Positions 1 to 64,000 of a stretch of 64,000 nt of DNA are shown piece by piece. A program made the translations under genes and the position numbers. Source of the stretch: Nephrocerus scutellatus (taxonomy: Eukaryota > Arthropoda > Insecta > Diptera > Pipunculidae); NCBI GenBank assembly GCA_947095585.1, contig OX352761.1, positions 66,481,823 to 66,545,822 on the forward strand. Reading direction: 5' to 3'. Under the pieces are notes generated by a model. The model searched no databases and was not told the origin of the DNA. It worked only from the letters and a program-made list of their open reading frames with translations. Position 1 is the stretch's first letter. The number at the start of each line of letters is the position of its first letter.

Positions 1-134
1 TGTTTAATTTACCTTGATGAGTGTCTGTAATTTAATATTTTAATGATTGCTATGCAGAAAGCAACATGAAGAATCCGTTTAATGGGGAATATGGGTCAAG
101 AATCCAATTAGACTTGTATGTCACTAATTGCTTT

Positions 135-434
135 GGGTCTATTCTTTTATTCAACCCGAGCGAATGAAGTTACCCGGAGTACAACTAGCGAACGTTGCAC
201 GGCCTAAAAATGTTTGGTGTGTACACTAGGTAACTTTACTCGCTCTTACTCTGCCTTACACTGATATTCATTTCAGTTGAAGTAAAAAATAGGAAACTGC
301 GTATGCACCGTGTCGTGCTCGGTTCTCAAAAAAAAAGGAAGAGTACAGAGTAAAATTACCCCAGTTGAATAAAAAAACAAACTGTAAATTTTTGATGTAC
401 ACTGCTCGCTCGGGTTGAATAAAAGAATAGACCC
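135..434. mobile_element. MITE-like foldback element, 29-bp perfect terminal inverted repeats
   Basis: The two ends form a perfect inverted repeat of about 29 bases: the left end begins GGGTCTATTCTTTTATTCAA at 135 and its reverse complement ends at 434. The roughly 300-bp interior has no convincing coding frame. Small size, long terminal inverted repeats and no coding capacity are what a non-autonomous DNA transposon shows. Both sides carry TTT next to the repeat (132-134 and 435-437), which may be a short target duplication. The superfamily is not assigned. Confidence 0.7.
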
Positions 435-661
435 TTTGAGTCAATATATTGATATTAGTTTTTGTTTTTGGATATATGGTGTATGCATTCATGCACTGCA
501 TGGCATTTCTTATGGGTATGGCTATTCCTACTACTTAAATAAATGACGCATGGTTTAACTTAGCGCAATCTTTGTATGGATATGTGTGTATAAGCTTTTA
601 TTTAACAATTTAAATACGGGAATTTTTTAATGTTACAATTGTTTTAAGAATTTGTTCAGGC

Positions 662-991
662 CGTGTTTTTTTTAATGTCGGAGAAATTGGAGAAATACGA
701 GTTCCGAGATATCCGATAAATCCGATAATTTTTTTCTGTGATCAGATCTGTCAGATCAAAAAAATTATCTGCTGTTTTTTTTAGTATCAGAGAAAAGTTT
801 TATTTTTTACCTAAACTACAGCGGTCAAAAAATGTTTATTTTTTCAGAGTAAAAAGATCATATCAGACAACAATCGGCGCGAAAAAAAAGGCCTAAGAAG
901 AAAAATTTTTTCTCGGGGATTGAAAAACGCAGATCTCAGTTCTGACAGTTAAATTATCTCTCCGATTACTCCGACCTAAAAAAAAACATGC
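662..991. mobile_element. MITE-like foldback element with imperfect inverted repeats
   Basis: The left end (poly-T, then GTCGGAGAAATTGGAGAAAT) matches the reverse complement of the right end (poly-T, then GTCGGAGTAATCGGAGAGAT) with a few mismatches. The interior repeats short TCAGAT/TCCGAT words and has no open frame. It is probably an older non-autonomous element. The neighbouring 435-661 and 992-1350 hold nothing I can identify. Confidence 0.5.
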
Positions 992-1350
992 ATGGACCCG
1001 CGCGGTTGCGTTATTGTTCACTGGAGTAGTGCATTTATATTTGTTACTTATGAGATAATTATTTTTGTACGGGTGGCAGTCATCATATCATGAAAACCCA
1101 GTTTCGTTTCCACGGTGTTGCATATTGCACTGTATGCACAAAACCAGGGGCATGATAACCGCACGGAGATATATGGCGATCAATAAAATTTACATTGGAA
1201 TACAATAACAGTTCACCGCCAGGCCATAATGAGAATAGAACATCTTCGAGAAAAGGAACTTATTTGACTAGTTTGAATAATTTTAGCAAATATATGAGAT
1301 TTTTTTTTGAACTTTAAAAAATACGGAAGGAGGTAGTCATGTAAATTACT

Positions 1351-1846
1351 TTTCACACGACCATAGACGTGACTGTTTCCTACGTTATATCCTACCTTCA
1401 AAAGTAGGCATTATTCACACTAGTGTGTTAACATAGAAAATACTATTGTTATTTACTGCAGTCTTAGTGTACACACATGCCCACAGTAGTATTGCATTGC
1501 GCATGAGCAGCTTAGCAGAGAAATTGTTTTGATCGTGTGAAAAATAGCCTACATTACTCGCTCAAAAATGTTCTTTTTACATGACCATATCGCGCTTTCC
1601 TCGCTCGTTATTTAATATACTATTTCACACGACCATAGACGAAAGTGACTGTTTCGTATGCTAAAACCTACCTTGAAACCCATGCATAACCCACACTAGT
1701 GTGTTAACATGAAAAATACTTTTGTTATTTACTGCAGTCTCAGTGGACACACATTCCCACAGTAGTATTGCATAACGCATGAGCAGTTAACCGAGAAATT
1801 GTTTTGATCGTGTGAAAAATACCGTACATTACTCGCTGAAAAGTGC
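1351..1846. repeat. Diverged two-unit tandem duplication, period about 272 bp
   Basis: The sequence starting TTTCACACGACCATAGACG at 1351 recurs at 1623 and the two units stay alignable to their ends, with small indels. Each unit contains the perfect 12-bp palindrome CACACTAGTGTG followed by TTAACAT, and ends near TGATCGTGTGAAAAATA. No coding frame spans either unit. The second unit ends where the hAT transposase relic begins. Confidence 0.7.
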
Positions 1847-2235
1847 CTATCGTACAAGGTGGTCTGCAAGGGCTGTTGCAGCTTTAGTGTTTAAACGCTT
1901 AAAAAATATAAAAGAGGCAGTACTACAACAGAAAAAAACTGTTGTTATTGAAACGAAATCATTAATTAAATGACTGATTATGAAACTGCTATAATGACAA
2001 TCGTATGGAATAAAATATTGCAAATAATAAATCAAATCCAACAAGTAAATCCTTAAAATCTATTGATTGCAGCGTTGTTAAAGGAGCGTCATTATTGAAA
2101 AGTCTCGAAATTTTTATTAATGAAAGCATAAAACATAATTTCAACGAAATCGAATCTAAAGTTAAAGAACTATCAGATGCAACATTTGAAAATGATCGCA
2201 AGTGAACGTGTACAGAAAACCGAAAGGAGTTTTTA

Positions 2236-2995
2236 AATTCTCTATATTAACTTCGCGTAAAAATGTTTAACCTTACTTTTTGTAAAAATTTCGAAGTGAT
2301 TGGGCCCCGGTGTCGAAAGGCCCCATACAAAACTATAAACAAATTTACCCGATTTTCCTCAAATTTTATACACACGTGTTTAATACTATGGACAACGCTT
2401 TTCGTTAAATTTTGGGCCGAGGGGCTCCCACATAATTTCTTTTAAAATGGACAAACTTTTTGTTAAATTCTCTAGATTAACTTCGCGTGCCCACTTCTTA
2501 AAGCCCGATTTTCTTTAAATTTTATACGCGTGTTTACTCCGATCGACAACACTTTCTGTAATTGGAAGTGATCGGGACCCGTGGTGGGGGGCACCCATAC
2601 AAATTTTCCAAAAAAGCACCCGATTTTCTTCAAATTTTATACGCGAGTGTATATACGACGGACAACACTTTCTGTAATTGGAAGTGATCGGGCCCCGTGG
2701 TGGGGGGCACCCATACAAATTTTCCAAAAAAGTACCCGATTTTCTTCAAATTTTATACGCGAGTGTATATACGACGGACAACACTTTTTGTAAAAATTTG
2801 GAAGTGATGAGGCCTCGCGGTCGGGTGGCACCTATACAAATTTTATAAAAAAAAGTACCCTATTCTCTTCAAATTTTATACGCATGTGTATCTCCGATGG
2901 AAAACACTTTTTGTAAAAATTTGGAAGTGATGAGGCCGCGATGTCGGAGGGGTCCCTAACAAAAATTTTAAAAAATGTACCCGATTTTATTCAAA
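2236..2995 (+). repeat. ~118-bp minisatellite array, plus orientation, inside the hAT relic
   Basis: About six units are phased on CCCGATTTTCTTCAAATTTT (near 2349, 2502, 2619, 2735, 2857, 2980), each followed by ATACGCG-GTGTATMTCCGA, AACACTTTTTGTAAAAATTT and a GC-rich segment containing GGGCCCCG. The units at 2590-2830 are close to identical. The reverse complement of this same family forms the arrays near 37.3, 44.3, 47.5, 53.3, 56.6 and 62.6 kb. The words TGTACAGAAAA at about 2208 and 2996 flank the array. Confidence 0.85.
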
Positions 2996-3388
2996 CTGTA
3001 CAGAAAAATTTTAATTTTTATGAGTTGTTTTTTATTTTTAAATAGCGTAATATGCGATCATTTAATAACAGAACTGAACGGTCGCGGTAAAATCTATGAA
3101 CAAGAATCATCATCTTATTCTTATCTTTAACATGTTAACTAATAAAAATACATTTTTTTTTCTTTTGATTTGTTGTATTTTTTTCTGATTTATTAATGTT
3201 CATCCAGTTCTGTTTAAAGTTTCAAGTCTATAGCTTAATGGGAAGTTAGTTTAAAATCAATTATAAAATTGCACCCGCACAGACCGACATACACGAAAGC
3301 GAGCTAATAAAAACGTTTTAAAATTACTTCAGTTAACAGTTTTGAATCTTTTTAGAAAATAATTAATGTATACAAAAAAGCATTAAAT
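2996..3388 (+). other. Gap between hAT fragments, mostly degenerate
   Basis: Except for the short hAT-like frame at 3045-3130, this AT-rich stretch has no recognisable coding content. It probably is decayed transposase sequence between the conserved blocks. Confidence 0.35.
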
Positions 3389-3639
3389 ATGAAAGCAATT
3401 TTTACAAACGTGGAAATTATTTTGAGAATTTTAGACGCATCGCTTACGCTTATTTTTTTGTCTAGAAAGAGTATAAATTTATCTAAGAAACTTACGTCAG
3501 AGGAAAGACTAAATAATATGGCTATTTTATATATAGAGAATAACTTACTAAAAATTATTGATAATAATGAGGTAGTTAATAAGTTTGCAAAACAAAAAGC
3601 AAGAAGAAAATTTATTTAAATAAGTTCACATTTTATTTT

Positions 3640-4145
3640 TTTATAATTTAACTAAAACATTAATCTATCGTATATATATTAATATTACGTTAAGTTAAAA
3701 CAAACAGTATTTTTAATTTCTTAAAACGGATATATTTATTATTTGAGAAATTAAACTAGAGCTTCGGATCCCTTACCACTGGTGGGGGGAAATCGTCAGC
3801 TATACGAGGTGACTGCTTAAAGACTGAAGAATTGAGATCAAGCGATCCCTTTTTATAATGCTTAATTGTTACCGCAGCATTTTGACTGCGGATGATAAAC
3901 TCTGTATTGTTTAGTCTAGATGAGATACATTTAAATAGCGATCTATTTATAATGCTTGATTGCTAACGCAGCTATATTGTTTAGTCTAGATGAGATACAT
4001 TTAAATGGCAAAAGTGCTGACATGCAACTTTGTAGAGATTTCTACGCATTACATTTACTGGTTGAATTTAAAGTCCAGGATTTGTTTATCTTTATATTGG
4101 TTTGTTGATATTTGTTGGGGCGTATAAGATGGCTCTGACATAACA
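3640..4145 (-). mobile_element. 3' LTR of an old errantivirus-like element
   Basis: On the minus strand a polypurine tract (AAAGGGGGAGG, 4146-4157) is followed by TGTTATGTCAGAGCC, so the LTR begins at 4145. This is the same arrangement as in the intact-looking errantivirus at 26165. The env frame runs across the junction and stops inside the LTR, as is usual in errantiviruses. Inside there are two copies of a roughly 75-100-bp segment (TTTAGTCTAGATGAGATACA at 3909-3934 and 3977-4002, each next to a TTATAATGCTT word) and a candidate TATA box (CATTATAAAAAGG on the minus strand near 3860). The lower boundary is not fixed and 3640 is an estimate. Confidence 0.55.
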
Positions 4146-4560
4146 CCTCCCCCTTTAAAGTCTTCTGTTGGTCGAGAAGCGACTCGTTGAAGATTGACAT
4201 TATATTTTATAATTTTCATTTTTTTATTTTTACATTTAAGATAGATATAAAATATTATGATCAATATAATTGTTAAAATTATCATATACATAGTAAAATT
4301 TGTATAGTTGTGTTTGTATTTTAATTCTTACATTTCTTTTAAGTTTTTTATATTTTGATAATTTAATTCTTGGAAAGTTAAATCATTTGATTTGGTATAA
4401 TTGATATTTGCGATTGTATTTTGAATTAAGAGTTCGTGTTTGTAGTTTTTTCTCTCGTAATTTTTATTATCTATTTTAATTTTACAATTTTCAAACTTAA
4501 TTAAGTAATTACCTTTAACAACAATGTTTTGATTAATTAAGTTATGGGGATTTTATATAG
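4055..4560 (-). pseudogene. env: Errantivirus env, C-terminal fragment
   Basis: Reading the minus strand, a frame from about 4560 contains GNYLIKFENCKIKIDNKNY, which aligns with the homologous stretch of the env at 25.8 kb (GSKIIKFENCNIEIENKTY). It then has an in-frame stop near 4325, and continues at 4291 with a 20-residue hydrophobic membrane anchor (MYMIILTIILIIIFYIYLK), a basic cytoplasmic segment and a tail reading GGGVMSEPSY across the LTR start, ending at 4055. Env of errantiviruses is a membrane fusion glycoprotein; here only the last part of the transmembrane subunit survives. The upstream part is missing: rearranged CsRn1-like LTR sequence begins around 4640. Only the 4560-4640 junction is seen, so whether that element inserted here cannot be decided. 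Confidence 0.65.
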
Positions 4561-4728
4561 ATAAATGTTTGGTTAGGTTTCCCTATACAAAATTATTATC
4601 ATGCCACGCCCCCTTTTGCGTTCACCAGAATACTTAACCACCGGAGCACGTGAGGAACACTGCTTGCTGATTTCTACAGCAGTATTTTTTTAAACCAAGG
4701 TTATTCTTTATTTATGTTTTTAATTTTT

Positions 4729-5012
4729 ATTTTAATTTATTTAGGAATAAGTGTTAAAGTTTTGGTAATTTTATGTTAAGAAAGTATTAGGATAATATAC
4801 AAAAAAAAATTTACAATTAATTTTCAGTGTCTGAACAAAAGAATGGCGAAAGACGAATGAAGAATGAAGTATTTTAATTTATTTAGGAATAAGTGTTAAA
4901 GTTTTGGTAATTTTATGTTAAGAAAGTATTAGGATAATATACAAAAAAAAATTTACAATTAATTTTCAGTGTCTGAACAAAAGAATGGCGAAAGACGAAT
5001 GAAGTAAAATGG
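4729..5012. repeat. 142-bp tandem duplication within the CsRn1-like LTR
   Basis: The segment starting TTTTAATTTATTTAGGAATA is present twice back to back with a 142-bp period (TTAGGAATAAGTG at 4741 and 4883). The copies are essentially identical except at the junction (GAAGAATGAAGTA), so the duplication is recent compared with the decay of the neighbouring pol. Confidence 0.85.
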
Positions 5013-5100
5013 CCGACTGTCACTCCCTTCCTCTTTCTCTAGTGGCTGCGTTCACACGTTTGCGATTAATCGAAAATTGTAATTTCTTTCGAAAGTAAAA

Positions 5101-5273
5101 AATAAATTCTCGGCCTTCGACGAAATTTTTGAAATGCTTGATGGCTGAATAAGCAGATAAAAGTTCCCTGTCGTACGTACTGTAGCGAGTTTCGGCGTCA
5201 TTTAGCTTTCGCGAATAGGAGAAAAGTGGTTGCCAACCTCTTTGTGTTAGTTCTTGTAATACTGCTCCTTCTG
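5101..5273 (-). pseudogene. 173-bp RNase H fragment embedded in the LTR
   Basis: Positions 5101-5273 repeat 7030-7202, apparently without a mismatch, in the same orientation. The source lies in the RNase H domain of the neighbouring pol (frame reading VLQELTQRGWQPLFSYSRKL and ending near EGREFILFS). On both sides it is bounded by LTR sequence (CGAAAGT before, TTAAAGTTTTGG after). It is therefore a small templated insertion of internal element sequence into its own LTR, not an independent gene. Confidence 0.85.
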
Positions 5274-5582
5274 TTAAAGTTTTGGTAATTTTATGTTAAG
5301 AAAGTATTAGGATAATATACAAAAAAAAAATTACAATTAATTTTCAGTGTCTGAACAAAAGAATGGCGAAAGACGAATGAAGTAAAATGGCCGACTGTCA
5401 CTCCCTTCCTCTTTCTCTAGTGGCTGCGTTCACACGTTTGCGATTAATCGAAAATTGTAATTTCTTTCGAAAGTGAATTCATGGCTGCGTTCGCACGTTT
5501 GCGCGATTAATCGAAAATTGAGATTTCTTTTGAAAGTGAATTCATTTCCGACTAGGAACCGTGTACGTAAGTGGTGCCGCCA

Positions 5583-8500
5583 CACTATCCTACCCCCAGT
5601 GAACGCTGTGAACGATAGAAAGCTACTGATAGCGAGCTGGTTTGTTGATAGTGCGACCTCCTCTGGATCGGATCGGTTCAGTGATATTTTGCTGATAACT
5701 TACTTTTTCCGAGATGTATATGTTTTCTCTTCGCCGATGAGTGATGGTTCATGCGTAGAGTTCGCTTTGGTTGGTATTTCAATCGATGTACTGGTAGGTT
5801 GTTCGGATTGTTTTGCTTCTATGAAACAGGGTTTAAGTCGGCTTATTGAAACCGTTGCATCCTAACCTTTGATAAGCAGCGTGAAGTATTTTTCGTTTCG
5901 TTTGATTATCGGGTATGGTCCCTCGTATGGCGGTTGTAGTGATTTGCGCACTGCGTCTGTTCGAACTAAAACGTATTCGCATGTTGGTAATTCCTTGAAA
6001 AGGAAGATTTATTCTTTCGAATGTCGTGATGGTGACGAGGTCTGAATGTCTTTAAATTGATTCCGCAACTGTATAACTAATTCGGACTGATGAGTATTCT
6101 TGCTTGGTTGAATAAAATCCGCAGGTAGTCGTATATGTTCTCCGTAAACGAGTTCGAGCGATGTACTTTGTAAATCATCCCGATATTAAGTTCTCAGGCC
6201 GAGTAATATTAGCGGTAAAGATTTTGTCCATTGTTGTTTTCCAACGCACATTATTGCTCTTTTTAAGGTGCGGTGCCAACGTTCTATCATTCCGTTGCAA
6301 GCTGGATTATAAGCTGTCGTTCTTTTGCAGTTGAATCCGAGTGACTAGGACAGTTCATCGAGTAGGCTTGATTCGAATTGCGCGCCCCTGTCGGTCACGA
6401 TGCTTGTTGGGACTCCGAATCGGCTAATCCATGTATTGATAAGTGTATCAGCTTTTGTTTCAGTTCTAATATTAGGGATTGGTGTGGCTTCTGCCCAACT
6501 TTCTTTTGGCGTGTTTTGTTATTTTACATCTTTGGCAGCGTACACAATGTTTAGTCCAAGAGCTTATTTCCTGGTTCATGGCTGGCCACAAAATTTTTTT
6601 TCAGATTTGTCTCGTTGTGGCACGAATACCGGGATGAGAGACGTTGTGGTATGCTTCGTAGACTTGCCGACGAAATGCCCTAGGAATGAATGGACGTTGT
6701 GTGTTCGTTGAAATGTCACATACAATTTCTTTATTAGTGCCAAAAACCGGACATTTTTTGAACTTTAGAGACGTATTTGATTCCATTAGGCCCGCTAGCT
6801 CTGAATCTTTTGTTTGTTCATCTGCGATTGATACGTAATCGATTGTGCTTCCTACGCTAATCTGTTCGTCGCGTGAAAGAGTATCAGCAACGACGTTGTT
6901 GTCGCCCGAAATGTGACGAATGTCCGACGTGTACTGCGCTATGAAGTCTAGGTGGCGGCGTTGTCTGGGTGAGGCTCTCTCAAGATTTTGCCGTAGCGCG
7001 AAGGTTAGTGGTTTATGGTCCGAGAATAGAATAAATTCTCGGCCTTCGACGAAATTTTTGAAATGCTTGATGGCTGAATAAGCAGATAAAAGTTCCCTGT
7101 CGTACGTACTGTAGCGAGTTTCGGCGTCATTTAGCTTTCGCGAATAGGAGAAAAGTGGTTGCCAACCTCTTTGTGTTAGTTCTTGTAATACTGCTCCTTC
7201 TGCTGTATTTGACGCGTCGACAAGGATTGCGAATTTGGCGTTCGGAATCTATTGGTGATTTATCCCTTTTTTTGGCCCTTGATAAACTCGTACAATATCG
7301 CCTGGTCATGTGCTACGTTAGGTAGAAAAATTCTATAGTAATTTAACATTCCCAAAAATCGAAGAATGACGTCGGTCGTAATCGGTTTTGGGTAATTTTA
7401 AATTGCCTCTACTCTGTGTTTATCAGGCAGCATGCCGTTTGCGTTGATGTTGAAACCGAGGAAAGATATTTCGGATGTTTAAATTAATTACTAAACCTGC
7501 AAAACGATACGTAAGTGGTCTAAATGGTTCTCGTTGTTTCGTGAGGCGATGAGCACATCGTCGATGTACGGGAATACGAATGCCAGGTCTCGAAAAAATG
7601 AGTGAACCAATCGTTGGAATGTTTGGGCCGCGTTACGTAACCCGAATGTCATCCGCGGGAACTCGAACAATCCAAACGGAGTTGTGATTGCGGTTTTCTC
7701 GATGTCTTTTTTCTCGATTGGGACCTGTGTCTGCTCGCACTCGCATGAGGTCGATCTTTGAGAACCTGGTGCATGACTCGAGCTGATGCGTGAAATCGGT
7801 CACGAACGGAATCGGATAACGGTCTGGTTTTGTCATCGAATTTAAGGCCCTGTATTCGCCATATAATCTCCAGTTGCCATCCTTTTTCTACGCGATGTGT
7901 AGCGGGCTTGCCCAATTGCTTTTGGAGGGCCGGCGTATTCCCTATGCCATCCAACCTTCAATTTCGGCCTTAGCAGTTTTCATTATCCGCATTTAGCCGT
8001 TGTACCTTCGCGTGGCAAGGCTGACCGGATGTCTAGATGCAGTGTGCAACGCTGTGGCTTGCTGTGTTTAGGTTTGCCGACTCGTGAGAGACTGCTTTGA
8101 ACACGTGTAGTAGTTCCGCTATCTCGGGTTTTACTAAATGGGTATTTATTGTTGTTAAGCCATATGACGTAATTTGTATTGGTTTTCCTTTGACATCGAG
8201 TTTTGTGTCCGAATCGATAAGCTTTTTGTTTTTTACATCGACCAATAAACCGTAGTGTGATAGGAAATCAGCGCCATCGATTGATTTTTGCCACAACATA
8301 CCTCCATGTCAGTGGTCTGCGAAGGGTTATGTTGAGTGTGAAGTTTTTGTTACCGTACGTGTCGATAGCTGTATAGTTGGCTGCGAATAATTTAAATGTA
8401 GTTAAATTTGACTTTTTTAGGTTTGCTGGTGGTATTACCGAAACGTCTGCACCTGTGTCAATAGGGAATTGTAGCTTATTTTGAGAATCGACTATGATAA

Positions 8501-8638
8501 GGCGGCTGTTTGAAGTTTGGCTACCAACACTTGCCGCTTGCAGCGTGGTGCAGGGTTTAATGCATTTTGTGGCTTGGATCCCGAGTTTGTAATGGTACCA
8601 ACAATTAGGGTGTTTGGCTACCTGTTCATTTGATCGCG
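5583..8638 (-). pseudogene. pol: CsRn1-like gypsy Gag C terminus and Pol, degenerate
   Basis: Domains in order on the minus strand: a Gag zinc motif near 8600-8520 (CWYHYKLGIQATKC..PC, the CHCC-type motif of the CsRn1 clade); protease (FPIDTGADVSVIPP near 8470, then IDGADFLSHYGLLVDV near 8280); reverse transcriptase at about 7950-7400 (KKDGNWRLYGEYRALN, FSKIDLMR, ITTPFGLFEFPR, then YIDDVLIAS, with the YIDD active-site box); RNase H at about 7240-6900 (ILVDASNTAEGA, YDRELLSAYSAIKHF, FSDHKPLTFALR); integrase at about 6790-5770 (zinc-finger part, then [10 protein letters not shown], then NGMIERWHRTLKRA). Between about 6540 and 6490 the sequence jumps from the CXXC of the integrase finger to WAEATPIPN, so the start of the catalytic core with its first Asp is deleted. 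Frameshifts and stops occur throughout. The missing N-terminal Gag is at 32907-33613. Confidence 0.8.
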
Positions 8639-8942
8639 AATTTGTAATGAACTATCACCTTCGTTAAACCGAGATGATTTGAGGCGAAGACGCAACTTCG
8701 CTCGGCATTACAACCGAATGCCGTATGGTGGGGCTGAAGCAGCGTGCACGTCTAGTTCGGCTCTTGCTAGCTCGCCGGATTGGGAGGGGGTTATTTGCCG
8801 CCAGCCACACACCGTCCTCATTGACAAAAAAAAATATTTTGTAGTTACGTGCACAAAAAAAAAAAAAAACCCTGGAGAGACAACTAAGAGCAGAATGCCT
8901 TCCCTGGTTATCTGGTCCGACCAACCCGGGACGCCATTGCAT

Positions 8943-10295
8943 TGTATTATATATATATAGAGATAAGGTAGAAATAACTAAGTAAGGCTAAGTAAATGTA
9001 GTGCATGGGTGTATTATATATATATATATATAGAGATAAGGTAGAAATAACCAAGTAAGGCTAAGTATACTTAAGTAAGGCTAAGTAAATGTAGTGCATG
9101 TGTGTATTATATATATATATATAGATAAGGTAGAAATAACTAAGTAAGGCTAAGTATACTTAAGTAAGGCTAAGTATACTTAAGTAAGGCTAAGTATATT
9201 TAAGTAAGGCTAAGTAAATGTAGTGCATGTGTGTATTATATATATATAAAGATAAGGTAGAAATAACCAAGTAAAGCTAAGTATACTTAAGTAAGGCTAA
9301 GTATACTTAAGTAAGGCTAAGTAAATGTAGTGTAGGTGAGTACTATATATATATAGAGATAAGGTAGAAATAACTAAGTAAGGCTAAGTATACTTAAGTA
9401 AGGCTAAGTTAATGTAGTGTATGTGTGTATTATATATATATATAGAGAGATAAGGTAGAAATAACCAAGTAAGGCTAAGTATACTTAAGTAAGGCTAAGT
9501 AAATGTAGTGCATGTGTGTATTATATATATATATAGAGATAAGGTAGAAATAACCAAGTAAGGCTAAGTATACTTAAGTAAGGCTAAGTAAATGTAGTGT
9601 AGGTGAGTACTATATATATATAGAGATAAGGTAGAAATAACTAAGTAAGGCTAAGTATACTTAAGGAAGGCTAAGTAAATGTAGTGTAGTGTAGTATATA
9701 TATAAGAATAATGTTCATATGATTAGGTGATATATTTAAGTAAGGCTAGGCTCATGTAGTGCGTGTTTGTTTTTAAATATGAAAAAAAAATAATGTTCAT
9801 ATGATTAGGTAATAAAGGTAAGTAAGGCTAGGCTCATGTAGTGCGTGGTTGTTTTATATATATATATGTAAGAATAATGTTCATATGATTAGGTAATATA
9901 TTTAAGTAAGGCTAGGCTCATGTAGTGCGTGTTTGTTTTTAAATATAAAAAAATAATGTTCGTATGATTAGGTAATATAGGTAAGTAAGGCTAGGCTCAT
10001 GTAGTGCGTGTTTGTTTTTAAATATATAAAAAAATAATGTTCATATGATTATGTAATATAGGTGAGTAAGGCTAGGCTCCTGTAGTGCGTGTTTGTTTTT
10101 AAATATATAAAAAAAATAATGTTCATATGATTAGGTAATATAGGTAAGTAAGGCTAGGCTCATGTAGTGCGTGTTTGTTTTATATATATGTAAAAATAAT
10201 GTTCGTATGATTAGGTAATATAGGTAAGTAAGGCTAGGCTCATGTATTGCGTGTTTGTTTTTAAATATATAAAAAAATAATGTTAATATGATTAG
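8943..10295. repeat. LTR satellite arrays: AAGGCTAAGTATACTT type and AATGTTCATATGATTAGG type
   Basis: From 8943 to about 9700 units of roughly 85-130 bp consist of a TA-dinucleotide run, AGATAAGGTAGAAATAACC, one to four copies of a ~22-bp subrepeat (AAGTAAGGCTAAGTATACTT) and TAAATGTAGTGCATGTGTG. From about 9705 to 10295 the array changes to ~83-bp units: AATAATGTTCATATGATTAG, GTAATATAGGTAAGTAAGGC, TAGGCTCATGTAGTGCGTGT, then T- and A-rich filler. Both types share GTAAGGCTA and TGTAGTG, so one probably arose from the other. The same arrays recur at 17187-18320, 26896-27257 and 31672-32033. Confidence 0.9.
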
Positions 10296-11163
10296 GTCAA
10301 AATACGTTAACGGATACCGTTGGCGGAAACCCCTCTGGTAGGGCGGATTGCCGAAGAACAACTATAAGCGGACAAGGAGAAACCGAGGGCTTTTCCATGC
10401 CCCGTGCGTGGCGAGCATGGACGCGTCGAGCGGCACTTTCCATATAATTAAATTGTATAATTGGATTGTTATAGGTACTTACGCAGAGGGGAAAAGTGAG
10501 GTTGGAGGTGGTTGTGAGGAATTTCCTTCAAGCTGCTTATTTTCTTGTTGCCACCAGTAATCCAGCGTAATCGTGGTGATCCTCTGTTTCCAACAAGGAC
10601 TGATGCTGCGATCTTTGGTTGGATCCTGTTCCTGACCTTGCCTTTTCCTAAATTACACGATGGTTAGTACAAACATTTTGTTTAACGCCATGATGTTCAC
10701 TCGCGCGAACAGCAATTGTCATTTTTTTTCCATAAATCTTCTTTTTTTTATAAAATTTTATTGGTTTACCTCTCTGCGCCTTCCGTTATGCCTAGTATTT
10801 TTCCTTCCTTTCTTTTTTTTTTTTTTTCTTTGAAATTTTTCTAAGTTTGTTCTTTTTCCCAATTGACTTTCGTCTATAAGTTGTCTTGGTCTATATATTT
10901 TTTTTTTGTTGCTGACTTTGTTTTAGTCTTAACCGACTTGTACACTCGGCCAGCTTCTTTTCGGAAAGAGACCGGTTTTCATGCCATGGCCGACGAGAAG
11001 TCTCCGTTTGCATTTACCAATCCATATCTGTGCTAAAGTGAGACGACGCATGTTCTATTATCGGTGGTGACAACGAACTTGGTGGTTTACACGGGACTTG
11101 TGCAAGTAGAGTGACGTAAGTGTTTTTTAGGTTGGTCCGATGACCCAAACGTACACCATCACA
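10296..11163 (-). repeat. Conserved outer U3 block of the Osvaldo/Ulysses-like LTR
   Basis: This ~870-bp non-repetitive block occurs three times: here, at 27258-28130 and at 32034-32906. The first differs from the other two at roughly a dozen positions plus T-run lengths; the last two differ at one or two. In element orientation it begins TGTGATGGTGTACNTTTGGG. A 70-codon frame lacking an ATG start is preserved in all three (10348-10560) but looks incidental. Poly-T runs (10720-10910) vary in length. Its position right after pol marks it as the beginning of U3. Confidence 0.75.
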
Positions 11164-11820
11164 AAAACAGATATCCAGAATTAGCTCCCAGCTAGTTCCG
11201 GAGATCTGAGCCGATATTACACTCTGGTTTGCATCAGGTCTTTAGCATGATATGTGCCTATTAACTTTCCTCGTAAGTCTTCCAGAATATAGTATGCGGT
11301 GCCGCATTTTTCCCGAATTCGTGCTTTCAGAAATGTTGGGGATAGTTTAGCGTTAAAACGTTTCCCAAAATTGCTTTGGGCGAAATTTCGCCGCAGCACT
11401 TCCTGACCCACTTTAAAATGTACGGGTTTCGACCGGAGGTTGTACGTTCTTGCATTTCTTTCTTGGGCTTTTCGAAGATTTGTCCGTACCTCATTACGTA
11501 CTAGGGCCACTATGTCTTGCTTCGAAAGTTCCACGCAGCCTTCTTCGAGCATGTGTATTTTCCGTAGAAGCTTATAGTCGTTACCATGATTAAGCATGTG
11601 TTGACCGAAGATAACGAAATATGGACTATGTCCTGTTGATTGGTGTACGGAATTACGCAAGGCTCCATTTATATCGCTCAGGTGAACATCCCACTCGGTG
11701 TGGTTTTGACCAACGTATGCTCGCAACGCGGCGTTCACGGATCGATTCACACGTTCTGAAGCGTTCGACTGTGGCGAGTGGACCGCTGTGTAGAAATGGT
11801 GAATTCCACAGGAGGTGAGA

Positions 11821-11836
11821 ATTCATTCATTCATTC
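11821..11836. repeat. (ATTC)4 microsatellite inside the integrase frame
   Basis: Four perfect ATTC units lie in the middle of the integrase core, where the minus-strand frame reads SAEFE followed by a stop; the downstream conserved frame (GIHHFYTAVHSPQSNAS) resumes in another phase. Repeat expansion by slippage is the simplest cause of this particular break. Confidence 0.8.
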
Positions 11837-14190
11837 AAATTCAGCCGATTTAAACTGACTTCCGTTATCAGATATGATGGTTTCCGGAACGCCAAATATG
11901 TCAAATATATATTCCTTCAGGTATCCAATTATCAGGGACGAAGTGAACTTCTTTAGGGGTTTCAAAGAGGTAAACTTGGATAAATGGTCCAAGACAATTA
12001 GAATGCCTATATTGCCTTGTGTAGATCTTGGGAAAGGTCCAATTATATCTATAAACAATCTCTGAAATACCCGTTCTACTGTTGCCAACTGACCCATGGG
12101 TGGGCGTAGAATTTTGGTGGGGTATTTGGTCGTAACACATGTTTCGCATGATAGCACGTACTTCCGGACGTCTTTGACTAGCCCGGGCCAGTAGAAATAT
12201 CTTCGCAATCTTTCTAATGTCTTAGCTACTCCACCGTGTGCGGCTGACGGTGCATCATGCAACTTCTGAATCAAACCGTTTCGTAAGGCTTGCGGTACAA
12301 ATAACTTCCAACACGATTTTACATGCTCTGGATGGTCGTCAAGGAAACAGGTCCGATGATAGACATACTTATCTATCACTTGTAAATCAGGAGAATTTGC
12401 TGGGTTTCCGGAAACTCTAGAACGTAAATCCTGGTATTCGGTCGAATCGAACTCGTTCGATTCCAGATCAATCAAAGACTCATCCGTTGTGACGATGGCG
12501 GCTAAATCCTTAGTCGACGCCGAAAAGACGCGAGAAAGAGCGTCTGGAACCATGTTTGCACTTCCCTTGCGGTGTTGAATATCAAACACATAACCCTGCA
12601 ACTTGAGAGCCCATCGAGCGAGTCTGCCATTCAGGTCAGTTTGTCTCATAAGCCAAGCTGGCATGATCGGTTATTATAGTAAAAGTCTGTCCTTCAACAT
12701 ATTGACGGAACTTTTTAACAGCTAATACCGCTGCAAGACATTCCAACTCTGTAACCGAATCATTACGCTGAGCCTTGTTCAGCTTTTGCGACATGTAGGC
12801 TATGGGTACTTCGATCCCTTGTTGCTGAGATTTTATCTGGATCCGTTTGCAAGGTCCCATGTCCAATTATGTAACCCAGGTATTTGACCTCTTTTAACAG
12901 GAATCTACTTTTGCTTACATTGATAGTTAGTCCTGCTTTCCGAAGCAAAAGAGCGACCTCCTTCAAAAGCGAAATATGGGAATCAAAATAGGCCGATACC
13001 AATAATAGATCGTCTAAGTAAACAAAGACCTTCTCTTTGAGTTGATTCGGGATGACTTTGTCCATTAATCGGCACATCGTTTGCGGTGCGTTGCACAGCC
13101 CAAACGGCATCACAGCGAACTGATATAGTGGACGATTTGGCACCGTGAACGCAGTCTTTTCTCGGGAAGACTTTTCGAGTGGGATTTGCCAAAAGGCGTG
13201 TTTTAAGTCTAGACTGGAAATACAGTTAGCTTTCGGCAATCGGCTTAAAATTCCTTCTATTTACCGTCACTGAATTCACCTTTCTACTATCAAGGCACAA
13301 TCGCACTTTATCAGGCTTACGTACAAGAACAACCGGCGACGACCACGCACTGCTTGATTCTTCAATAACTCCTAGCGCTAACATTTGGTCGAGCTCTTTA
13401 CCCATCAGCTGTTCAATCGCTGGAGAAATCGGGAGATGCCTTTGCTTGATTGGTTTTGCATCTTTGGTATCAATGCTGTGTTCGATTAAATTCGTCTTCC
13501 CAAGTCCTTCTAATTCAAATGATGGAAATAATCGTTTCGCGGTTTCAAGTTTGCGTAGTTGAGCTACGGTCCAAGCATGTGTCGACTCTTCGGATGTCGT
13601 AGGCAAAGGCGCATTCAGTTCACTTACGATCTGTGGGGCTACTCTGAAAGCCTTCCAAAAGTCAACTCCCAAATACAGGTCTTGATACAACTCTGGGATA
13701 ACAAAGAATTCCAAGGCGTGAGTGTCGTCTTTGAACGTCACATCCAACCAGATGCTACCACAAACCTTTTGGGATTTACCGTCAGCTGTTCTGACACTAG
13801 ATCTGAATTTCGCTAATTTGCGACCGTCCAAGAGTACTGACTTAGCCAGGGCAGCTCCTATGCAACTGATCGAAGCGCCACTGTCCAGTAGTCCCAGAAC
13901 CTTTGAACCCATAAGGCCAACTTGCGCGTAGGGCCTCATGTCGGAATCTATTGTAAGTATGGACGAAATTAGCTTCTTCTGGGTTGTCCGTATCTTAATC
14001 CAAAAGTTGTGCATACGCATTGAGGAACGAGACTTCTTTTTACTCATATTATTGCCAAATAATTCAGTTCGCTTTAGCTTATCATCATGCAATCCCCAGT
14101 GCAATGGTTTATGAGTAGACAATATTGGTTTACCAACTGGAACTCCTTCGGTCTCTAATACAGTTGGTGGAGAAGATAAAGATGAAGAAA

Positions 14191-15829
14191 TTATTTCGGA
14201 TGCCTGCTGGTGTACTTGCAAACATCCTTCTGCCGGTTTTCCGGATTCGAGCATTTATGGCAATTTGGTTTGTAAGTATCGACTGCTCCACACCCGTAGC
14301 AGAATACTCGCCGCTGCTTTACGCATTCTTGATAACCGTGTCCCCGCTCATCACAGTTCCAACATTTGAATGGTCTTCGCTCACTCAACCGGCACTAGGC
14401 TGCCATCTCTTTCTCCGTGGATAGATCTGGTGTTCTTCTGCCGGGGGCCAATTCGGATACTAGCCGCCTCGGTGGAAAGGGTTTTGTGAAGCTCGAGTGA
14501 CAACGGAAATCGTCAAAGAAATTTTCATGTCTTCGACATGCTCGACGAAGGTGAGATAATGTGGTTATGTCCGAATGCAACAACTCTAATCTAATATCTG
14601 GCTTCAGATTTCTAAGCACGCTTTCTACTAATTCGTGTTCTGACATCGCGGATTGCAGTCGGTCCGCCAAGGTCATAATCGATTCGAGAAATTGATCGAA
14701 TGATTCGCGATCGGATTGTTTTCTATTTCTGATTGCCTCTTTGATGTCATAATCCGTCCGAAAGTCGTTGTATTGCTGTTTTAAAGCCCCGCAAATGTCT
14801 TGCCAAACTAAGAAACGTACGCTACGGTGGTATCGCCAATACCAGTCGCGAGCCTTTTCTTCAAATAAGACATGAATGTTTTGACACAGTGCCGGGAAAT
14901 TACCTTGGAGTGACTGTTGGGTCAAAGAGGTTACACGGTAAATAAATTCCGCTACCGTGATACCATCTCTGGATCCATCAAACTTTAGCCTCCAATTGAC
15001 AATGGTCTTTGCGACCGAATCAGAATGGGCATTGGAAGTTCCTGACCAAACAGGCGGTCCATGTGCGAATGTAGGAAGGTCGTTCTCTTCATTCCAAAAA
15101 TGAACTTTCTGATTGGGCCCCCGAGATCTTCTGTCACCTCCACGTACATCTGAAAAGGGTAGGTCTTCAGGCCAATCTGGTTCGCTCCTAATAAGGGAGT
15201 TAGCTGGAGTGACCGGAAAAGTTGGGTTATTATGTTTCGTAATGAAACCGGACAATGATTCGGTAATCATCCCTCCTACTACGGAACGAATTTCTTGCAT
15301 TGTACTGTCGCGATGAGCTACTAGCGCATCTTGGACCAAGTTCTGGACACGAGTAAAATCGAGGGGACTTTTATTACGCCCCGGGTGACGATTACTAGAA
15401 TGAGTGTTCGATCTCTGTAGCTGTTCGTTACAGGCGAGAGTTGTCTGTGCTTCGACATTATCTGCCGGTAACACAGTAGTCAATCTTGACCTCGAGCGGG
15501 TTGTAGGAATCGGTTTTCGGAATCGCACCTCGTTCAGTTGCGTCCCCTGGTTGTGCTACAACCGCAGACGGATTTGCTGAGGCGCCCAGAAGCTCATTCA
15601 CGGGTGCCTTCACCGGTACTGAATCGCGACCAGATATGAAAATCTCGCTTCTACAAACCGGACATGTTGTGTGCCTTTCCAGCCAGGAATCTAGGCAGAG
15701 CCTATGAAACATGTGTGCACATGAAGTGATTTCAATTATGGAGTGATCGGCTATCTCCAAGTTGCAGATCGCGCAACTAGGGTTATCCGCTATAACGGAT
15801 AAGTTATCACCCCTGTGTCTCACAGCCAT
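14191..15829 (-). pseudogene. gag: RING-H2 domain joined to Gag of the Osvaldo/Ulysses-like element
   Basis: The first ATG with coding support is at 15829. Residues 19-59 form a complete RING-H2 finger: Cys19, Cys22, Cys37, His39, His42, Cys45, Cys56, Cys59 (C-x2-C-x14-C-x-H-x2-H-x2-C-x10-C-x2-C). RING-H2 fingers bind two zinc ions and usually recruit ubiquitin-conjugating enzymes. This frame runs to 15458. The Gag frame is one base out and opens at about 15552, with no ATG before its conserved part, so a one-base indel within 15552-15458 appears to have split a RING-Gag fusion. Gag follows (NWRLKFDGSRDGITVAEFIY, then FEEKARDWYWRYHRSVRFL and SDRESFDQFLESIMTLADRL, a typical gypsy capsid core). 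An in-frame TAG at 14397-14395 comes just before two zinc knuckles: CWNCDERGHGYQEC, and CYGCGAVDTYKPNC, which lacks the usual His. It ends at 14191 inside Pol. Confidence 0.8.
14236..14242 (-). promoter_or_regulatory. Candidate -1 ribosomal frameshift heptamer at the gag-pol overlap
   Basis: On the minus strand the heptamer GGAAAAC lies within the gag-pol overlap and is read by Gag as G GAA AAC. Pol is in the -1 frame and open from 14254, so slippage here would join the two frames. A AAC is an efficient A-site slip, but the P-site triplet GGA is not a perfect XXX, so this is a suggestion. No downstream structure was computed. Confidence 0.35.
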
Positions 15830-16713
15830 TATAGAGAGATATATTACTTTAAATACAAGGGAATGTACTAACTGGAACAAAAAAAAATTCACCGCAACTG
15901 TCGAAGGGAAAATCACCGTTGATGAGATGATTGACCAGCAAAGGAATTTCCGATAAGATATAAAATATAGATACTAAAAGCTAATGTGCTATTATTTAAC
16001 GATTTACCGAACTTAATTGTACTCAAAAAAAATTTTTACTTGACTCAGTTCCTCTCTCTCCTGGCTCTTCAGTAGGTTGGTCGACCAGGAAAAAACTCAT
16101 TAAGTATATTGGGTGGAATCAGTGGACCATCAGGCTACTAGCCGCTAGATACAACATGGTAGAGAACTATTCCCTAAATTCCAATGCTGTCTATTAGCTC
16201 GTTTAACCCAACCACCGTCATTTGCTGTTCCTCCCAAAAGATCATTCCCTTTAGTTGATAATTCAAAAAAAAAACTTCGCTTATTGGTCAGTGTTTCAGG
16301 TATAGCTGAACAATTCACTGCGTTCCAATAGTACATTCTTATTGTCCAACCTTTGTCAGGATGCACAAAAAAAATATAAACGCATCCTTTGATCAATTCA
16401 AATCAAGTTACCACTGATTCGACCTACTGGTCAGCATATTCATACCATCATGAACGTTCAGCTGCATTCTGAATAGGCTTACAGGGTGTGTCGATTTATT
16501 TATAATTACCTTGATGAAAATGAGTAGAGGTTTTTGGGGGCCGCAAAGAACATAGGATGAACGTGGGGACCTTTGGTCGGGACCTTCACTAAAGCAGACT
16601 GCCAGCTATTCCGAAAAGCCCCAGTTCGACCCTTACACTCAGCGGTGACCACCCAAAAAAATTTAGGGCCATACCCAAAAGAAATTTGACCTAAAGTCAA
16701 ACCTCATCGGATC
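15830..16713 (-). other. 5' leader of the Osvaldo/Ulysses-like element
   Basis: This 0.88-kb stretch lies between the primer-binding site and the RING-Gag start. Short frames on the minus strand (16396-16145 and 16700-16506) have no recognisable domain, and nothing suggests a separate gene. It probably holds packaging and dimerisation signals, which cannot be recognised by eye. Confidence 0.5.
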
Positions 16714-16737
16714 GTTCGAGCCCCACGTTGGGCGCCA
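16714..16737 (-). other. Primer-binding site for tRNA-Lys
   Basis: The plus strand reads GTTCGAGCCCCACGTTGGGC followed by GCCA, the 3' end of fly tRNA-Lys(CUU) including the CCA tail. The minus strand is therefore TGGCGCCCAACGTGGGGC followed by TCGAAC, a 24-base primer-binding site for first-strand synthesis of a minus-strand element. It directly abuts the 5' LTR. Confidence 0.9.
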
Positions 16738-17074
16738 CCTTCGTTAAACCGAGATGATTTGAGGCGAAGACGCAACTTCGCTCGGCATTACAACCGAATG
16801 CCGTATGGTGGGGCTGAAGCAGCGTGCACGTCTAGTTCGGCTCTTGCTAGCTCGCCGGATTGGGAGGGGGTTATTTGCCGCCAGCCACACACCGTCCTCA
16901 TTGACAGAAAAAAATATTTTGTAGTTACGTGCACAAAAAAAAAAAAAAAAAACCCTGGAGAGACAACTAAGAGCAGAATGCCTTCCCTGGTTATCTGGTC
17001 CGACCAACCCCGGACGCCATTGCGGAGAGAAGGGACTGAGTCAAATAATAAATAATAATTCTCTACTCGGTCAT

Positions 17075-17082
17075 TTTTATAC
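17075..17082 (-). promoter_or_regulatory. Candidate TATA box in the 5' LTR
   Basis: The minus strand reads TATAAAAA between the satellite portion of U3 and the R-U5 segment, the expected place for the LTR core promoter. The corresponding ~165 bp are absent from the 3' LTR. No start site was mapped. Confidence 0.4.
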
Positions 17083-17186
17083 AAAACGTTATAAATTTAT
17101 TCCTCTTTTCCTTCCTCTTTTTTTTTTGTTTATATATAGATAGTATTCATACGCTTAAAATAAAAACAATTCAGTACTGTTCCGCA

Positions 17187-18320
17187 AATGTAGTGTATGT
17201 GTGTATTATATATATATATAGATAAGGTAGAAATAACTAAGTAAGGCTAAGTATATTTAAGTAAGGCTAAGTAAATGTAGTGCATGGGTGTATTATATAT
17301 ATATATAGAGATAAGGTAGAAATAACCAAGTAAGGCTAAGTATACTTAAGTAAGGCTAAGTAAATGTAGTGCATGTGTGTATTATATATATATATAGATA
17401 AGGTAGAAATAACTAAGTAAGGCTAAGTATACTTAAGTAAGGCTAAGTATACTTAAGTAAGGCTAAGTATATTTAAGTAAGGCTAAGTAAATGTAGTGCA
17501 TGTGTGTATTATATACATATATAGAGATAAGGTAGAAATAACCAAGTAAGGTTAAGTATACTTAAGTAAGGCTAAGTATACTTAAGTAAGGCTAAGTAAA
17601 TGTAGTGTAGGTGAGTACTATATATATATAGAGATAAGGTAGAAACAACTAAGTAAGGCTAAGTATACTTAAGTAAGGCTAAGTTAATGTAGTGTATGTG
17701 TGTATTATATATATATATAGAGATAAGGTAGAAATAACCAAGTAAGGCTAAGTATACTTAAGTAAGGCTAAGTAAATGTAGTGCATGTGTGTATTATATA
17801 TATATTTAGAGATAAGGTAGAAATAACCAAGTTAGGCTAAGTATACTTAAGTAAGGCTAAGTATACTTAAGTAAGGCTAAGTAAATGTAGTGTAGGTGAG
17901 TACTATATATATATAGAGATAAGGTAGAAATAACTAAGTAAGGCTAAGTATACTTAAGTAAGGCTAAGTATACTTAAGTAAGGCTAAGTAAATGTAGTGT
18001 CGGTGTGTACTATATATATATAGAGATAAGGTGGAAATAATTAAGTATGGCTAAGTATACTTAAGTAAGGCTAAGTAAATGTAGTGTATGTGTGTATTAT
18101 ATATATATAAGAATAATGTTCATATGATTAGGTGATATATTTAAGTAAGGCTAGGCTCATGTAGTGCGTGTTTGTTTTTAAATATGAAAAAAAATAATGT
18201 TCATATGATTAGGTAATAAAGGTAAGTAAGGCTAGGCTCATGTAGTGCGTGGTTGTTTTATATATATATATGTAAGAATAATGTTCATATGATTAGGTAA
18301 TATATTTAAGTAAGGCTAGG
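17187..18320. repeat. LTR satellite arrays in the 5' LTR (inner portion)
   Basis: These are the same two repeat types as at 8943-10295: TA-run/AAGTAAGGCTAAGTATACTT units from 17187 to about 18105, then the AATGTTCATATGATTAGG type to 18320, where the errantivirus inserted at GCTAGG. The first type occupies about 0.92 kb here against 0.76 kb in the other LTR, showing array length change since insertion. Confidence 0.88.
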
Positions 18321-19051
18321 TGTTAACATAGAGAATATCCCACTACAGGCACCCGTTATAATATAGAAATACTGAATAACAATATAAGATATTCACAGTA
18401 TGTAATCACATAATCACATAGAATAAGAATAATGTAAATGCGATCCAACTTCATATCTTGTTTACCAATTTCACAACATGATGAAATCATCTTGTTTACT
18501 ACTTTAACATTCAAGGCCAATCTTATCTCACAATACGAATTTTGTCAACATGTTTACCATCTTCAATTCAAGGCCAATTAATGATCAAAACGCCAGATGG
18601 TCAATTACGACGAATTTAGATATTTATTCAAAACATGCTAGAACATTAAAACAACCTTATCTCAAATCAGATCTAAGACAATAACATGTTTACGTCCTCA
18701 AAGACGAAAACAAGTTCAAAGTCCAAAACTATTTCACAACACAAGTTGGATCACATAACAAAATAAGTATATAGAAATAAGTATAAAAGCAGAAGCATTC
18801 AGTATTCATTATTCATTAAGTATCCGGGATTCATTAAGTTTCCATCCAACATTCATTAAGTATCTGGTATTCATTAAGTTAACGGATTGTATTATTAACA
18901 CTTCCATTCTACAAATTTATACACAGTGATACAGGATATAGAATCATTCAATAAAGATATTGTCTTAAATAATTTTCTTGTGACTTGTAATATTATTTTA
19001 ATAAAGAAAGATCTTTTTTAAAATTTACTAAGTTACATTGAAAACATAATT
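18321..19051 (+). mobile_element. Errantivirus 5' LTR (731 bp)
   Basis: It starts TGTTAACATAGAGAATATCC and ends AAAACATAATT, sharing its last base with the primer-binding site. It includes a TATA box, four imperfect ATTCATTAAGTATC repeats at about 18805-18885, and AATAAAG words near 18950 and 19000 that could serve as polyadenylation signals. It is matched by 26165-26895 and 30941-31671. Confidence 0.92.
18782..18803 (+). promoter_or_regulatory. LTR core promoter: TATA box and initiator-like TCAGT
   Basis: TATAAAA at 18782-18788 is followed at 18799-18803 by TCAGT, the arthropod initiator consensus. This arrangement fits the LTR promoter of a gypsy-type element; transcription would start near 18801. 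Confidence 0.6.
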
Positions 19052-19070
19052 GGCGCAGTCGGTAGGATAG
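19051..19070 (+). other. Primer-binding site for tRNA-Ser
   Basis: TGGCGCAGTCGGTAGGAT directly after the LTR is complementary to the 3' end of tRNA-Ser (acceptor stem CGACUGC, discriminator G, CCA). tRNA-Ser is the primer recalled for the 17.6/297 group of errantiviruses. Confidence 0.85.
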
Positions 19071-19130
19071 TGCTAAGTCAACTAAGACTTATTTTTTTTA
19101 AAAAATTTAAAGCACTCCACAACAACAAAA

Positions 19131-19600
19131 GTGAAAAAAAAATTTCTACAGCAGAAGTGCAGAAATTTCACAAAATTCTACGAAAATTATTGCATTATTC
19201 GCAATAATAGTGAACAAAATTTCTACAGCAGAAGTGCAGAAATTTCACAAAATTCTACGAAAATTATTGCATTATTCGCAATAATAGTGAACAAAATTTC
19301 TACAGCAGAAGTGCAGAAATTTCACAAAATTCTACGAAAAATTATTGCATTAATCGCAATAATAGTGAACAAAATTTCTACAGCAGAAGTGCAGAAATTA
19401 CACAAAATTCTACGAAAGTTATAGCATTATTCGCAATAATAGTGAAAAAAAATTTCTACAGCAGAAGTGCAGAAATTTCACAAAATTCTACGAAAAATTA
19501 TTGCATTATTCGCAATAATAGTGAACAAAATTTCTACAGCAGAAGTGCAGAAATTTTACAAATATTTTTACAAAAATAATTACATTATTCACAAAAATAA
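19131..19600 (+). repeat. Six ~78-bp direct repeats in the errantivirus leader
   Basis: Units begin GTGAACAAAATTTCTACAGC at about 19131, 19210, 19287, 19365, 19442 and 19521 and contain AGAAGTGCAGAAATTTCAC and ATTATTGCATTATTCGCAAT. They are 90% or more identical. Tandem repeats in the leader before gag occur in several retroelements; a role in packaging or translation is possible but unproven. Confidence 0.9.
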
Positions 19601-19810
19601 GTGAACCATTTTTATAAACATTTTTACAAAAATAATTACATTATTCACAAAAATAAGTGAACCATTTTTAAAAAAACATTTTTACAAAAATAATTACATC
19701 ATTTACAAAAATTAGTGAACCATTTTTACAAACACTTTTTTACAAAAATAATCGCATTATTCACAAAAATAAGTGAAAAATTTTACGAACATTTTCTACA
19801 AAATAAAGAA
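19600..19810 (+). repeat. Four ~58-bp direct repeats in the errantivirus leader
   Basis: Units starting GTGAACCATTTTTA, with TTTTTACAAAAATAATTACA and TTATTCACAAAAATAA, follow directly on the 78-bp repeats and look like a shortened derivative of them. Downstream, 19850-19990 has three further short repeats around GCAGCATCATTAGAAGACAA. Confidence 0.8.
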
Positions 19811-20187
19811 CATTAACAAAATAAACTATTGGTCAAATCAACATAAAGAAGACGAATCAAAGACAATTATCCGCAGCATCATTAGAAAACAAATCAAAGA
19901 CGCTTCTCCGCAGCATCATTAGAAGACAAATAAAAGACGATTATTCACAATATCACTAGAAGACAAATTAAAGACGATTCAACATAATAAATTAACAAAG
20001 AACATCAATCAATATTTATCATCAAATTGCTGATCTGAAAATTAAATCAAGGTGAAATCATAGACATTTTTACTATTAAAAAATATATACACTATTTAAA
20101 TAATTTTTAACAAATATATTATATATATAAAATATAAGGTTACTTTATTTTTTTTATTATTACAAACAAATATTTAATAAAATCAAA

Positions 20188-21199
20188 ATGGAAAATCAAG
20201 TAAATAATTTAATGCAAGATAATTTAATGCAAGAAAATAATATTATCTTAGAAAATAAAATAATCCTAAATCCTATTTATCAGAAAAGCTAGAGAAGTAA
20301 TAGAAATTAATACCCAAGCCATTGCTTAGAATGATATAAAAATCGTTTTACAAAAGAACTTTGCCGAAAGACGTAGTGTAGAACAACTTTTCGACGAATT
20401 GAGAGGTGTTACTTTCAAAAACAATGTTTTAGGTTTTTTCAACGAAATAAAAGATAAACTACGAAAATTAAATAACAAAACTTTATTAGTAACTGGCCCT
20501 GGTAAAATAGCGAACGAATGTTCATTAAATAACATACGTACTGCACTTGATATATTTAAAAATAAAATACCTGAACCAATGAAAACAATTCTAATTTGTA
20601 GAAATCCTGAGAATTTAGAATCAGCAATTGATATACTTAGTCAAACAGGCTACGCAGATCAATCAAATCCAGAACCATTCTATAATCACAATAATAATAG
20701 GAAAATACGTTATAATAATAATTACAATAAAAATATTAATTTTTCTCCAAATAAACAAGAATATGGAAATAAATACCAACAAAACCCAAACAGAAATGAA
20801 CATCTTAACAATTATAGATACAGACAGACAGAACCAAATCAGAATAAAAAAGAACAATTTAATAAAAATGACCAAAGACAAAATAGAGAAAAACAATATA
20901 ATAATTATAGATCCGACCAATATCAGAATAGGAACAGGCAGTTCAACAATTATAGAAATGATAACTATAATAATTATAGATCCGATCAATATCAGAATAA
21001 GAACAGACAGTTCAATAATTATAGAAATAATAGTTATAATAATTATAGACAACCAAATTATCATCAATTCACAAGTGACATTCCAAATAATTTGCCTGAT
21101 ATCCAACAAAATCAAACTGTCGAACCTATGGACATAAATAAATGCGAAACAAGCGAAAATTTTCACTTACAAGCCTCGGAGGAGATTTACCATATGTAA
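20188..21199 (+). pseudogene. gag: Errantivirus gag, N-terminally damaged
   Basis: An ATG at 20188 opens a frame of 34 codons that stops at 20290. The main Gag frame lies in another phase, with a stop at 20327-20329, and is open from there to 21199. The visible protein (about 290 residues) has a short capsid-like part (GFFNEIKDKLRKLNNKTLLV, then IDILSQTGYADQ) and a long Asn/Tyr/Arg/Gln-rich tail with repeats such as NNYRSDQYQNRNRQFNNYR at about residues 110-200. No zinc knuckle is present, as expected for errantiviruses, whose basic tail is thought to bind RNA. Compared with Gag of the group, much of the N-terminal half appears to be missing. Its end overlaps the pol frame by about 58 bases, the usual arrangement for frameshifted Gag-Pol. 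Confidence 0.75.
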
Positions 21200-24100
21200 A
21201 AATCAAATCTAATAAAAATCCATTAAAATTTATTACCGATACTGGAGCAACAAACTCTATTATAAATCCAGGTCTTTGTAATCCTAAATGGAAAGTACCA
21301 AATTATAAAATTCAAATTAAAACACTACAACATAATATAAACGTAACTGAAAGAGTATCAGTTCCCCTTTTTAAAGAATTTGGTGATCTAAAGCAAAAAA
21401 TTGACTTTTTAGTCTGCGCGTTCCATGACAAATACGACGGTATTATTGGAAACGACATACTAAAACGATTTAACGCTAAAATAGATTATAAACATAATCT
21501 ATTAGAAATCAATGGACAAACTATACAAATGTTGTTTGAAAGATCAAACAAACATACTGTACAGTTATTGGTGAATCAACAAGAAGGATTAGTTTACCTC
21601 AAGAAGCAGAAGTTCTTGAAAAACGAAATAATTTTTGATGAAGGAATTTACAATGTTGAAAATCATAAGATTGAAGTTCAAACGAATGTAAAATGCCAAG
21701 GTCCATTTGAAATAAATCCAAATGAAATTGAAGAAGTTAATATAAAAAATTTCTCTATAATAGAAGAATATAATAATAAATTATTAACGGAACAAATACG
21801 AACTCAACATCTCAACGCAGAAGAGAAACAAAAATTATTAAAAATAATAAACCAATATTCAAACATTTTTTATCAAGAAAATTCAAATCTCTCTTTTACA
21901 AATGCAATTAAACATGAAATACGTACCACTGATAATGTACCAATAAACGCGAAGTCATACAGATATCCTTACATACATAAAGATGAAGTCAAAACCCAGA
22001 TTCAAGAACTCCTCAAAAATAATATTATAAGGCCGAGCCATTCGCCTTATTCAGCCCCTGTGTGGATTGTACCGAAAAAGGTCGACGCCAGTGGAAAACA
22101 AAAGTGGAGGCTTGTCATAGACTATCGTAAACTAAATGAAGTTACAATAGACGACAAGTACCCTCTACCAAATATTGATGATATATTAGATAAACAGGGC
22201 AGATGCCAGTATTTCACAACCCTTGATTTAGCTAAGGGATTTCATCAAATAGAAATTGAGGAAAAAGATATTCATAAAACAGCCTTTAGCGTAGAAGGAG
22301 ACATTAAGAATGCCATTTGGACTGAAGACAGCCCCAGCGACATTTCAAAGACTTATGAACAATATCTTAAAGGATTATATCAATAAGATTTGTTTAGTCT
22401 ATCTGGACGACATTATCATCTTCTCTACTTCAATACAAGAGCATATACATTCAATCAATTTAATATTTAATTGCTTAAGGAAAGCAAATCTAAAATTTCA
22501 ATTAGATAAATCAGAATTTCTAAAGAAAGAAACAGAATTTCTTGGACACATTGTGACACAAAACGGAATAAAGCCAAATCCAAAAAAAATAGAATGCGTA
22601 AATAAATTTCCAATACCCAAAACTACGAAACAAATTAAACAATTTTTAGGACTAACGGGTTATTACAGAAAATTCATTAAAGACTATTCATTAATAGCAA
22701 AGCCAATGACATTATTCTTAAAAAAGAATGCTAAATTAGACATTTCAAATATAAAATATCAAGAAAGTTTTAACACACTTAAAAAATTATTAATAAATGA
22801 TCCAATATTAAGTTATCCCGATTTCAATAAAAATTTTACCCTTACAACAGATGCTAGTAATTATGCTTTAGGAGCAATACTTTCTCAAAATAATCATCCG
22901 ATATGTTACGCTAGCAGAACATTAAATGAACATGAAATAAATTACAGCACCATTAAAAAAGAACTATTAGCAATCGTCTGGTCAACAAAATATTTTAGAC
23001 CATATCTTTTTGGACGTAAATTTACAATCGAAACCGATCATAAACCTTTAACTTGGCTTTTCTCAATCAAAGAACCAAATTCAAAACTAGTAAGATGGAG
23101 ACTAAAACTATCCGAATTTGATTATGAAATCACATATAAAAAAGGAACCAAAAATAAAAATGCAGATGCACTCTCCCGAATAGAAATAAATCTTACAGAA
23201 AGAAATGAAGAAAATAGATCAAACATATTTCCACTTAGTAAATCCCCTTTAAATATATTTAAAACACAAATAGCAATCTTTAAAATTACTTCCGGTTCAT
23301 TAAGAATTAAACAAATAAAAATTTTTAATAAAAATAGAAAAGTTATTTATATCAAATCACTGGATGAAGAAACAGCATTAATACTCTTAAAATCGCATTT
23401 TAACCCAAAATACTTAAACTGTCTTTATGCAGATAACGAAGAATTTATAAAAACATTAGAAGATGTTTATCAAAAATATTTTTCAGACCAAGGACAATTA
23501 AAAATTATTAAAACTAACAAATTCCTAAAAGATATAACAGATGAAGAAGAATTATTTGAAATCATTAAAAATGAACATCTCAGAAATAACCACAGAGGAA
23601 TCATAGAAGTATACAAAGAACTATTCTTAAAATTTTATCATCCAAAGTTCAATATTAGAATAACCCAATTTATCAACAATTGCGAAATATGTAATTTAGA
23701 AAAATATGATCGAAATCCAATTAAAAATAAATATCAACTAACGGAAACCCCTTCAGCACCAAACGAAATTATTCATGCAGACGTTTTCTATTCACTTGAA
23801 AAACAACTCTTTGTCACGTTCATAGATAAATTCAGCAAATTCGCTCAAGCAATAAAAATCACAGCAAGAACATGGACAGAATTTAAAAGAAGCATTCTAA
23901 CGTTAATCGCTGCTATTGGACCAATAAATAAATTAATTGTAGATAACGAGCTAGGATTTAAAGCTCTTCCACTTAAAGAATTTTTACAAAACGAAAACAT
24001 AGAAATTCATTATACCTCAAATTATAACCACACATCCAATTCAGATGAAGAAAGACTACATAACACAATCAATGAACACATTAGATTATTAAGGCATGAT

Positions 24101-24529
24101 CCAAACACAAATAATAATACTGTTGAGGAAAAGATATTAAAAATTATAAATTATTATAACAATACCATACATTCAACTACTGATAAAAAACCAATCGATT
24201 TTAAAAATGGAAAAATACATAACAACGAATATGATTCTATTAAAGATAAAATAATCAAGAAAAAACAAACTTCCATAAATAAATTAAATAAAGAAAGAGA
24301 AGATTTAGAAATACAACCAGGAACTACTTTCATTAAAGAAACACGCGGTGGAAAAAATCACACGAAATTCAGAAAACTTGATGCAGAAAAAATAGACGAA
24401 AATCATATAATCGATAAACGAAATAATTTAAAATATTATAAATCACACATCAAACGGAAAAAGAAATATCAAAACTACAATTCACCAACAATTAAAACAA
24501 AAGGAAAAACACATAAAAGTAACTCATAA
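21142..24529 (+). pseudogene. pol: Errantivirus pol (protease, RT, RNase H, integrase), one frameshift
   Basis: First part, 21142-22386: protease with FITDTGATNSIINPG (DTGA) and IIGNDILKRFNAKI; RT start with WRLVIDYRKLNEVTIDDKYP and FTTLDLAKGFHQIEI. A net frame change near 22290-22312 moves the conserved reading to the second part, 22310-24529: MPFGLKTAPATFQRL, VYLDDIIIFS (YLDD), the connection domain FLGLTGYYRKFIKDYS, RNase H (LTTDASNYALGAILSQ, TDHKPLTW), integrase zinc finger (H-x4-H, then CEIC near 23690), and catalytic core Asp in HADVFYS (about 23780), Asp in IVDNELGF (about 23945) and Glu in the DEERLHNTI block (about 24050). The C-terminal tail is very Lys/Asn-rich. Apart from the single frame change, all catalytic boxes are present; the copy as it stands would not make complete RT. 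Confidence 0.88.
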
Positions 24530-24630
24530 GCTAGTAAAATCTTAAAACAGAAGAAGAAAAATTAAAAAAATAACATAACATAATATAAACTACGAGTAAC
24601 TCCAATAAAACAAGAATTCAAAATTAAATC

Positions 24631-24638
24631 TTTTACAG
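24631..24638 (+). promoter_or_regulatory. Candidate splice acceptor for env mRNA
   Basis: TTTTACAG ends exactly one base before the env ATG at 24639. Errantivirus Env is made from a spliced subgenomic RNA, and a pyrimidine-rich tract ending in CAG right at the env start fits that use. The donor site was not located. Confidence 0.5.
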
Positions 24639-26210
24639 ATGAATTTTCAAATCATCATTTTATCAACTATACTATGCTGTTATCCAAATACTAAAGCACA
24701 ATTTCTTGAGATACACAATTTAAACAATAATAACGGATACATGACAATTAAAAAGGAAGATATAAACATTATTCAAAATTTTAATAAAATTCTACATATA
24801 ATAAACATAACAGAAATAGAAAATACTATAGATCATTTAAATGAAAATATTAATCTTATACAAACCAAAATAGGTATAACTAACCCAATGTTTAATACAC
24901 TAATACATAACTTCAGACAATTAAAACGAAAAATATCTAATCTTAAACCACATCCAAAAGTAAAACGAGCATTAATAAACATATAAGGTACAGGACTTAA
25001 ATATATAGCAGGCACAATGGATTCTCAAGACGAAATTGAAATAAAATCTCAACTAAAAGCTCTTAAATCAAAAAACAAAGAATTAATTTCAGAAAATAAT
25101 AAACAAGTTTCATTCAATTTTAAGATATCTCAACAGATAGGAAATATAACTCATCATATTCAAAACCAACAAAAGAATATTACACGACTTTTAAATGACT
25201 TTAATAAACTAAATAAAAAGGACATTACTAAGATAGAAAAAGAAATAAATTACATAGAACATATTTATCAAATTAATTATGACATCAATCTTTTCCGACA
25301 TCACATAGACGACATAGAACAAATTATTCTAACAAGCAAACTTGGTATACTTACAAGAAATATTTTAACAGAAAAGGAACTAAAACTAGCTAAAAATATC
25401 CAAGGACTTAAAGACACAAAAATAGCCGTAATATTCGAATATGAACTTATTATAATAATCCTCTTAATACCTGAATATTCTAACTCCTCATATTCCACTA
25501 TTATCATTGAACCAATGCCAAACAAAAACAATAAAGCCATATCATTAAACGAAAGTACCTTTATAATAGATCAAAATAATAATATATATGATAAAAATGT
25601 AAAAGATAAGTTAGAGAAAAACTTAAATAAAATAAGAAACAACTGTACTACAAATATTATTAAATTTGAAAAAGCCTATTGCAAAATGAAAAATTTTACA
25701 GAGGAAGAAATTAAAGAAATAATCCCAGGAATTGTAGTAACGAAAAATATTTCTAAAACAAATATCAAACATAACTGTAATCAATTAAAAATAGATATAT
25801 ATGGAAGCAAAATAATTAAATTCGAAAACTGTAATATAGAAATCGAAAATAAAACATATATAAATTCATATTTTAAAATAAAAGATGATATCATTCTTCC
25901 ATACTTTATATCAGAAGTAATAGAAAATAAAAGTATCGAAATAATCAAATAAGAAGATTTTCTTATCGAAAAAATAGAAAACAATAGAAAACATATTGAA
26001 GAAATTACTATAAAAACTAAAGAACAAACCTATTTTCATACATCTTATATATCCATAATTTTCATACTAATAATCATATTATCAATTTATAAATTTTTAA
26101 AATATAAGAAAAAATCAATATGTAAAGCTACTACTTCGTCGGAGCCTCAGGCTAGCGGTGGGGGTGTTAACATAGAGAATATCCCACTACAGGCACCCGT
26201 TATAATATAG
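24639..26210 (+). pseudogene. env: Errantivirus env with two in-frame stop codons
   Basis: One continuous frame from the ATG at 24639 to TAG at 26208-26210 is interrupted only by TAA at 24984-24986 and TAA at 25950-25952. It starts with a hydrophobic signal peptide (NFQIIILSTILCCYPNTKA, residues 2-20). At about residues 105-112 KVKRALIN resembles the errantivirus furin-type cleavage site and start of the fusion subunit; the first stop comes just after it. The middle has heptad-rich helical stretches around QQIGNITHHIQNQQKNITR. A C-terminal hydrophobic anchor (about 26040-26095) precedes a short tail that runs into the 3' LTR. Env in this group mediates membrane fusion and infectivity; this copy is inactivated. 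Both stops also occur in the duplicate at 29415-30986. Confidence 0.88.
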
Positions 26211-26895
26211 AAATACTGAATAACAATATAAGATATTCACAGTATGTAATCACATAATCACATAGAATAAGAATAATGTAAATGCGATCCAACTTCATAT
26301 CTTGTTTACCAATTTCACAACATGATGAAATCATCTTGTCTACTACTTTAACATTCAAGGCCAATCTTATCTCACAATACGAATTTTGTCAACATGTTTA
26401 CCATCTTCAATTCAAGGCCAATCAATGATCAAAACGCCAGATGGTCAATTACGACGAATTTAGATATTTATTCAAAACATGCTAGAACATGAAAACAACC
26501 TTATCTCAAATCAGATCTAAGACAATAACATGTTTACGTCCTCAAAGACGAAAACAAGTTCAAAGTCCAAAACTATTTCACAACACAAGTTGGATCACAT
26601 AACAAAATAAGTATATAGAAATAAGTATAAAAGCAGAAGCATTCAGTATTCATTATTCATTAAGTATCCGGGATTCATTAAGTTTCCATCCAACATTCAT
26701 TAAGTATCTGGTATTCATTAAGTTAACGGATTGTATTATTAACACTTCCATTCTACAAATTTATACACAGTGATACAGGATATAGAATCATTCAATAAAG
26801 ATATTGTCTTAAATAATTTTCTTGTGACTTGTAATATTATTTTAATAAAGAAAGATCTTTTTTAAAATTTACTAAGTTACATTGAAAACATAATT
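26165..26895 (+). mobile_element. Errantivirus 3' LTR (731 bp)
   Basis: It follows a short purine tract (GGTGGGGG). It has the same length as the 5' LTR, with three substitutions seen (near 26340, 26424 and 26492). The flank resumes with GCTAGG and satellite. Confidence 0.92.
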
Positions 26896-26901
26896 GCTAG
26901 G

Positions 26902-28130
26902 CTCATGTAGTGCGTGTTTGTTTTTAAATATATAAAAAAAATAATGTTCATATGATTAGGTAATATAGGTAAGTAAGGCTAGGCTCATGTAGTGCGTGTT
27001 TGTTTTTAAATATATAAAAAAATAATGTTCATATGATTATGTAATATAGGTGAGTAAGGCTAGGCTCCTGTAGTGCGTGTTTGTTTTTAAATATATAAAA
27101 AAAATAATGTTCATATGATTAGGTAATATAGGTAAGTAAGGCTAGGCTCATGTAGTGCGTGTTTGTTTTATATATATGTAAAAATAATGTTCGTATGATT
27201 AGGTAATATAGGTAAGTAAGGCTAGGCTCATGTAGTGCTTGTTTGTTTTTAAATATAGGTCAAAATAAGTTAACGGATACCGTTGGCGGAAACCCCTCTG
27301 GTAGGGCGGATTGCCGAAGAACAACTATAAGCGGACAAGGAGAAACCGAGGGCTTTTCCATGCCCCGTGCGTGGCGAGCATGGACGCGTCGAGCGGCACT
27401 TTCCATATAATTAAATTGTATAATTGGATTGTTATAGGTACTTACGCAGAGGGGAAAAGTGAGGTTGGAGGTGGTTGTGAGGAATTTCCTTCAAGCTGCT
27501 TATTTTCTTGTTGCCACCAGTAATCCAGCGTAATCGTTGTGATCCTCTGTTTCCAACAAGGACTGATGCTGCGACCTTTGGTTGGATCCTGTTCCTGACC
27601 TTGCCTTTTCCTAAATTACACGATGGTTAGTACAAACATTTTGTTTAACGCCATGATGTTCACTCGCGCGAACAGCAATTGTCAATTTTTTTTTTTTTTT
27701 TTTCATAAATCTTCTTTTTTTTATAAAATTTTATTGGTTTACCTCTCTGCGCCTTCCGTTATGCCCAGTATTTATCCTTCCTTTCTTTTTTTTTTTTCTT
27801 TGAAATTTTTCTAAGTTTGTTCTTTTTCCCAATTGACTTTCGTCTATAAGTTGTCTTCGTCTATATATTTTTTTTTTGCTGACTTTGTTTTAGTCTTAAC
27901 CGACTTGTACACTCGGCCAGATTCTTTTCGGAAAGAGACCGGTTTTCATGCCATGGCCGACGAGAAGTCTCCGTTCGCATTTACCAATCCATATCTGTGC
28001 TAAAGTGAGACGACGCATGTTCTATTATCGGTGGTGACAACGAACTTGGTGGTTTACACGGGACTTGTACAAGTAGAGTGACGTAAGTGTTTTTTAGGTT
28101 GGTCCGATGACCCAAAAGTACACCATCACA
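26902..28130 (-). mobile_element. 5' LTR of the Osvaldo/Ulysses-like element, outer part
   Basis: Satellite of the AATGTTCATATGATTAGG type (to 27257) is followed by the conserved U3 block (27258-28130), ending CATCACA on the plus strand (TGTGATG in element sense), then AATT and CsRn1-like gag. This is the continuation of 16738-18320 after removing the errantivirus. Confidence 0.75.
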
Positions 28131-28360
28131 AATTGCTGCGCTGACGTGGAGTATTGTCCGCTTTGGGAGCGAGCGCGATACGATGTATCACTAGACTTTT
28201 TGAAACGTCCACACAGTTCTTCCACCCGTTGAGACAGCGCGTTGATTTGGGCTACTAGATTGTTTTGTTGTTGGCTGGGTTCGTTTCTTGATGCCGCGTT
28301 TAGATTGTAGACACTTGCTGGTTTTTGAACCTCGATTATCTTGTCCGCTGCCTTTGCAAG
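28131..28360 (-). pseudogene. gag: Duplicated fragment of CsRn1-like gag
   Basis: The minus strand from 28360 to 28131 repeats the gag residues from AKAADKIIEVQKPASV to SGQYSTSAQQ found at 33136-32907. It is truncated at 28360 by the duplication joint and at 28131 by the Osvaldo/Ulysses-like LTR. It has no coding role. Confidence 0.85.
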
Positions 28361-29305
28361 AAATAACCACAGAGGAATCATAGAAGTATACAAAGAACTA
28401 TTCTTAAAATTTTATCATCCAAAGTTCAATATTAGAATAACCCAATTTATCAACAATTGCGAAATATGTAATTTAGAAAAATATGATCGAAATCCAATTA
28501 AAAATAAATATCAACTAACGGAAACCCCTTCAGCACCAAACGAAATTATTCATGCAGACGTTTTCTATTCACTTGAAAAACAACTCTTTGTCACGTTCAT
28601 AGATAAATTCAGCAAATTCGCTCAAGCAATAAAAATCACAGCAAGAACATGGACAGAATTTAAAAGAAGCATTCTAACGTTAATCGCTGCTATTGGACCA
28701 ATAAATAAATTAATTGTAGATAACGAGCTAGGATTTAAAGCTCTTCCACTTAAAGAATTTTTACAAAACGAAAACATAGAAATTCATTATACCTCAAATT
28801 ATAACCACACATCCAATTCAGATGTAGAAAGACTACATAACACAATCAATGAACACATTAGATTATTAAGGCATGATCCAAACACAAATAATAATACTGT
28901 TGAGGAAAAGATATTAAAATTATAAATTATTATAACAATACCATACATTCAACTACTGATAAAAAACCAATCGATTTTAAAAATGGAAAAATACATAACA
29001 ACGAATATGATTCTATTAAAGATAAAATAATCAAGAAAAAACAAACTTCCATAAATAAATTAAATAAAGAAAGAGAAGATTTAGAAATACAACCAGGAAC
29101 TACTTTCATTAAAGAAACACGCGGTGGAAAAAATCACACGAAATTCAGAAAACTTGATGCAGAAAAAATAGACGAAAATCATATAATCGATAAACGAAAT
29201 AATTTAAAATATTATAAATCACACATCAAACGGAAAAAGAAATATCAAAACTACAATTCACCAACAATTAAAACAAAAGGAAAAACACATAAAAGTAACT
29301 CATAA
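28361..29305 (+). pseudogene. pol: Duplicated 3' part of errantivirus pol (integrase)
   Basis: Starts at the integrase zinc finger (NNHRGIIEVYKELFLKFY) and contains the whole catalytic core. Compared with copy A, the codon before the catalytic Glu is GTA instead of GAA (near 28830), giving the SDVER form. One A is lost near 28917, so the frame ends at 28925, ahead of the C-terminal tail, which continues out of phase to 29305. Confidence 0.88.
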
Positions 29306-29414
29306 GCTAGTAAAATCTTAAAACAGAAGAAGAAAAATTAAAAAAATAACATAACATAATATAAACTACGAGTAACTCCAATAAAACAAGAATTTAAAAT
29401 TAAATCTTTTACAG

Positions 29415-30986
29415 ATGAATTTTCAAATCATCATTTTATCAACTATACTATGCTGTTATCCAAATACTAAAGCACAATTTCTTGAGATACACAATTTAAA
29501 CAATAATAACGGATACATGACAATTAAAAAGGAAGATATAAACATTATTCAAAATTTTAATAAAATTCTACATATAATAAACATAACAGAAATAGAAAAT
29601 ACTATAGATCATTTAAATGAAAATATTAATCTTATACAAACCAAAATAGGTATAACTAACCCAATGTTTAATACACTAATACATAACTTCAGACAATTAA
29701 AACGAAAAATATCTAATCTTAAACCACATCCAAAAGTAAAACGAGCATTAATAAACATATAAGGTACAGGACTTAAATATATAGCAGGCACAATGGATTC
29801 TCAAGACGAAATTGAAATAAAATCTCAACTAAAAGCTCTTAAATCAAAAAACAAAGAATTAATTTCAGAAAATAATAAACAAGTTTCATTCAATTTTAAG
29901 ATATCTCAACAGATAGGAAATATAACTCATCATATTCAAAACCAACAAAAGAATATTACACGACTTTTAAATGACTTTAATAAACTAAATAAAAAGGACA
30001 TTACTAAGATAGAAAAAGAAATAAATTACATAGAACATATTTATCAAATTAATTATGACATCAATCTTTTCCGACATCACATAGACGACATAGAACAAAT
30101 TATTCTAACAAGCAAACTTGGTATACTTACAAGAAATATTTTAACAGAAAAGGAACTAAAACTAGCTAAAAATATCCAAGGACTTAAAGACACAAAAATA
30201 GCCGTAATATTCGAATATGAACTTATTATAATAATCCTCTTAATACCTGAATATTCTAACTCCTCATATTCCACTATTATCATTGAACCAATGCCAAACA
30301 AAAACAATAAAGCCATATCATTAAACGAAAGTACCTTTATAATAGATCAAAATAATAATATATATGATAAAAATGTAAAAGATAAGTTAGAGAAAAACTT
30401 AAATAAAATAAGAAACAACTGTACTACAAATATTATTAAATTTGAAAAAGCCTATTGCAAAATGAAAAATTTTACAGAGGAAGAAATTAAAGAAATAATC
30501 CCAGGAATTGTAGTAACGAAAAATATTTCTAAAACAAATATCAAACATAACTGTAATCAATTAAAAATAGATATATATGGAAGCAAAATAATTAAATTCG
30601 AAAACTGTAATATAGAAATCGAAAATAAAACATATATAAATTCATATTTTAAAATAAAAGATGATATCATTCTTCCATACTTTATATCAGAAGTAATAGA
30701 AAATAAAAGTATCGAAATAATCAAATAAGAAGATTTTCTTATCGAAAAAATAGAAAACAATAGAAAACATATTGAAGAAATTACTATAAAAACTAAAGAA
30801 CAAACCTATTTTCATACATCTTATGTATCCATAATTTTCATACTAATAATCATATTATCAATTTATAAATTTTTAAAATATAAGAAAAAATCAATATGTA
30901 AAGCTACTACTTCGTCGGAGCCTCAGGCTAGCGGTGGGGGTGTTAACATAGAGAATATCCCACTACAGGCACCCGTTATAATATAG
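29415..30986 (+). pseudogene. env: Duplicated errantivirus env with the same two stops
   Basis: This is the copy of 24639-26210 shifted by 4776 bp: signal peptide, cleavage-site-like KVKR, TAA at 29760-29762, second segment from 29793, TAA at 30726-30728, membrane anchor and LTR-spanning tail. The shared stops show that env was dead before the tandem duplication. One Ile/Val difference is visible in the anchor (TATATATCC against TATGTATCC near 30826). Confidence 0.88.
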
Positions 30987-31671
30987 AAATACTGAATAAC
31001 AATATAAGATATTCACAGTATGTAATCACTTAATCACATAGAATAAGAATAATGTAAATGCGATCCAACTTCATATCTTGTTTACCAATTTCACAACATG
31101 ATGAAATCATCTTGTCTACTACTTTAACATTCAAGGCCAATCTTATCTCACAATACGAATTTTGTCAACATGTTTACCATCTTCAATTCAAGGCCAATCA
31201 ATGATCAAAACGCCAGATGGTCAATTACGACGAATTTAGATATTTATTCAAAACATGCTAGAACATGAAAACAACCTTATCTCAAATCAGATCTAAGACA
31301 ATAACATGTTTACGTCCTCAAAGACGAAAACAAGTTCAAAGTCCAAAACTATTTCACAACACAAGTTGGATCACATAACAAAATAAGTATATAGAAATAA
31401 GTATAAAAGCAGAAGCATTCAGTATTCATTATTCATTAAGTATCCGGGATTCATTAAGTTTCCATCCAACATTCATTAAGTATCTGGTATTCATTAAGTT
31501 AACGGATTGTATTATTAACACTTCCATTCTACAAATTTATACACAGTGATACAGGATATAGAATCATTCAATAAAGATATTGTCTTAAATAATTTTCTTG
31601 TGACTTGTAATATTATTTTAATAAAGAAAGATCTTTTTTAAAATTTACTAAGTTACATTGAAAACATAATT
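30941..31671 (+). mobile_element. Third errantivirus LTR, from the tandem duplication
   Basis: Identical in length to the 3' LTR at 26165-26895, with one difference noted near 31028. It is followed by GCTAGG and satellite, as in copy A, so it is not a separate insertion. Confidence 0.92.
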
Positions 31672-32906
31672 GCTAGGCTCATGTAGTGCGTGTTTGTTTT
31701 TAAATATATAAAAAAAATAATGTTCATATGATTAGGTAATATAGGTAAGTAAGGCTAGGCTCATGTAGTGCGTATTTGTTTTTAAATATATAAAAAAATA
31801 ATGTTCATATGATTATGTAATATAGGTGAGTAAGGCTAGGCTCCTGTAGTGCGTGTTTGTTTTTAAATATATAAAAAAAATAATGTTCATATGATTAGGT
31901 AATATAGGTAAGTAAGGCTAGGCTCATGTAGTGCGTGTTTGTTTTATATATATGTAAAAATAATGTTCGTATGATTAGGTAATATAGGTAAGTAAGGCTA
32001 GGCTCATGTAGTGCGTGTTTGTTTTTAAATATAGGTCAAAATAAGTTAACGGATACCGTTGGCGGAAACCCCTCTGGTAGGGCGGATTGCCGAAGAACAA
32101 CTATAAGCGGACAAGGAGAAACCGAGGGCTTTTCCATGCCCCGTGCGTGGCGAGCATGGACGCGTCGAGCGGCACTTTCCATATAATTAAATTGTATAAT
32201 TGGATTGTTATAGGTACTTACGCAGAGGGGAAAAGTGAGGTTGGAGGTGGTTGTGAGGAATTTCCTTCAAGCTGCTTATTTTCTTGTTGCCACCAGTAAT
32301 CCAGCGTAATCGTGGTGATCCTCTGTTTCCAACAAGGACTGATGCTGCGACCTTTGGTTGGATCCTGTTCCTGACCTTGCCTTTTCCTAAATTACACGAT
32401 GGTTAGTACAAACATTTTGTTTAACGCCATGATGTTCACTCGCGCGAACAGCAATTGTCAATTTTTTTTTTTTTTTTTCATAAATCTTCTTTTTTTTATA
32501 AAATTTTATTGGTTTACCTCTCTGCGCCTTCCGTTATGCCCAGTATTTATCCTTCCTTTCTTTTTTTTTTTTCTTTGAAATTTTTCTAAGTTTGTTCTTT
32601 TTCCCAATTGACTTTCGTCTATAAGTTGTCTTCGTCTATATATTTTTTTTTTTGCTGACTTTGTTTTAGTCTTAACCGACTTGTACACTCGGCCAGATTC
32701 TTTTCGGAAAGAGACCGGTTTTCATGCCATGGCCGACGAGAAGTCTCCGTTCGCATTTACCAATCCATATCTGTGCTAAAGTGAGACGACGCATGTTCTA
32801 TTATCGGTGGTGACAACGAACTTGGTGGTTTACACGGGACTTGTACAAGTAGAGTGACGTAAGTGTTTTTTAGGTTGGTCCGATGACCCAAAAGTACACC
32901 ATCACA
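31672..32906 (-). repeat. Duplicated outer LTR segment: satellite and conserved U3 block
   Basis: 31672-32033 is the AATGTTCATATGATTAGG satellite and 32034-32906 the U3 block, copies of 26896-28130. The end CATCACA at 32906 is followed by AATT (32907-32910), the original outer boundary with CsRn1-like gag. Confidence 0.88.
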
Positions 32907-33613
32907 AATTGCTGCGCTGACGTGGAGTATTGTCCGCTTTGGGAGCGAGCGCGATACGATGTATCACTAGACTTTTTGAAACGTCCACACAGTTCTTCCA
33001 CCCGTTGAGACAGCGCGTTGATTTGGGCTACTAGATTGTTTTGTTGTTGGCTGGGTTCGTTTCTTGATGCCGCGTTTAGATTGTAGACACTTGCTGGTTT
33101 TTGAACCTCGATTATCTTGTCCGCTGCCTTTGCAAGTTTTTCAAGGGACGAGTCCTCCATACAGGTCAAAATTTCTTGTGTGTGAGTTGGAAGGCGTTTC
33201 ATCCACAAATTTTTTAATACTGGCTCAGTCACTTGGTTAATCGATAGCGCTTCCATCTCTCGTAAGAGTCGAGATGGTTTCTTGTCACCCAGTTGCTGCC
33301 CTGATAGTAGCCGATCGAGTTTAATTTTGGCTGATTCGCATAATCGCTCGATTATCACTTTTTTTAAAACTTCGTATTTTTCTCCCTTCGGCGGTGCAAG
33401 GATTTGATCACGTACGCACTTCACCGTTTGAGGGTCTAAAGCCGCGATAAGATGTCCATATTTGGTAGCATCTGTTGAAATACCACCAATTTCGAATTGA
33501 GCTTCCAGTTGAGTGAACCAGATTTCTGGGTCGTCTCTATTGAATGGTGTGTATTTTATTGAAACATTTGTTGCCCCGATTGTTTTGGGCATTGCCTGTT
33601 CTGTATCATTCAT
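32907..33613 (-). pseudogene. gag: CsRn1-like Gag, N-terminal 235 residues
   Basis: An ATG at 33613 opens a frame that reads as CsRn1-clade Gag: IKYTPFNRDDPEIWFTQLEA near residues 19-38, ALDPQTVKCVRDQILAPP near 58-75, SGQQLGDKKPSRLLREME near 103-120, LWMKRLPTHTQEIL near 136-149 and SLEKLAKAADKIIEV near 155-169. Gag would coat the RNA in virus-like particles. The frame enters the inserted LTR after residue 235, giving a false tail ending VMVYFWVIGPT. The zinc motif that should follow is at 8600-8520, on the far side of the nested elements. This is the longest intact coding piece of the outer element. Confidence 0.8.
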
Positions 33614-33923
33614 TATAGAAAGCTTCGCTCGAAACTGGTACTTCGCAGTGGAAAATCAAAATCTTGATATGGGGTTTCGACCGGTACGTTCAACACGTGA
33701 TTGAAAATGAACTCCCGTTATATTCGTCTCTGAGCGAACGACAATTACATAACAATTCGTTAATAATTAATAAAAACAATGGTTCGGTGGAAATATAAAA
33801 TGAATCCGACCAATTGAACGCAACACCATTTTGAGAAAAAAAAGAAGAATATAATCAGGCCCACTTACCTCCAGACTCCTAACCGATTCACTAGCTTGAT
33901 TTTAATTTAACTATCTATATATA
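33614..33923. other. Upstream flank of CsRn1-like gag; no LTR recognised
   Basis: This AT-rich stretch should hold the leader, primer-binding site and 5' LTR, but I found neither a tRNA-complementary site nor similarity to the LTR at 4640-5579. Confidence 0.4.
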
Positions 33924-34036
33924 GGGTGTTTTTTTGGGAGGTTTGTTTTTCCGATAGATGTCGTTTTATTTTATGACAGTTGTTTTGACAGCTCAAAGTG
34001 GCATTTCTACTCAGTATTGTTTGGCAAATCATTATG

Positions 34037-34069
<33 letters not shown>

Positions 34070-34230
34070 ACATTTGTGAAAAATAGTCGTGGTAGCCATA
34101 TGCCAGAAATTGTGTTTAAATGTTAAATGCCAAAAAATTATCTACCAAATAAAAAAAAATTTTGGTCATTTCATAATTTTGTATGTGTTTTATTCAAAAA
34201 AAAAATCGGCAACCTCTTAAAAAAACACCC
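33924..34230. mobile_element. MITE-like element with GGGTGTTTTTTT inverted ends
   Basis: The left end reads GGGTGTTTTTTTGGGAGGTT and the reverse complement of the right end GGGTGTTTTTTTAAGAGGTT, 18 of 20 identical, with TCCGAT/GCCGAT just inside. The 307-bp interior is non-coding and contains a run of 31 A at 34037-34067. TATA lies left of the first repeat and TTATA follows the second, so a TA-type target is possible. Confidence 0.7.
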
Positions 34231-34249
34231 GTTATATGTAATAGAGAAT

Positions 34250-35480
34250 TTATTTTTATATATATATATATATTTGTGCCTATCTAGCTCTGGAACGCCT
34301 TGACCAATTTCAATCAAACTTGGTATACATATTAGTTACTATGTGGAATCAAATATAGGTGGTGGGGGTAGCACGTTTTTTAGTTGAGGTAGGCGTGGCA
34401 GGCGATTTTAGTGTCGGACCCACCGTTTTCGGTATCGCCGAGTGGAATAGTGCTGGTAGTATACTACTACGGGTGCGTTATATTCCCGCAGGGGGGTGGG
34501 TAATCGATTTTAGTGTCGGACCCACCGTTTTCGGTATCGCCGAGTGGAATAGTGCTGGTACTACACTCCTACGGGTGAGTTATATTCCCGCAGGGGGTGG
34601 GTAATCGATATTATTGTTGATTCTATGGTTTTCGGGGTCGCTGAGTGGAATGGTGATGGTAAGACAGCTCTAGGAGGATGGGGTGATAGCTGAGGGGGGG
34701 TAGTGACCGATATTAGTGTTGATGCTATGGTTTTCGTGGTCGCTGAGTTGAATGGTGATGGTAAGACAGCTCTAGGAGGATGGGGTCGATGACTGAGGAA
34801 GGGGGGTGACCAATATTAGTGTTGATTTTATGGTTTTCGTGGTCGCTGAGTTGAATGGTGATGGTAAGACAGCTCTACGGAGATTGGGTTGATAACTGTT
34901 GGAGGGGGGGGGGTGACCGATATTAGTGTTGATTTTATGGTTTTCGTGGTCGCTGAGATGAATGGTGATGGTAAGACAGCTCTACGGGGATGGGGTCGAT
35001 AACTGAGGGAGGGGGTTTGACCGATATTAGTGTCGATTTTATGGTTTTCTGGGTCGCTGAGTAGAATGGTGATGGTAAGACGGCTCTAGGAGGATGGAGT
35101 CGATAACTGATGGGGGGTGACCGATATTAGTGTAGATTCTATGGTTTTCGGGGTCGCTGAGTAGAACGGTGATGGTAAGGCAGGTCTAGGGAGATGGGGT
35201 CGATAACGGAGGAGGGGGTTACCAATATAAGTGTCGATTTTATATTTTTCGGGGTCATTGAGTTGAATTGTGATGGTACGACAGCTCAAGGGGGATGGAG
35301 TCGATACGTTAGGGGGATGACCGATATTAGTGTCCATTTAATAGTGTTGGTAGGACACTCCTATGGGTGAGTTGTCTCCCCGGCGGGGGGATGGTGACCG
35401 ATATTAGTGTCGATCCCATAGTTTTCTGGGTCGCTGAGATGAATAATGGTGTTTAGAATGGTACACGGTGACCATTTGGC
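34250..35480. repeat. ~105-bp tandem array (GACCGATATTAGTGTYGAT) with AT microsatellite leader
   Basis: After a (TA)n run (34257-34273) and a unique-looking 100 bp, at least ten units follow. They are phased on CGATATTAGTGT near 34395, 34505, 34608, 34709, 34812, 34918, 35021, 35121, 35223, 35320 and 35398, spaced about 80-110 bp. Each contains ATGGTTTTCGTGGTCGCTGA, GAATGGTGATGGTAAGACAG and a G-run of variable length (up to nine or more). The first two units differ (CCACCGTTTTCGGTATCGCC). The array is G-rich on this strand, unlike its surroundings, and lies just before the Helitron relic. Confidence 0.85.
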
Positions 35481-35654
35481 GACGAATTTGTGGGTGAGGA
35501 CATGGTAGCCCCTACTTAAAATTGGAAAAGGTGATTAGTATCCGTGTCTTATCGTTATATTAAATTGACATCGATTTTTGAAATCTGCCGCTGAACTAAT
35601 AAATTCTATTTATCCGGCTGTTTCTTGCTACTAAAAATGGAGACAACCACGAAA

Positions 35655-36175
35655 TAACCAATCAAATGCCATGTTAATAGGCATAGTGTATCGATAGCTT
35701 TGAAGATAATGATGAGGAAGTTAATTATCTAACTGAGTTCCTAAACTCACTTAATTCGTCTGGATTGCCACCGTATCGTCTTACAGATTTTACTACGGAT
35801 TCCCGACTCGCCAAAACTTTGCAACTGCACAAGACTGTGTGTAAAAGAGATGCCGGGAAATATAATTAAAGCAACTATCTTCACAGAAAAGGGATAGTGT
35901 GAAACAGTTGTTATCCCACTCATTTCGACGGATCTACCTTTTAAATTAAAGAGATTGCAATTTCCAGTAAAACTTGAGTTTTCAATGACGATCAATGACA
36001 ATCAATAAGTCGGACAGTTTATTAAGTACTGCGGAGTATAGATTTGAGATCGCCATGTGTTCCCACGGACAACTTTATTTTGCTTGCTCTGGGTTGGGTT
36101 GACCTAAGAATTTATTTATTCTTGCTCTTAAAGGTGAAACTAAAAACATTGTATACAACCACGTTTTTTTTTTTA
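35655..36175 (+). pseudogene. Helitron Pif1-like helicase, C-terminal relic
   Basis: Broken plus-strand frames match the end of Helitron Rep/helicase proteins in order: SFEDNDEEVNYLTEFLNSLN and SSGLPPYRL near 35700-35770, IPLISTDLPFKLKRLQFPVK with FSMTIND near 35910-36000, and CSHGQLYFACSGLG followed by PKNLFILALKGETKNIVYN near 36058-36155. These correspond to the last conserved helicase motifs (the MTINKSQGQ and SHGQLYVACSR regions). At least two stops and frameshifts interrupt it, and the helicase ATP-binding motif is not in the window. No CTRR hairpin end was recognised downstream (36176-36230). Confidence 0.75.
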
Positions 36176-36230
36176 AATTAATTTTATGTAAGCTTATTTA
36201 ATTTTATTTTATAATTTGAATAGCTATAAA

Positions 36231-37300
36231 TTGCGTTATGTCGAAACTAGGACTTTGAGCATTTCCACTTGTCGTTAGTCGAAAGTCGAAATACGACAGA
36301 TACATAATCGGCCCCCAGGTATTTCCGTTATATTCAAACTGAGTTCAAAGAAAACTTAACTCAACCCTGTTTCATGAAAGCTAAACTTGGTTCAACCAAA
36401 GTTGAACCCACCATGATATCAAGATAATGGTCTTCCTAACCACTACTTCAATTAAACAGCCGTCCTGCTAATTTTTTTTTTGCACGGCCAAAATGTAAAT
36501 ACAGCATTAACAATACATCGGTTGAATTCGATTTATTGGTACTATCATCGAGTGGTTAAATACATCGATGTATGTTAGGGATGCACATTAAATAAATACA
36601 TCGATGTAATGCACCGTATGGTGACTTCGATGTAAGACCGATGTATTGAAAAATACATCGATATTTGCGATGCATCGAAGGATTTTTTTATGTGGTTTTA
36701 ACATGCCTGCAAAAGGAAAGGAAAGCCATTTTCCCTGTTATAAAAGTTGAACCCTGTTATTTCGATGTTAATTACCTTAATCTACTGTTTTCTGTTGCGA
36801 GAATTGGGACTTAAATTTCTTCTCAAAAGTAAATGTAGGACCAAGTTTTGCAGAATCTCACCTCAGGTACAGTCAGAGCGTATTTTTATTTTTTAAAGTA
36901 TGCACTAAATTGTTCTAATTAATTTAATGTCTTAATCCAAAAACAAATCTAATTAGAATTCTATTAAATTTAGAAAATAATTTTATATTGCCTGCAAAAA
37001 TCAATACTGGCGGAAACATTTCTGATATTAACAATTACAAAAATGTATATCAAGTACGTTTATGTACCGAATGTGAGAAATATTTAAGAAATTCAGATTT
37101 AATTTCTGAAGTGTTGTCATATCCAAGAACGCATATTCAAAAGGCAAGAATTTTATCAAAAACTCGTTATATAAGGATTTAGAGTTTTCATTATTATATT
37201 TTATTAAAATAAGATAGTAAAGCGAGCTTCTCAGCTCGCCATATGGATAGTTGTAATTCAACCTAAGGACTGAATTATCTTGAAAGGATTTTACTTAAAA
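36231..37300 (+). repeat. Repeat block with foldback motifs and a conserved 64-codon frame
   Basis: Starts GTTATGTCGAAACTAGG and recurs at 43171-44280 (full) and at 52738-53346 and 61952-62560 (second half only). The first half has several ACATCGATGTAT palindromes (36555-36670) and a TTGGTTCAACCAA hairpin near 36385. The second half keeps an open frame from 36988 to 37182 (NYKNVYQVRLCTECEKYLRN and further) that is unchanged in all four copies. It starts with TTG, has no upstream coding support and resembles no family I know, so I call it a repeat and not a gene. The 36231 copy lacks the TTAGGTTAGTTAGTTAG insert present at 43672. Confidence 0.7.
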
Positions 37301-37309
37301 AAAAAACAA

Positions 37310-37855
37310 CCCATAAAATTCAAAATTTTCATGTAAATTCTCTAGATGGGTATGTGTTAAAATTTGAAGAAAACCGGGCTAATTTTAAAAAAAATTTACA
37401 TGGACACCACACGGGTCTCAGGGCCCGATCACTCCAACAAACTTACAAAAAGTTTTATCCATCAGTGCTACTAATGTTTAAAATTTTAAGAAAGTCGAGC
37501 TAATTTTTAAAAAATTTATATGGTCACCCCTCGGGCCTCACAGGCCCGTTCACTCAAAAAACTTGGTGCCCGGGGTCTCCAAACTTTTTACAAAAAGTGT
37601 TTTTCATCGGAGATACATACGTATATAAAATTTGAAGAAAATCGGGTTAATTTTTTTTTAATTTTGGGGCCACATGACCCCGGCGCCCGGGGTTTCCAAA
37701 TTTTTTACAAAAAGTGTTGTCTATTGAGGATACACATGTGTATTAAATTTGAAGAAAATTGGGTTAATTTTTTTAAAAAAAGTTATGGGGGCCCACGAAC
37801 CTGGGCCCGGGGTCTCCAAAATTTTTACAAAAATGTTGTATATCAGAGATACACA

Positions 37856-37856
<1 letters not shown>
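37310..37856 (-). repeat. ~118-bp minisatellite array, inverted, first downstream copy
   Basis: Four or five units are phased on AATTTGAAGAAAATCGGGTT (near 37363, 37483, 37628, 37747). They alternate with GC-rich segments (GGGCCCGATCACTCC, GGTGCCCGGGGTCTCC) and TTTTTACAAAAAGTG. This is the reverse complement of the family at 2236-2995. The array ends at the poly-T of the non-LTR element. Confidence 0.85.
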
Positions 37857-37889
<33 letters not shown>

Positions 37890-38880
37890 AATGCCAAGGG
37901 ATAAGTCCCTGAATGACTTTCGTCACGGCAAAAAGTTGGGCTATGCCCTTTATTAAAATTAAAATTAAAAATTCGAAGGAATGTGAATTACAATATAACA
38001 CATTCCTCACGTTTGTAGCCGGTTTCAATTTATTTTCTCAGAATTATCTCTGATTCATTGAAAAAAGCAATACGAAAAAACGAACACGAAACTAAAACGA
38101 CGCGAGTCCAAATACTTTTATCAGTGAATCATGGTCAGGGAAAACTACAAAAAACCTTGACCAAGAAACTATTACAAAATAAACAACAAATATTATAAAT
38201 AATACAAAAATACAATCAATAATAATTTTATTATATAAAATAATCGTTTCCTCTAATGAACACTACGGTCGTCGTTCAGGAAGTTGTTGACAGCTATTTT
38301 GAAGGCCTGTAAATTATAAGATTCAGGAAATACGGAGTCGACCAATTGATTCCACATCGAAGTCACTCTCAGATAAAAGGACGATTTGAAGTGTTGGGTT
38401 CTACATGAGAACGGTTTTAAGGCAAATCTATGTTGATTAGACCTCAAACGAGTGTTAACGTTGCTGACAAAAGGACCTGGGAATAGAGAACGGGTTTCTG
38501 AAGAACATCTACCGTTGTAAAATTTGTAGAAAACAGATAAAGCTCCAACATTACGTCTATGCTCCAAAGAATCAAGAGATGAAGTAATGGTTACATTATT
38601 TATTAAACGGATAACTCTATTTTGAATTCCATCAAGATGAACCAAATGAGATCTTGGAGCCCCACCCCAAACAAATGAATTAAATTCTAAAATTGGTCTA
38701 ACATAAGATTTATATAATCTTAATACTTCAGAGGGGCTGAAGTAAAAGTTACAGCGTCTTTTAAAGCCCAAGCATTGGCTCGCTCTTTTGAGATTTCATA
38801 AATATGTTCCTTCCAGGAAAGAGCGAAAACAGATCTGTATATTTTGAGAGAGTTACCCCTCTTTAATCTAACACACTAAC
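37857..38880 (-). pseudogene. Non-LTR retrotransposon 3' end, copy 1
   Basis: On the minus strand the block reads a 5'-truncated reverse transcriptase C terminus, TGA/TAA, a ~370-bp 3' UTR and a poly(A) tail (poly-T at 37857-37876). The frame 38771-38253 holds 172 residues: FYFSPSEVLRLYKSYVRPIL, the LDGIQNRVIRLINN motif, LEHRRNVGALSVFYKFYNGR and SMWNQLVDSVFPESYNLQAF, typical of the region after the RT active site in jockey/CR1/RTE-like elements. The clade is not decided. Just upstream (to about 38868) LSWKEHIYEISKRASQC belongs to the same protein but is out of phase by one lost T near 38790. The catalytic RT domain is absent, so this cannot be autonomous. Confidence 0.8.
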
Positions 38881-39730
38881 AACACATGCAACAAAGAAGT
38901 TAAAACTCTAATATTAAAATAAATTTAGAATTAGAACTGTAACAGTATACAGTATTTAATTCTAACAGTTTTAAAACCAAAAAAAGGCGCGAAACTCAGA
39001 TTATAAGTTAAATCAACTGAACTGAAGAAAAAAACGACAAAAGCGACGTACTTTACACGAAGCACAAACAAGAAACAACTCTAATATTAAAATTAATTTA
39101 GAACTAAAACAGTACAGTATTTAATTCTAAACAGTTAGCAGTTTAAAAAGCAAAAAAGGCTCGAAACACAAACAATAAAGAACTCTGATTAAAAGGTTAA
39201 TCAACTGAACTGAAGCTAACAAGAACAAGTAGCAACTAGCGAGAAAATCATTCATTCACACCAAAAACCGTTCGAACATTTCCATCCGATAGTCCAAACT
39301 AATGAAAAAATCATTCATTCAAACCAAAAACCATTCGAACATTTCCATCCGATAGTCCAAAGTCCAAATGAACGAAAAAATCCTTCATTCAAACCAAAAA
39401 CCATTCGAACATTTCCATCCGATAGTCCAAAGTCCAACATTAAATGAAAAATGGATACATACACAATTTTTGCAGGGCAGCCGTCGCCAGAGTGCACACT
39501 GCACAGCACATGCAACAATGCAACATACACAAAAATCATTCAGCCAAAAGAAGTCGGACTATCCATAGTGAAACATTTGAATGATTTTTTTCATTCGAAC
39601 GAATGCTTTATGAAAAATAGTAATTGAACGATTTTGATAACTATCGAATAAATGAACATTTTGCAACTATCGAATAAGTCGATAGTTTTTATTCGATAGT
39701 TCCCAACGTTAGTGTGAAAATACTAAATCT
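38881..39730. repeat. Repeat block: doubled ~190-bp unit, 70-bp minisatellite, ATCGAATA hairpins
   Basis: 38895-39235 holds two diverged copies of one unit (CTCTAATATTAAAATAAATT, through TTTAATTCTAACAG and GGCGCGAAAC, to AATCAACTGAACTGAAG). 39240-39440 has three units of about 65-70 bp built on CATTCAAACCAAAAACCATT and CATTTCCATCCGATAGTCCA. 39620-39705 contains direct and inverted AACTATCGAATAA copies that can fold. Coding frames through it are incidental. The block recurs at 45811, 46681, 49006, 54881, 55751 and 58164 with differing numbers of 70-bp units. Confidence 0.75.
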
Positions 39731-39829
39731 TTTAAAAATACTAAGTCTTGTCAAAGATTATTTAAATGACTAAACCAAAACCAATTTGTGAAATCTAATA
39801 ACAAATAGAAATAAGTGCTTAATTTTAAT

Positions 39830-40140
39830 AAAAAACAACACATAAAAATTAAAATTTTTCATGTAAATTCTCTAATAGGAAATATACATATGTGTGCAAA
39901 GTTAATTTGGAAAAAAATAATATTAGAACCTTCACTTCAAATTTTTTTCAAAAACTATTGTCTATCGGAGATACACATATGTTTAAAATTTAAAGTATCC
40001 CGATCCCGAGGTCTGACACGCCCAAATTTTAATAGAGTATTGTCACCGAAAATATAAATTAATATAGAGAATTTAAAAATAGTTATAACAATAAAAATAT
40101 AAATAAACATGGACTTTCATTTCTTTGGACAACCAACATC
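39830..40140 (-). repeat. Diverged ~118-bp minisatellite remnant
   Basis: CATGTAAATTCTCTA, TTTTTTTCAAAAACTATTGTC and TATCGGAGATACACATATG reveal one or two worn units of the family at 37310-37856. It recurs at about 49893-50115 and 59120-59340, where one more partial motif (GAACCGGGTTAATTTGG) is kept that this copy has lost. Confidence 0.6.
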
Positions 40141-40434
40141 GTGAAAACAGGCAACCCAAAAACCATAGTAGAACTCTTGAACCTAACAGTTCATACTACA
40201 AACTACACAACAGTTTGTATGTCTGTATCACTGTATGACTGTATGTCTGTTTGTGTCCATTCTACAGCCCAGACGGCTGAAATAAAAAAAACACATTTAC
40301 TGAAGATTCCGGCCCTGTCCGTAAAAAAAAGTCGTGTTGTGCCCACACCTCCATTTTTCTTAAGTGCTAGCTATTATAGTGATGCAAGCTATTTGAAAAA
40401 GATTAAGGAATACAAAATTAAAATGACTGCATAA
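40141..40434 (+). other. Conserved 97-codon open frame without ATG start, status unknown
   Basis: An open frame (opening with GTG) is preserved here and at 50214-50507 and 59437-59730, with only synonymous or no changes seen. It is Thr/Ser/Val-rich (VCMSVSLYDCMSVCVHS) with a Lys-rich end and shows no domain. Because the whole surrounding segment is a recent duplication, preservation is not evidence of selection. Probably non-coding. Confidence 0.3.
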
Positions 40435-40449
40435 AATGTTAATGATAGC

Positions 40450-42490
40450 CGTATTTTAATTGCCGAGAAACAACAACAATTGCACTGTCGAATTCCTTCT
40501 TTGGAATTGTGAAATCCTGCTGGTTTTGACATTTGAATTCCGAACTCGCTCGGCAAATAAAATGCAGCTGATATTGATAACATATGCTATATTTCTTTCA
40601 ACAAAATGAGTTAGGTATTTTTTGTGGTTAACGGCTGATCAAAGCAACAGCAAAACTAACCAAATTTTGGTCAATGTCAATTTTTGTTTCATGTGTTTGC
40701 CAACTTATCCATATATAATTTTTAAAAGTCGACTCTGGTGGTGGGAATTATAACTAAAAATTTGGTTAAATATTTCTTAATCACAAATTTTTTTTTTAAC
40801 GCGAAACAATTTTCTGGTCTATCTAATGTGTTTGTTGTTGTAATTTTTATTTTTTATTGAAAGCAATATAGCAATGGTATCGTTAACATGAAATAACTAA
40901 TATAGAACTACTATCGTATCGACAGCTATTAAGCTTTATAAAATGTCGAGGAACAGTTACAAATTAATTTATAGATATAAGTACTTCGAAATAAAAATGC
41001 TTCTTTTTAATTCAATGTTCGTTTATTCAATATTTAATGCAATTTTTAAAAATTCCAACTTAAAACGCGCAATAATATTTACAGGCTTAACATTTAGAAT
41101 TAAGATGGGATGCTGCTGACTTTAGCTTAGGTCTGCATTTCGGTCATAATAATAATATATCATCAATGTTTTCGGTATTATTAAAAAACATTTGCAAAAA
41201 AAAAACATTTCATTGCTCTCACAATGAAAAACTTTAGATTTAAGACTTAAAACTGAAACCTTAGAAGAGCTCGCACAATGAAGACATAACTTTTAAGTTC
41301 TTACATCAAAGTTTTAAATAATTTATCGTTATTAACACGAACTAAATGAACCAAGATGTATTACACTTTCGCAATAGACAATAGCTGTATTTTATGTGGA
41401 ATCCGAATAAGGAATTCGAATGTCAAAACCAGGCAAAACCATCAAAACAGCAGGTTTCCAATTCCAAAGAAGGAATTCGACAGTGCAATTGTTGTTGAAA
41501 TTCCTTATTCCTCGGCAAATTAAATACGGCTAATATTCATTTGCTATATGTATTGCTTTGGTAAAGCCAGCTTGGCTTTACTTTAAAATTCAAAGCAACA
41601 GCTTTTGGTTTTACCGCCTTACGGTGAGCACCATAACTATAAAATGGCTTTAGTTTCTTAATCCTAAAAATTTTTTGGATTTACTTTCGGCTTTATACTT
41701 ATGCGATTGTTGTTGTAAGCCAAGCTGGATTTGCCAAAGCAATAGCTTATTATAAAAATTTTATTTGACATTTTTAATTACCGTTTTCCAATAATATTTT
41801 TCCAACTGGTTGTGTTATACTTAAGATATAAACACATTGCAAACGTTTAAAACTATATAGAAGAATAAGATACACACTTTATATATCTTAAAATTTTAAA
41901 TCGAGTTCTGTAACTAATTTTAACCCACAAGATAAAGATTTTGTTAGCAAACTCAGCAAGAATAAAATAAATGTCAAAATGTAAATTTTATGCTTTATTA
42001 CAAAAAAATAACGTTTCTAGCACGAAAGTCGTCAACAAAATTTAATAAGGTATCAAGTATCTTATTATTCATAATTATTAACAGTGTTTCTTTTGACTAT
42101 ATATATTGAGCCATGGTTTGCTTTGAAAGCTTTTATAGAATGCCAAAACTTTTAGTGATATTGTTGATTGATTAATTTGCAACATAATTAGGAGTTGCAC
42201 AAAGAATCACTGCGATTCCAACCATTTACATGTGCTCGCTTTTCTAAGCGTCATAGCAAATGGTAAGTAATGTTTATGATTAATGATAGTAACAAAAATA
42301 TTTTTTTACCTCGTATTTGGGGTGTTATGCTTCTTTAAGAAATTATAATAAATCGTAATTATTATTAAATATAATAGAAAATGATTGTTTCCAAATATTT
42401 TATACTTAATTTTTAATTACTTAATTTTTAAATAATTGTTGTAATTTTTATTTTCTTGTTGAAAGCAATATAGCAAATATAGCATATGTA
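40450..42490. mobile_element. Cluster of nested foldback (MITE-like) elements
   Basis: Recognisable pieces: (a) 40450-40570, ends GTATTTTAATTGCCGAG and CTCGGCAAATAAAATGC, with GAATTCC inside on both arms; (b) 40579-40877, ends CATATGCTATATTTCTTTCA and TGAAAGCAATATAGCA; (c) about 41390-41535, an inverted relative of (a); (d) 41551-41744, perfect-looking 31-bp ends TATTGCTTTGGTAAAGCCAG with two mismatches in the other arm; (e) outer arms at 40579 and 42450-42490 that also pair (CATATGCTATATTT). None has coding capacity. The cluster is repeated at about 50520-52560 and 59743-61780. Confidence 0.6.
41551..41744. mobile_element. MITE with 31-bp terminal inverted repeats
   Basis: The left arm TATTGCTTTGGTAAAGCCAG followed by CTTGGCTTTAC matches the reverse complement of the right arm (TATTGCTTTGGCAAATCCAG, then CTTGGCTTAC) with two mismatches and one gap. 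It is 194 bp long and non-coding. Copies lie near 51624-51817 and 60847-61040. Confidence 0.75.
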
Positions 42491-43170
42491 ATCATTTCGT
42501 GTATCGAATGACGTCACTTTCGTCGCAATTACGACTAAAAGCGACTATTGAGTCATACGACTAGACGTAGTTTCGACTTAATTGTTGGTGTTTCAGTCGA
42601 ACACCGTGTGGATTTCGACTGGGAAATAAATGTAATTAAAATGATTATTTCTGTATGAAATCAACCGTGTAAATAACTTTTTTTAATGTTATTTATAAAA
42701 TTATCACTAAAATAAAAACAATTATTTAGAATTTTAAATATATTATGCTGCTACATTCATTTGAATGACGCAAGCAGTGCCGACCGTTTGGCGTTTTTTT
42801 AGTATTTGTAATTTTGTCAATACAAATTTCGTTGCTTACATAGAATATTAAATTTAGTTAATAAAAATAATAGTTTTATATATAAAAAAATATAAATATT
42901 TTTGAATATTCAATAAAAAAACAAAAAAATAAACAAGTATAAACAACAACAAAACATACATTCGAAATGGCTATATCGGGCAATAGCTTTAGTTCGAAAA
43001 ATGTTTTGTCGTACATGCTTACATAAGCAGTATTTTATTGCCGAGGAACAACAAAAATTGCACTGTCGAATTCCTTTTTTGGAATTGTGAAAACTTGCTG
43101 CTTGGCTGGTTTTGGCTGGTTTTGACATTCGAATTCCGAACTCGCTCGGCAAATAAAATGCAGCAATAAT
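42491..43170. other. Spacer between repeat blocks, with one solo foldback copy
   Basis: 42491-42672 (CGACTT/AAGTCG-rich) is the end of the repeated unit and recurs before 52738 and 61952. 42673-43023 is AT-rich and single-copy within the window; I see nothing in it. 43024-43166 is a further copy of the GTATTTTATTGCCGAG foldback element, with CTGGTTTTGGCTGGTTTTG internal duplication. This stretch is absent from the later unit junctions. Confidence 0.6.
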
Positions 43171-43670
43171 TGCGTTATGTCGAAACTAGGACTTTGAGCA
43201 TTTCCACTTGTCGTAAGTCGAAAGTCGAAATACGACAGATACATAATCGGCCCCCAGGTATTTCCGTTATATTCAAACTGAGTTCAAAGAAAACTTAACT
43301 CAACCCTGTTTCATGAAAGCTAAACTTGCTTCAACCAAAGTTGAACCCACCATGAAATCAAGATAATGGTCTTCCTAACCACTATTTCAATTAAACAGCC
43401 GTCCTGCTCATTTCTTTTTGGCCCGGCCAAAATGTAAATACAGCATTAACAATACATCGGTTGAATTCGATTTATTGGTACTATCATCGAGTGGTTAAAT
43501 ACATCGATGTATGTTAGGGATGCACATTAAATAAATACACCGATGTAATGCACCGTATGGTGACTTCGATGTAAGACCGATGTATTGAAAAATACATCGA
43601 TATTTGCGATGCATCGAAGGATTTTTTTATGTGGTTTTAACATGCCTGCAAAAGGAAAGGAAACAGATGC
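43171..43670. repeat. Second copy of the ACATCGATGTAT/foldback block
   Basis: Near-identical to 36231-36715, with scattered substitutions (for example GGTTCAACC against GCTTCAACC near 43330). It precedes the first 9-kb unit and is not included in the later units. Confidence 0.85.
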
Positions 43671-44279
43671 GTTAGGTTAGTTAGTTAGTCTTGCCATTTT
43701 CCCTGTTATAAAAGTTGAACCCTGTTATTTCGATGTTAATTACCTCAATCTACTGTTTTCTGTTGCGAGTATTGGGACTTAAATTTCTTCTCAAAAGTAA
43801 ATGTAGGACCAAGTTTTGCAGAATCTCACCTCAGGTACAGTCAGAGCGTATTTTTATTTTTTAAAGTATGCACTAAATTGTTCTAATTAATTTAATGTCT
43901 TAATCCAAAAACAAATCTAATTAGAATTCTATTAAATTTAGGAAATAATTTTATATTGCCTGCAAAAATCAATACTGGCGGAAACATTTCTGATATTAAC
44001 AATTACAAAAATGTATATCAAGTACGTTTATGTACCGAATGTGAGAAATATTTAAGAAATTCAGATTTAATTTCTGAAGTGTTGTCATATCCAAGAACGC
44101 ATATTCAAAAGGCAAGAATTTTATCAAAAACTCGTTATATAAGGATTTAGAGTTTTCATTATTGTATTTTATTAAAATAAGATAGTAAAGCGAGCTTCTC
44201 AGCTCGCCATATGGATAGTTGTAATTCAACCTAAGGACTGAATTATCTTGAAAGGATTTAACTTAAAAAAAACACAACC

Positions 44280-44788
44280 CACAAAATTCAAAATTTTCAT
44301 GTAAATTCTCTAGATGGGTATGTGTTAAAATTTGAAGAAAACCGGGCTAATTTTAAAAAAAATTTACATGGACACCACACGGGTCTCAGGGCCCGATCAC
44401 TCCAACAAACTTACAAAAAGTTTTGTCCATCAGTGCTACTAATGTTTAAAATTTTAAGGAAATCGAGCTAATGTTTAAAAAATTTATATGGTCACCCCTC
44501 GGGCCTCACAGGCCCGTTCACTCCAAAAACTTGGTGCCCGGGGTCTCCAAAATTTTTACAAAAAGTGTTTTTTATCGGAGATAAATACGTATATAAAATT
44601 TGAAGAAAATCGGGTTAATTTTTTTTTTTTAATTTTGGGGCCCCATGACCCCGGCGCCCGGGGTTTCCAAATTTTTTACAAAAAGTGTTGTCTATTGGGG
44701 ATACACATGTGTATTAAATTTGAAGAAAATTAGGTTAATTTTTTTAAAAAAAGTTTTTACAAAAATGTTGTATATCAGAGATACACAT
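44280..44788 (-). repeat. ~118-bp minisatellite array, inverted
   Basis: Same family and phase as 37310-37856. Further arrays lie at 47545-48059, 53347-53856, 56615-57130 and 62560-63069. All end in a poly-T run of the adjoining non-LTR element, after TATCAGAGATACACATG. Confidence 0.85.
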
Positions 44789-45810
44789 GTTTTTTTTTTT
44801 TTTTTTTTTTTTTAAAAGGACTCAATGCCAAGGGATAAGTCCCTGAATGACTTTCGTCACGGCAAAAAGTTGGGCTATGCCCTTTATTAAAATTAAAATT
44901 AAAAATTCGAAGGAATGTGAATTACAATATAACACATTCCTCACGTTTGTAGCCGGTTTCAATTTATTTTCTCAGAATTATCTCTGATTCATTGAAAAAA
45001 GCAATACGAAAAAACGAACACGAAACTAAAACGACGCGAGTCCAAATACTTTTATCAGTGATTCATGGTCAGGGAAAACTACAAAAAACCTTGACCAAGA
45101 AACTATTACAAAATAAACAACAAATATTATAAATAATACAAATACAATCAATAATAATTTTATTATATAAAATAATCGTATCCTCTAATGAACACTACGG
45201 TCGTCCTTCAGGAAGTTGTTGACAGCTATTTTGAAGGCCTGTAAATTATAAGATTCAGGAAATACGGAGTCGACTAATTGATTCCACATCGAAGTCACTC
45301 TCAGATAAAAGGACGATTTGAAGTGTTGGGTTCTACATGAGAACGGTTTTAAGGCAAATCTATGTTGATTAGACCTCAAACGAGTGTTAACGTTGCTGAC
45401 AAAAGGACCTGGGAATAGAGAACGGGTTTCTGAAGAACATCTACCGTTGTAAAATTTGTAAAACAGATAAAGCTCCAACATTACGTCTATGCTCCAAAGA
45501 ATCAAGAGATGAAGTAATGGTTACATTATTTATTAAACGGATAACTCTATTTTGAATTCCATCAAGATGAACCAAATGAGATCTTGGAGCCCCACCCCAA
45601 ACAAATGAATTAAATTCTAAAATTGGTCTAACATAAGATTTATATAATCTTAATACTTCAGAGGGGCTGAAGTAAAAGTTACAGCGTCTTATAAAGCCCA
45701 AGCATTGGCTCGCTCTTTTTGAGATTTCATAAATATGTTCCTTCCAGGAAAGAGCGAAAACAGATCTGTATATTTTGAGAGAGTTACCCCTCTTTAATCT
45801 AACACACTAA
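44789..45810 (-). pseudogene. Non-LTR retrotransposon 3' end, copy 2
   Basis: Poly-T, 3' UTR and RT C-terminal frame as in copy 1. A 2-bp loss near 45460 splits the frame into 45701-45441 and 45505-45185. The N-terminal continuation LSWKEHIYEISKRASQC is in phase here. ACACATG occurs both just before the poly-T (44783-44789) and just after the 5' end (about 45813-45819), a possible target duplication. Confidence 0.8.
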
Positions 45811-47540
45811 CAACACATGCAACAAAGAAGTTAAAACTCTAATATTAAAATAAATTTAGAATTAGAACTGTAACAGTATACAGTATTTAATTCTAACAGT
45901 TTTAAAACCAAAAAAAAGGCGCGAAACTCAGATTATAAGTTAAATCAACTGAACTGAAGAAAAAAACGACAAAAGCGACGTACTTTACACGAAGCACAAA
46001 CAAGAAACAACTCTAATATTAAAATTAATTTAGAACTAAAACAGTACAGTATTTAATTCTAAACAGTTAGCAGTTTAAAAAGCAAAAAAGGCTCGAAACA
46101 CAAACAATAAAGAACTCTGATTAAAAGGTTAATCAACTGAACTGAAGCTAACAAGAACAAGTAGCAACTAGCGAGAAAATCATTCATTCACACCAAAAAC
46201 CGTTCGAACATTTCCATCCGATAGTCCAAAGTCCAAACTAATGAAAATATCATTCATTCAAACCAAAAACCATTCGAACATTTCCATCCGATAGTCCAAA
46301 GTCCAAATGAACGAAAAAATCCTTCATTCAAACCAAAAACCATTCGAACATTTCCATCCGATAGTCCAAAGTCCAACATTAAATGAAAAATGGATACATA
46401 CACAATTTTTGCAGGGCAGCCGTCGCCAGAGTGCACACTGCACAGCACATGCAACAATGCAACATACACAAAAATCATTCAGCCAAAAGAAATCGGACTA
46501 TCCATAGTGAAACATTTGAATGATTTTTTTCATTCGAACGAATGCTTTATGAAAAATAGTAATTGAACAATTTTGATAACTATCGAATAAATGAACATTT
46601 TGCAACTATCGAATAAGTCGATAGTTTTTATTCGATAGTTCCCAACGTTAGTGTGAAAATACTAAATCTTTTAAAAATATCTAATATTAAAATTAATTTA
46701 GAATTAGAACTGTAACAGTATACAGTATTTAATTCTAACAGTTTTAAAACCAAAAAAGGCGCGAAACTCAGATTATAAGTTAAATCAACTGAACTGAAGA
46801 AAAAAAACGACAAAAGCGACGTACTTTACACGAAGCACAAACAAGAAACAACTCTAATATTAAAATTAATTTAGAACTAAAACAGTACAGTATTTAATTC
46901 TAAACAGTTAGCAGTTTAAAAAGCAAAAAAGGCTCGAAACACAAACAATAAAGAACTCTGATTAAAAGGTTAATCAACTGAACTGAAGCTAACAAGAACA
47001 AGTAGCAACTAGCGAGAAAATCATTCATTCACACCAAAAACCGTTCGAACATTTCCATCCGATAGTCCAAAGTCCAAATGAACGAAAAAATCCTTCATTC
47101 AAACCAAAAACCATTCGAACATTTCCATCCGATAGTCCAAATCCAACATTAAATGAAAAATGGATACATACACAATTTTTGCAGGGCAGCCGTCACCAGA
47201 GTGCACACTGCACAGCACATGCAACAATGCAACATACACAAAAATCATTCAGCCAAAAGAAGTCGGACTATCCATAGTGAAACATTTGAATGATTTTTTT
47301 CATTCGAACGAATGCTTTATGAAAAATAGTAATTGAACGATTTTGATAACTATCGAATAAATGAACATTTTGCAACTATCGAATAAGTCGATAGTTTTTA
47401 TTCGATAGTTCCCAACGTTAGTGTGAAAATACTAAATCTTTTAAAAATACTAAGTCTTGTCAAAGATTATTTAAATGACTAAACCAAAACCAATTTGTGA
47501 AATCTAATAACAAATAGAAATAAGTGCTTAATTTTAATAA
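45811..47540. repeat. Two consecutive copies of the 190-bp/70-bp repeat block
   Basis: 45811-46680 and 46681-47540 are head-to-tail copies of the block described at 38881-39730. The junction at 46680 (TTTTAAAAATAT/CTAATATTAAAATTAA) cuts the first copy short. The second copy has fewer 70-bp units. The same arrangement lies at 54881-56610, and single copies are at 49006-49880 and 58164-59100. Confidence 0.8.
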
Positions 47541-48059
47541 AAAACAACCCATAAAATTCAAAATTTTCATGTAAATTCTCTAGATGGGTATGTGTTAAAA
47601 TTTGAAGAAAACCGGGCTAATTTTAAAAAAAATTTACATGGACACCACACGGGTCTCAGGGCCCGATCACTCCAACAAACTTACAAAAAGTTTTGTTCAT
47701 CAGTGCTACTAATGTTTAAAATTTTAAGGAAATCGAGCTAATGTTTAAAAAATTTATATGGTCACCCCTCGGGCCTCACAGGCCCGTTCACTCCAAAAAC
47801 TTGGTGCCCGGGGTCTCCAAAATTTTTACAAAAAGTGTTTTTTATTGGAGATGAATACGTATATAAAATTTGAAGAAAATCGGGTTAATTTTTTTTTTTT
47901 AATTTTGGGGCCCCATGACCCCGGCGCCCGGGGTTTCCACATTTTTTACAAAAAGTGTTGTCTATTGGGGATACACATGTGTATTAAATTTGAAGAAAAT
48001 TAGGTTAATTTTTTTAAAAAAAGTTTTTACAAAAATGTTGTATATCAGAGATACACATG

Positions 48060-48092
<33 letters not shown>

Positions 48093-49005
48093 TCAATGCC
48101 AAGGGAGATAAGTCCCTGAATGACTTTCGTCACGGCAAAAAGTTGGGCTATGCCCTTTATTAAAATTAAAATTAAAAATTCGAAGGAATGTGAATTACAA
48201 TATAACACATTCCTCACGTTTGTAGCCGGTTTCAATTTATTTTCTCAGAATTATCTCTGATTCATTGAAAAAAGCAATACGAAAAAACGAACACGAAACT
48301 AAAACGACGCGAGTCCAAATACTTTTATCAGTGAATCATGGTCAGGGAAAACTACAAAAAACCTTGACCAAGAAACTATTACAAAATAAACAACAAATAT
48401 TATAAATAATACAAAAATACAATCAATAATAATTTTATTATATAAAATAATCGTATCCTCTAATGAACACTACGGTCGTCCTTCAGGAAGTTGTTGACAG
48501 CTATTTTGAAGGCCTGTAAATTATAAGATTCAGGAAATACGGAGTCGACCAATTGATTCCACATCGAAGTCACTCTCGGATAAAAGGACGATTTGAAGTG
48601 TTGGGTTCTACATGAGAACGGTTTTAAGGCAAATCTATGTTGATTAGACCTCAAACGAGTGTTAACGTTGCTGACAAAAGGACCTGGGAATAGAGAACGG
48701 GTTTCTGAAGAACATCTACCGTTGTAAAATTTTTAGAAAACAGATAAAGCTCCAACATTACGTCTATGCTCCAAAGAATCAAGAGATGAAGTAATGGTTA
48801 CATTATTTATTAAACGGATAACTCTATTTTGAATTCCATAAAGATGAACCAAATGAGATCTTGGAGCCCCACCCCAAACAAATGAATTAAATATAAGCAT
48901 TGGCTCGCTCTTTTTGAGATTTTATAAATATGTTCCTTCCAGGAAAGAGCGAAAACAGATCTGTATATTTTGAGAGAGTTACCCCTCTTTAATCTAACAC
49001 ACTAA
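48060..49005 (-). pseudogene. Non-LTR retrotransposon 3' end, copy 3 (internal deletion)
   Basis: It shares with the copies at 57131 and 63070 a nonsense change (TAC to TAA in the FYKFYNGR region, near 48733). It additionally lacks about 85 bp near 48892 (GAATTAAA joined to TATAAGC), removing the LRLYKSYVRPILEF stretch. The remaining frame is 48654-48460. Confidence 0.8.
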
Positions 49006-50213
49006 CAACACATGCAACAAAGAAGTTAAAACTCTAATATTAAAATTAATTTAGAATTAGAACTGTAACAGTATACAGTATTTAATTCTAACAGTTTTAA
49101 AACCAAAAAAAGGCGCGAAACTCAGATTATAAGTTAAATCAACTGAACTGAAGAAAAAAACGACAAAAGCGACGTACTTTACACGAAGCACAAACAAGAA
49201 ACAACTCTAATATTAAAATTAATTTAGAACTAAAACAGTACAGTATTTAATTCTAAACAGTTAGCAGTTTAAAAAGCAAAAAAGGCTCGAAACACAAACA
49301 ATAAAGAACTCTGATTAAAAGGTTAATCAACTGAACTGAAGCTAACAAGAACAAGTAGCAACTAGCGAGAAAATCATTCATTCACACCAAAAACCGTTCG
49401 AACATTTCCATCCGATAGTCCAAAGTCCAAACTAATGAAAATATCATTCATTCAAACCAAAAACCATTCGAACATTTCCATCCGATAGTCCAAATCCAAC
49501 ATTAAATGAAAAATGGATACATACACAATTTTTGCAGGGCAGCCGTCACCAGAGTGCACACTGCACAGCACATGCAACAATGCAACATACACAAAAATCA
49601 TTCAGCCAAAAGAAGTCGGACTATCCATAGTGAAACATTTGAATGATTTTTTTCATTCGAACGAATGCTTTATGAAAAATAGTAATTGAACGATTTTGAT
49701 AACTATCGAATAAATGAACATTTTGCAACTATCGAATAAGTCGATAGTTTTTATTCGATAGTTCCCAACGTTAGTGTGAAAATACTAAATCTTTTAAAAA
49801 TACTAAGTCTTGTCAAAGATTATTTAAATGACTAAACCAAAACCAATTTGTGAAATCTAATAACAAATAGAAATAAGTGCTTAATTTTAATAAAAAACAA
49901 CACATAAAAATTAAAATTTTTCATGTAAATTCTCTAATAGGAAATATACATATGTGTGCAAAGTTTGAACCGGGTTAATTTGGAAAAAAATAATATTAGA
50001 GCCTTCACTTCAAATTTTTTTCAAAAACTATTGTCTATCGGAGATACACATATGTTTAAAATTTAAAGTATCCCGATCCCGAGGTCCGAGACGCCCAAAT
50101 TTTAATAGAGTATTGTCACCGGAAATATAAATTAATATAGAGAATTTAAAAATAGTTATAACAATAAAAATATAAATAAACATGGACTTTCATTTCTTTG
50201 GACAACCAACATC

Positions 50214-50507
50214 GTGAAAACAGGCAACCCAAAAACCATAGTAGAACTCTTGAACCTAACAGTTCATACTACAAACTACACAACAGTTTGTATGTCTGTA
50301 TCACTGTATGACTGTATGTCTGTTTGTGTCCACTCTACAGCCCAGACGGCTGAAATAAAAAAAACACATTTACTGAAGATTCCGGCCCTGTCCGTAAAAA
50401 AAAGTCGTGTTGTGCCCACACCTCCATTTTTCTTAAGTGCTAGCTATTATAGTGATGCAAGCTATTTGAAAAAGATTAAGGAATACAAAATTAAAATGAC
50501 TGCTTAA
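50214..50507 (+). other. Copy of the 97-codon open frame
   Basis: Same as 40141-40434, differing by silent changes (for example near 50330). A third copy is at 59437-59730. See the first entry for why it is doubted. Confidence 0.3.
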
Positions 50508-53500
50508 AATGTTAATGATAGCCGTATTTTATTGCCAAGAAACAACAACAATTGCACTGTCGAATTCCTTCTTTGGAATTGTGAAATCCTGCTGGTTTTG
50601 ACATTTGAATTCCGAACTCGCTCGGCAATAAAATGCAGCTGATATTGATAACATATGCTATATTTCTTTCAACAAAATGAGTTAGGTATTTTTTGTGGTT
50701 AACGGCTGATCAAAGCAACAGCAAAACTAACCAAATTTTGGTCAATGTCAATTTTTGTTTCATGTGTTTGCCAACTTATCCATATATAATTTTTAAAAGT
50801 CGACTCTGGTGGTGGGAATTATAACTAAAAATTTGGTTAAATATTTCTTAATCACAATTTTTTTTTTTAACGCGAAACAATTTTCTGGTCTATCTAATGT
50901 GTTTGTTGTTGTAATTTTTATTTTTTATTGAAAGCAATATAGCAATGGTATCGTTAACATGAAATAACTAGTATAGAACTACTATCGTATCGACAGCTAT
51001 TAAGCTTTATAAAATGTCGAGGAACAGTTACAAATTAATTTATAGATATAAGTACTTCGAAATAAAAATGCTTCTTTTTAATTCAATGTTCGTTTATTCA
51101 ATATTTAATGCAATTTTTAAAAATTCCAACCTAAAACGCGCAATAATATTTACAGGCTTAACATTTAGAATTAAGATGGGATGCTGCTGACTTTAGCTTA
51201 GGTCTGCATTTCGGTCATAATAATAATATATCATCAATGTTTTCGGTATTATTAAAAAACATTTGCAAAAAAAAAACATTTCATTGCTCTCACAATAAAA
51301 AACTTTAGATTTAAGACTTAAAACTGAAACCTTAGAAGAGCTCGCACAATGAAGACATAACTTTTAAGTTCTTACATCAAAGTTTTAAATAATTTATCGT
51401 TATTAACACGAACTAAATGAACCAAGATGTATTACACTTTCGCAATAGACAATAGCTGTATTTTATGTGGAATCCGAAAAAGGAATTCGAATGTCAAAAC
51501 CAGGCAAAACCATCAAAACAGCAGGTTTCCAATTCCAAAGAAGGAATTCGACAGTGCAATTGTTGTTGTAATTCCTTATTCCTCGGCAAATTAAATACGG
51601 CTAATATTCATTTGCTATATGTATTGCTTTGGTAAAGCCAGCTTGGCTTTACTTTAAAATTCAAAGCAACAGCTTTTGGTTTTACCGCCTTACGGTGAGC
51701 ACCATAACTATAAAATGGCTTTAGTTTCTTAATCCTAAAAATTTTTTGGATTTACTTTCGGCTTTATACTTATGCGATTGTTGTTGTAAGCCAAGCTGGA
51801 TTTGCCAAAGCAATAGCTTATTATAAAAATTTTATTTGACATTTTTAATTACCGTTTTCCAATAATATTTTTCCAACTGGTTGTGTTATACTTAAGATAT
51901 AAACACATTGCAAACGTTTAAAATTATATAGAAGAATAAGATACACACTTTATATATCTTAAAATTTTAAATCGAGTTCTGTAACTAATTTTAACCCACA
52001 AGATAAAGATTTTGTTAGCAAACTCAGCAAGAATAAAATAAATGTCAAAATGTAAATTTTATGCTTTATTACAAAAAAATAACGTTTCTAGCACGAAAGT
52101 CGTCAACAAAATTTAATAAGGTATCAAGTATCTTATTATTCATAATTATTAACAGTGTTTCTTTTGACTATATATATTGAGCCATGGTTTGCTTTGAAAG
52201 CTTTTATAGAATGCCAAAACTTTTAGTGATATTGTTGATTGATTAATTTGCAACATAATTAGGAGTTGCACAAAGAATCACTGCGATTCCAACCATTTAC
52301 ATGTGCTCGCTTTTCTAAGCGTCATAGCAAATGGTAAGTAATGTTTATGATTAATGATAGTAACAAAAATATTTTTTTACCTCGTATTTGGGGTGTTATG
52401 CTTCTTTAAGAAATTATAATAAATCGTAATTATTATTAAATATAATAGAAAATGATTGTTTCCAAATATTTTATACTTAATTTTTAATTACTTAATTTTT
52501 AAATAATTGTTGTAATTTTTATTTTCTTGTTGAAAGCAATATAGCAAATATAGCATATGTAATCATTTCGTGTATCGAATGACGTCACTTTCGTCGCAAT
52601 TACGACTAAAAGCGACTATTGAGTCATACGACTAGACGTAGTTTCGACTTAATTGTTGGTGTTTCAGTCGAACACCGTGTGGATTTCGACTGGGAAATAA
52701 ATGTAATTAAAATGATTATTTCTGTATGAAATCAACCGTTAGGTTAGTTAGTTAGTCTTGCCATTTTCCCTGTTATAAAAGTTGAACCCTGTTATTTCGA
52801 TGTTAATTACCTCAATCTACTGTTTTCTGTTGCGAGTATTGGGACTTAAATTTCTTCTCAAAAGTAAATGTAGGACCAAGTTTTGCAGAATCTCACCTCA
52901 GGTACAGTCAGAGCGTATTTTTATTTTTTAAAGTATGCACTAAATTGTTCTAATTAATTTAATGTCTTAATCCAAAAACAAATCTAATTAGAATTCTATT
53001 AAATTTAGGAAATAATTTTATATTGCCTGCAAAAATCAATACTGGCGGAAACATTTCTGATATTAACAATTACAAAAATGTATATCAAGTACGTTTATGT
53101 ACCGAATGTGAGAAATATTTAAGAAATTCAGATTTAATTTCTGAAGTGTTGTCATATCCAAGAACGCATATTCAAAAGGCAAGAATTTTATCAAAAACTC
53201 GTTATATAAGGATTTAGAGTTTTCATTATTATATTTTATTAAAATAAGATAGTAAAGCGAGCTTCTCAGCTCGCCATATGGATAGTTGTAATTCAACCTA
53301 AGGACTGAATTATCTTGAAAGGATTTAACTTAAAAAAAACACAACCCATAAAATTCAAAATTTTCATGTAAATTCTCTAGATGGGTATGTGTTAAAATTT
53401 GAAGAAAACCGGGCTAATTTTAAAAAAAATTTACATGGACACCACACGGGTCTCAGGGCCCGATCACTCCAACAAACTTACAAAAAGTTTTGTCCATCAG

Positions 53501-53856
53501 TGCTACTAATGTTTAAAATTTTAAGGAAATCGAGCTAATGTTTAAAAAATTTATATGGTCACCCCTCGGGCCTCACAGGCCCGTTCACTCCAAAAACTTG
53601 GTGCCCGGGGTCTCCAAAATTTTTACAAAAAGTTTTTTTTATCGGAGATAAATACGTATATAAAATTTGAAGAAAATCGGGTTAATTTTTTTTTTTTAAT
53701 TTTGGGGCCCCATGACCCCGGCGCCCGGGGTTTCCAAATTTTTTACAAAAAGTGTTGTCTATTGGGGATACACATGTGTATTAAATTTGAAGAAAATTAG
53801 GTTAATTTTTTTAAAAAAAGTTTTTACAAAAATGTTGTATATCAGAGATACACATG

Positions 53857-54880
53857 TTTTTTTTTTTTTTTTTTTTTTTTTAAAAGGACTCAATGCCAAG
53901 GGATAAGTCCCTGAATGACTTTCGTCACGGCAAAAAGTTGGGCTATGCCCTTTATTAAAATTAAAATTAAAAATTCGAAGGAATGTGAATTACAATATAA
54001 CACATTCCTCACGTTTGTAGCCGGTTTCAATTTCTTTTCTCAGAATTATCTCTGATTCATTGAAAAAAGCAATACGAAAAAACGAACACGAAACTAAAAC
54101 GACGCGAGTCCAAATACTTTTATCAGTGATTCATGGTCAGGGAAAACTACAAAAAACCTTGACCAAGAAACTATTACAAAATAAACAACAAATATTATAA
54201 ATAATACAAATACAATCAATAATAATTTTATTATATAAAATAATCGTATCCTCTAATGAACACTACGGTCGTCCTTCAGGAAGTTGTTGACAGCTATTTT
54301 GAAGGCCTGTAAATTATAAGATTCAGGAAATACGGAGTCGACTAATTGATTCCACATCGAAGTCACTCTCAGATAAAAGGACGATTTGAAGTGTTGGGTT
54401 CTACATGAGAACGGTTTTAAGGCAAATCTATGTTGATTAGACCTCAAACGAGTGTTAACGTTGCTGACAAAAGGACCTGGGAATAGAGAACGGGTTTCTG
54501 AAGAACATCTACCGTTGTAAAATTTGTAGAAAACAGATAAAGCTCCAACATTACGTCTATGCTCCAAAGAATCAAGAGATGAAGTAATGGTTACATTATT
54601 TATTAAACGGATAACTCTATTTTGAATTCCATCAAGATGAACCAAATGAGATCTTGGAGCCCCACCCCAAACAAATGAATTAAATTCTAAAATTGGTCTA
54701 ACATAAGATTTATATAATCTTAATACTTCAGAGGGGCTGAAGTAAAAGTTACAGCGTCTTATAAAGCCCAAGCATTGGCTCGCTCTTTTTGAGATTTCAT
54801 AAATATGTTCCTTCCAGGAAAGAGCGAAAACAGATCTGTATATTTTGAGAGAGTTACCCCTCTTTAATCTAACACACTAA
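53857..54880 (-). pseudogene. Non-LTR retrotransposon 3' end, copy 4 (uninterrupted C-terminal frame)
   Basis: The frame 54771-54253 is intact for 172 residues and, reading further upstream, continues in phase through LSWKEHIYEISKRASQC to about 54868. It is the best-preserved version of the fragment, but still lacks the catalytic RT and endonuclease domains. Confidence 0.8.
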
Positions 54881-57129
54881 CAACACATGCAACAAAGAAG
54901 TTAAAACTCTAATATTAAAATAAATTTAGAATTAGAACTGTAACAGTATACAGTATTTAATTCTAACAGTTTTAAAACCAAAAAAAAGGCGCGAAACTCA
55001 GATTATAAGTTAAATCAACTGAACTGAAGAAAAAAACGACAAAAGCGACGTACTTTACACGAAGCACAAACAAGAAACAACTCTAATATTAAAATTAATT
55101 TAGAACTAAAACAGTACAGTATTTAATTCTAAACAGTTAGCAGTTTAAAAAGCAAAAAAGGCTCGAAACACAAACAATAAAGAACTCTGATTAAAAGGTT
55201 AATCAACTGAACTGAAGCTAACAAGAACAAGTAGCAACTAGCGAGAAAATCATTCATTCACACCAAAAACCGTTCGAACATTTCCATCCGATAGTCCAAA
55301 GTCCAAACTAATGAAAATATCATTCATTCAAACCAAAAACCATTCGAACATTTCCATCCGATAGTCCAAAGTCCAAATGAACGAAAAAATCCTTCATTCA
55401 AACCAAAAACCATTCGAACATTTCCATCCGATAGTCCAAAGTCCAACATTAAATGAAAAATGGATACATACACAATTTTCGCAGGGCAGCCGTCGCCAGA
55501 GTGCACACTGCACAGCACATGCAACAATGCAACATACACAAAAATCATTCAGCCAAAAGAAATCGGACTATCCATAGTGAAACATTTGAATGATTTTTTT
55601 CATTCGAACGAATGCTTTATGAAAAATAGTAATTGAACAATTTTGATAACTATCGAATAAATGAACATTTTGCAACTATCGAATAAGTCGATAGTTTTTA
55701 TTCGATAGTTCCCAACGTTAGTGTGAAAATACTAAATCTTTTAAAAATATCTAATATTAAAATTAATTTAGAATTAGAACTGTAACAGTATACAGTATTT
55801 AATTCTAACAGTTTTAAAACCAAAAAAGGCGCGAAACTCAGATTATAAGTTAAATCAACTGAACTGAAGAAAAAAAACGACAAAAGCGACGTACTTTACA
55901 CGAAGCACAAACAAGAAACAACTCTAATATTAAAATTAATTTAGAACTAAAACAGTACAGTATTTAATTCTAAACAGTTAGCAGTTTAAAAAGCAAAAAA
56001 GGCTCGAAACACAAACAATAAAGAACTCTGATTAAAAGGTTAATCAACTGAACTGAAGCTAACAAGAACAAGTAGCAACTAGCGAGAAAATCATTCATTC
56101 ACACCAAAAACCGTTCGAACATTTCCATCCGATAGTCCAAAGTCCAAATGAACGAAAAAATCCTTCATTCAAACCAAAAACCATTCGAACATTTCCATCC
56201 GATAGTCCAAATCCAACATTAAATGAAAATGGATACATACACAATTTTTGCAGGGCAGCCGTCACCAGAGTGCACACTGCGCAGCACATGCAACAATGCA
56301 ACATACACAAAAATCATTCAGCCAAAAGAAGTCGGACTATCCATAGTGAAACATTTGAATGATTTTTTTCATTCGAACGAATGCTTTATGAAAAATAGTA
56401 ATTGAACGATTTTGATAACTATCGAATAAATGAACATTTTGCAACTATCGAATAAGTCGATAGTTTTTATTCGATAGTTCCCAACGTTAGTGTGAAAATA
56501 CTAAATCTTTTAAAAATACTAAGTCTTGTCAAAGATTATTTAAATGACTAAACCAAAACCAATTTGTGAAATCTAATAACAAATAGAAATGAGTGCTTAA
56601 TTTTAATAAAAAACAACCCATAAAATTCAAAATTTTCATGTAAATTCTCTAGATGGGTATGTGTTAAAATTTGAAGAAAACCGGGCTAATTTTTAAAAAA
56701 AATTTACATGGACACCACACGGGTCTCAGGGCCCGATCACTCCAACAAACTTACAAAAAGTTTTGTTCATCAGTGCTACTAATGTTTAAAATTTTAAGGA
56801 AATCGAGCTAATGTTTAAAAAATTTATATGGTCACCCCTCGGGCCTCACAGGCCCGTTCACTCCAAAAACTTGGTGCCCGGGGTCTCCAAAATTTTTACA
56901 AAAAGTGTTTTTTATCGGAGATAAATACGTATATAAAATTTGAAGAAAATCGGGTTAATTTTTTTTTTTTAATTTTGGGGCCCCATGACCCCGGCGCCCG
57001 GGGTTTCCAAATTTTTTACAAAAAGTGTTGTCTATTGGGGATACACATGTGTATTAAATTTGAAGAAAATTAGGTTAATTTTTTTAAAAAAAGTTTTTAC
57101 AAAAATGTTGTATATCAGAGATACACATG

Positions 57130-57130
<1 letters not shown>

Positions 57131-57165
<35 letters not shown>

Positions 57166-58163
57166 TCAATGCCAAGGGATAAGTCCCTGAATGACTTTCG
57201 TCACGGCAAAAAGTTGGGCTATGCCCTTTATTAAAATTAAAATTAAAAATTCGAAGGAATGTGAATTACAATATAACACATTCCTCACGTTTGTAGCCGG
57301 TTTCAATTTATTTTCTCAGAATTATCTCTGATTCATTGAAAAAAGCAATACGAAAAAACGAACACGAAACTAAAACGACGCGAGTCCAAATACTTTTATC
57401 AGTGAATCATGGTCAGGGAAAACTACAAAAAACCTTGACCAAGAAACTATTACAAAATAAACAACAAATATTATAAATAATACAAAAATACAATCAATAA
57501 TAATTTTATTATATAAAATAATCGTATCCTCTAATGAACACTACGGTCGTCCTTCAGGAAGTTGTTGACAGCTATTTTGAAAGCCTGTAAATTATAAGAT
57601 TCAGGAAATACGGAGTCGACCAATTGATTCCACATCGAAGTCACTCTCGGATAAAAGGACGATTTGAAGTGTTGGGTTCTACATGAGAACGGTTTTAAGG
57701 CAAATCTATGTTGATTAGACCTCAAACGAGTGTTAACGTTGCTGACAAAAGGACCTGGGAATAGAGAACGGGTTTCTGAAGAACATCTACCGTTGTAAAA
57801 TTTTTAGAAAACAGATAAAGCTCCAACATTACGTCTATGCTCCAAAGAATCAAGAGATGAAGTAATGATTACATTATTTATTAAACGGATAACTCTATTT
57901 TGAATTCCATCAAGATGAACCAAATGAGATCTTGGAGCCCCACCCCAAACAAATGAATTAAATTCTAAAATTGGTCTAACATAAGATTTATATAATCTTA
58001 ATACTTCAGAGGGGCTGAAGTAAAAGTTACAGCGTCTTATAAAGCCCAAGCATTGGCTCGCTCTTTTTGAGATTTCATAAATATGTTCCTTCCAGGAAAG
58101 AGCGAAAACAGATCTGTATATTTTGAGAGAGTTACCCCTCTTTAATCAAACACACTAACAACA
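57131..58163 (-). pseudogene. Non-LTR retrotransposon 3' end, copy 5
   Basis: Frames 58049-57804 and 57725-57531 are separated by the shared nonsense codon near 57806. A Val-to-Ile change is visible in INNVTITSS. Poly-T length here is about 26. Confidence 0.8.
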
Positions 58164-61100
58164 CATGCAACAAAGAAGTTAAAACTCTAATATTAAAATT
58201 AATTTAGAATTAGAACTGTAACAGTATACAGTATTTAATTCTAACAGTTTTAAAACCAAAAAAAGGCGCGAAACTCAGATTATAAGTTAAATCAACTGAA
58301 CTGAAGAAAAAAACGACAAAAGCGACGTACTTTACACGAAGCACAAACAAGAAACAACTCTAATATTAAAATTAATTTAGAACTAAAACAGTACGGTAAT
58401 TAATTCTTAACAGTTAGCAGTTTAAAAAGCAAAAAAGGCTCGAAACACAAACAATAAAGAACTCTGATTAAAAGGTTAATCAACTGAACTGAAGCTAACA
58501 AGAACAAGTAGCAACTAGCGAGAAAATCATTCATTCACACCAAAAACCGTTCGAACATTTCCATCCGATAGTCCAAAGTCCAAACTAATGAAAATATCAT
58601 TCATTCAAACCAAAAACCATTCGAACATTTCCATCCGATAGTCCAAAGTCCAAATGAACGAAAAAATCCTTCATTCAAACCAAAAACCATTCGAACATTT
58701 CCATCCGATAGTCCAAAGTCCAACATTAAATGAAAAATGGATACATACACAATTTTTGCAGGGCAGCCGTCGCCAGAGTGCACACTGCACAGCACATGCA
58801 ACAATGCAACATACACAAAAATCATTCAGCCAAAAGAAGTCGGACTATCCATAGTGAAACATTTGAATGATTTTTTTCATTCGAACGAATGCTTTATGAA
58901 AAATAGTAATTGAACGATTTTGATAACTATCGAATAAATGAACATTTTGCAACTATCGAATAAGTCGATAGTTTTTATTCGATAGTTCCCAACGTTAGTG
59001 TGAAAATACTAAATCTTTTAAAAAAACTAAGTCTTGTCAAAGATTATTTAAATGACTAAACCAAAACCAATTTGTGAAATCTAATAACAAATAGAAATAA
59101 GTGCTTAATTTTAATAAAAAACAACACATAAAAATTAAAATTTTTCATGTAAATTCTCTAATAGGAAATATACATATGTGTGCAAAGTTTGAACCGGGTT
59201 AATTTGGAAAAAAATAATATTAGAGCCTTCACTTCAAATTTTTTTCAAAAACTATTGTCTATCGGAGATACACATATGTTTAAAATTTAAAGTATCCCGA
59301 TCCCGAGGTCCGAGACGCCCAAATTTTAATAGAGTATTGTCACCGGAAATATAAATTAATATAGAGAATTTAAAAATAGTTATAACATAAAAATATAAAT
59401 AAACATGGACTTTCATTTCTTTGGACAACCAACATCGTGAAAACAGGCAACCCAAAAACCATAGTAGAACTCTTGAACCTAACAGTTCATACTACAAACT
59501 ACACAACAGTTTGTATGTCTGTATCACTGTATGACTGTATGTCTGTTTGTGTCCACTCTACAGCCCAGACGGCTGAAATAAAAAAAACACATTTACTGAA
59601 GATTCCGGCCCTGTCCGTAAAAAAAAGTCGTGTTGTGCCCACACCTCCATTTTTCTTAAGTGCTAGCTATTATAGTGATGCAAGCTATTTGAAAAAGATT
59701 AAGGAATACAAAATTAAAATGACTGCTTAAAATGTTAATGATAGCCGTATTTTATTGCCAAGAAACAACAACAATTGCACTGTCGAATTCCTTCTTTGGA
59801 ATTGTGAAATCCTGCTGGTTTTGACATTTGAATTCCGAACTCGCTCGGCAATAAAATGCAGCTGATATTGATAACATATGCTATATTTCTTTCAACAAAA
59901 TGAGTTAGGTATTTTTTGTGGTTAACGGCTGATCAAAGCAACAGCAAAACTAACCAAATTTTGGTCAATGTCAATTTTTGTTTCATGTGTTTGCCAACTT
60001 ATCCATATATAATTTTTAAAAGTCGACTCTGGTGGTGGGAATTATAACTAAAAATTTGGTTAAATATTTCTTAATCACAAATTTTTTTTTTAACGCGAAA
60101 CAATTTTCTGGTCTATCTAATGTGTTTGTTGTTGTAATTTTTATTTTTTATTGAAAGCAATATAGCAATGGTATCGTTAACATGAAATAACTAGTATAGA
60201 ACTACTATCGTATCGACAGCTATTAAGCTTTATAAAATGTCGAGGAACAGTTACAAATTAATTTATAGATATAAGTACTTCGAAATAAAAATGCTTCTTT
60301 TTAATTCAATGTTCGTTTATTCAATATTTAATGCAATTTTTAAAAATTCCAACCTAAAACGCGCAATAATATTTACAGGCTTAACATTTAGAATTAAGAT
60401 GGGATGCTGCTGACTTTAGCTTAGGTCTGCATTTCGGTCATAATAATAATATATCATCAATGTTTTCGGTATTATTAAAAAACATTTGCAAAAAAAAAAC
60501 ATTTCATTGCTCTCACAATAAAAAACTTTAGATTTAAGACTTAAAACTGAAACCTTAGAAGAGCTCGCACAATGAAGACATAACTTTTAAGTTCTTACAT
60601 CAAAGTTTTAAATAATTTATCGTTATTAACACGAACTAAATGAACCAAGATGTATTACACTTTCGCAATAGACAATAGCTGTATTTTATGTGGAATCCGA
60701 AAAAGGAATTCGAATGTCAAAACCAGGCAAAACCATCAAAACAGCAGGTTTCCAATTCCAAAGAAGGAATTCGACAGTGCAATTGTTGTTGTAATTCCTT
60801 ATTCCTCGGCAAATTAAATACGGCTAATATTCATTTGCTATATGTATTGCTTTGGTAAAGCCAGCTTGGCTTTACTTTAAAATTCAAAGCAACAGCTTTT
60901 GGTTTTACCGCCTTACGGTGAGCACCATAACTATAAAATGGCTTTAGTTTCTTAATCCTAAAAATTTTTTGGATTTACTTTCGGCTTAATACTTATGCGA
61001 TTGTTGTTGTAAGCCAAGCTGGATTTGCCAAAGCAATAGCTTATTATAAAAATTTTATTTGACATTTTTAATTACCGTTTTCCAATAATATTTTTCCAAC

Positions 61101-61951
61101 TGGTTGTGTTATACTTAAGATATAAACACATTACAAACGTTTAAAACTATATAGAAGAGTAAGATACACACTTTATATATCTTAAAATTTTAAATCGAGT
61201 TCTGTAACTAATTTTAACCCACAAGATAAAGATTTTGTTAGCAAACTCAGCAAGAATAAAATAAATGTCAAAATGTAAATTTTATGCTTTATTACAAAAA
61301 AATAACGTTTCTAGCACGAAAGTCGTCAACAAAATTTAATAAGGTATCAAGTATCTTATTATTCATAATTATTAACAGTGTTTCTTTTGACTATATATAT
61401 TGAGCCATGGTTTGCTTTGAAAGCTTTTATAGAATGCCAAAACTTTTAGTGATATTGTTGATTGATTAATTTGCAACATAATTAGGAGTTGCACAAAGAA
61501 TCACTGCGATTCCAACCATTTACATGTGCTCGCTTTTCTAAGCGTCATAGCAAATGGTAAGTAATGTTTATGATTAATGATAGTAACAAAAATATTTTTT
61601 TACCTCGTATTTGGGGTGTTATGCTTCTTTAAGAAATTATAATAAAACGTAATTATTATTAAATATAATAGAAAATGATTGTTTCCAAATATTTTATACT
61701 TAATTTTTAATTACTTAATTTTTAAATAATTGTTGTAATTTTTATTTTCTTGTTGAAAGCAATATAGCATATGTAATCATTTCGTGTATCGAATGACGTC
61801 ACTTTCGTCGCAATTACGACTAAAAGCGACTATTGAGTCATACGACTAGACGTAGTTTCGACTTAATTGTTGGTGTTTCAGTCGAACACCGTGTGGATTT
61901 CGACTGGCAAATAAATGTAATTAAAATGATTATTTCTGTATGAAATCAACC

Positions 61952-63068
61952 GTTAGGTTAGTTAGTTAGTCTTGCCATTTTCCCTGTTATAAAAGTTGAA
62001 CCCTGTTATTTCGATGTTAATTACCTCAATCTACTGTTTTCTGTTGCGAGTATTGGAACTTAAATTTCTTCTCAAAAGTAAATGTAGGACCAAGTTTTGC
62101 AGAATCTCACCTCAGGTACAGTCAGAGCGTATTTTTATTTTTTAAAGTATGCACTAAATTGTTCTAATTAATTTAATGTCAATCCAAAAACAAATCTAAT
62201 TAGAATTCTATTAAATTTAGGAAATAATTTTATATTGCCTGCAAAAATCAATACTGGCGGAAACATTTCTGATATTAACAATTACAAAAATGTATATCAA
62301 GTACGTTTATGTACCGAATGTGAGAAATATTTAAGAAATTCAGATTTAATTTCTGAAGTGTTGTCATATCCAAGAACGCATATTCAAAAGGCAAGAATTT
62401 TATCAAAAACTCGTTATATAAGGATTTAGAGTTTTCATTATTATATTTTATTAAAATAAGATAGTAAAGCGAGCTTCTCAGCTCGCCATATGGATAGTTG
62501 TAATTCAACCTAAGGACTGAATTATCTTGAAAGGATTTAACTTAAAAAAAAAACAACCCATAAAATTCAAAATTTTCATGTAAATTCTCTAGATGGGTAT
62601 GTGTTAAAATTTGAAGAAAACCGGGCTAATTTTAAAAAAAATTTACATGGACACCACACGGGTCTCAGGGCCCGATCACTCCAACAAACTTACAAAAAGT
62701 TTTGTCCATCAGTGCTACTAATGTTTAAAATTTTAAGGAAATCGAGCTAATGTTTAAAAAATTTATATGGTCACCCCTCGGGCCTCACAGGCCCGTTCAC
62801 TCCAAAAACTTGGTGCCCGGGGTCTCCAAAATTTTTACAAAAAGTGTTTTTTATCGGAGATAAATACGTATATAAAATTTGAAGAAAATCGGGTTAATTT
62901 TTTTTTTTTAATTTTGGGGCCCCATGACCCCGGCGCCCGGGGTTTCCAAATTTTTTACAAAAAGTGTTGTCTATTGGGGATACACATGTGTATTAAATTT
63001 GAAGAAAATTAGGTTAATTTTTTTAAAAAAAGTTTTTACAAAAATGTTGTATATCAGAGATACACATG

Positions 63069-63103
<35 letters not shown>

Positions 63104-64000
63104 TCAATGCCAAGGGATAAGTCCCTGAATGACTTTCGTCACGGCAAAAAGTTGGGCTATGCCCTTTATTAAAATTAAAATTAAAAATTCGAAGGAATGT
63201 GAATTACAATATAACACATTCCTCACGTTTGTAGCCGGTTTCAATTTATTTTCTCAGAATTATCTCTGATTCATTGAAAAAAGCAATACGAAAAAACGAA
63301 CACGAAACTAAAACGACGCGAGTCCAAATACTTTTATCAGTGAATCATGGTCAGGGAAAACTACAAAAAACCTTGACCAAGAAACTATTACAAAATAAAC
63401 AACAAATATTATAAATAATACAAAAAATACAATCAATAATAATTTTATTATATAAAATAATCGTATCCTCTAATGAACACTACGGTCGTCCTTCAGGAAG
63501 TTGTTGACAGCTATTTTGAAAGCCTGTAAATTATAAGATTCAGGAAATACGGAGTCGACCAATTGATTCCACATCGAAGTCACTCTCGGATAAAAGGACG
63601 ATTTGAAGTGTTGGGTTCTACATGAGAACGGTTTTAAGGCAAATCTATGTTGATTAGACCTCAAACGAGTATTAACGTTGCTGACAAAAGGACCTGGGAA
63701 TAGAGAACGGGTTTCTGAAGAACATCTACCGTTGTAAAATTTTTAGAAAACAGATAAAGCTCCAACATTACGTCTATGCTCCAAAGAATCAAGAGATGAA
63801 GTAATGGTTACATTATTTATTAAACGGATAACTCTATTTTGAATTCCATCAAGATGAACCAAATGAGATCTTGGAGCCCCACCCCAAACAAATGAATTAA
63901 ATTCTAAAATTGGTCTAACATAAGATTTATATAATCTTAATACTTCAGAGGGGCTGAAGTAAAAGTTACAGCGTCTTATAAAGCCCAAGCATTGGCTCGC
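61952..64000. repeat. 9-kb segmental duplication, unit 3 (cut by window end)
   Basis: Contains the 64-codon block (62235-62429, after a 2-bp deletion near 62180), minisatellite 62560-63069 and a non-LTR 3' end that runs off the window. More units may follow outside. Confidence 0.9.
63070..64000 (-). pseudogene. Non-LTR retrotransposon 3' end, copy 6 (runs off the window)
   Basis: Frames 63988-63743 and 63664-63470 carry the same nonsense codon as copies 3 and 5, showing that these three descend from the same position in the 9-kb unit. The 5' boundary is outside the window. Confidence 0.8.

What the first reader, a model, noticed from the sequence alone, without database searches (positions are those of the whole stretch)
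15458..15829. RING-H2 ubiquitin-ligase-type finger at the N terminus of a retrotransposon Gag
All eight zinc ligands of a RING-H2 finger (Cys19 to Cys59 with canonical spacing) sit in a frame that starts with the only plausible ATG upstream of Gag and then passes, one base out of phase, into the Gag frame that lacks its own ATG. This suggests the element encodes a RING-Gag fusion, or makes RING and Gag by frameshifting. A capsid precursor carrying an E3-ligase-like module could modify host restriction factors or control its own turnover. I do not recall this as a standard feature of gypsy elements.
Basis: partly seen in the sequence, partly recalled or inferred. Interest (0 to 1): 0.8.

Follow-up and report, generated by a model that had tools for sequence, protein, structure and literature searches.

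The report
RING finger fused to retrotransposon Gag
A broken copy of a fly LTR retrotransposon whose capsid protein starts with a ubiquitin-ligase-like RING finger; relatives keep the two in one unbroken protein, and the fusion was already reported in 2013, but what the finger does is untested.

Summary
The RING-H2 finger is real: 15653-15775, minus strand, all eight ligands (Pfam E 5.9e-12; no pattern match in 300 random 64-kb sequences). It belongs to a broken LTR retrotransposon with LTRs of about 2.5 kb. The RING-to-Gag frame change is a defect of this copy (decay or assembly error), not programmed frameshifting. Of 18 proteins found with the Gag alone, 15 carry a RING domain, 14 of these with a Gag domain in the same protein. 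Of 112 proteins that I took as family, 76 keep all eight ligands.

The fusion is in print: Negre and Simpson 2013 (PMC3630058) describe a RING in the 531-aa Gag of a Calliphora element of the Osvaldo lineage with 2.57-kb LTRs, and say Osvaldo has it.

Added here: 13 related Gags (two named, both mosquito) have another N-terminal domain instead. Outside the ligands the RING diverges as fast as the linker. The window's branch keeps the whole E2-binding set (I, W, P, R); a large clade mostly does not.

Best guess: a capsid-borne E3 ligase, active in some lineages. Activity and targets are untested.

The parts
15653..15775 (-). RING-H2 finger, residues 19-59 of the 15829 frame
   Evidence: Pfam PF13639 E 5.9e-12; coordinates; AlphaFold mean pLDDT 86-92 in the blocks 21-60
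15458..15829 (-). open frame with the Gag start codon, the RING and the first part of the linker
   Evidence: N-terminal residues shared with relatives
14395..15555 (-). rest of Gag in another frame: linker and capsid domain; ends at a stop before the zinc knuckles
14251..14364 (-). Gag nucleocapsid zinc knuckles (CX2CX4HX4C plus a second Cys-rich unit)
   Evidence: same arrangement in relatives
13226..14254 (-). Pol: aspartic protease and start of reverse transcriptase
   Evidence: Asp_protease_2 E 1.3e-6
12763..13260 (-). Pol: reverse transcriptase, frame changed again
   Evidence: RVT_1 E 3.5e-30
11217..12866 (-). Pol: RNase H and integrase-like pieces in several frames, with stops
   Evidence: domain names here are read by eye from the translations, no Pfam scan of these pieces
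16720..16737 (-). primer binding site-like stretch next to the 5' LTR; tRNA-Lys type by recall
   Evidence: sequence; tRNA assignment recalled, not tested
8656..11165 (-). 3' LTR, about 2.5 kb, with tandem repeats
16736..18320 (-). 5' LTR, first part; the rest is at 26896-28132 because another LTR element lies in between
26896..28132 (-). 5' LTR, outer part; a second copy at 31672-32908 lies in a tandem duplication
   Evidence: aligns to 9911-11165 over 1268 columns, 95.4% identity, 14 mismatches, the rest gaps; duplication

Best explanation
This is a broken copy of a Ty3/gypsy LTR retrotransposon of flies, most likely of the Osvaldo lineage, whose Gag polyprotein starts with a RING-H2 finger. 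Shown: in relatives the order is RING, disordered linker, a helix of about 44 residues, capsid, zinc knuckles, all in one frame; here a frame defect separates RING from capsid. Inferred: the RING recruits an E2 enzyme of the UBE2D type and, being tethered to a protein that assembles into shells, acts as a clustered E3 ligase on Gag itself or on host proteins near the capsid. In the large clade where E2-contact residues are mostly not kept, the finger may persist as a fold used for binding or dimerisation.
For: 15 of 18 hits of the Gag-only search carry a RING domain; 76 of 112 family proteins keep all eight ligands; the 19 rows without the pattern are scattered on the capsid tree (18 changes in 88 rows; 406 of 500 shuffles as low). 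The window pairs with the Eurosta protein P0001 (100/97, 100/95). RING model confident; its only PDB match at E below 0.001 is RNF165 with UbcH5b~Ub (5ulk, E 8.3e-4). Nearest solved sequences are named E3 ligases: ZNRF3, RNF165, RLIM, EL5, RNF38. The window keeps I at C1+2, W at C6+4, P at C7+1 and R at C8+1, as only 4 of 77 RING carriers do with R, K or N at the last place. One AlphaFold model of P0001 matches both the dArc capsid (E 7.8e-4) and RING E3s (RNF12, E 1.5e-3).
Against: No activity data. The non-ligand RING positions are only 25% identical between family members, no more than the linker (27%), against 56% in the capsid. In the large group only 8 of 58 keep I/L/V plus P plus R/K/N. 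The Osvaldo lineage was not tested by a Pol tree. No target-site duplication was recognised at the LTR edges.
Confidence: 0.6

Rival explanations
1. The RING is a structural or protein-binding module (oligomerisation, localisation or RNA-related), not an enzyme; zinc folding is conserved and E2 binding is incidental.
For: Ligands invariant but the rest of the finger diverges like the linker; I/L/V at C1+2 in 28 of 58 and W in 1 of 58 members of the large group; in 13 related Gags an unrelated N-terminal domain takes the place of the RING.
Against: P at C7+1 in 76 of 77 carriers and the whole contact set in the window's branch; nearest solved RINGs are E3s.
Confidence: 0.33
2. RING and Gag are separate products made by programmed frameshifting at the overlap.
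For: In the window the frames overlap by about 100 bases and Gag has no ATG of its own.
Against: 14 of the 18 Gag-search hits have RING and Gag domains in one predicted protein; this copy has other frame changes and stops.
Confidence: 0.02
3. The RING was captured from a host gene only in this copy, or is a chance or assembly artefact.
For: None found, except that frame breaks in the window could partly be assembly errors (not tested; the LTR alignment shows few substitutions, 14 in 1268 columns).
Against: RING-Gag proteins in seven named fly species: Eurosta, Ceratitis, Musca, Lucilia, two Drosophila, and a partial one in Glossina.
Confidence: 0.01

Closest known systems
Cv_Isis-like element of Calliphora vicina (Osvaldo lineage of gypsy), PMC3630058
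   Same: RING finger in a 531-aa Gag, LTRs of 2577 and 2574 bp, no env reported (section 7 read). The window has RING plus Gag and LTRs of about 2.5 kb.
   Different: Described as intact and recent; the window copy is broken. Its sequence is in a supplement that I could not compare.
Osvaldo and Isis (Drosophila buzzatii), Ulysses (D. virilis)
   Same: By PMC3630058 Osvaldo also has the RING; Osvaldo, Isis and Ulysses form one group of Drosophila gypsy elements in PMC5408442 (passages).
   Different: By PMC3630058 Isis lacks the RING and has env. Ulysses was not checked.
RING-H2 E3 ligases RNF165/ARK2C, RNF38, RLIM, ZNRF3
   Same: Zinc ligands, E2-contact I, W and P, linchpin R; best sequence and fold matches.
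   Different: Cellular E3s; none of the 46 listed PDB sequences is named as a capsid protein.
RING-less Gags with N-terminal FPRAEDL domain (Aedes albopictus P0142, Malaya genurostris P0147)
   Same: Related capsid and zinc knuckles; GAIPK-type motif before the capsid in 8 of 13.
   Different: Another conserved N-terminal domain instead of the RING.
TRIM-type restriction factors (recalled, no call)
   Same: RING plus helix plus contact with a retroviral-type capsid, as an analogy only.
   Different: Here the retroelement's own Gag carries the RING; no B-box seen in the Pfam scans.

Membership tests
RING-H2 finger fold | eight zinc ligands C3H2C3 with canonical spacing | tested here: met
RING E3 ubiquitin ligase | E2-contact residues (I/L/V at C1+2, W in the helix, P at C7+1) and linchpin R/K/N at C8+1 | tested here: met
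   window has all; linchpin and Trp roles from passages of PMC9954413. For the family at large: 4 of 77 have all four
RING E3 ubiquitin ligase | ubiquitin transfer with an E2 | not testable with these tools
   needs biochemistry
Ty3/gypsy LTR retrotransposon | LTR pair, PBS, Gag with capsid and zinc knuckle, PR, RT, integrase after RT | tested here: met
   integrase read by eye from the translation, PBS type recalled
Osvaldo lineage | place within the Osvaldo/Ulysses/Isis group on a Pol tree | not tested
   reference Pol sequences were not held; Gag RING and 2.5-kb LTRs agree with the Calliphora element
Osvaldo lineage | RING in Gag | tested here: met
   not strictly defining, since Isis is said to lack it
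frameshift-expressed two-ORF arrangement | intact relatives keep RING and Gag in different frames | tested here: not met
   one frame in 14 of 18 hits

The most novel reading that the evidence does not exclude
An insect retrotransposon lineage took up a RING-H2 domain as the N-terminal module of Gag, in the place held by another domain in related Gags, and uses it as a capsid-borne E3 ligase against host factors; its surface diversifies fast under conflict, and a large clade has since lost the E2-binding face and kept the zinc fold for another use.
Probability: 0.25. Interest if true: 0.75.

Novelty: new member of a known kind. Interest (0 to 1): 0.42.

Why it matters
Host cells use RING proteins to attack retroviral capsids; here the element itself puts a RING on its capsid protein. 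If active, it would be a transposon-encoded ubiquitin ligase whose targets could be sought directly in flies. The presence in seven named fly species, the replaced N-terminal domain and the split between clades that keep or lose E2-contact residues give a ready natural comparison. The architecture itself was noted in 2013 in a few sentences; I found no functional study of it in the nine answered literature searches, which cover open-licence papers only.

Tried and rejected
Frameshifting between RING and Gag: rejected, relatives have one frame. Chance RING: rejected. A real RING-less branch inside the fly family: not supported, the RING-less rows are scattered and most start downstream of the RING; P0066, P0088, P0093, P0094 and P0101 keep part of a RING; P0071 has an unrelated start and could be a true loss or a wrong gene model. 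My first reading that K or R alone makes the linchpin was widened to N after PMC9954413. In one search the label 'E3set' was compared only with the mosquito-type rows, so its single change says nothing about loss inside the flies and is not used. Searches of viral contigs for DNA copies found no relative. I ended the family at P0112 by hand, leaving out P0113-P0137, which are mostly cellular RING proteins. Rows dropped: 25 of 113 before the tree (too short or no capsid motif); P0018, P0056, P0106, P0111, P0112 and P0142 before the tree, where P0149 and P0150 were also left out; 11 of the 76 RING carriers before the rate comparison (no usable capsid stretch).

Full report
What is there. On the minus strand an ATG at 15829 starts a 123-aa frame with a RING-H2 finger at 15653-15775. 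Pfam zf-RING_2 scores E 5.9e-12. The Gag frame, 15555-14395, overlaps it in another frame and lacks a start codon; it holds a Ty3-type capsid. The same frame then meets a stop before the zinc knuckles at 14251-14364, and protease, reverse transcriptase and integrase-like pieces follow in several frames. One RING pattern was found in the window and none in 300 random sequences of the same size and first-order composition.

The element. Two long terminal repeats of about 2.5 kb flank it: 8656-11165, and 16736-18320 continued at 26896-28132, because a second LTR element on the plus strand (LTRs 18319-19052 and 26163-26896) lies in the 5' LTR. The outer LTR parts align over 1268 columns at 95.4%, with only 14 mismatches, the rest being gaps; the inner ends are 98.3% identical over 288 columns. 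A primer-binding-site-like stretch lies at 16720-16737 (tRNA-Lys type is recalled). I recognised no target-site duplication. With so few substitutions between the LTRs, some frame breaks could be assembly errors; this was not tested. Either way the RING-Gag frame change is a defect of the sequence in hand.

Relatives. The Gag piece alone, with no RING letters, found 18 proteins; 15 carry a RING domain by precomputed Pfam and 14 of these also a Gag domain; the three without (P0002, P0007, P0009) start late, P0007 within the tail of the RING. Named: Eurosta solidaginis and Ceratitis capitata. In an alignment of the window RING frame with 15 of them, the eight ligands, F41 and P57 are invariant in 16 of 16. 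A profile search added Musca autumnalis, Lucilia cuprina, Drosophila gunungcola, D. rhopaloa and Glossina pallidipes, plus many unnamed. Of 112 proteins taken as family, 76 match the full RING pattern; of the other 36, five keep part of a RING, P0108 is of the RING-less type, and most of the rest start downstream. The rows without the pattern are scattered on the capsid tree (19 rows, 18 changes, 406 of 500 shuffles as low). The window is sister to Eurosta P0001.

Kin without a RING. A search with capsid parts only (RING cut off, but with P0108 in the alignment) gave 28 proteins: 11 with a RING domain, 13 long or partial Gags with a shared N-terminal FPRAEDL-type domain and no RING, and 4 short ones (P0108). 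Two of the 13 are named, Aedes albopictus and Malaya genurostris. Eleven of them form one clade, 100/100, on a long branch. Eight of the 13 carry GA[IV]PK before the capsid, a motif also seen after the RING in the window, P0008 and P0082, and as GAIPR in P0015 and P0016. So the same place in Gag is held by either domain; which is older is not shown.

Could it be an E3 ligase? AlphaFold folds the finger well (block means 86-92 for residues 21-60). The nearest solved sequences are E3 ligases (46 listed, ZNRF3 first, then RNF165, RLIM and EL5), and the only fold match at E below 0.001 is RNF165 with UbcH5b~Ub. In P0001 the model shows RING, disordered linker, a helix at 139-182, capsid and knuckles; it matches the dArc1 capsid best (E 7.8e-4) and RNF12 RING next among RINGs (E 1.5e-3). 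Among 77 RING carriers, window included, P at C7+1 is kept in 76. The 19 outside the large group keep I/L/V at C1+2 in 19 and R/K/N at C8+1 in 15. The 58 of the large group keep these in 28 and 33, both together with P in 8, and W in 1. Fifty-four of the 58 were placed on the tree and form one clade (97/83). All four features are in the window, P0001, P0082 and P0096 only. That R, K or N can serve as linchpin, and that the helix Trp matters, comes from passages of PMC9954413; the same paper reports that R to K disabled Arkadia, so K and N are not equal to R.

Rates. For 65 proteins (2080 pairs) mean identity is 40% for the RING, 25% for its non-ligand positions, 27% for the linker and 56% for the capsid stretch. 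The zinc fold is kept while the surface changes. This fits conflict with hosts or weak constraint; without DNA of relatives the two cannot be told apart, and I had no control set of cellular RINGs of like divergence.

In print. [quoted passage not shown] a figure legend also marks a RING in its Pao_Cv1 element. A legend in PMC12910113 lists RING among domains of Drosophila virilis elements (passages). PMC5408442 (passages) groups Osvaldo, Ulysses and Isis. PMC3098803 holds no mention of RING or gag, and PMC12992720 none of a RING domain.

Verdict. The function is open.

Noticed in passing
18319-26896: A second LTR element on the plus strand (LTRs 734 bp, 99.6% identical, ORFs 20399-24529) inserted into the 5' LTR of the RING element.
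   Followed up: partly
23582-33136: A stretch of about 4.8 kb is present twice in tandem at 99.8% identity; recent duplication or assembly artefact.
   Followed up: no
36229-64000: Long, nearly identical repeated units (95-99%), two of them with a 172-aa frame that looks by eye like the end of a LINE-type polymerase.
   Followed up: no
7423-8651: Minus-strand pieces of another polymerase (tblastn match of the RT at 7503-7727, protease-like DTGA motif upstream), a further broken element next to the 3' LTR.
   Followed up: no
32870-33613: A 247-aa minus-strand frame that looks by eye like the Gag of yet another retroelement.
   Followed up: no
15515-15529: GAIPK motif shared between fly RING-Gags and RING-less Gags with the FPRAEDL domain; role unknown.
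   Followed up: partly
8943-10307 and 17186-18320: The LTRs are filled with tandem repeats of about 80-90 bp units.
   Followed up: no
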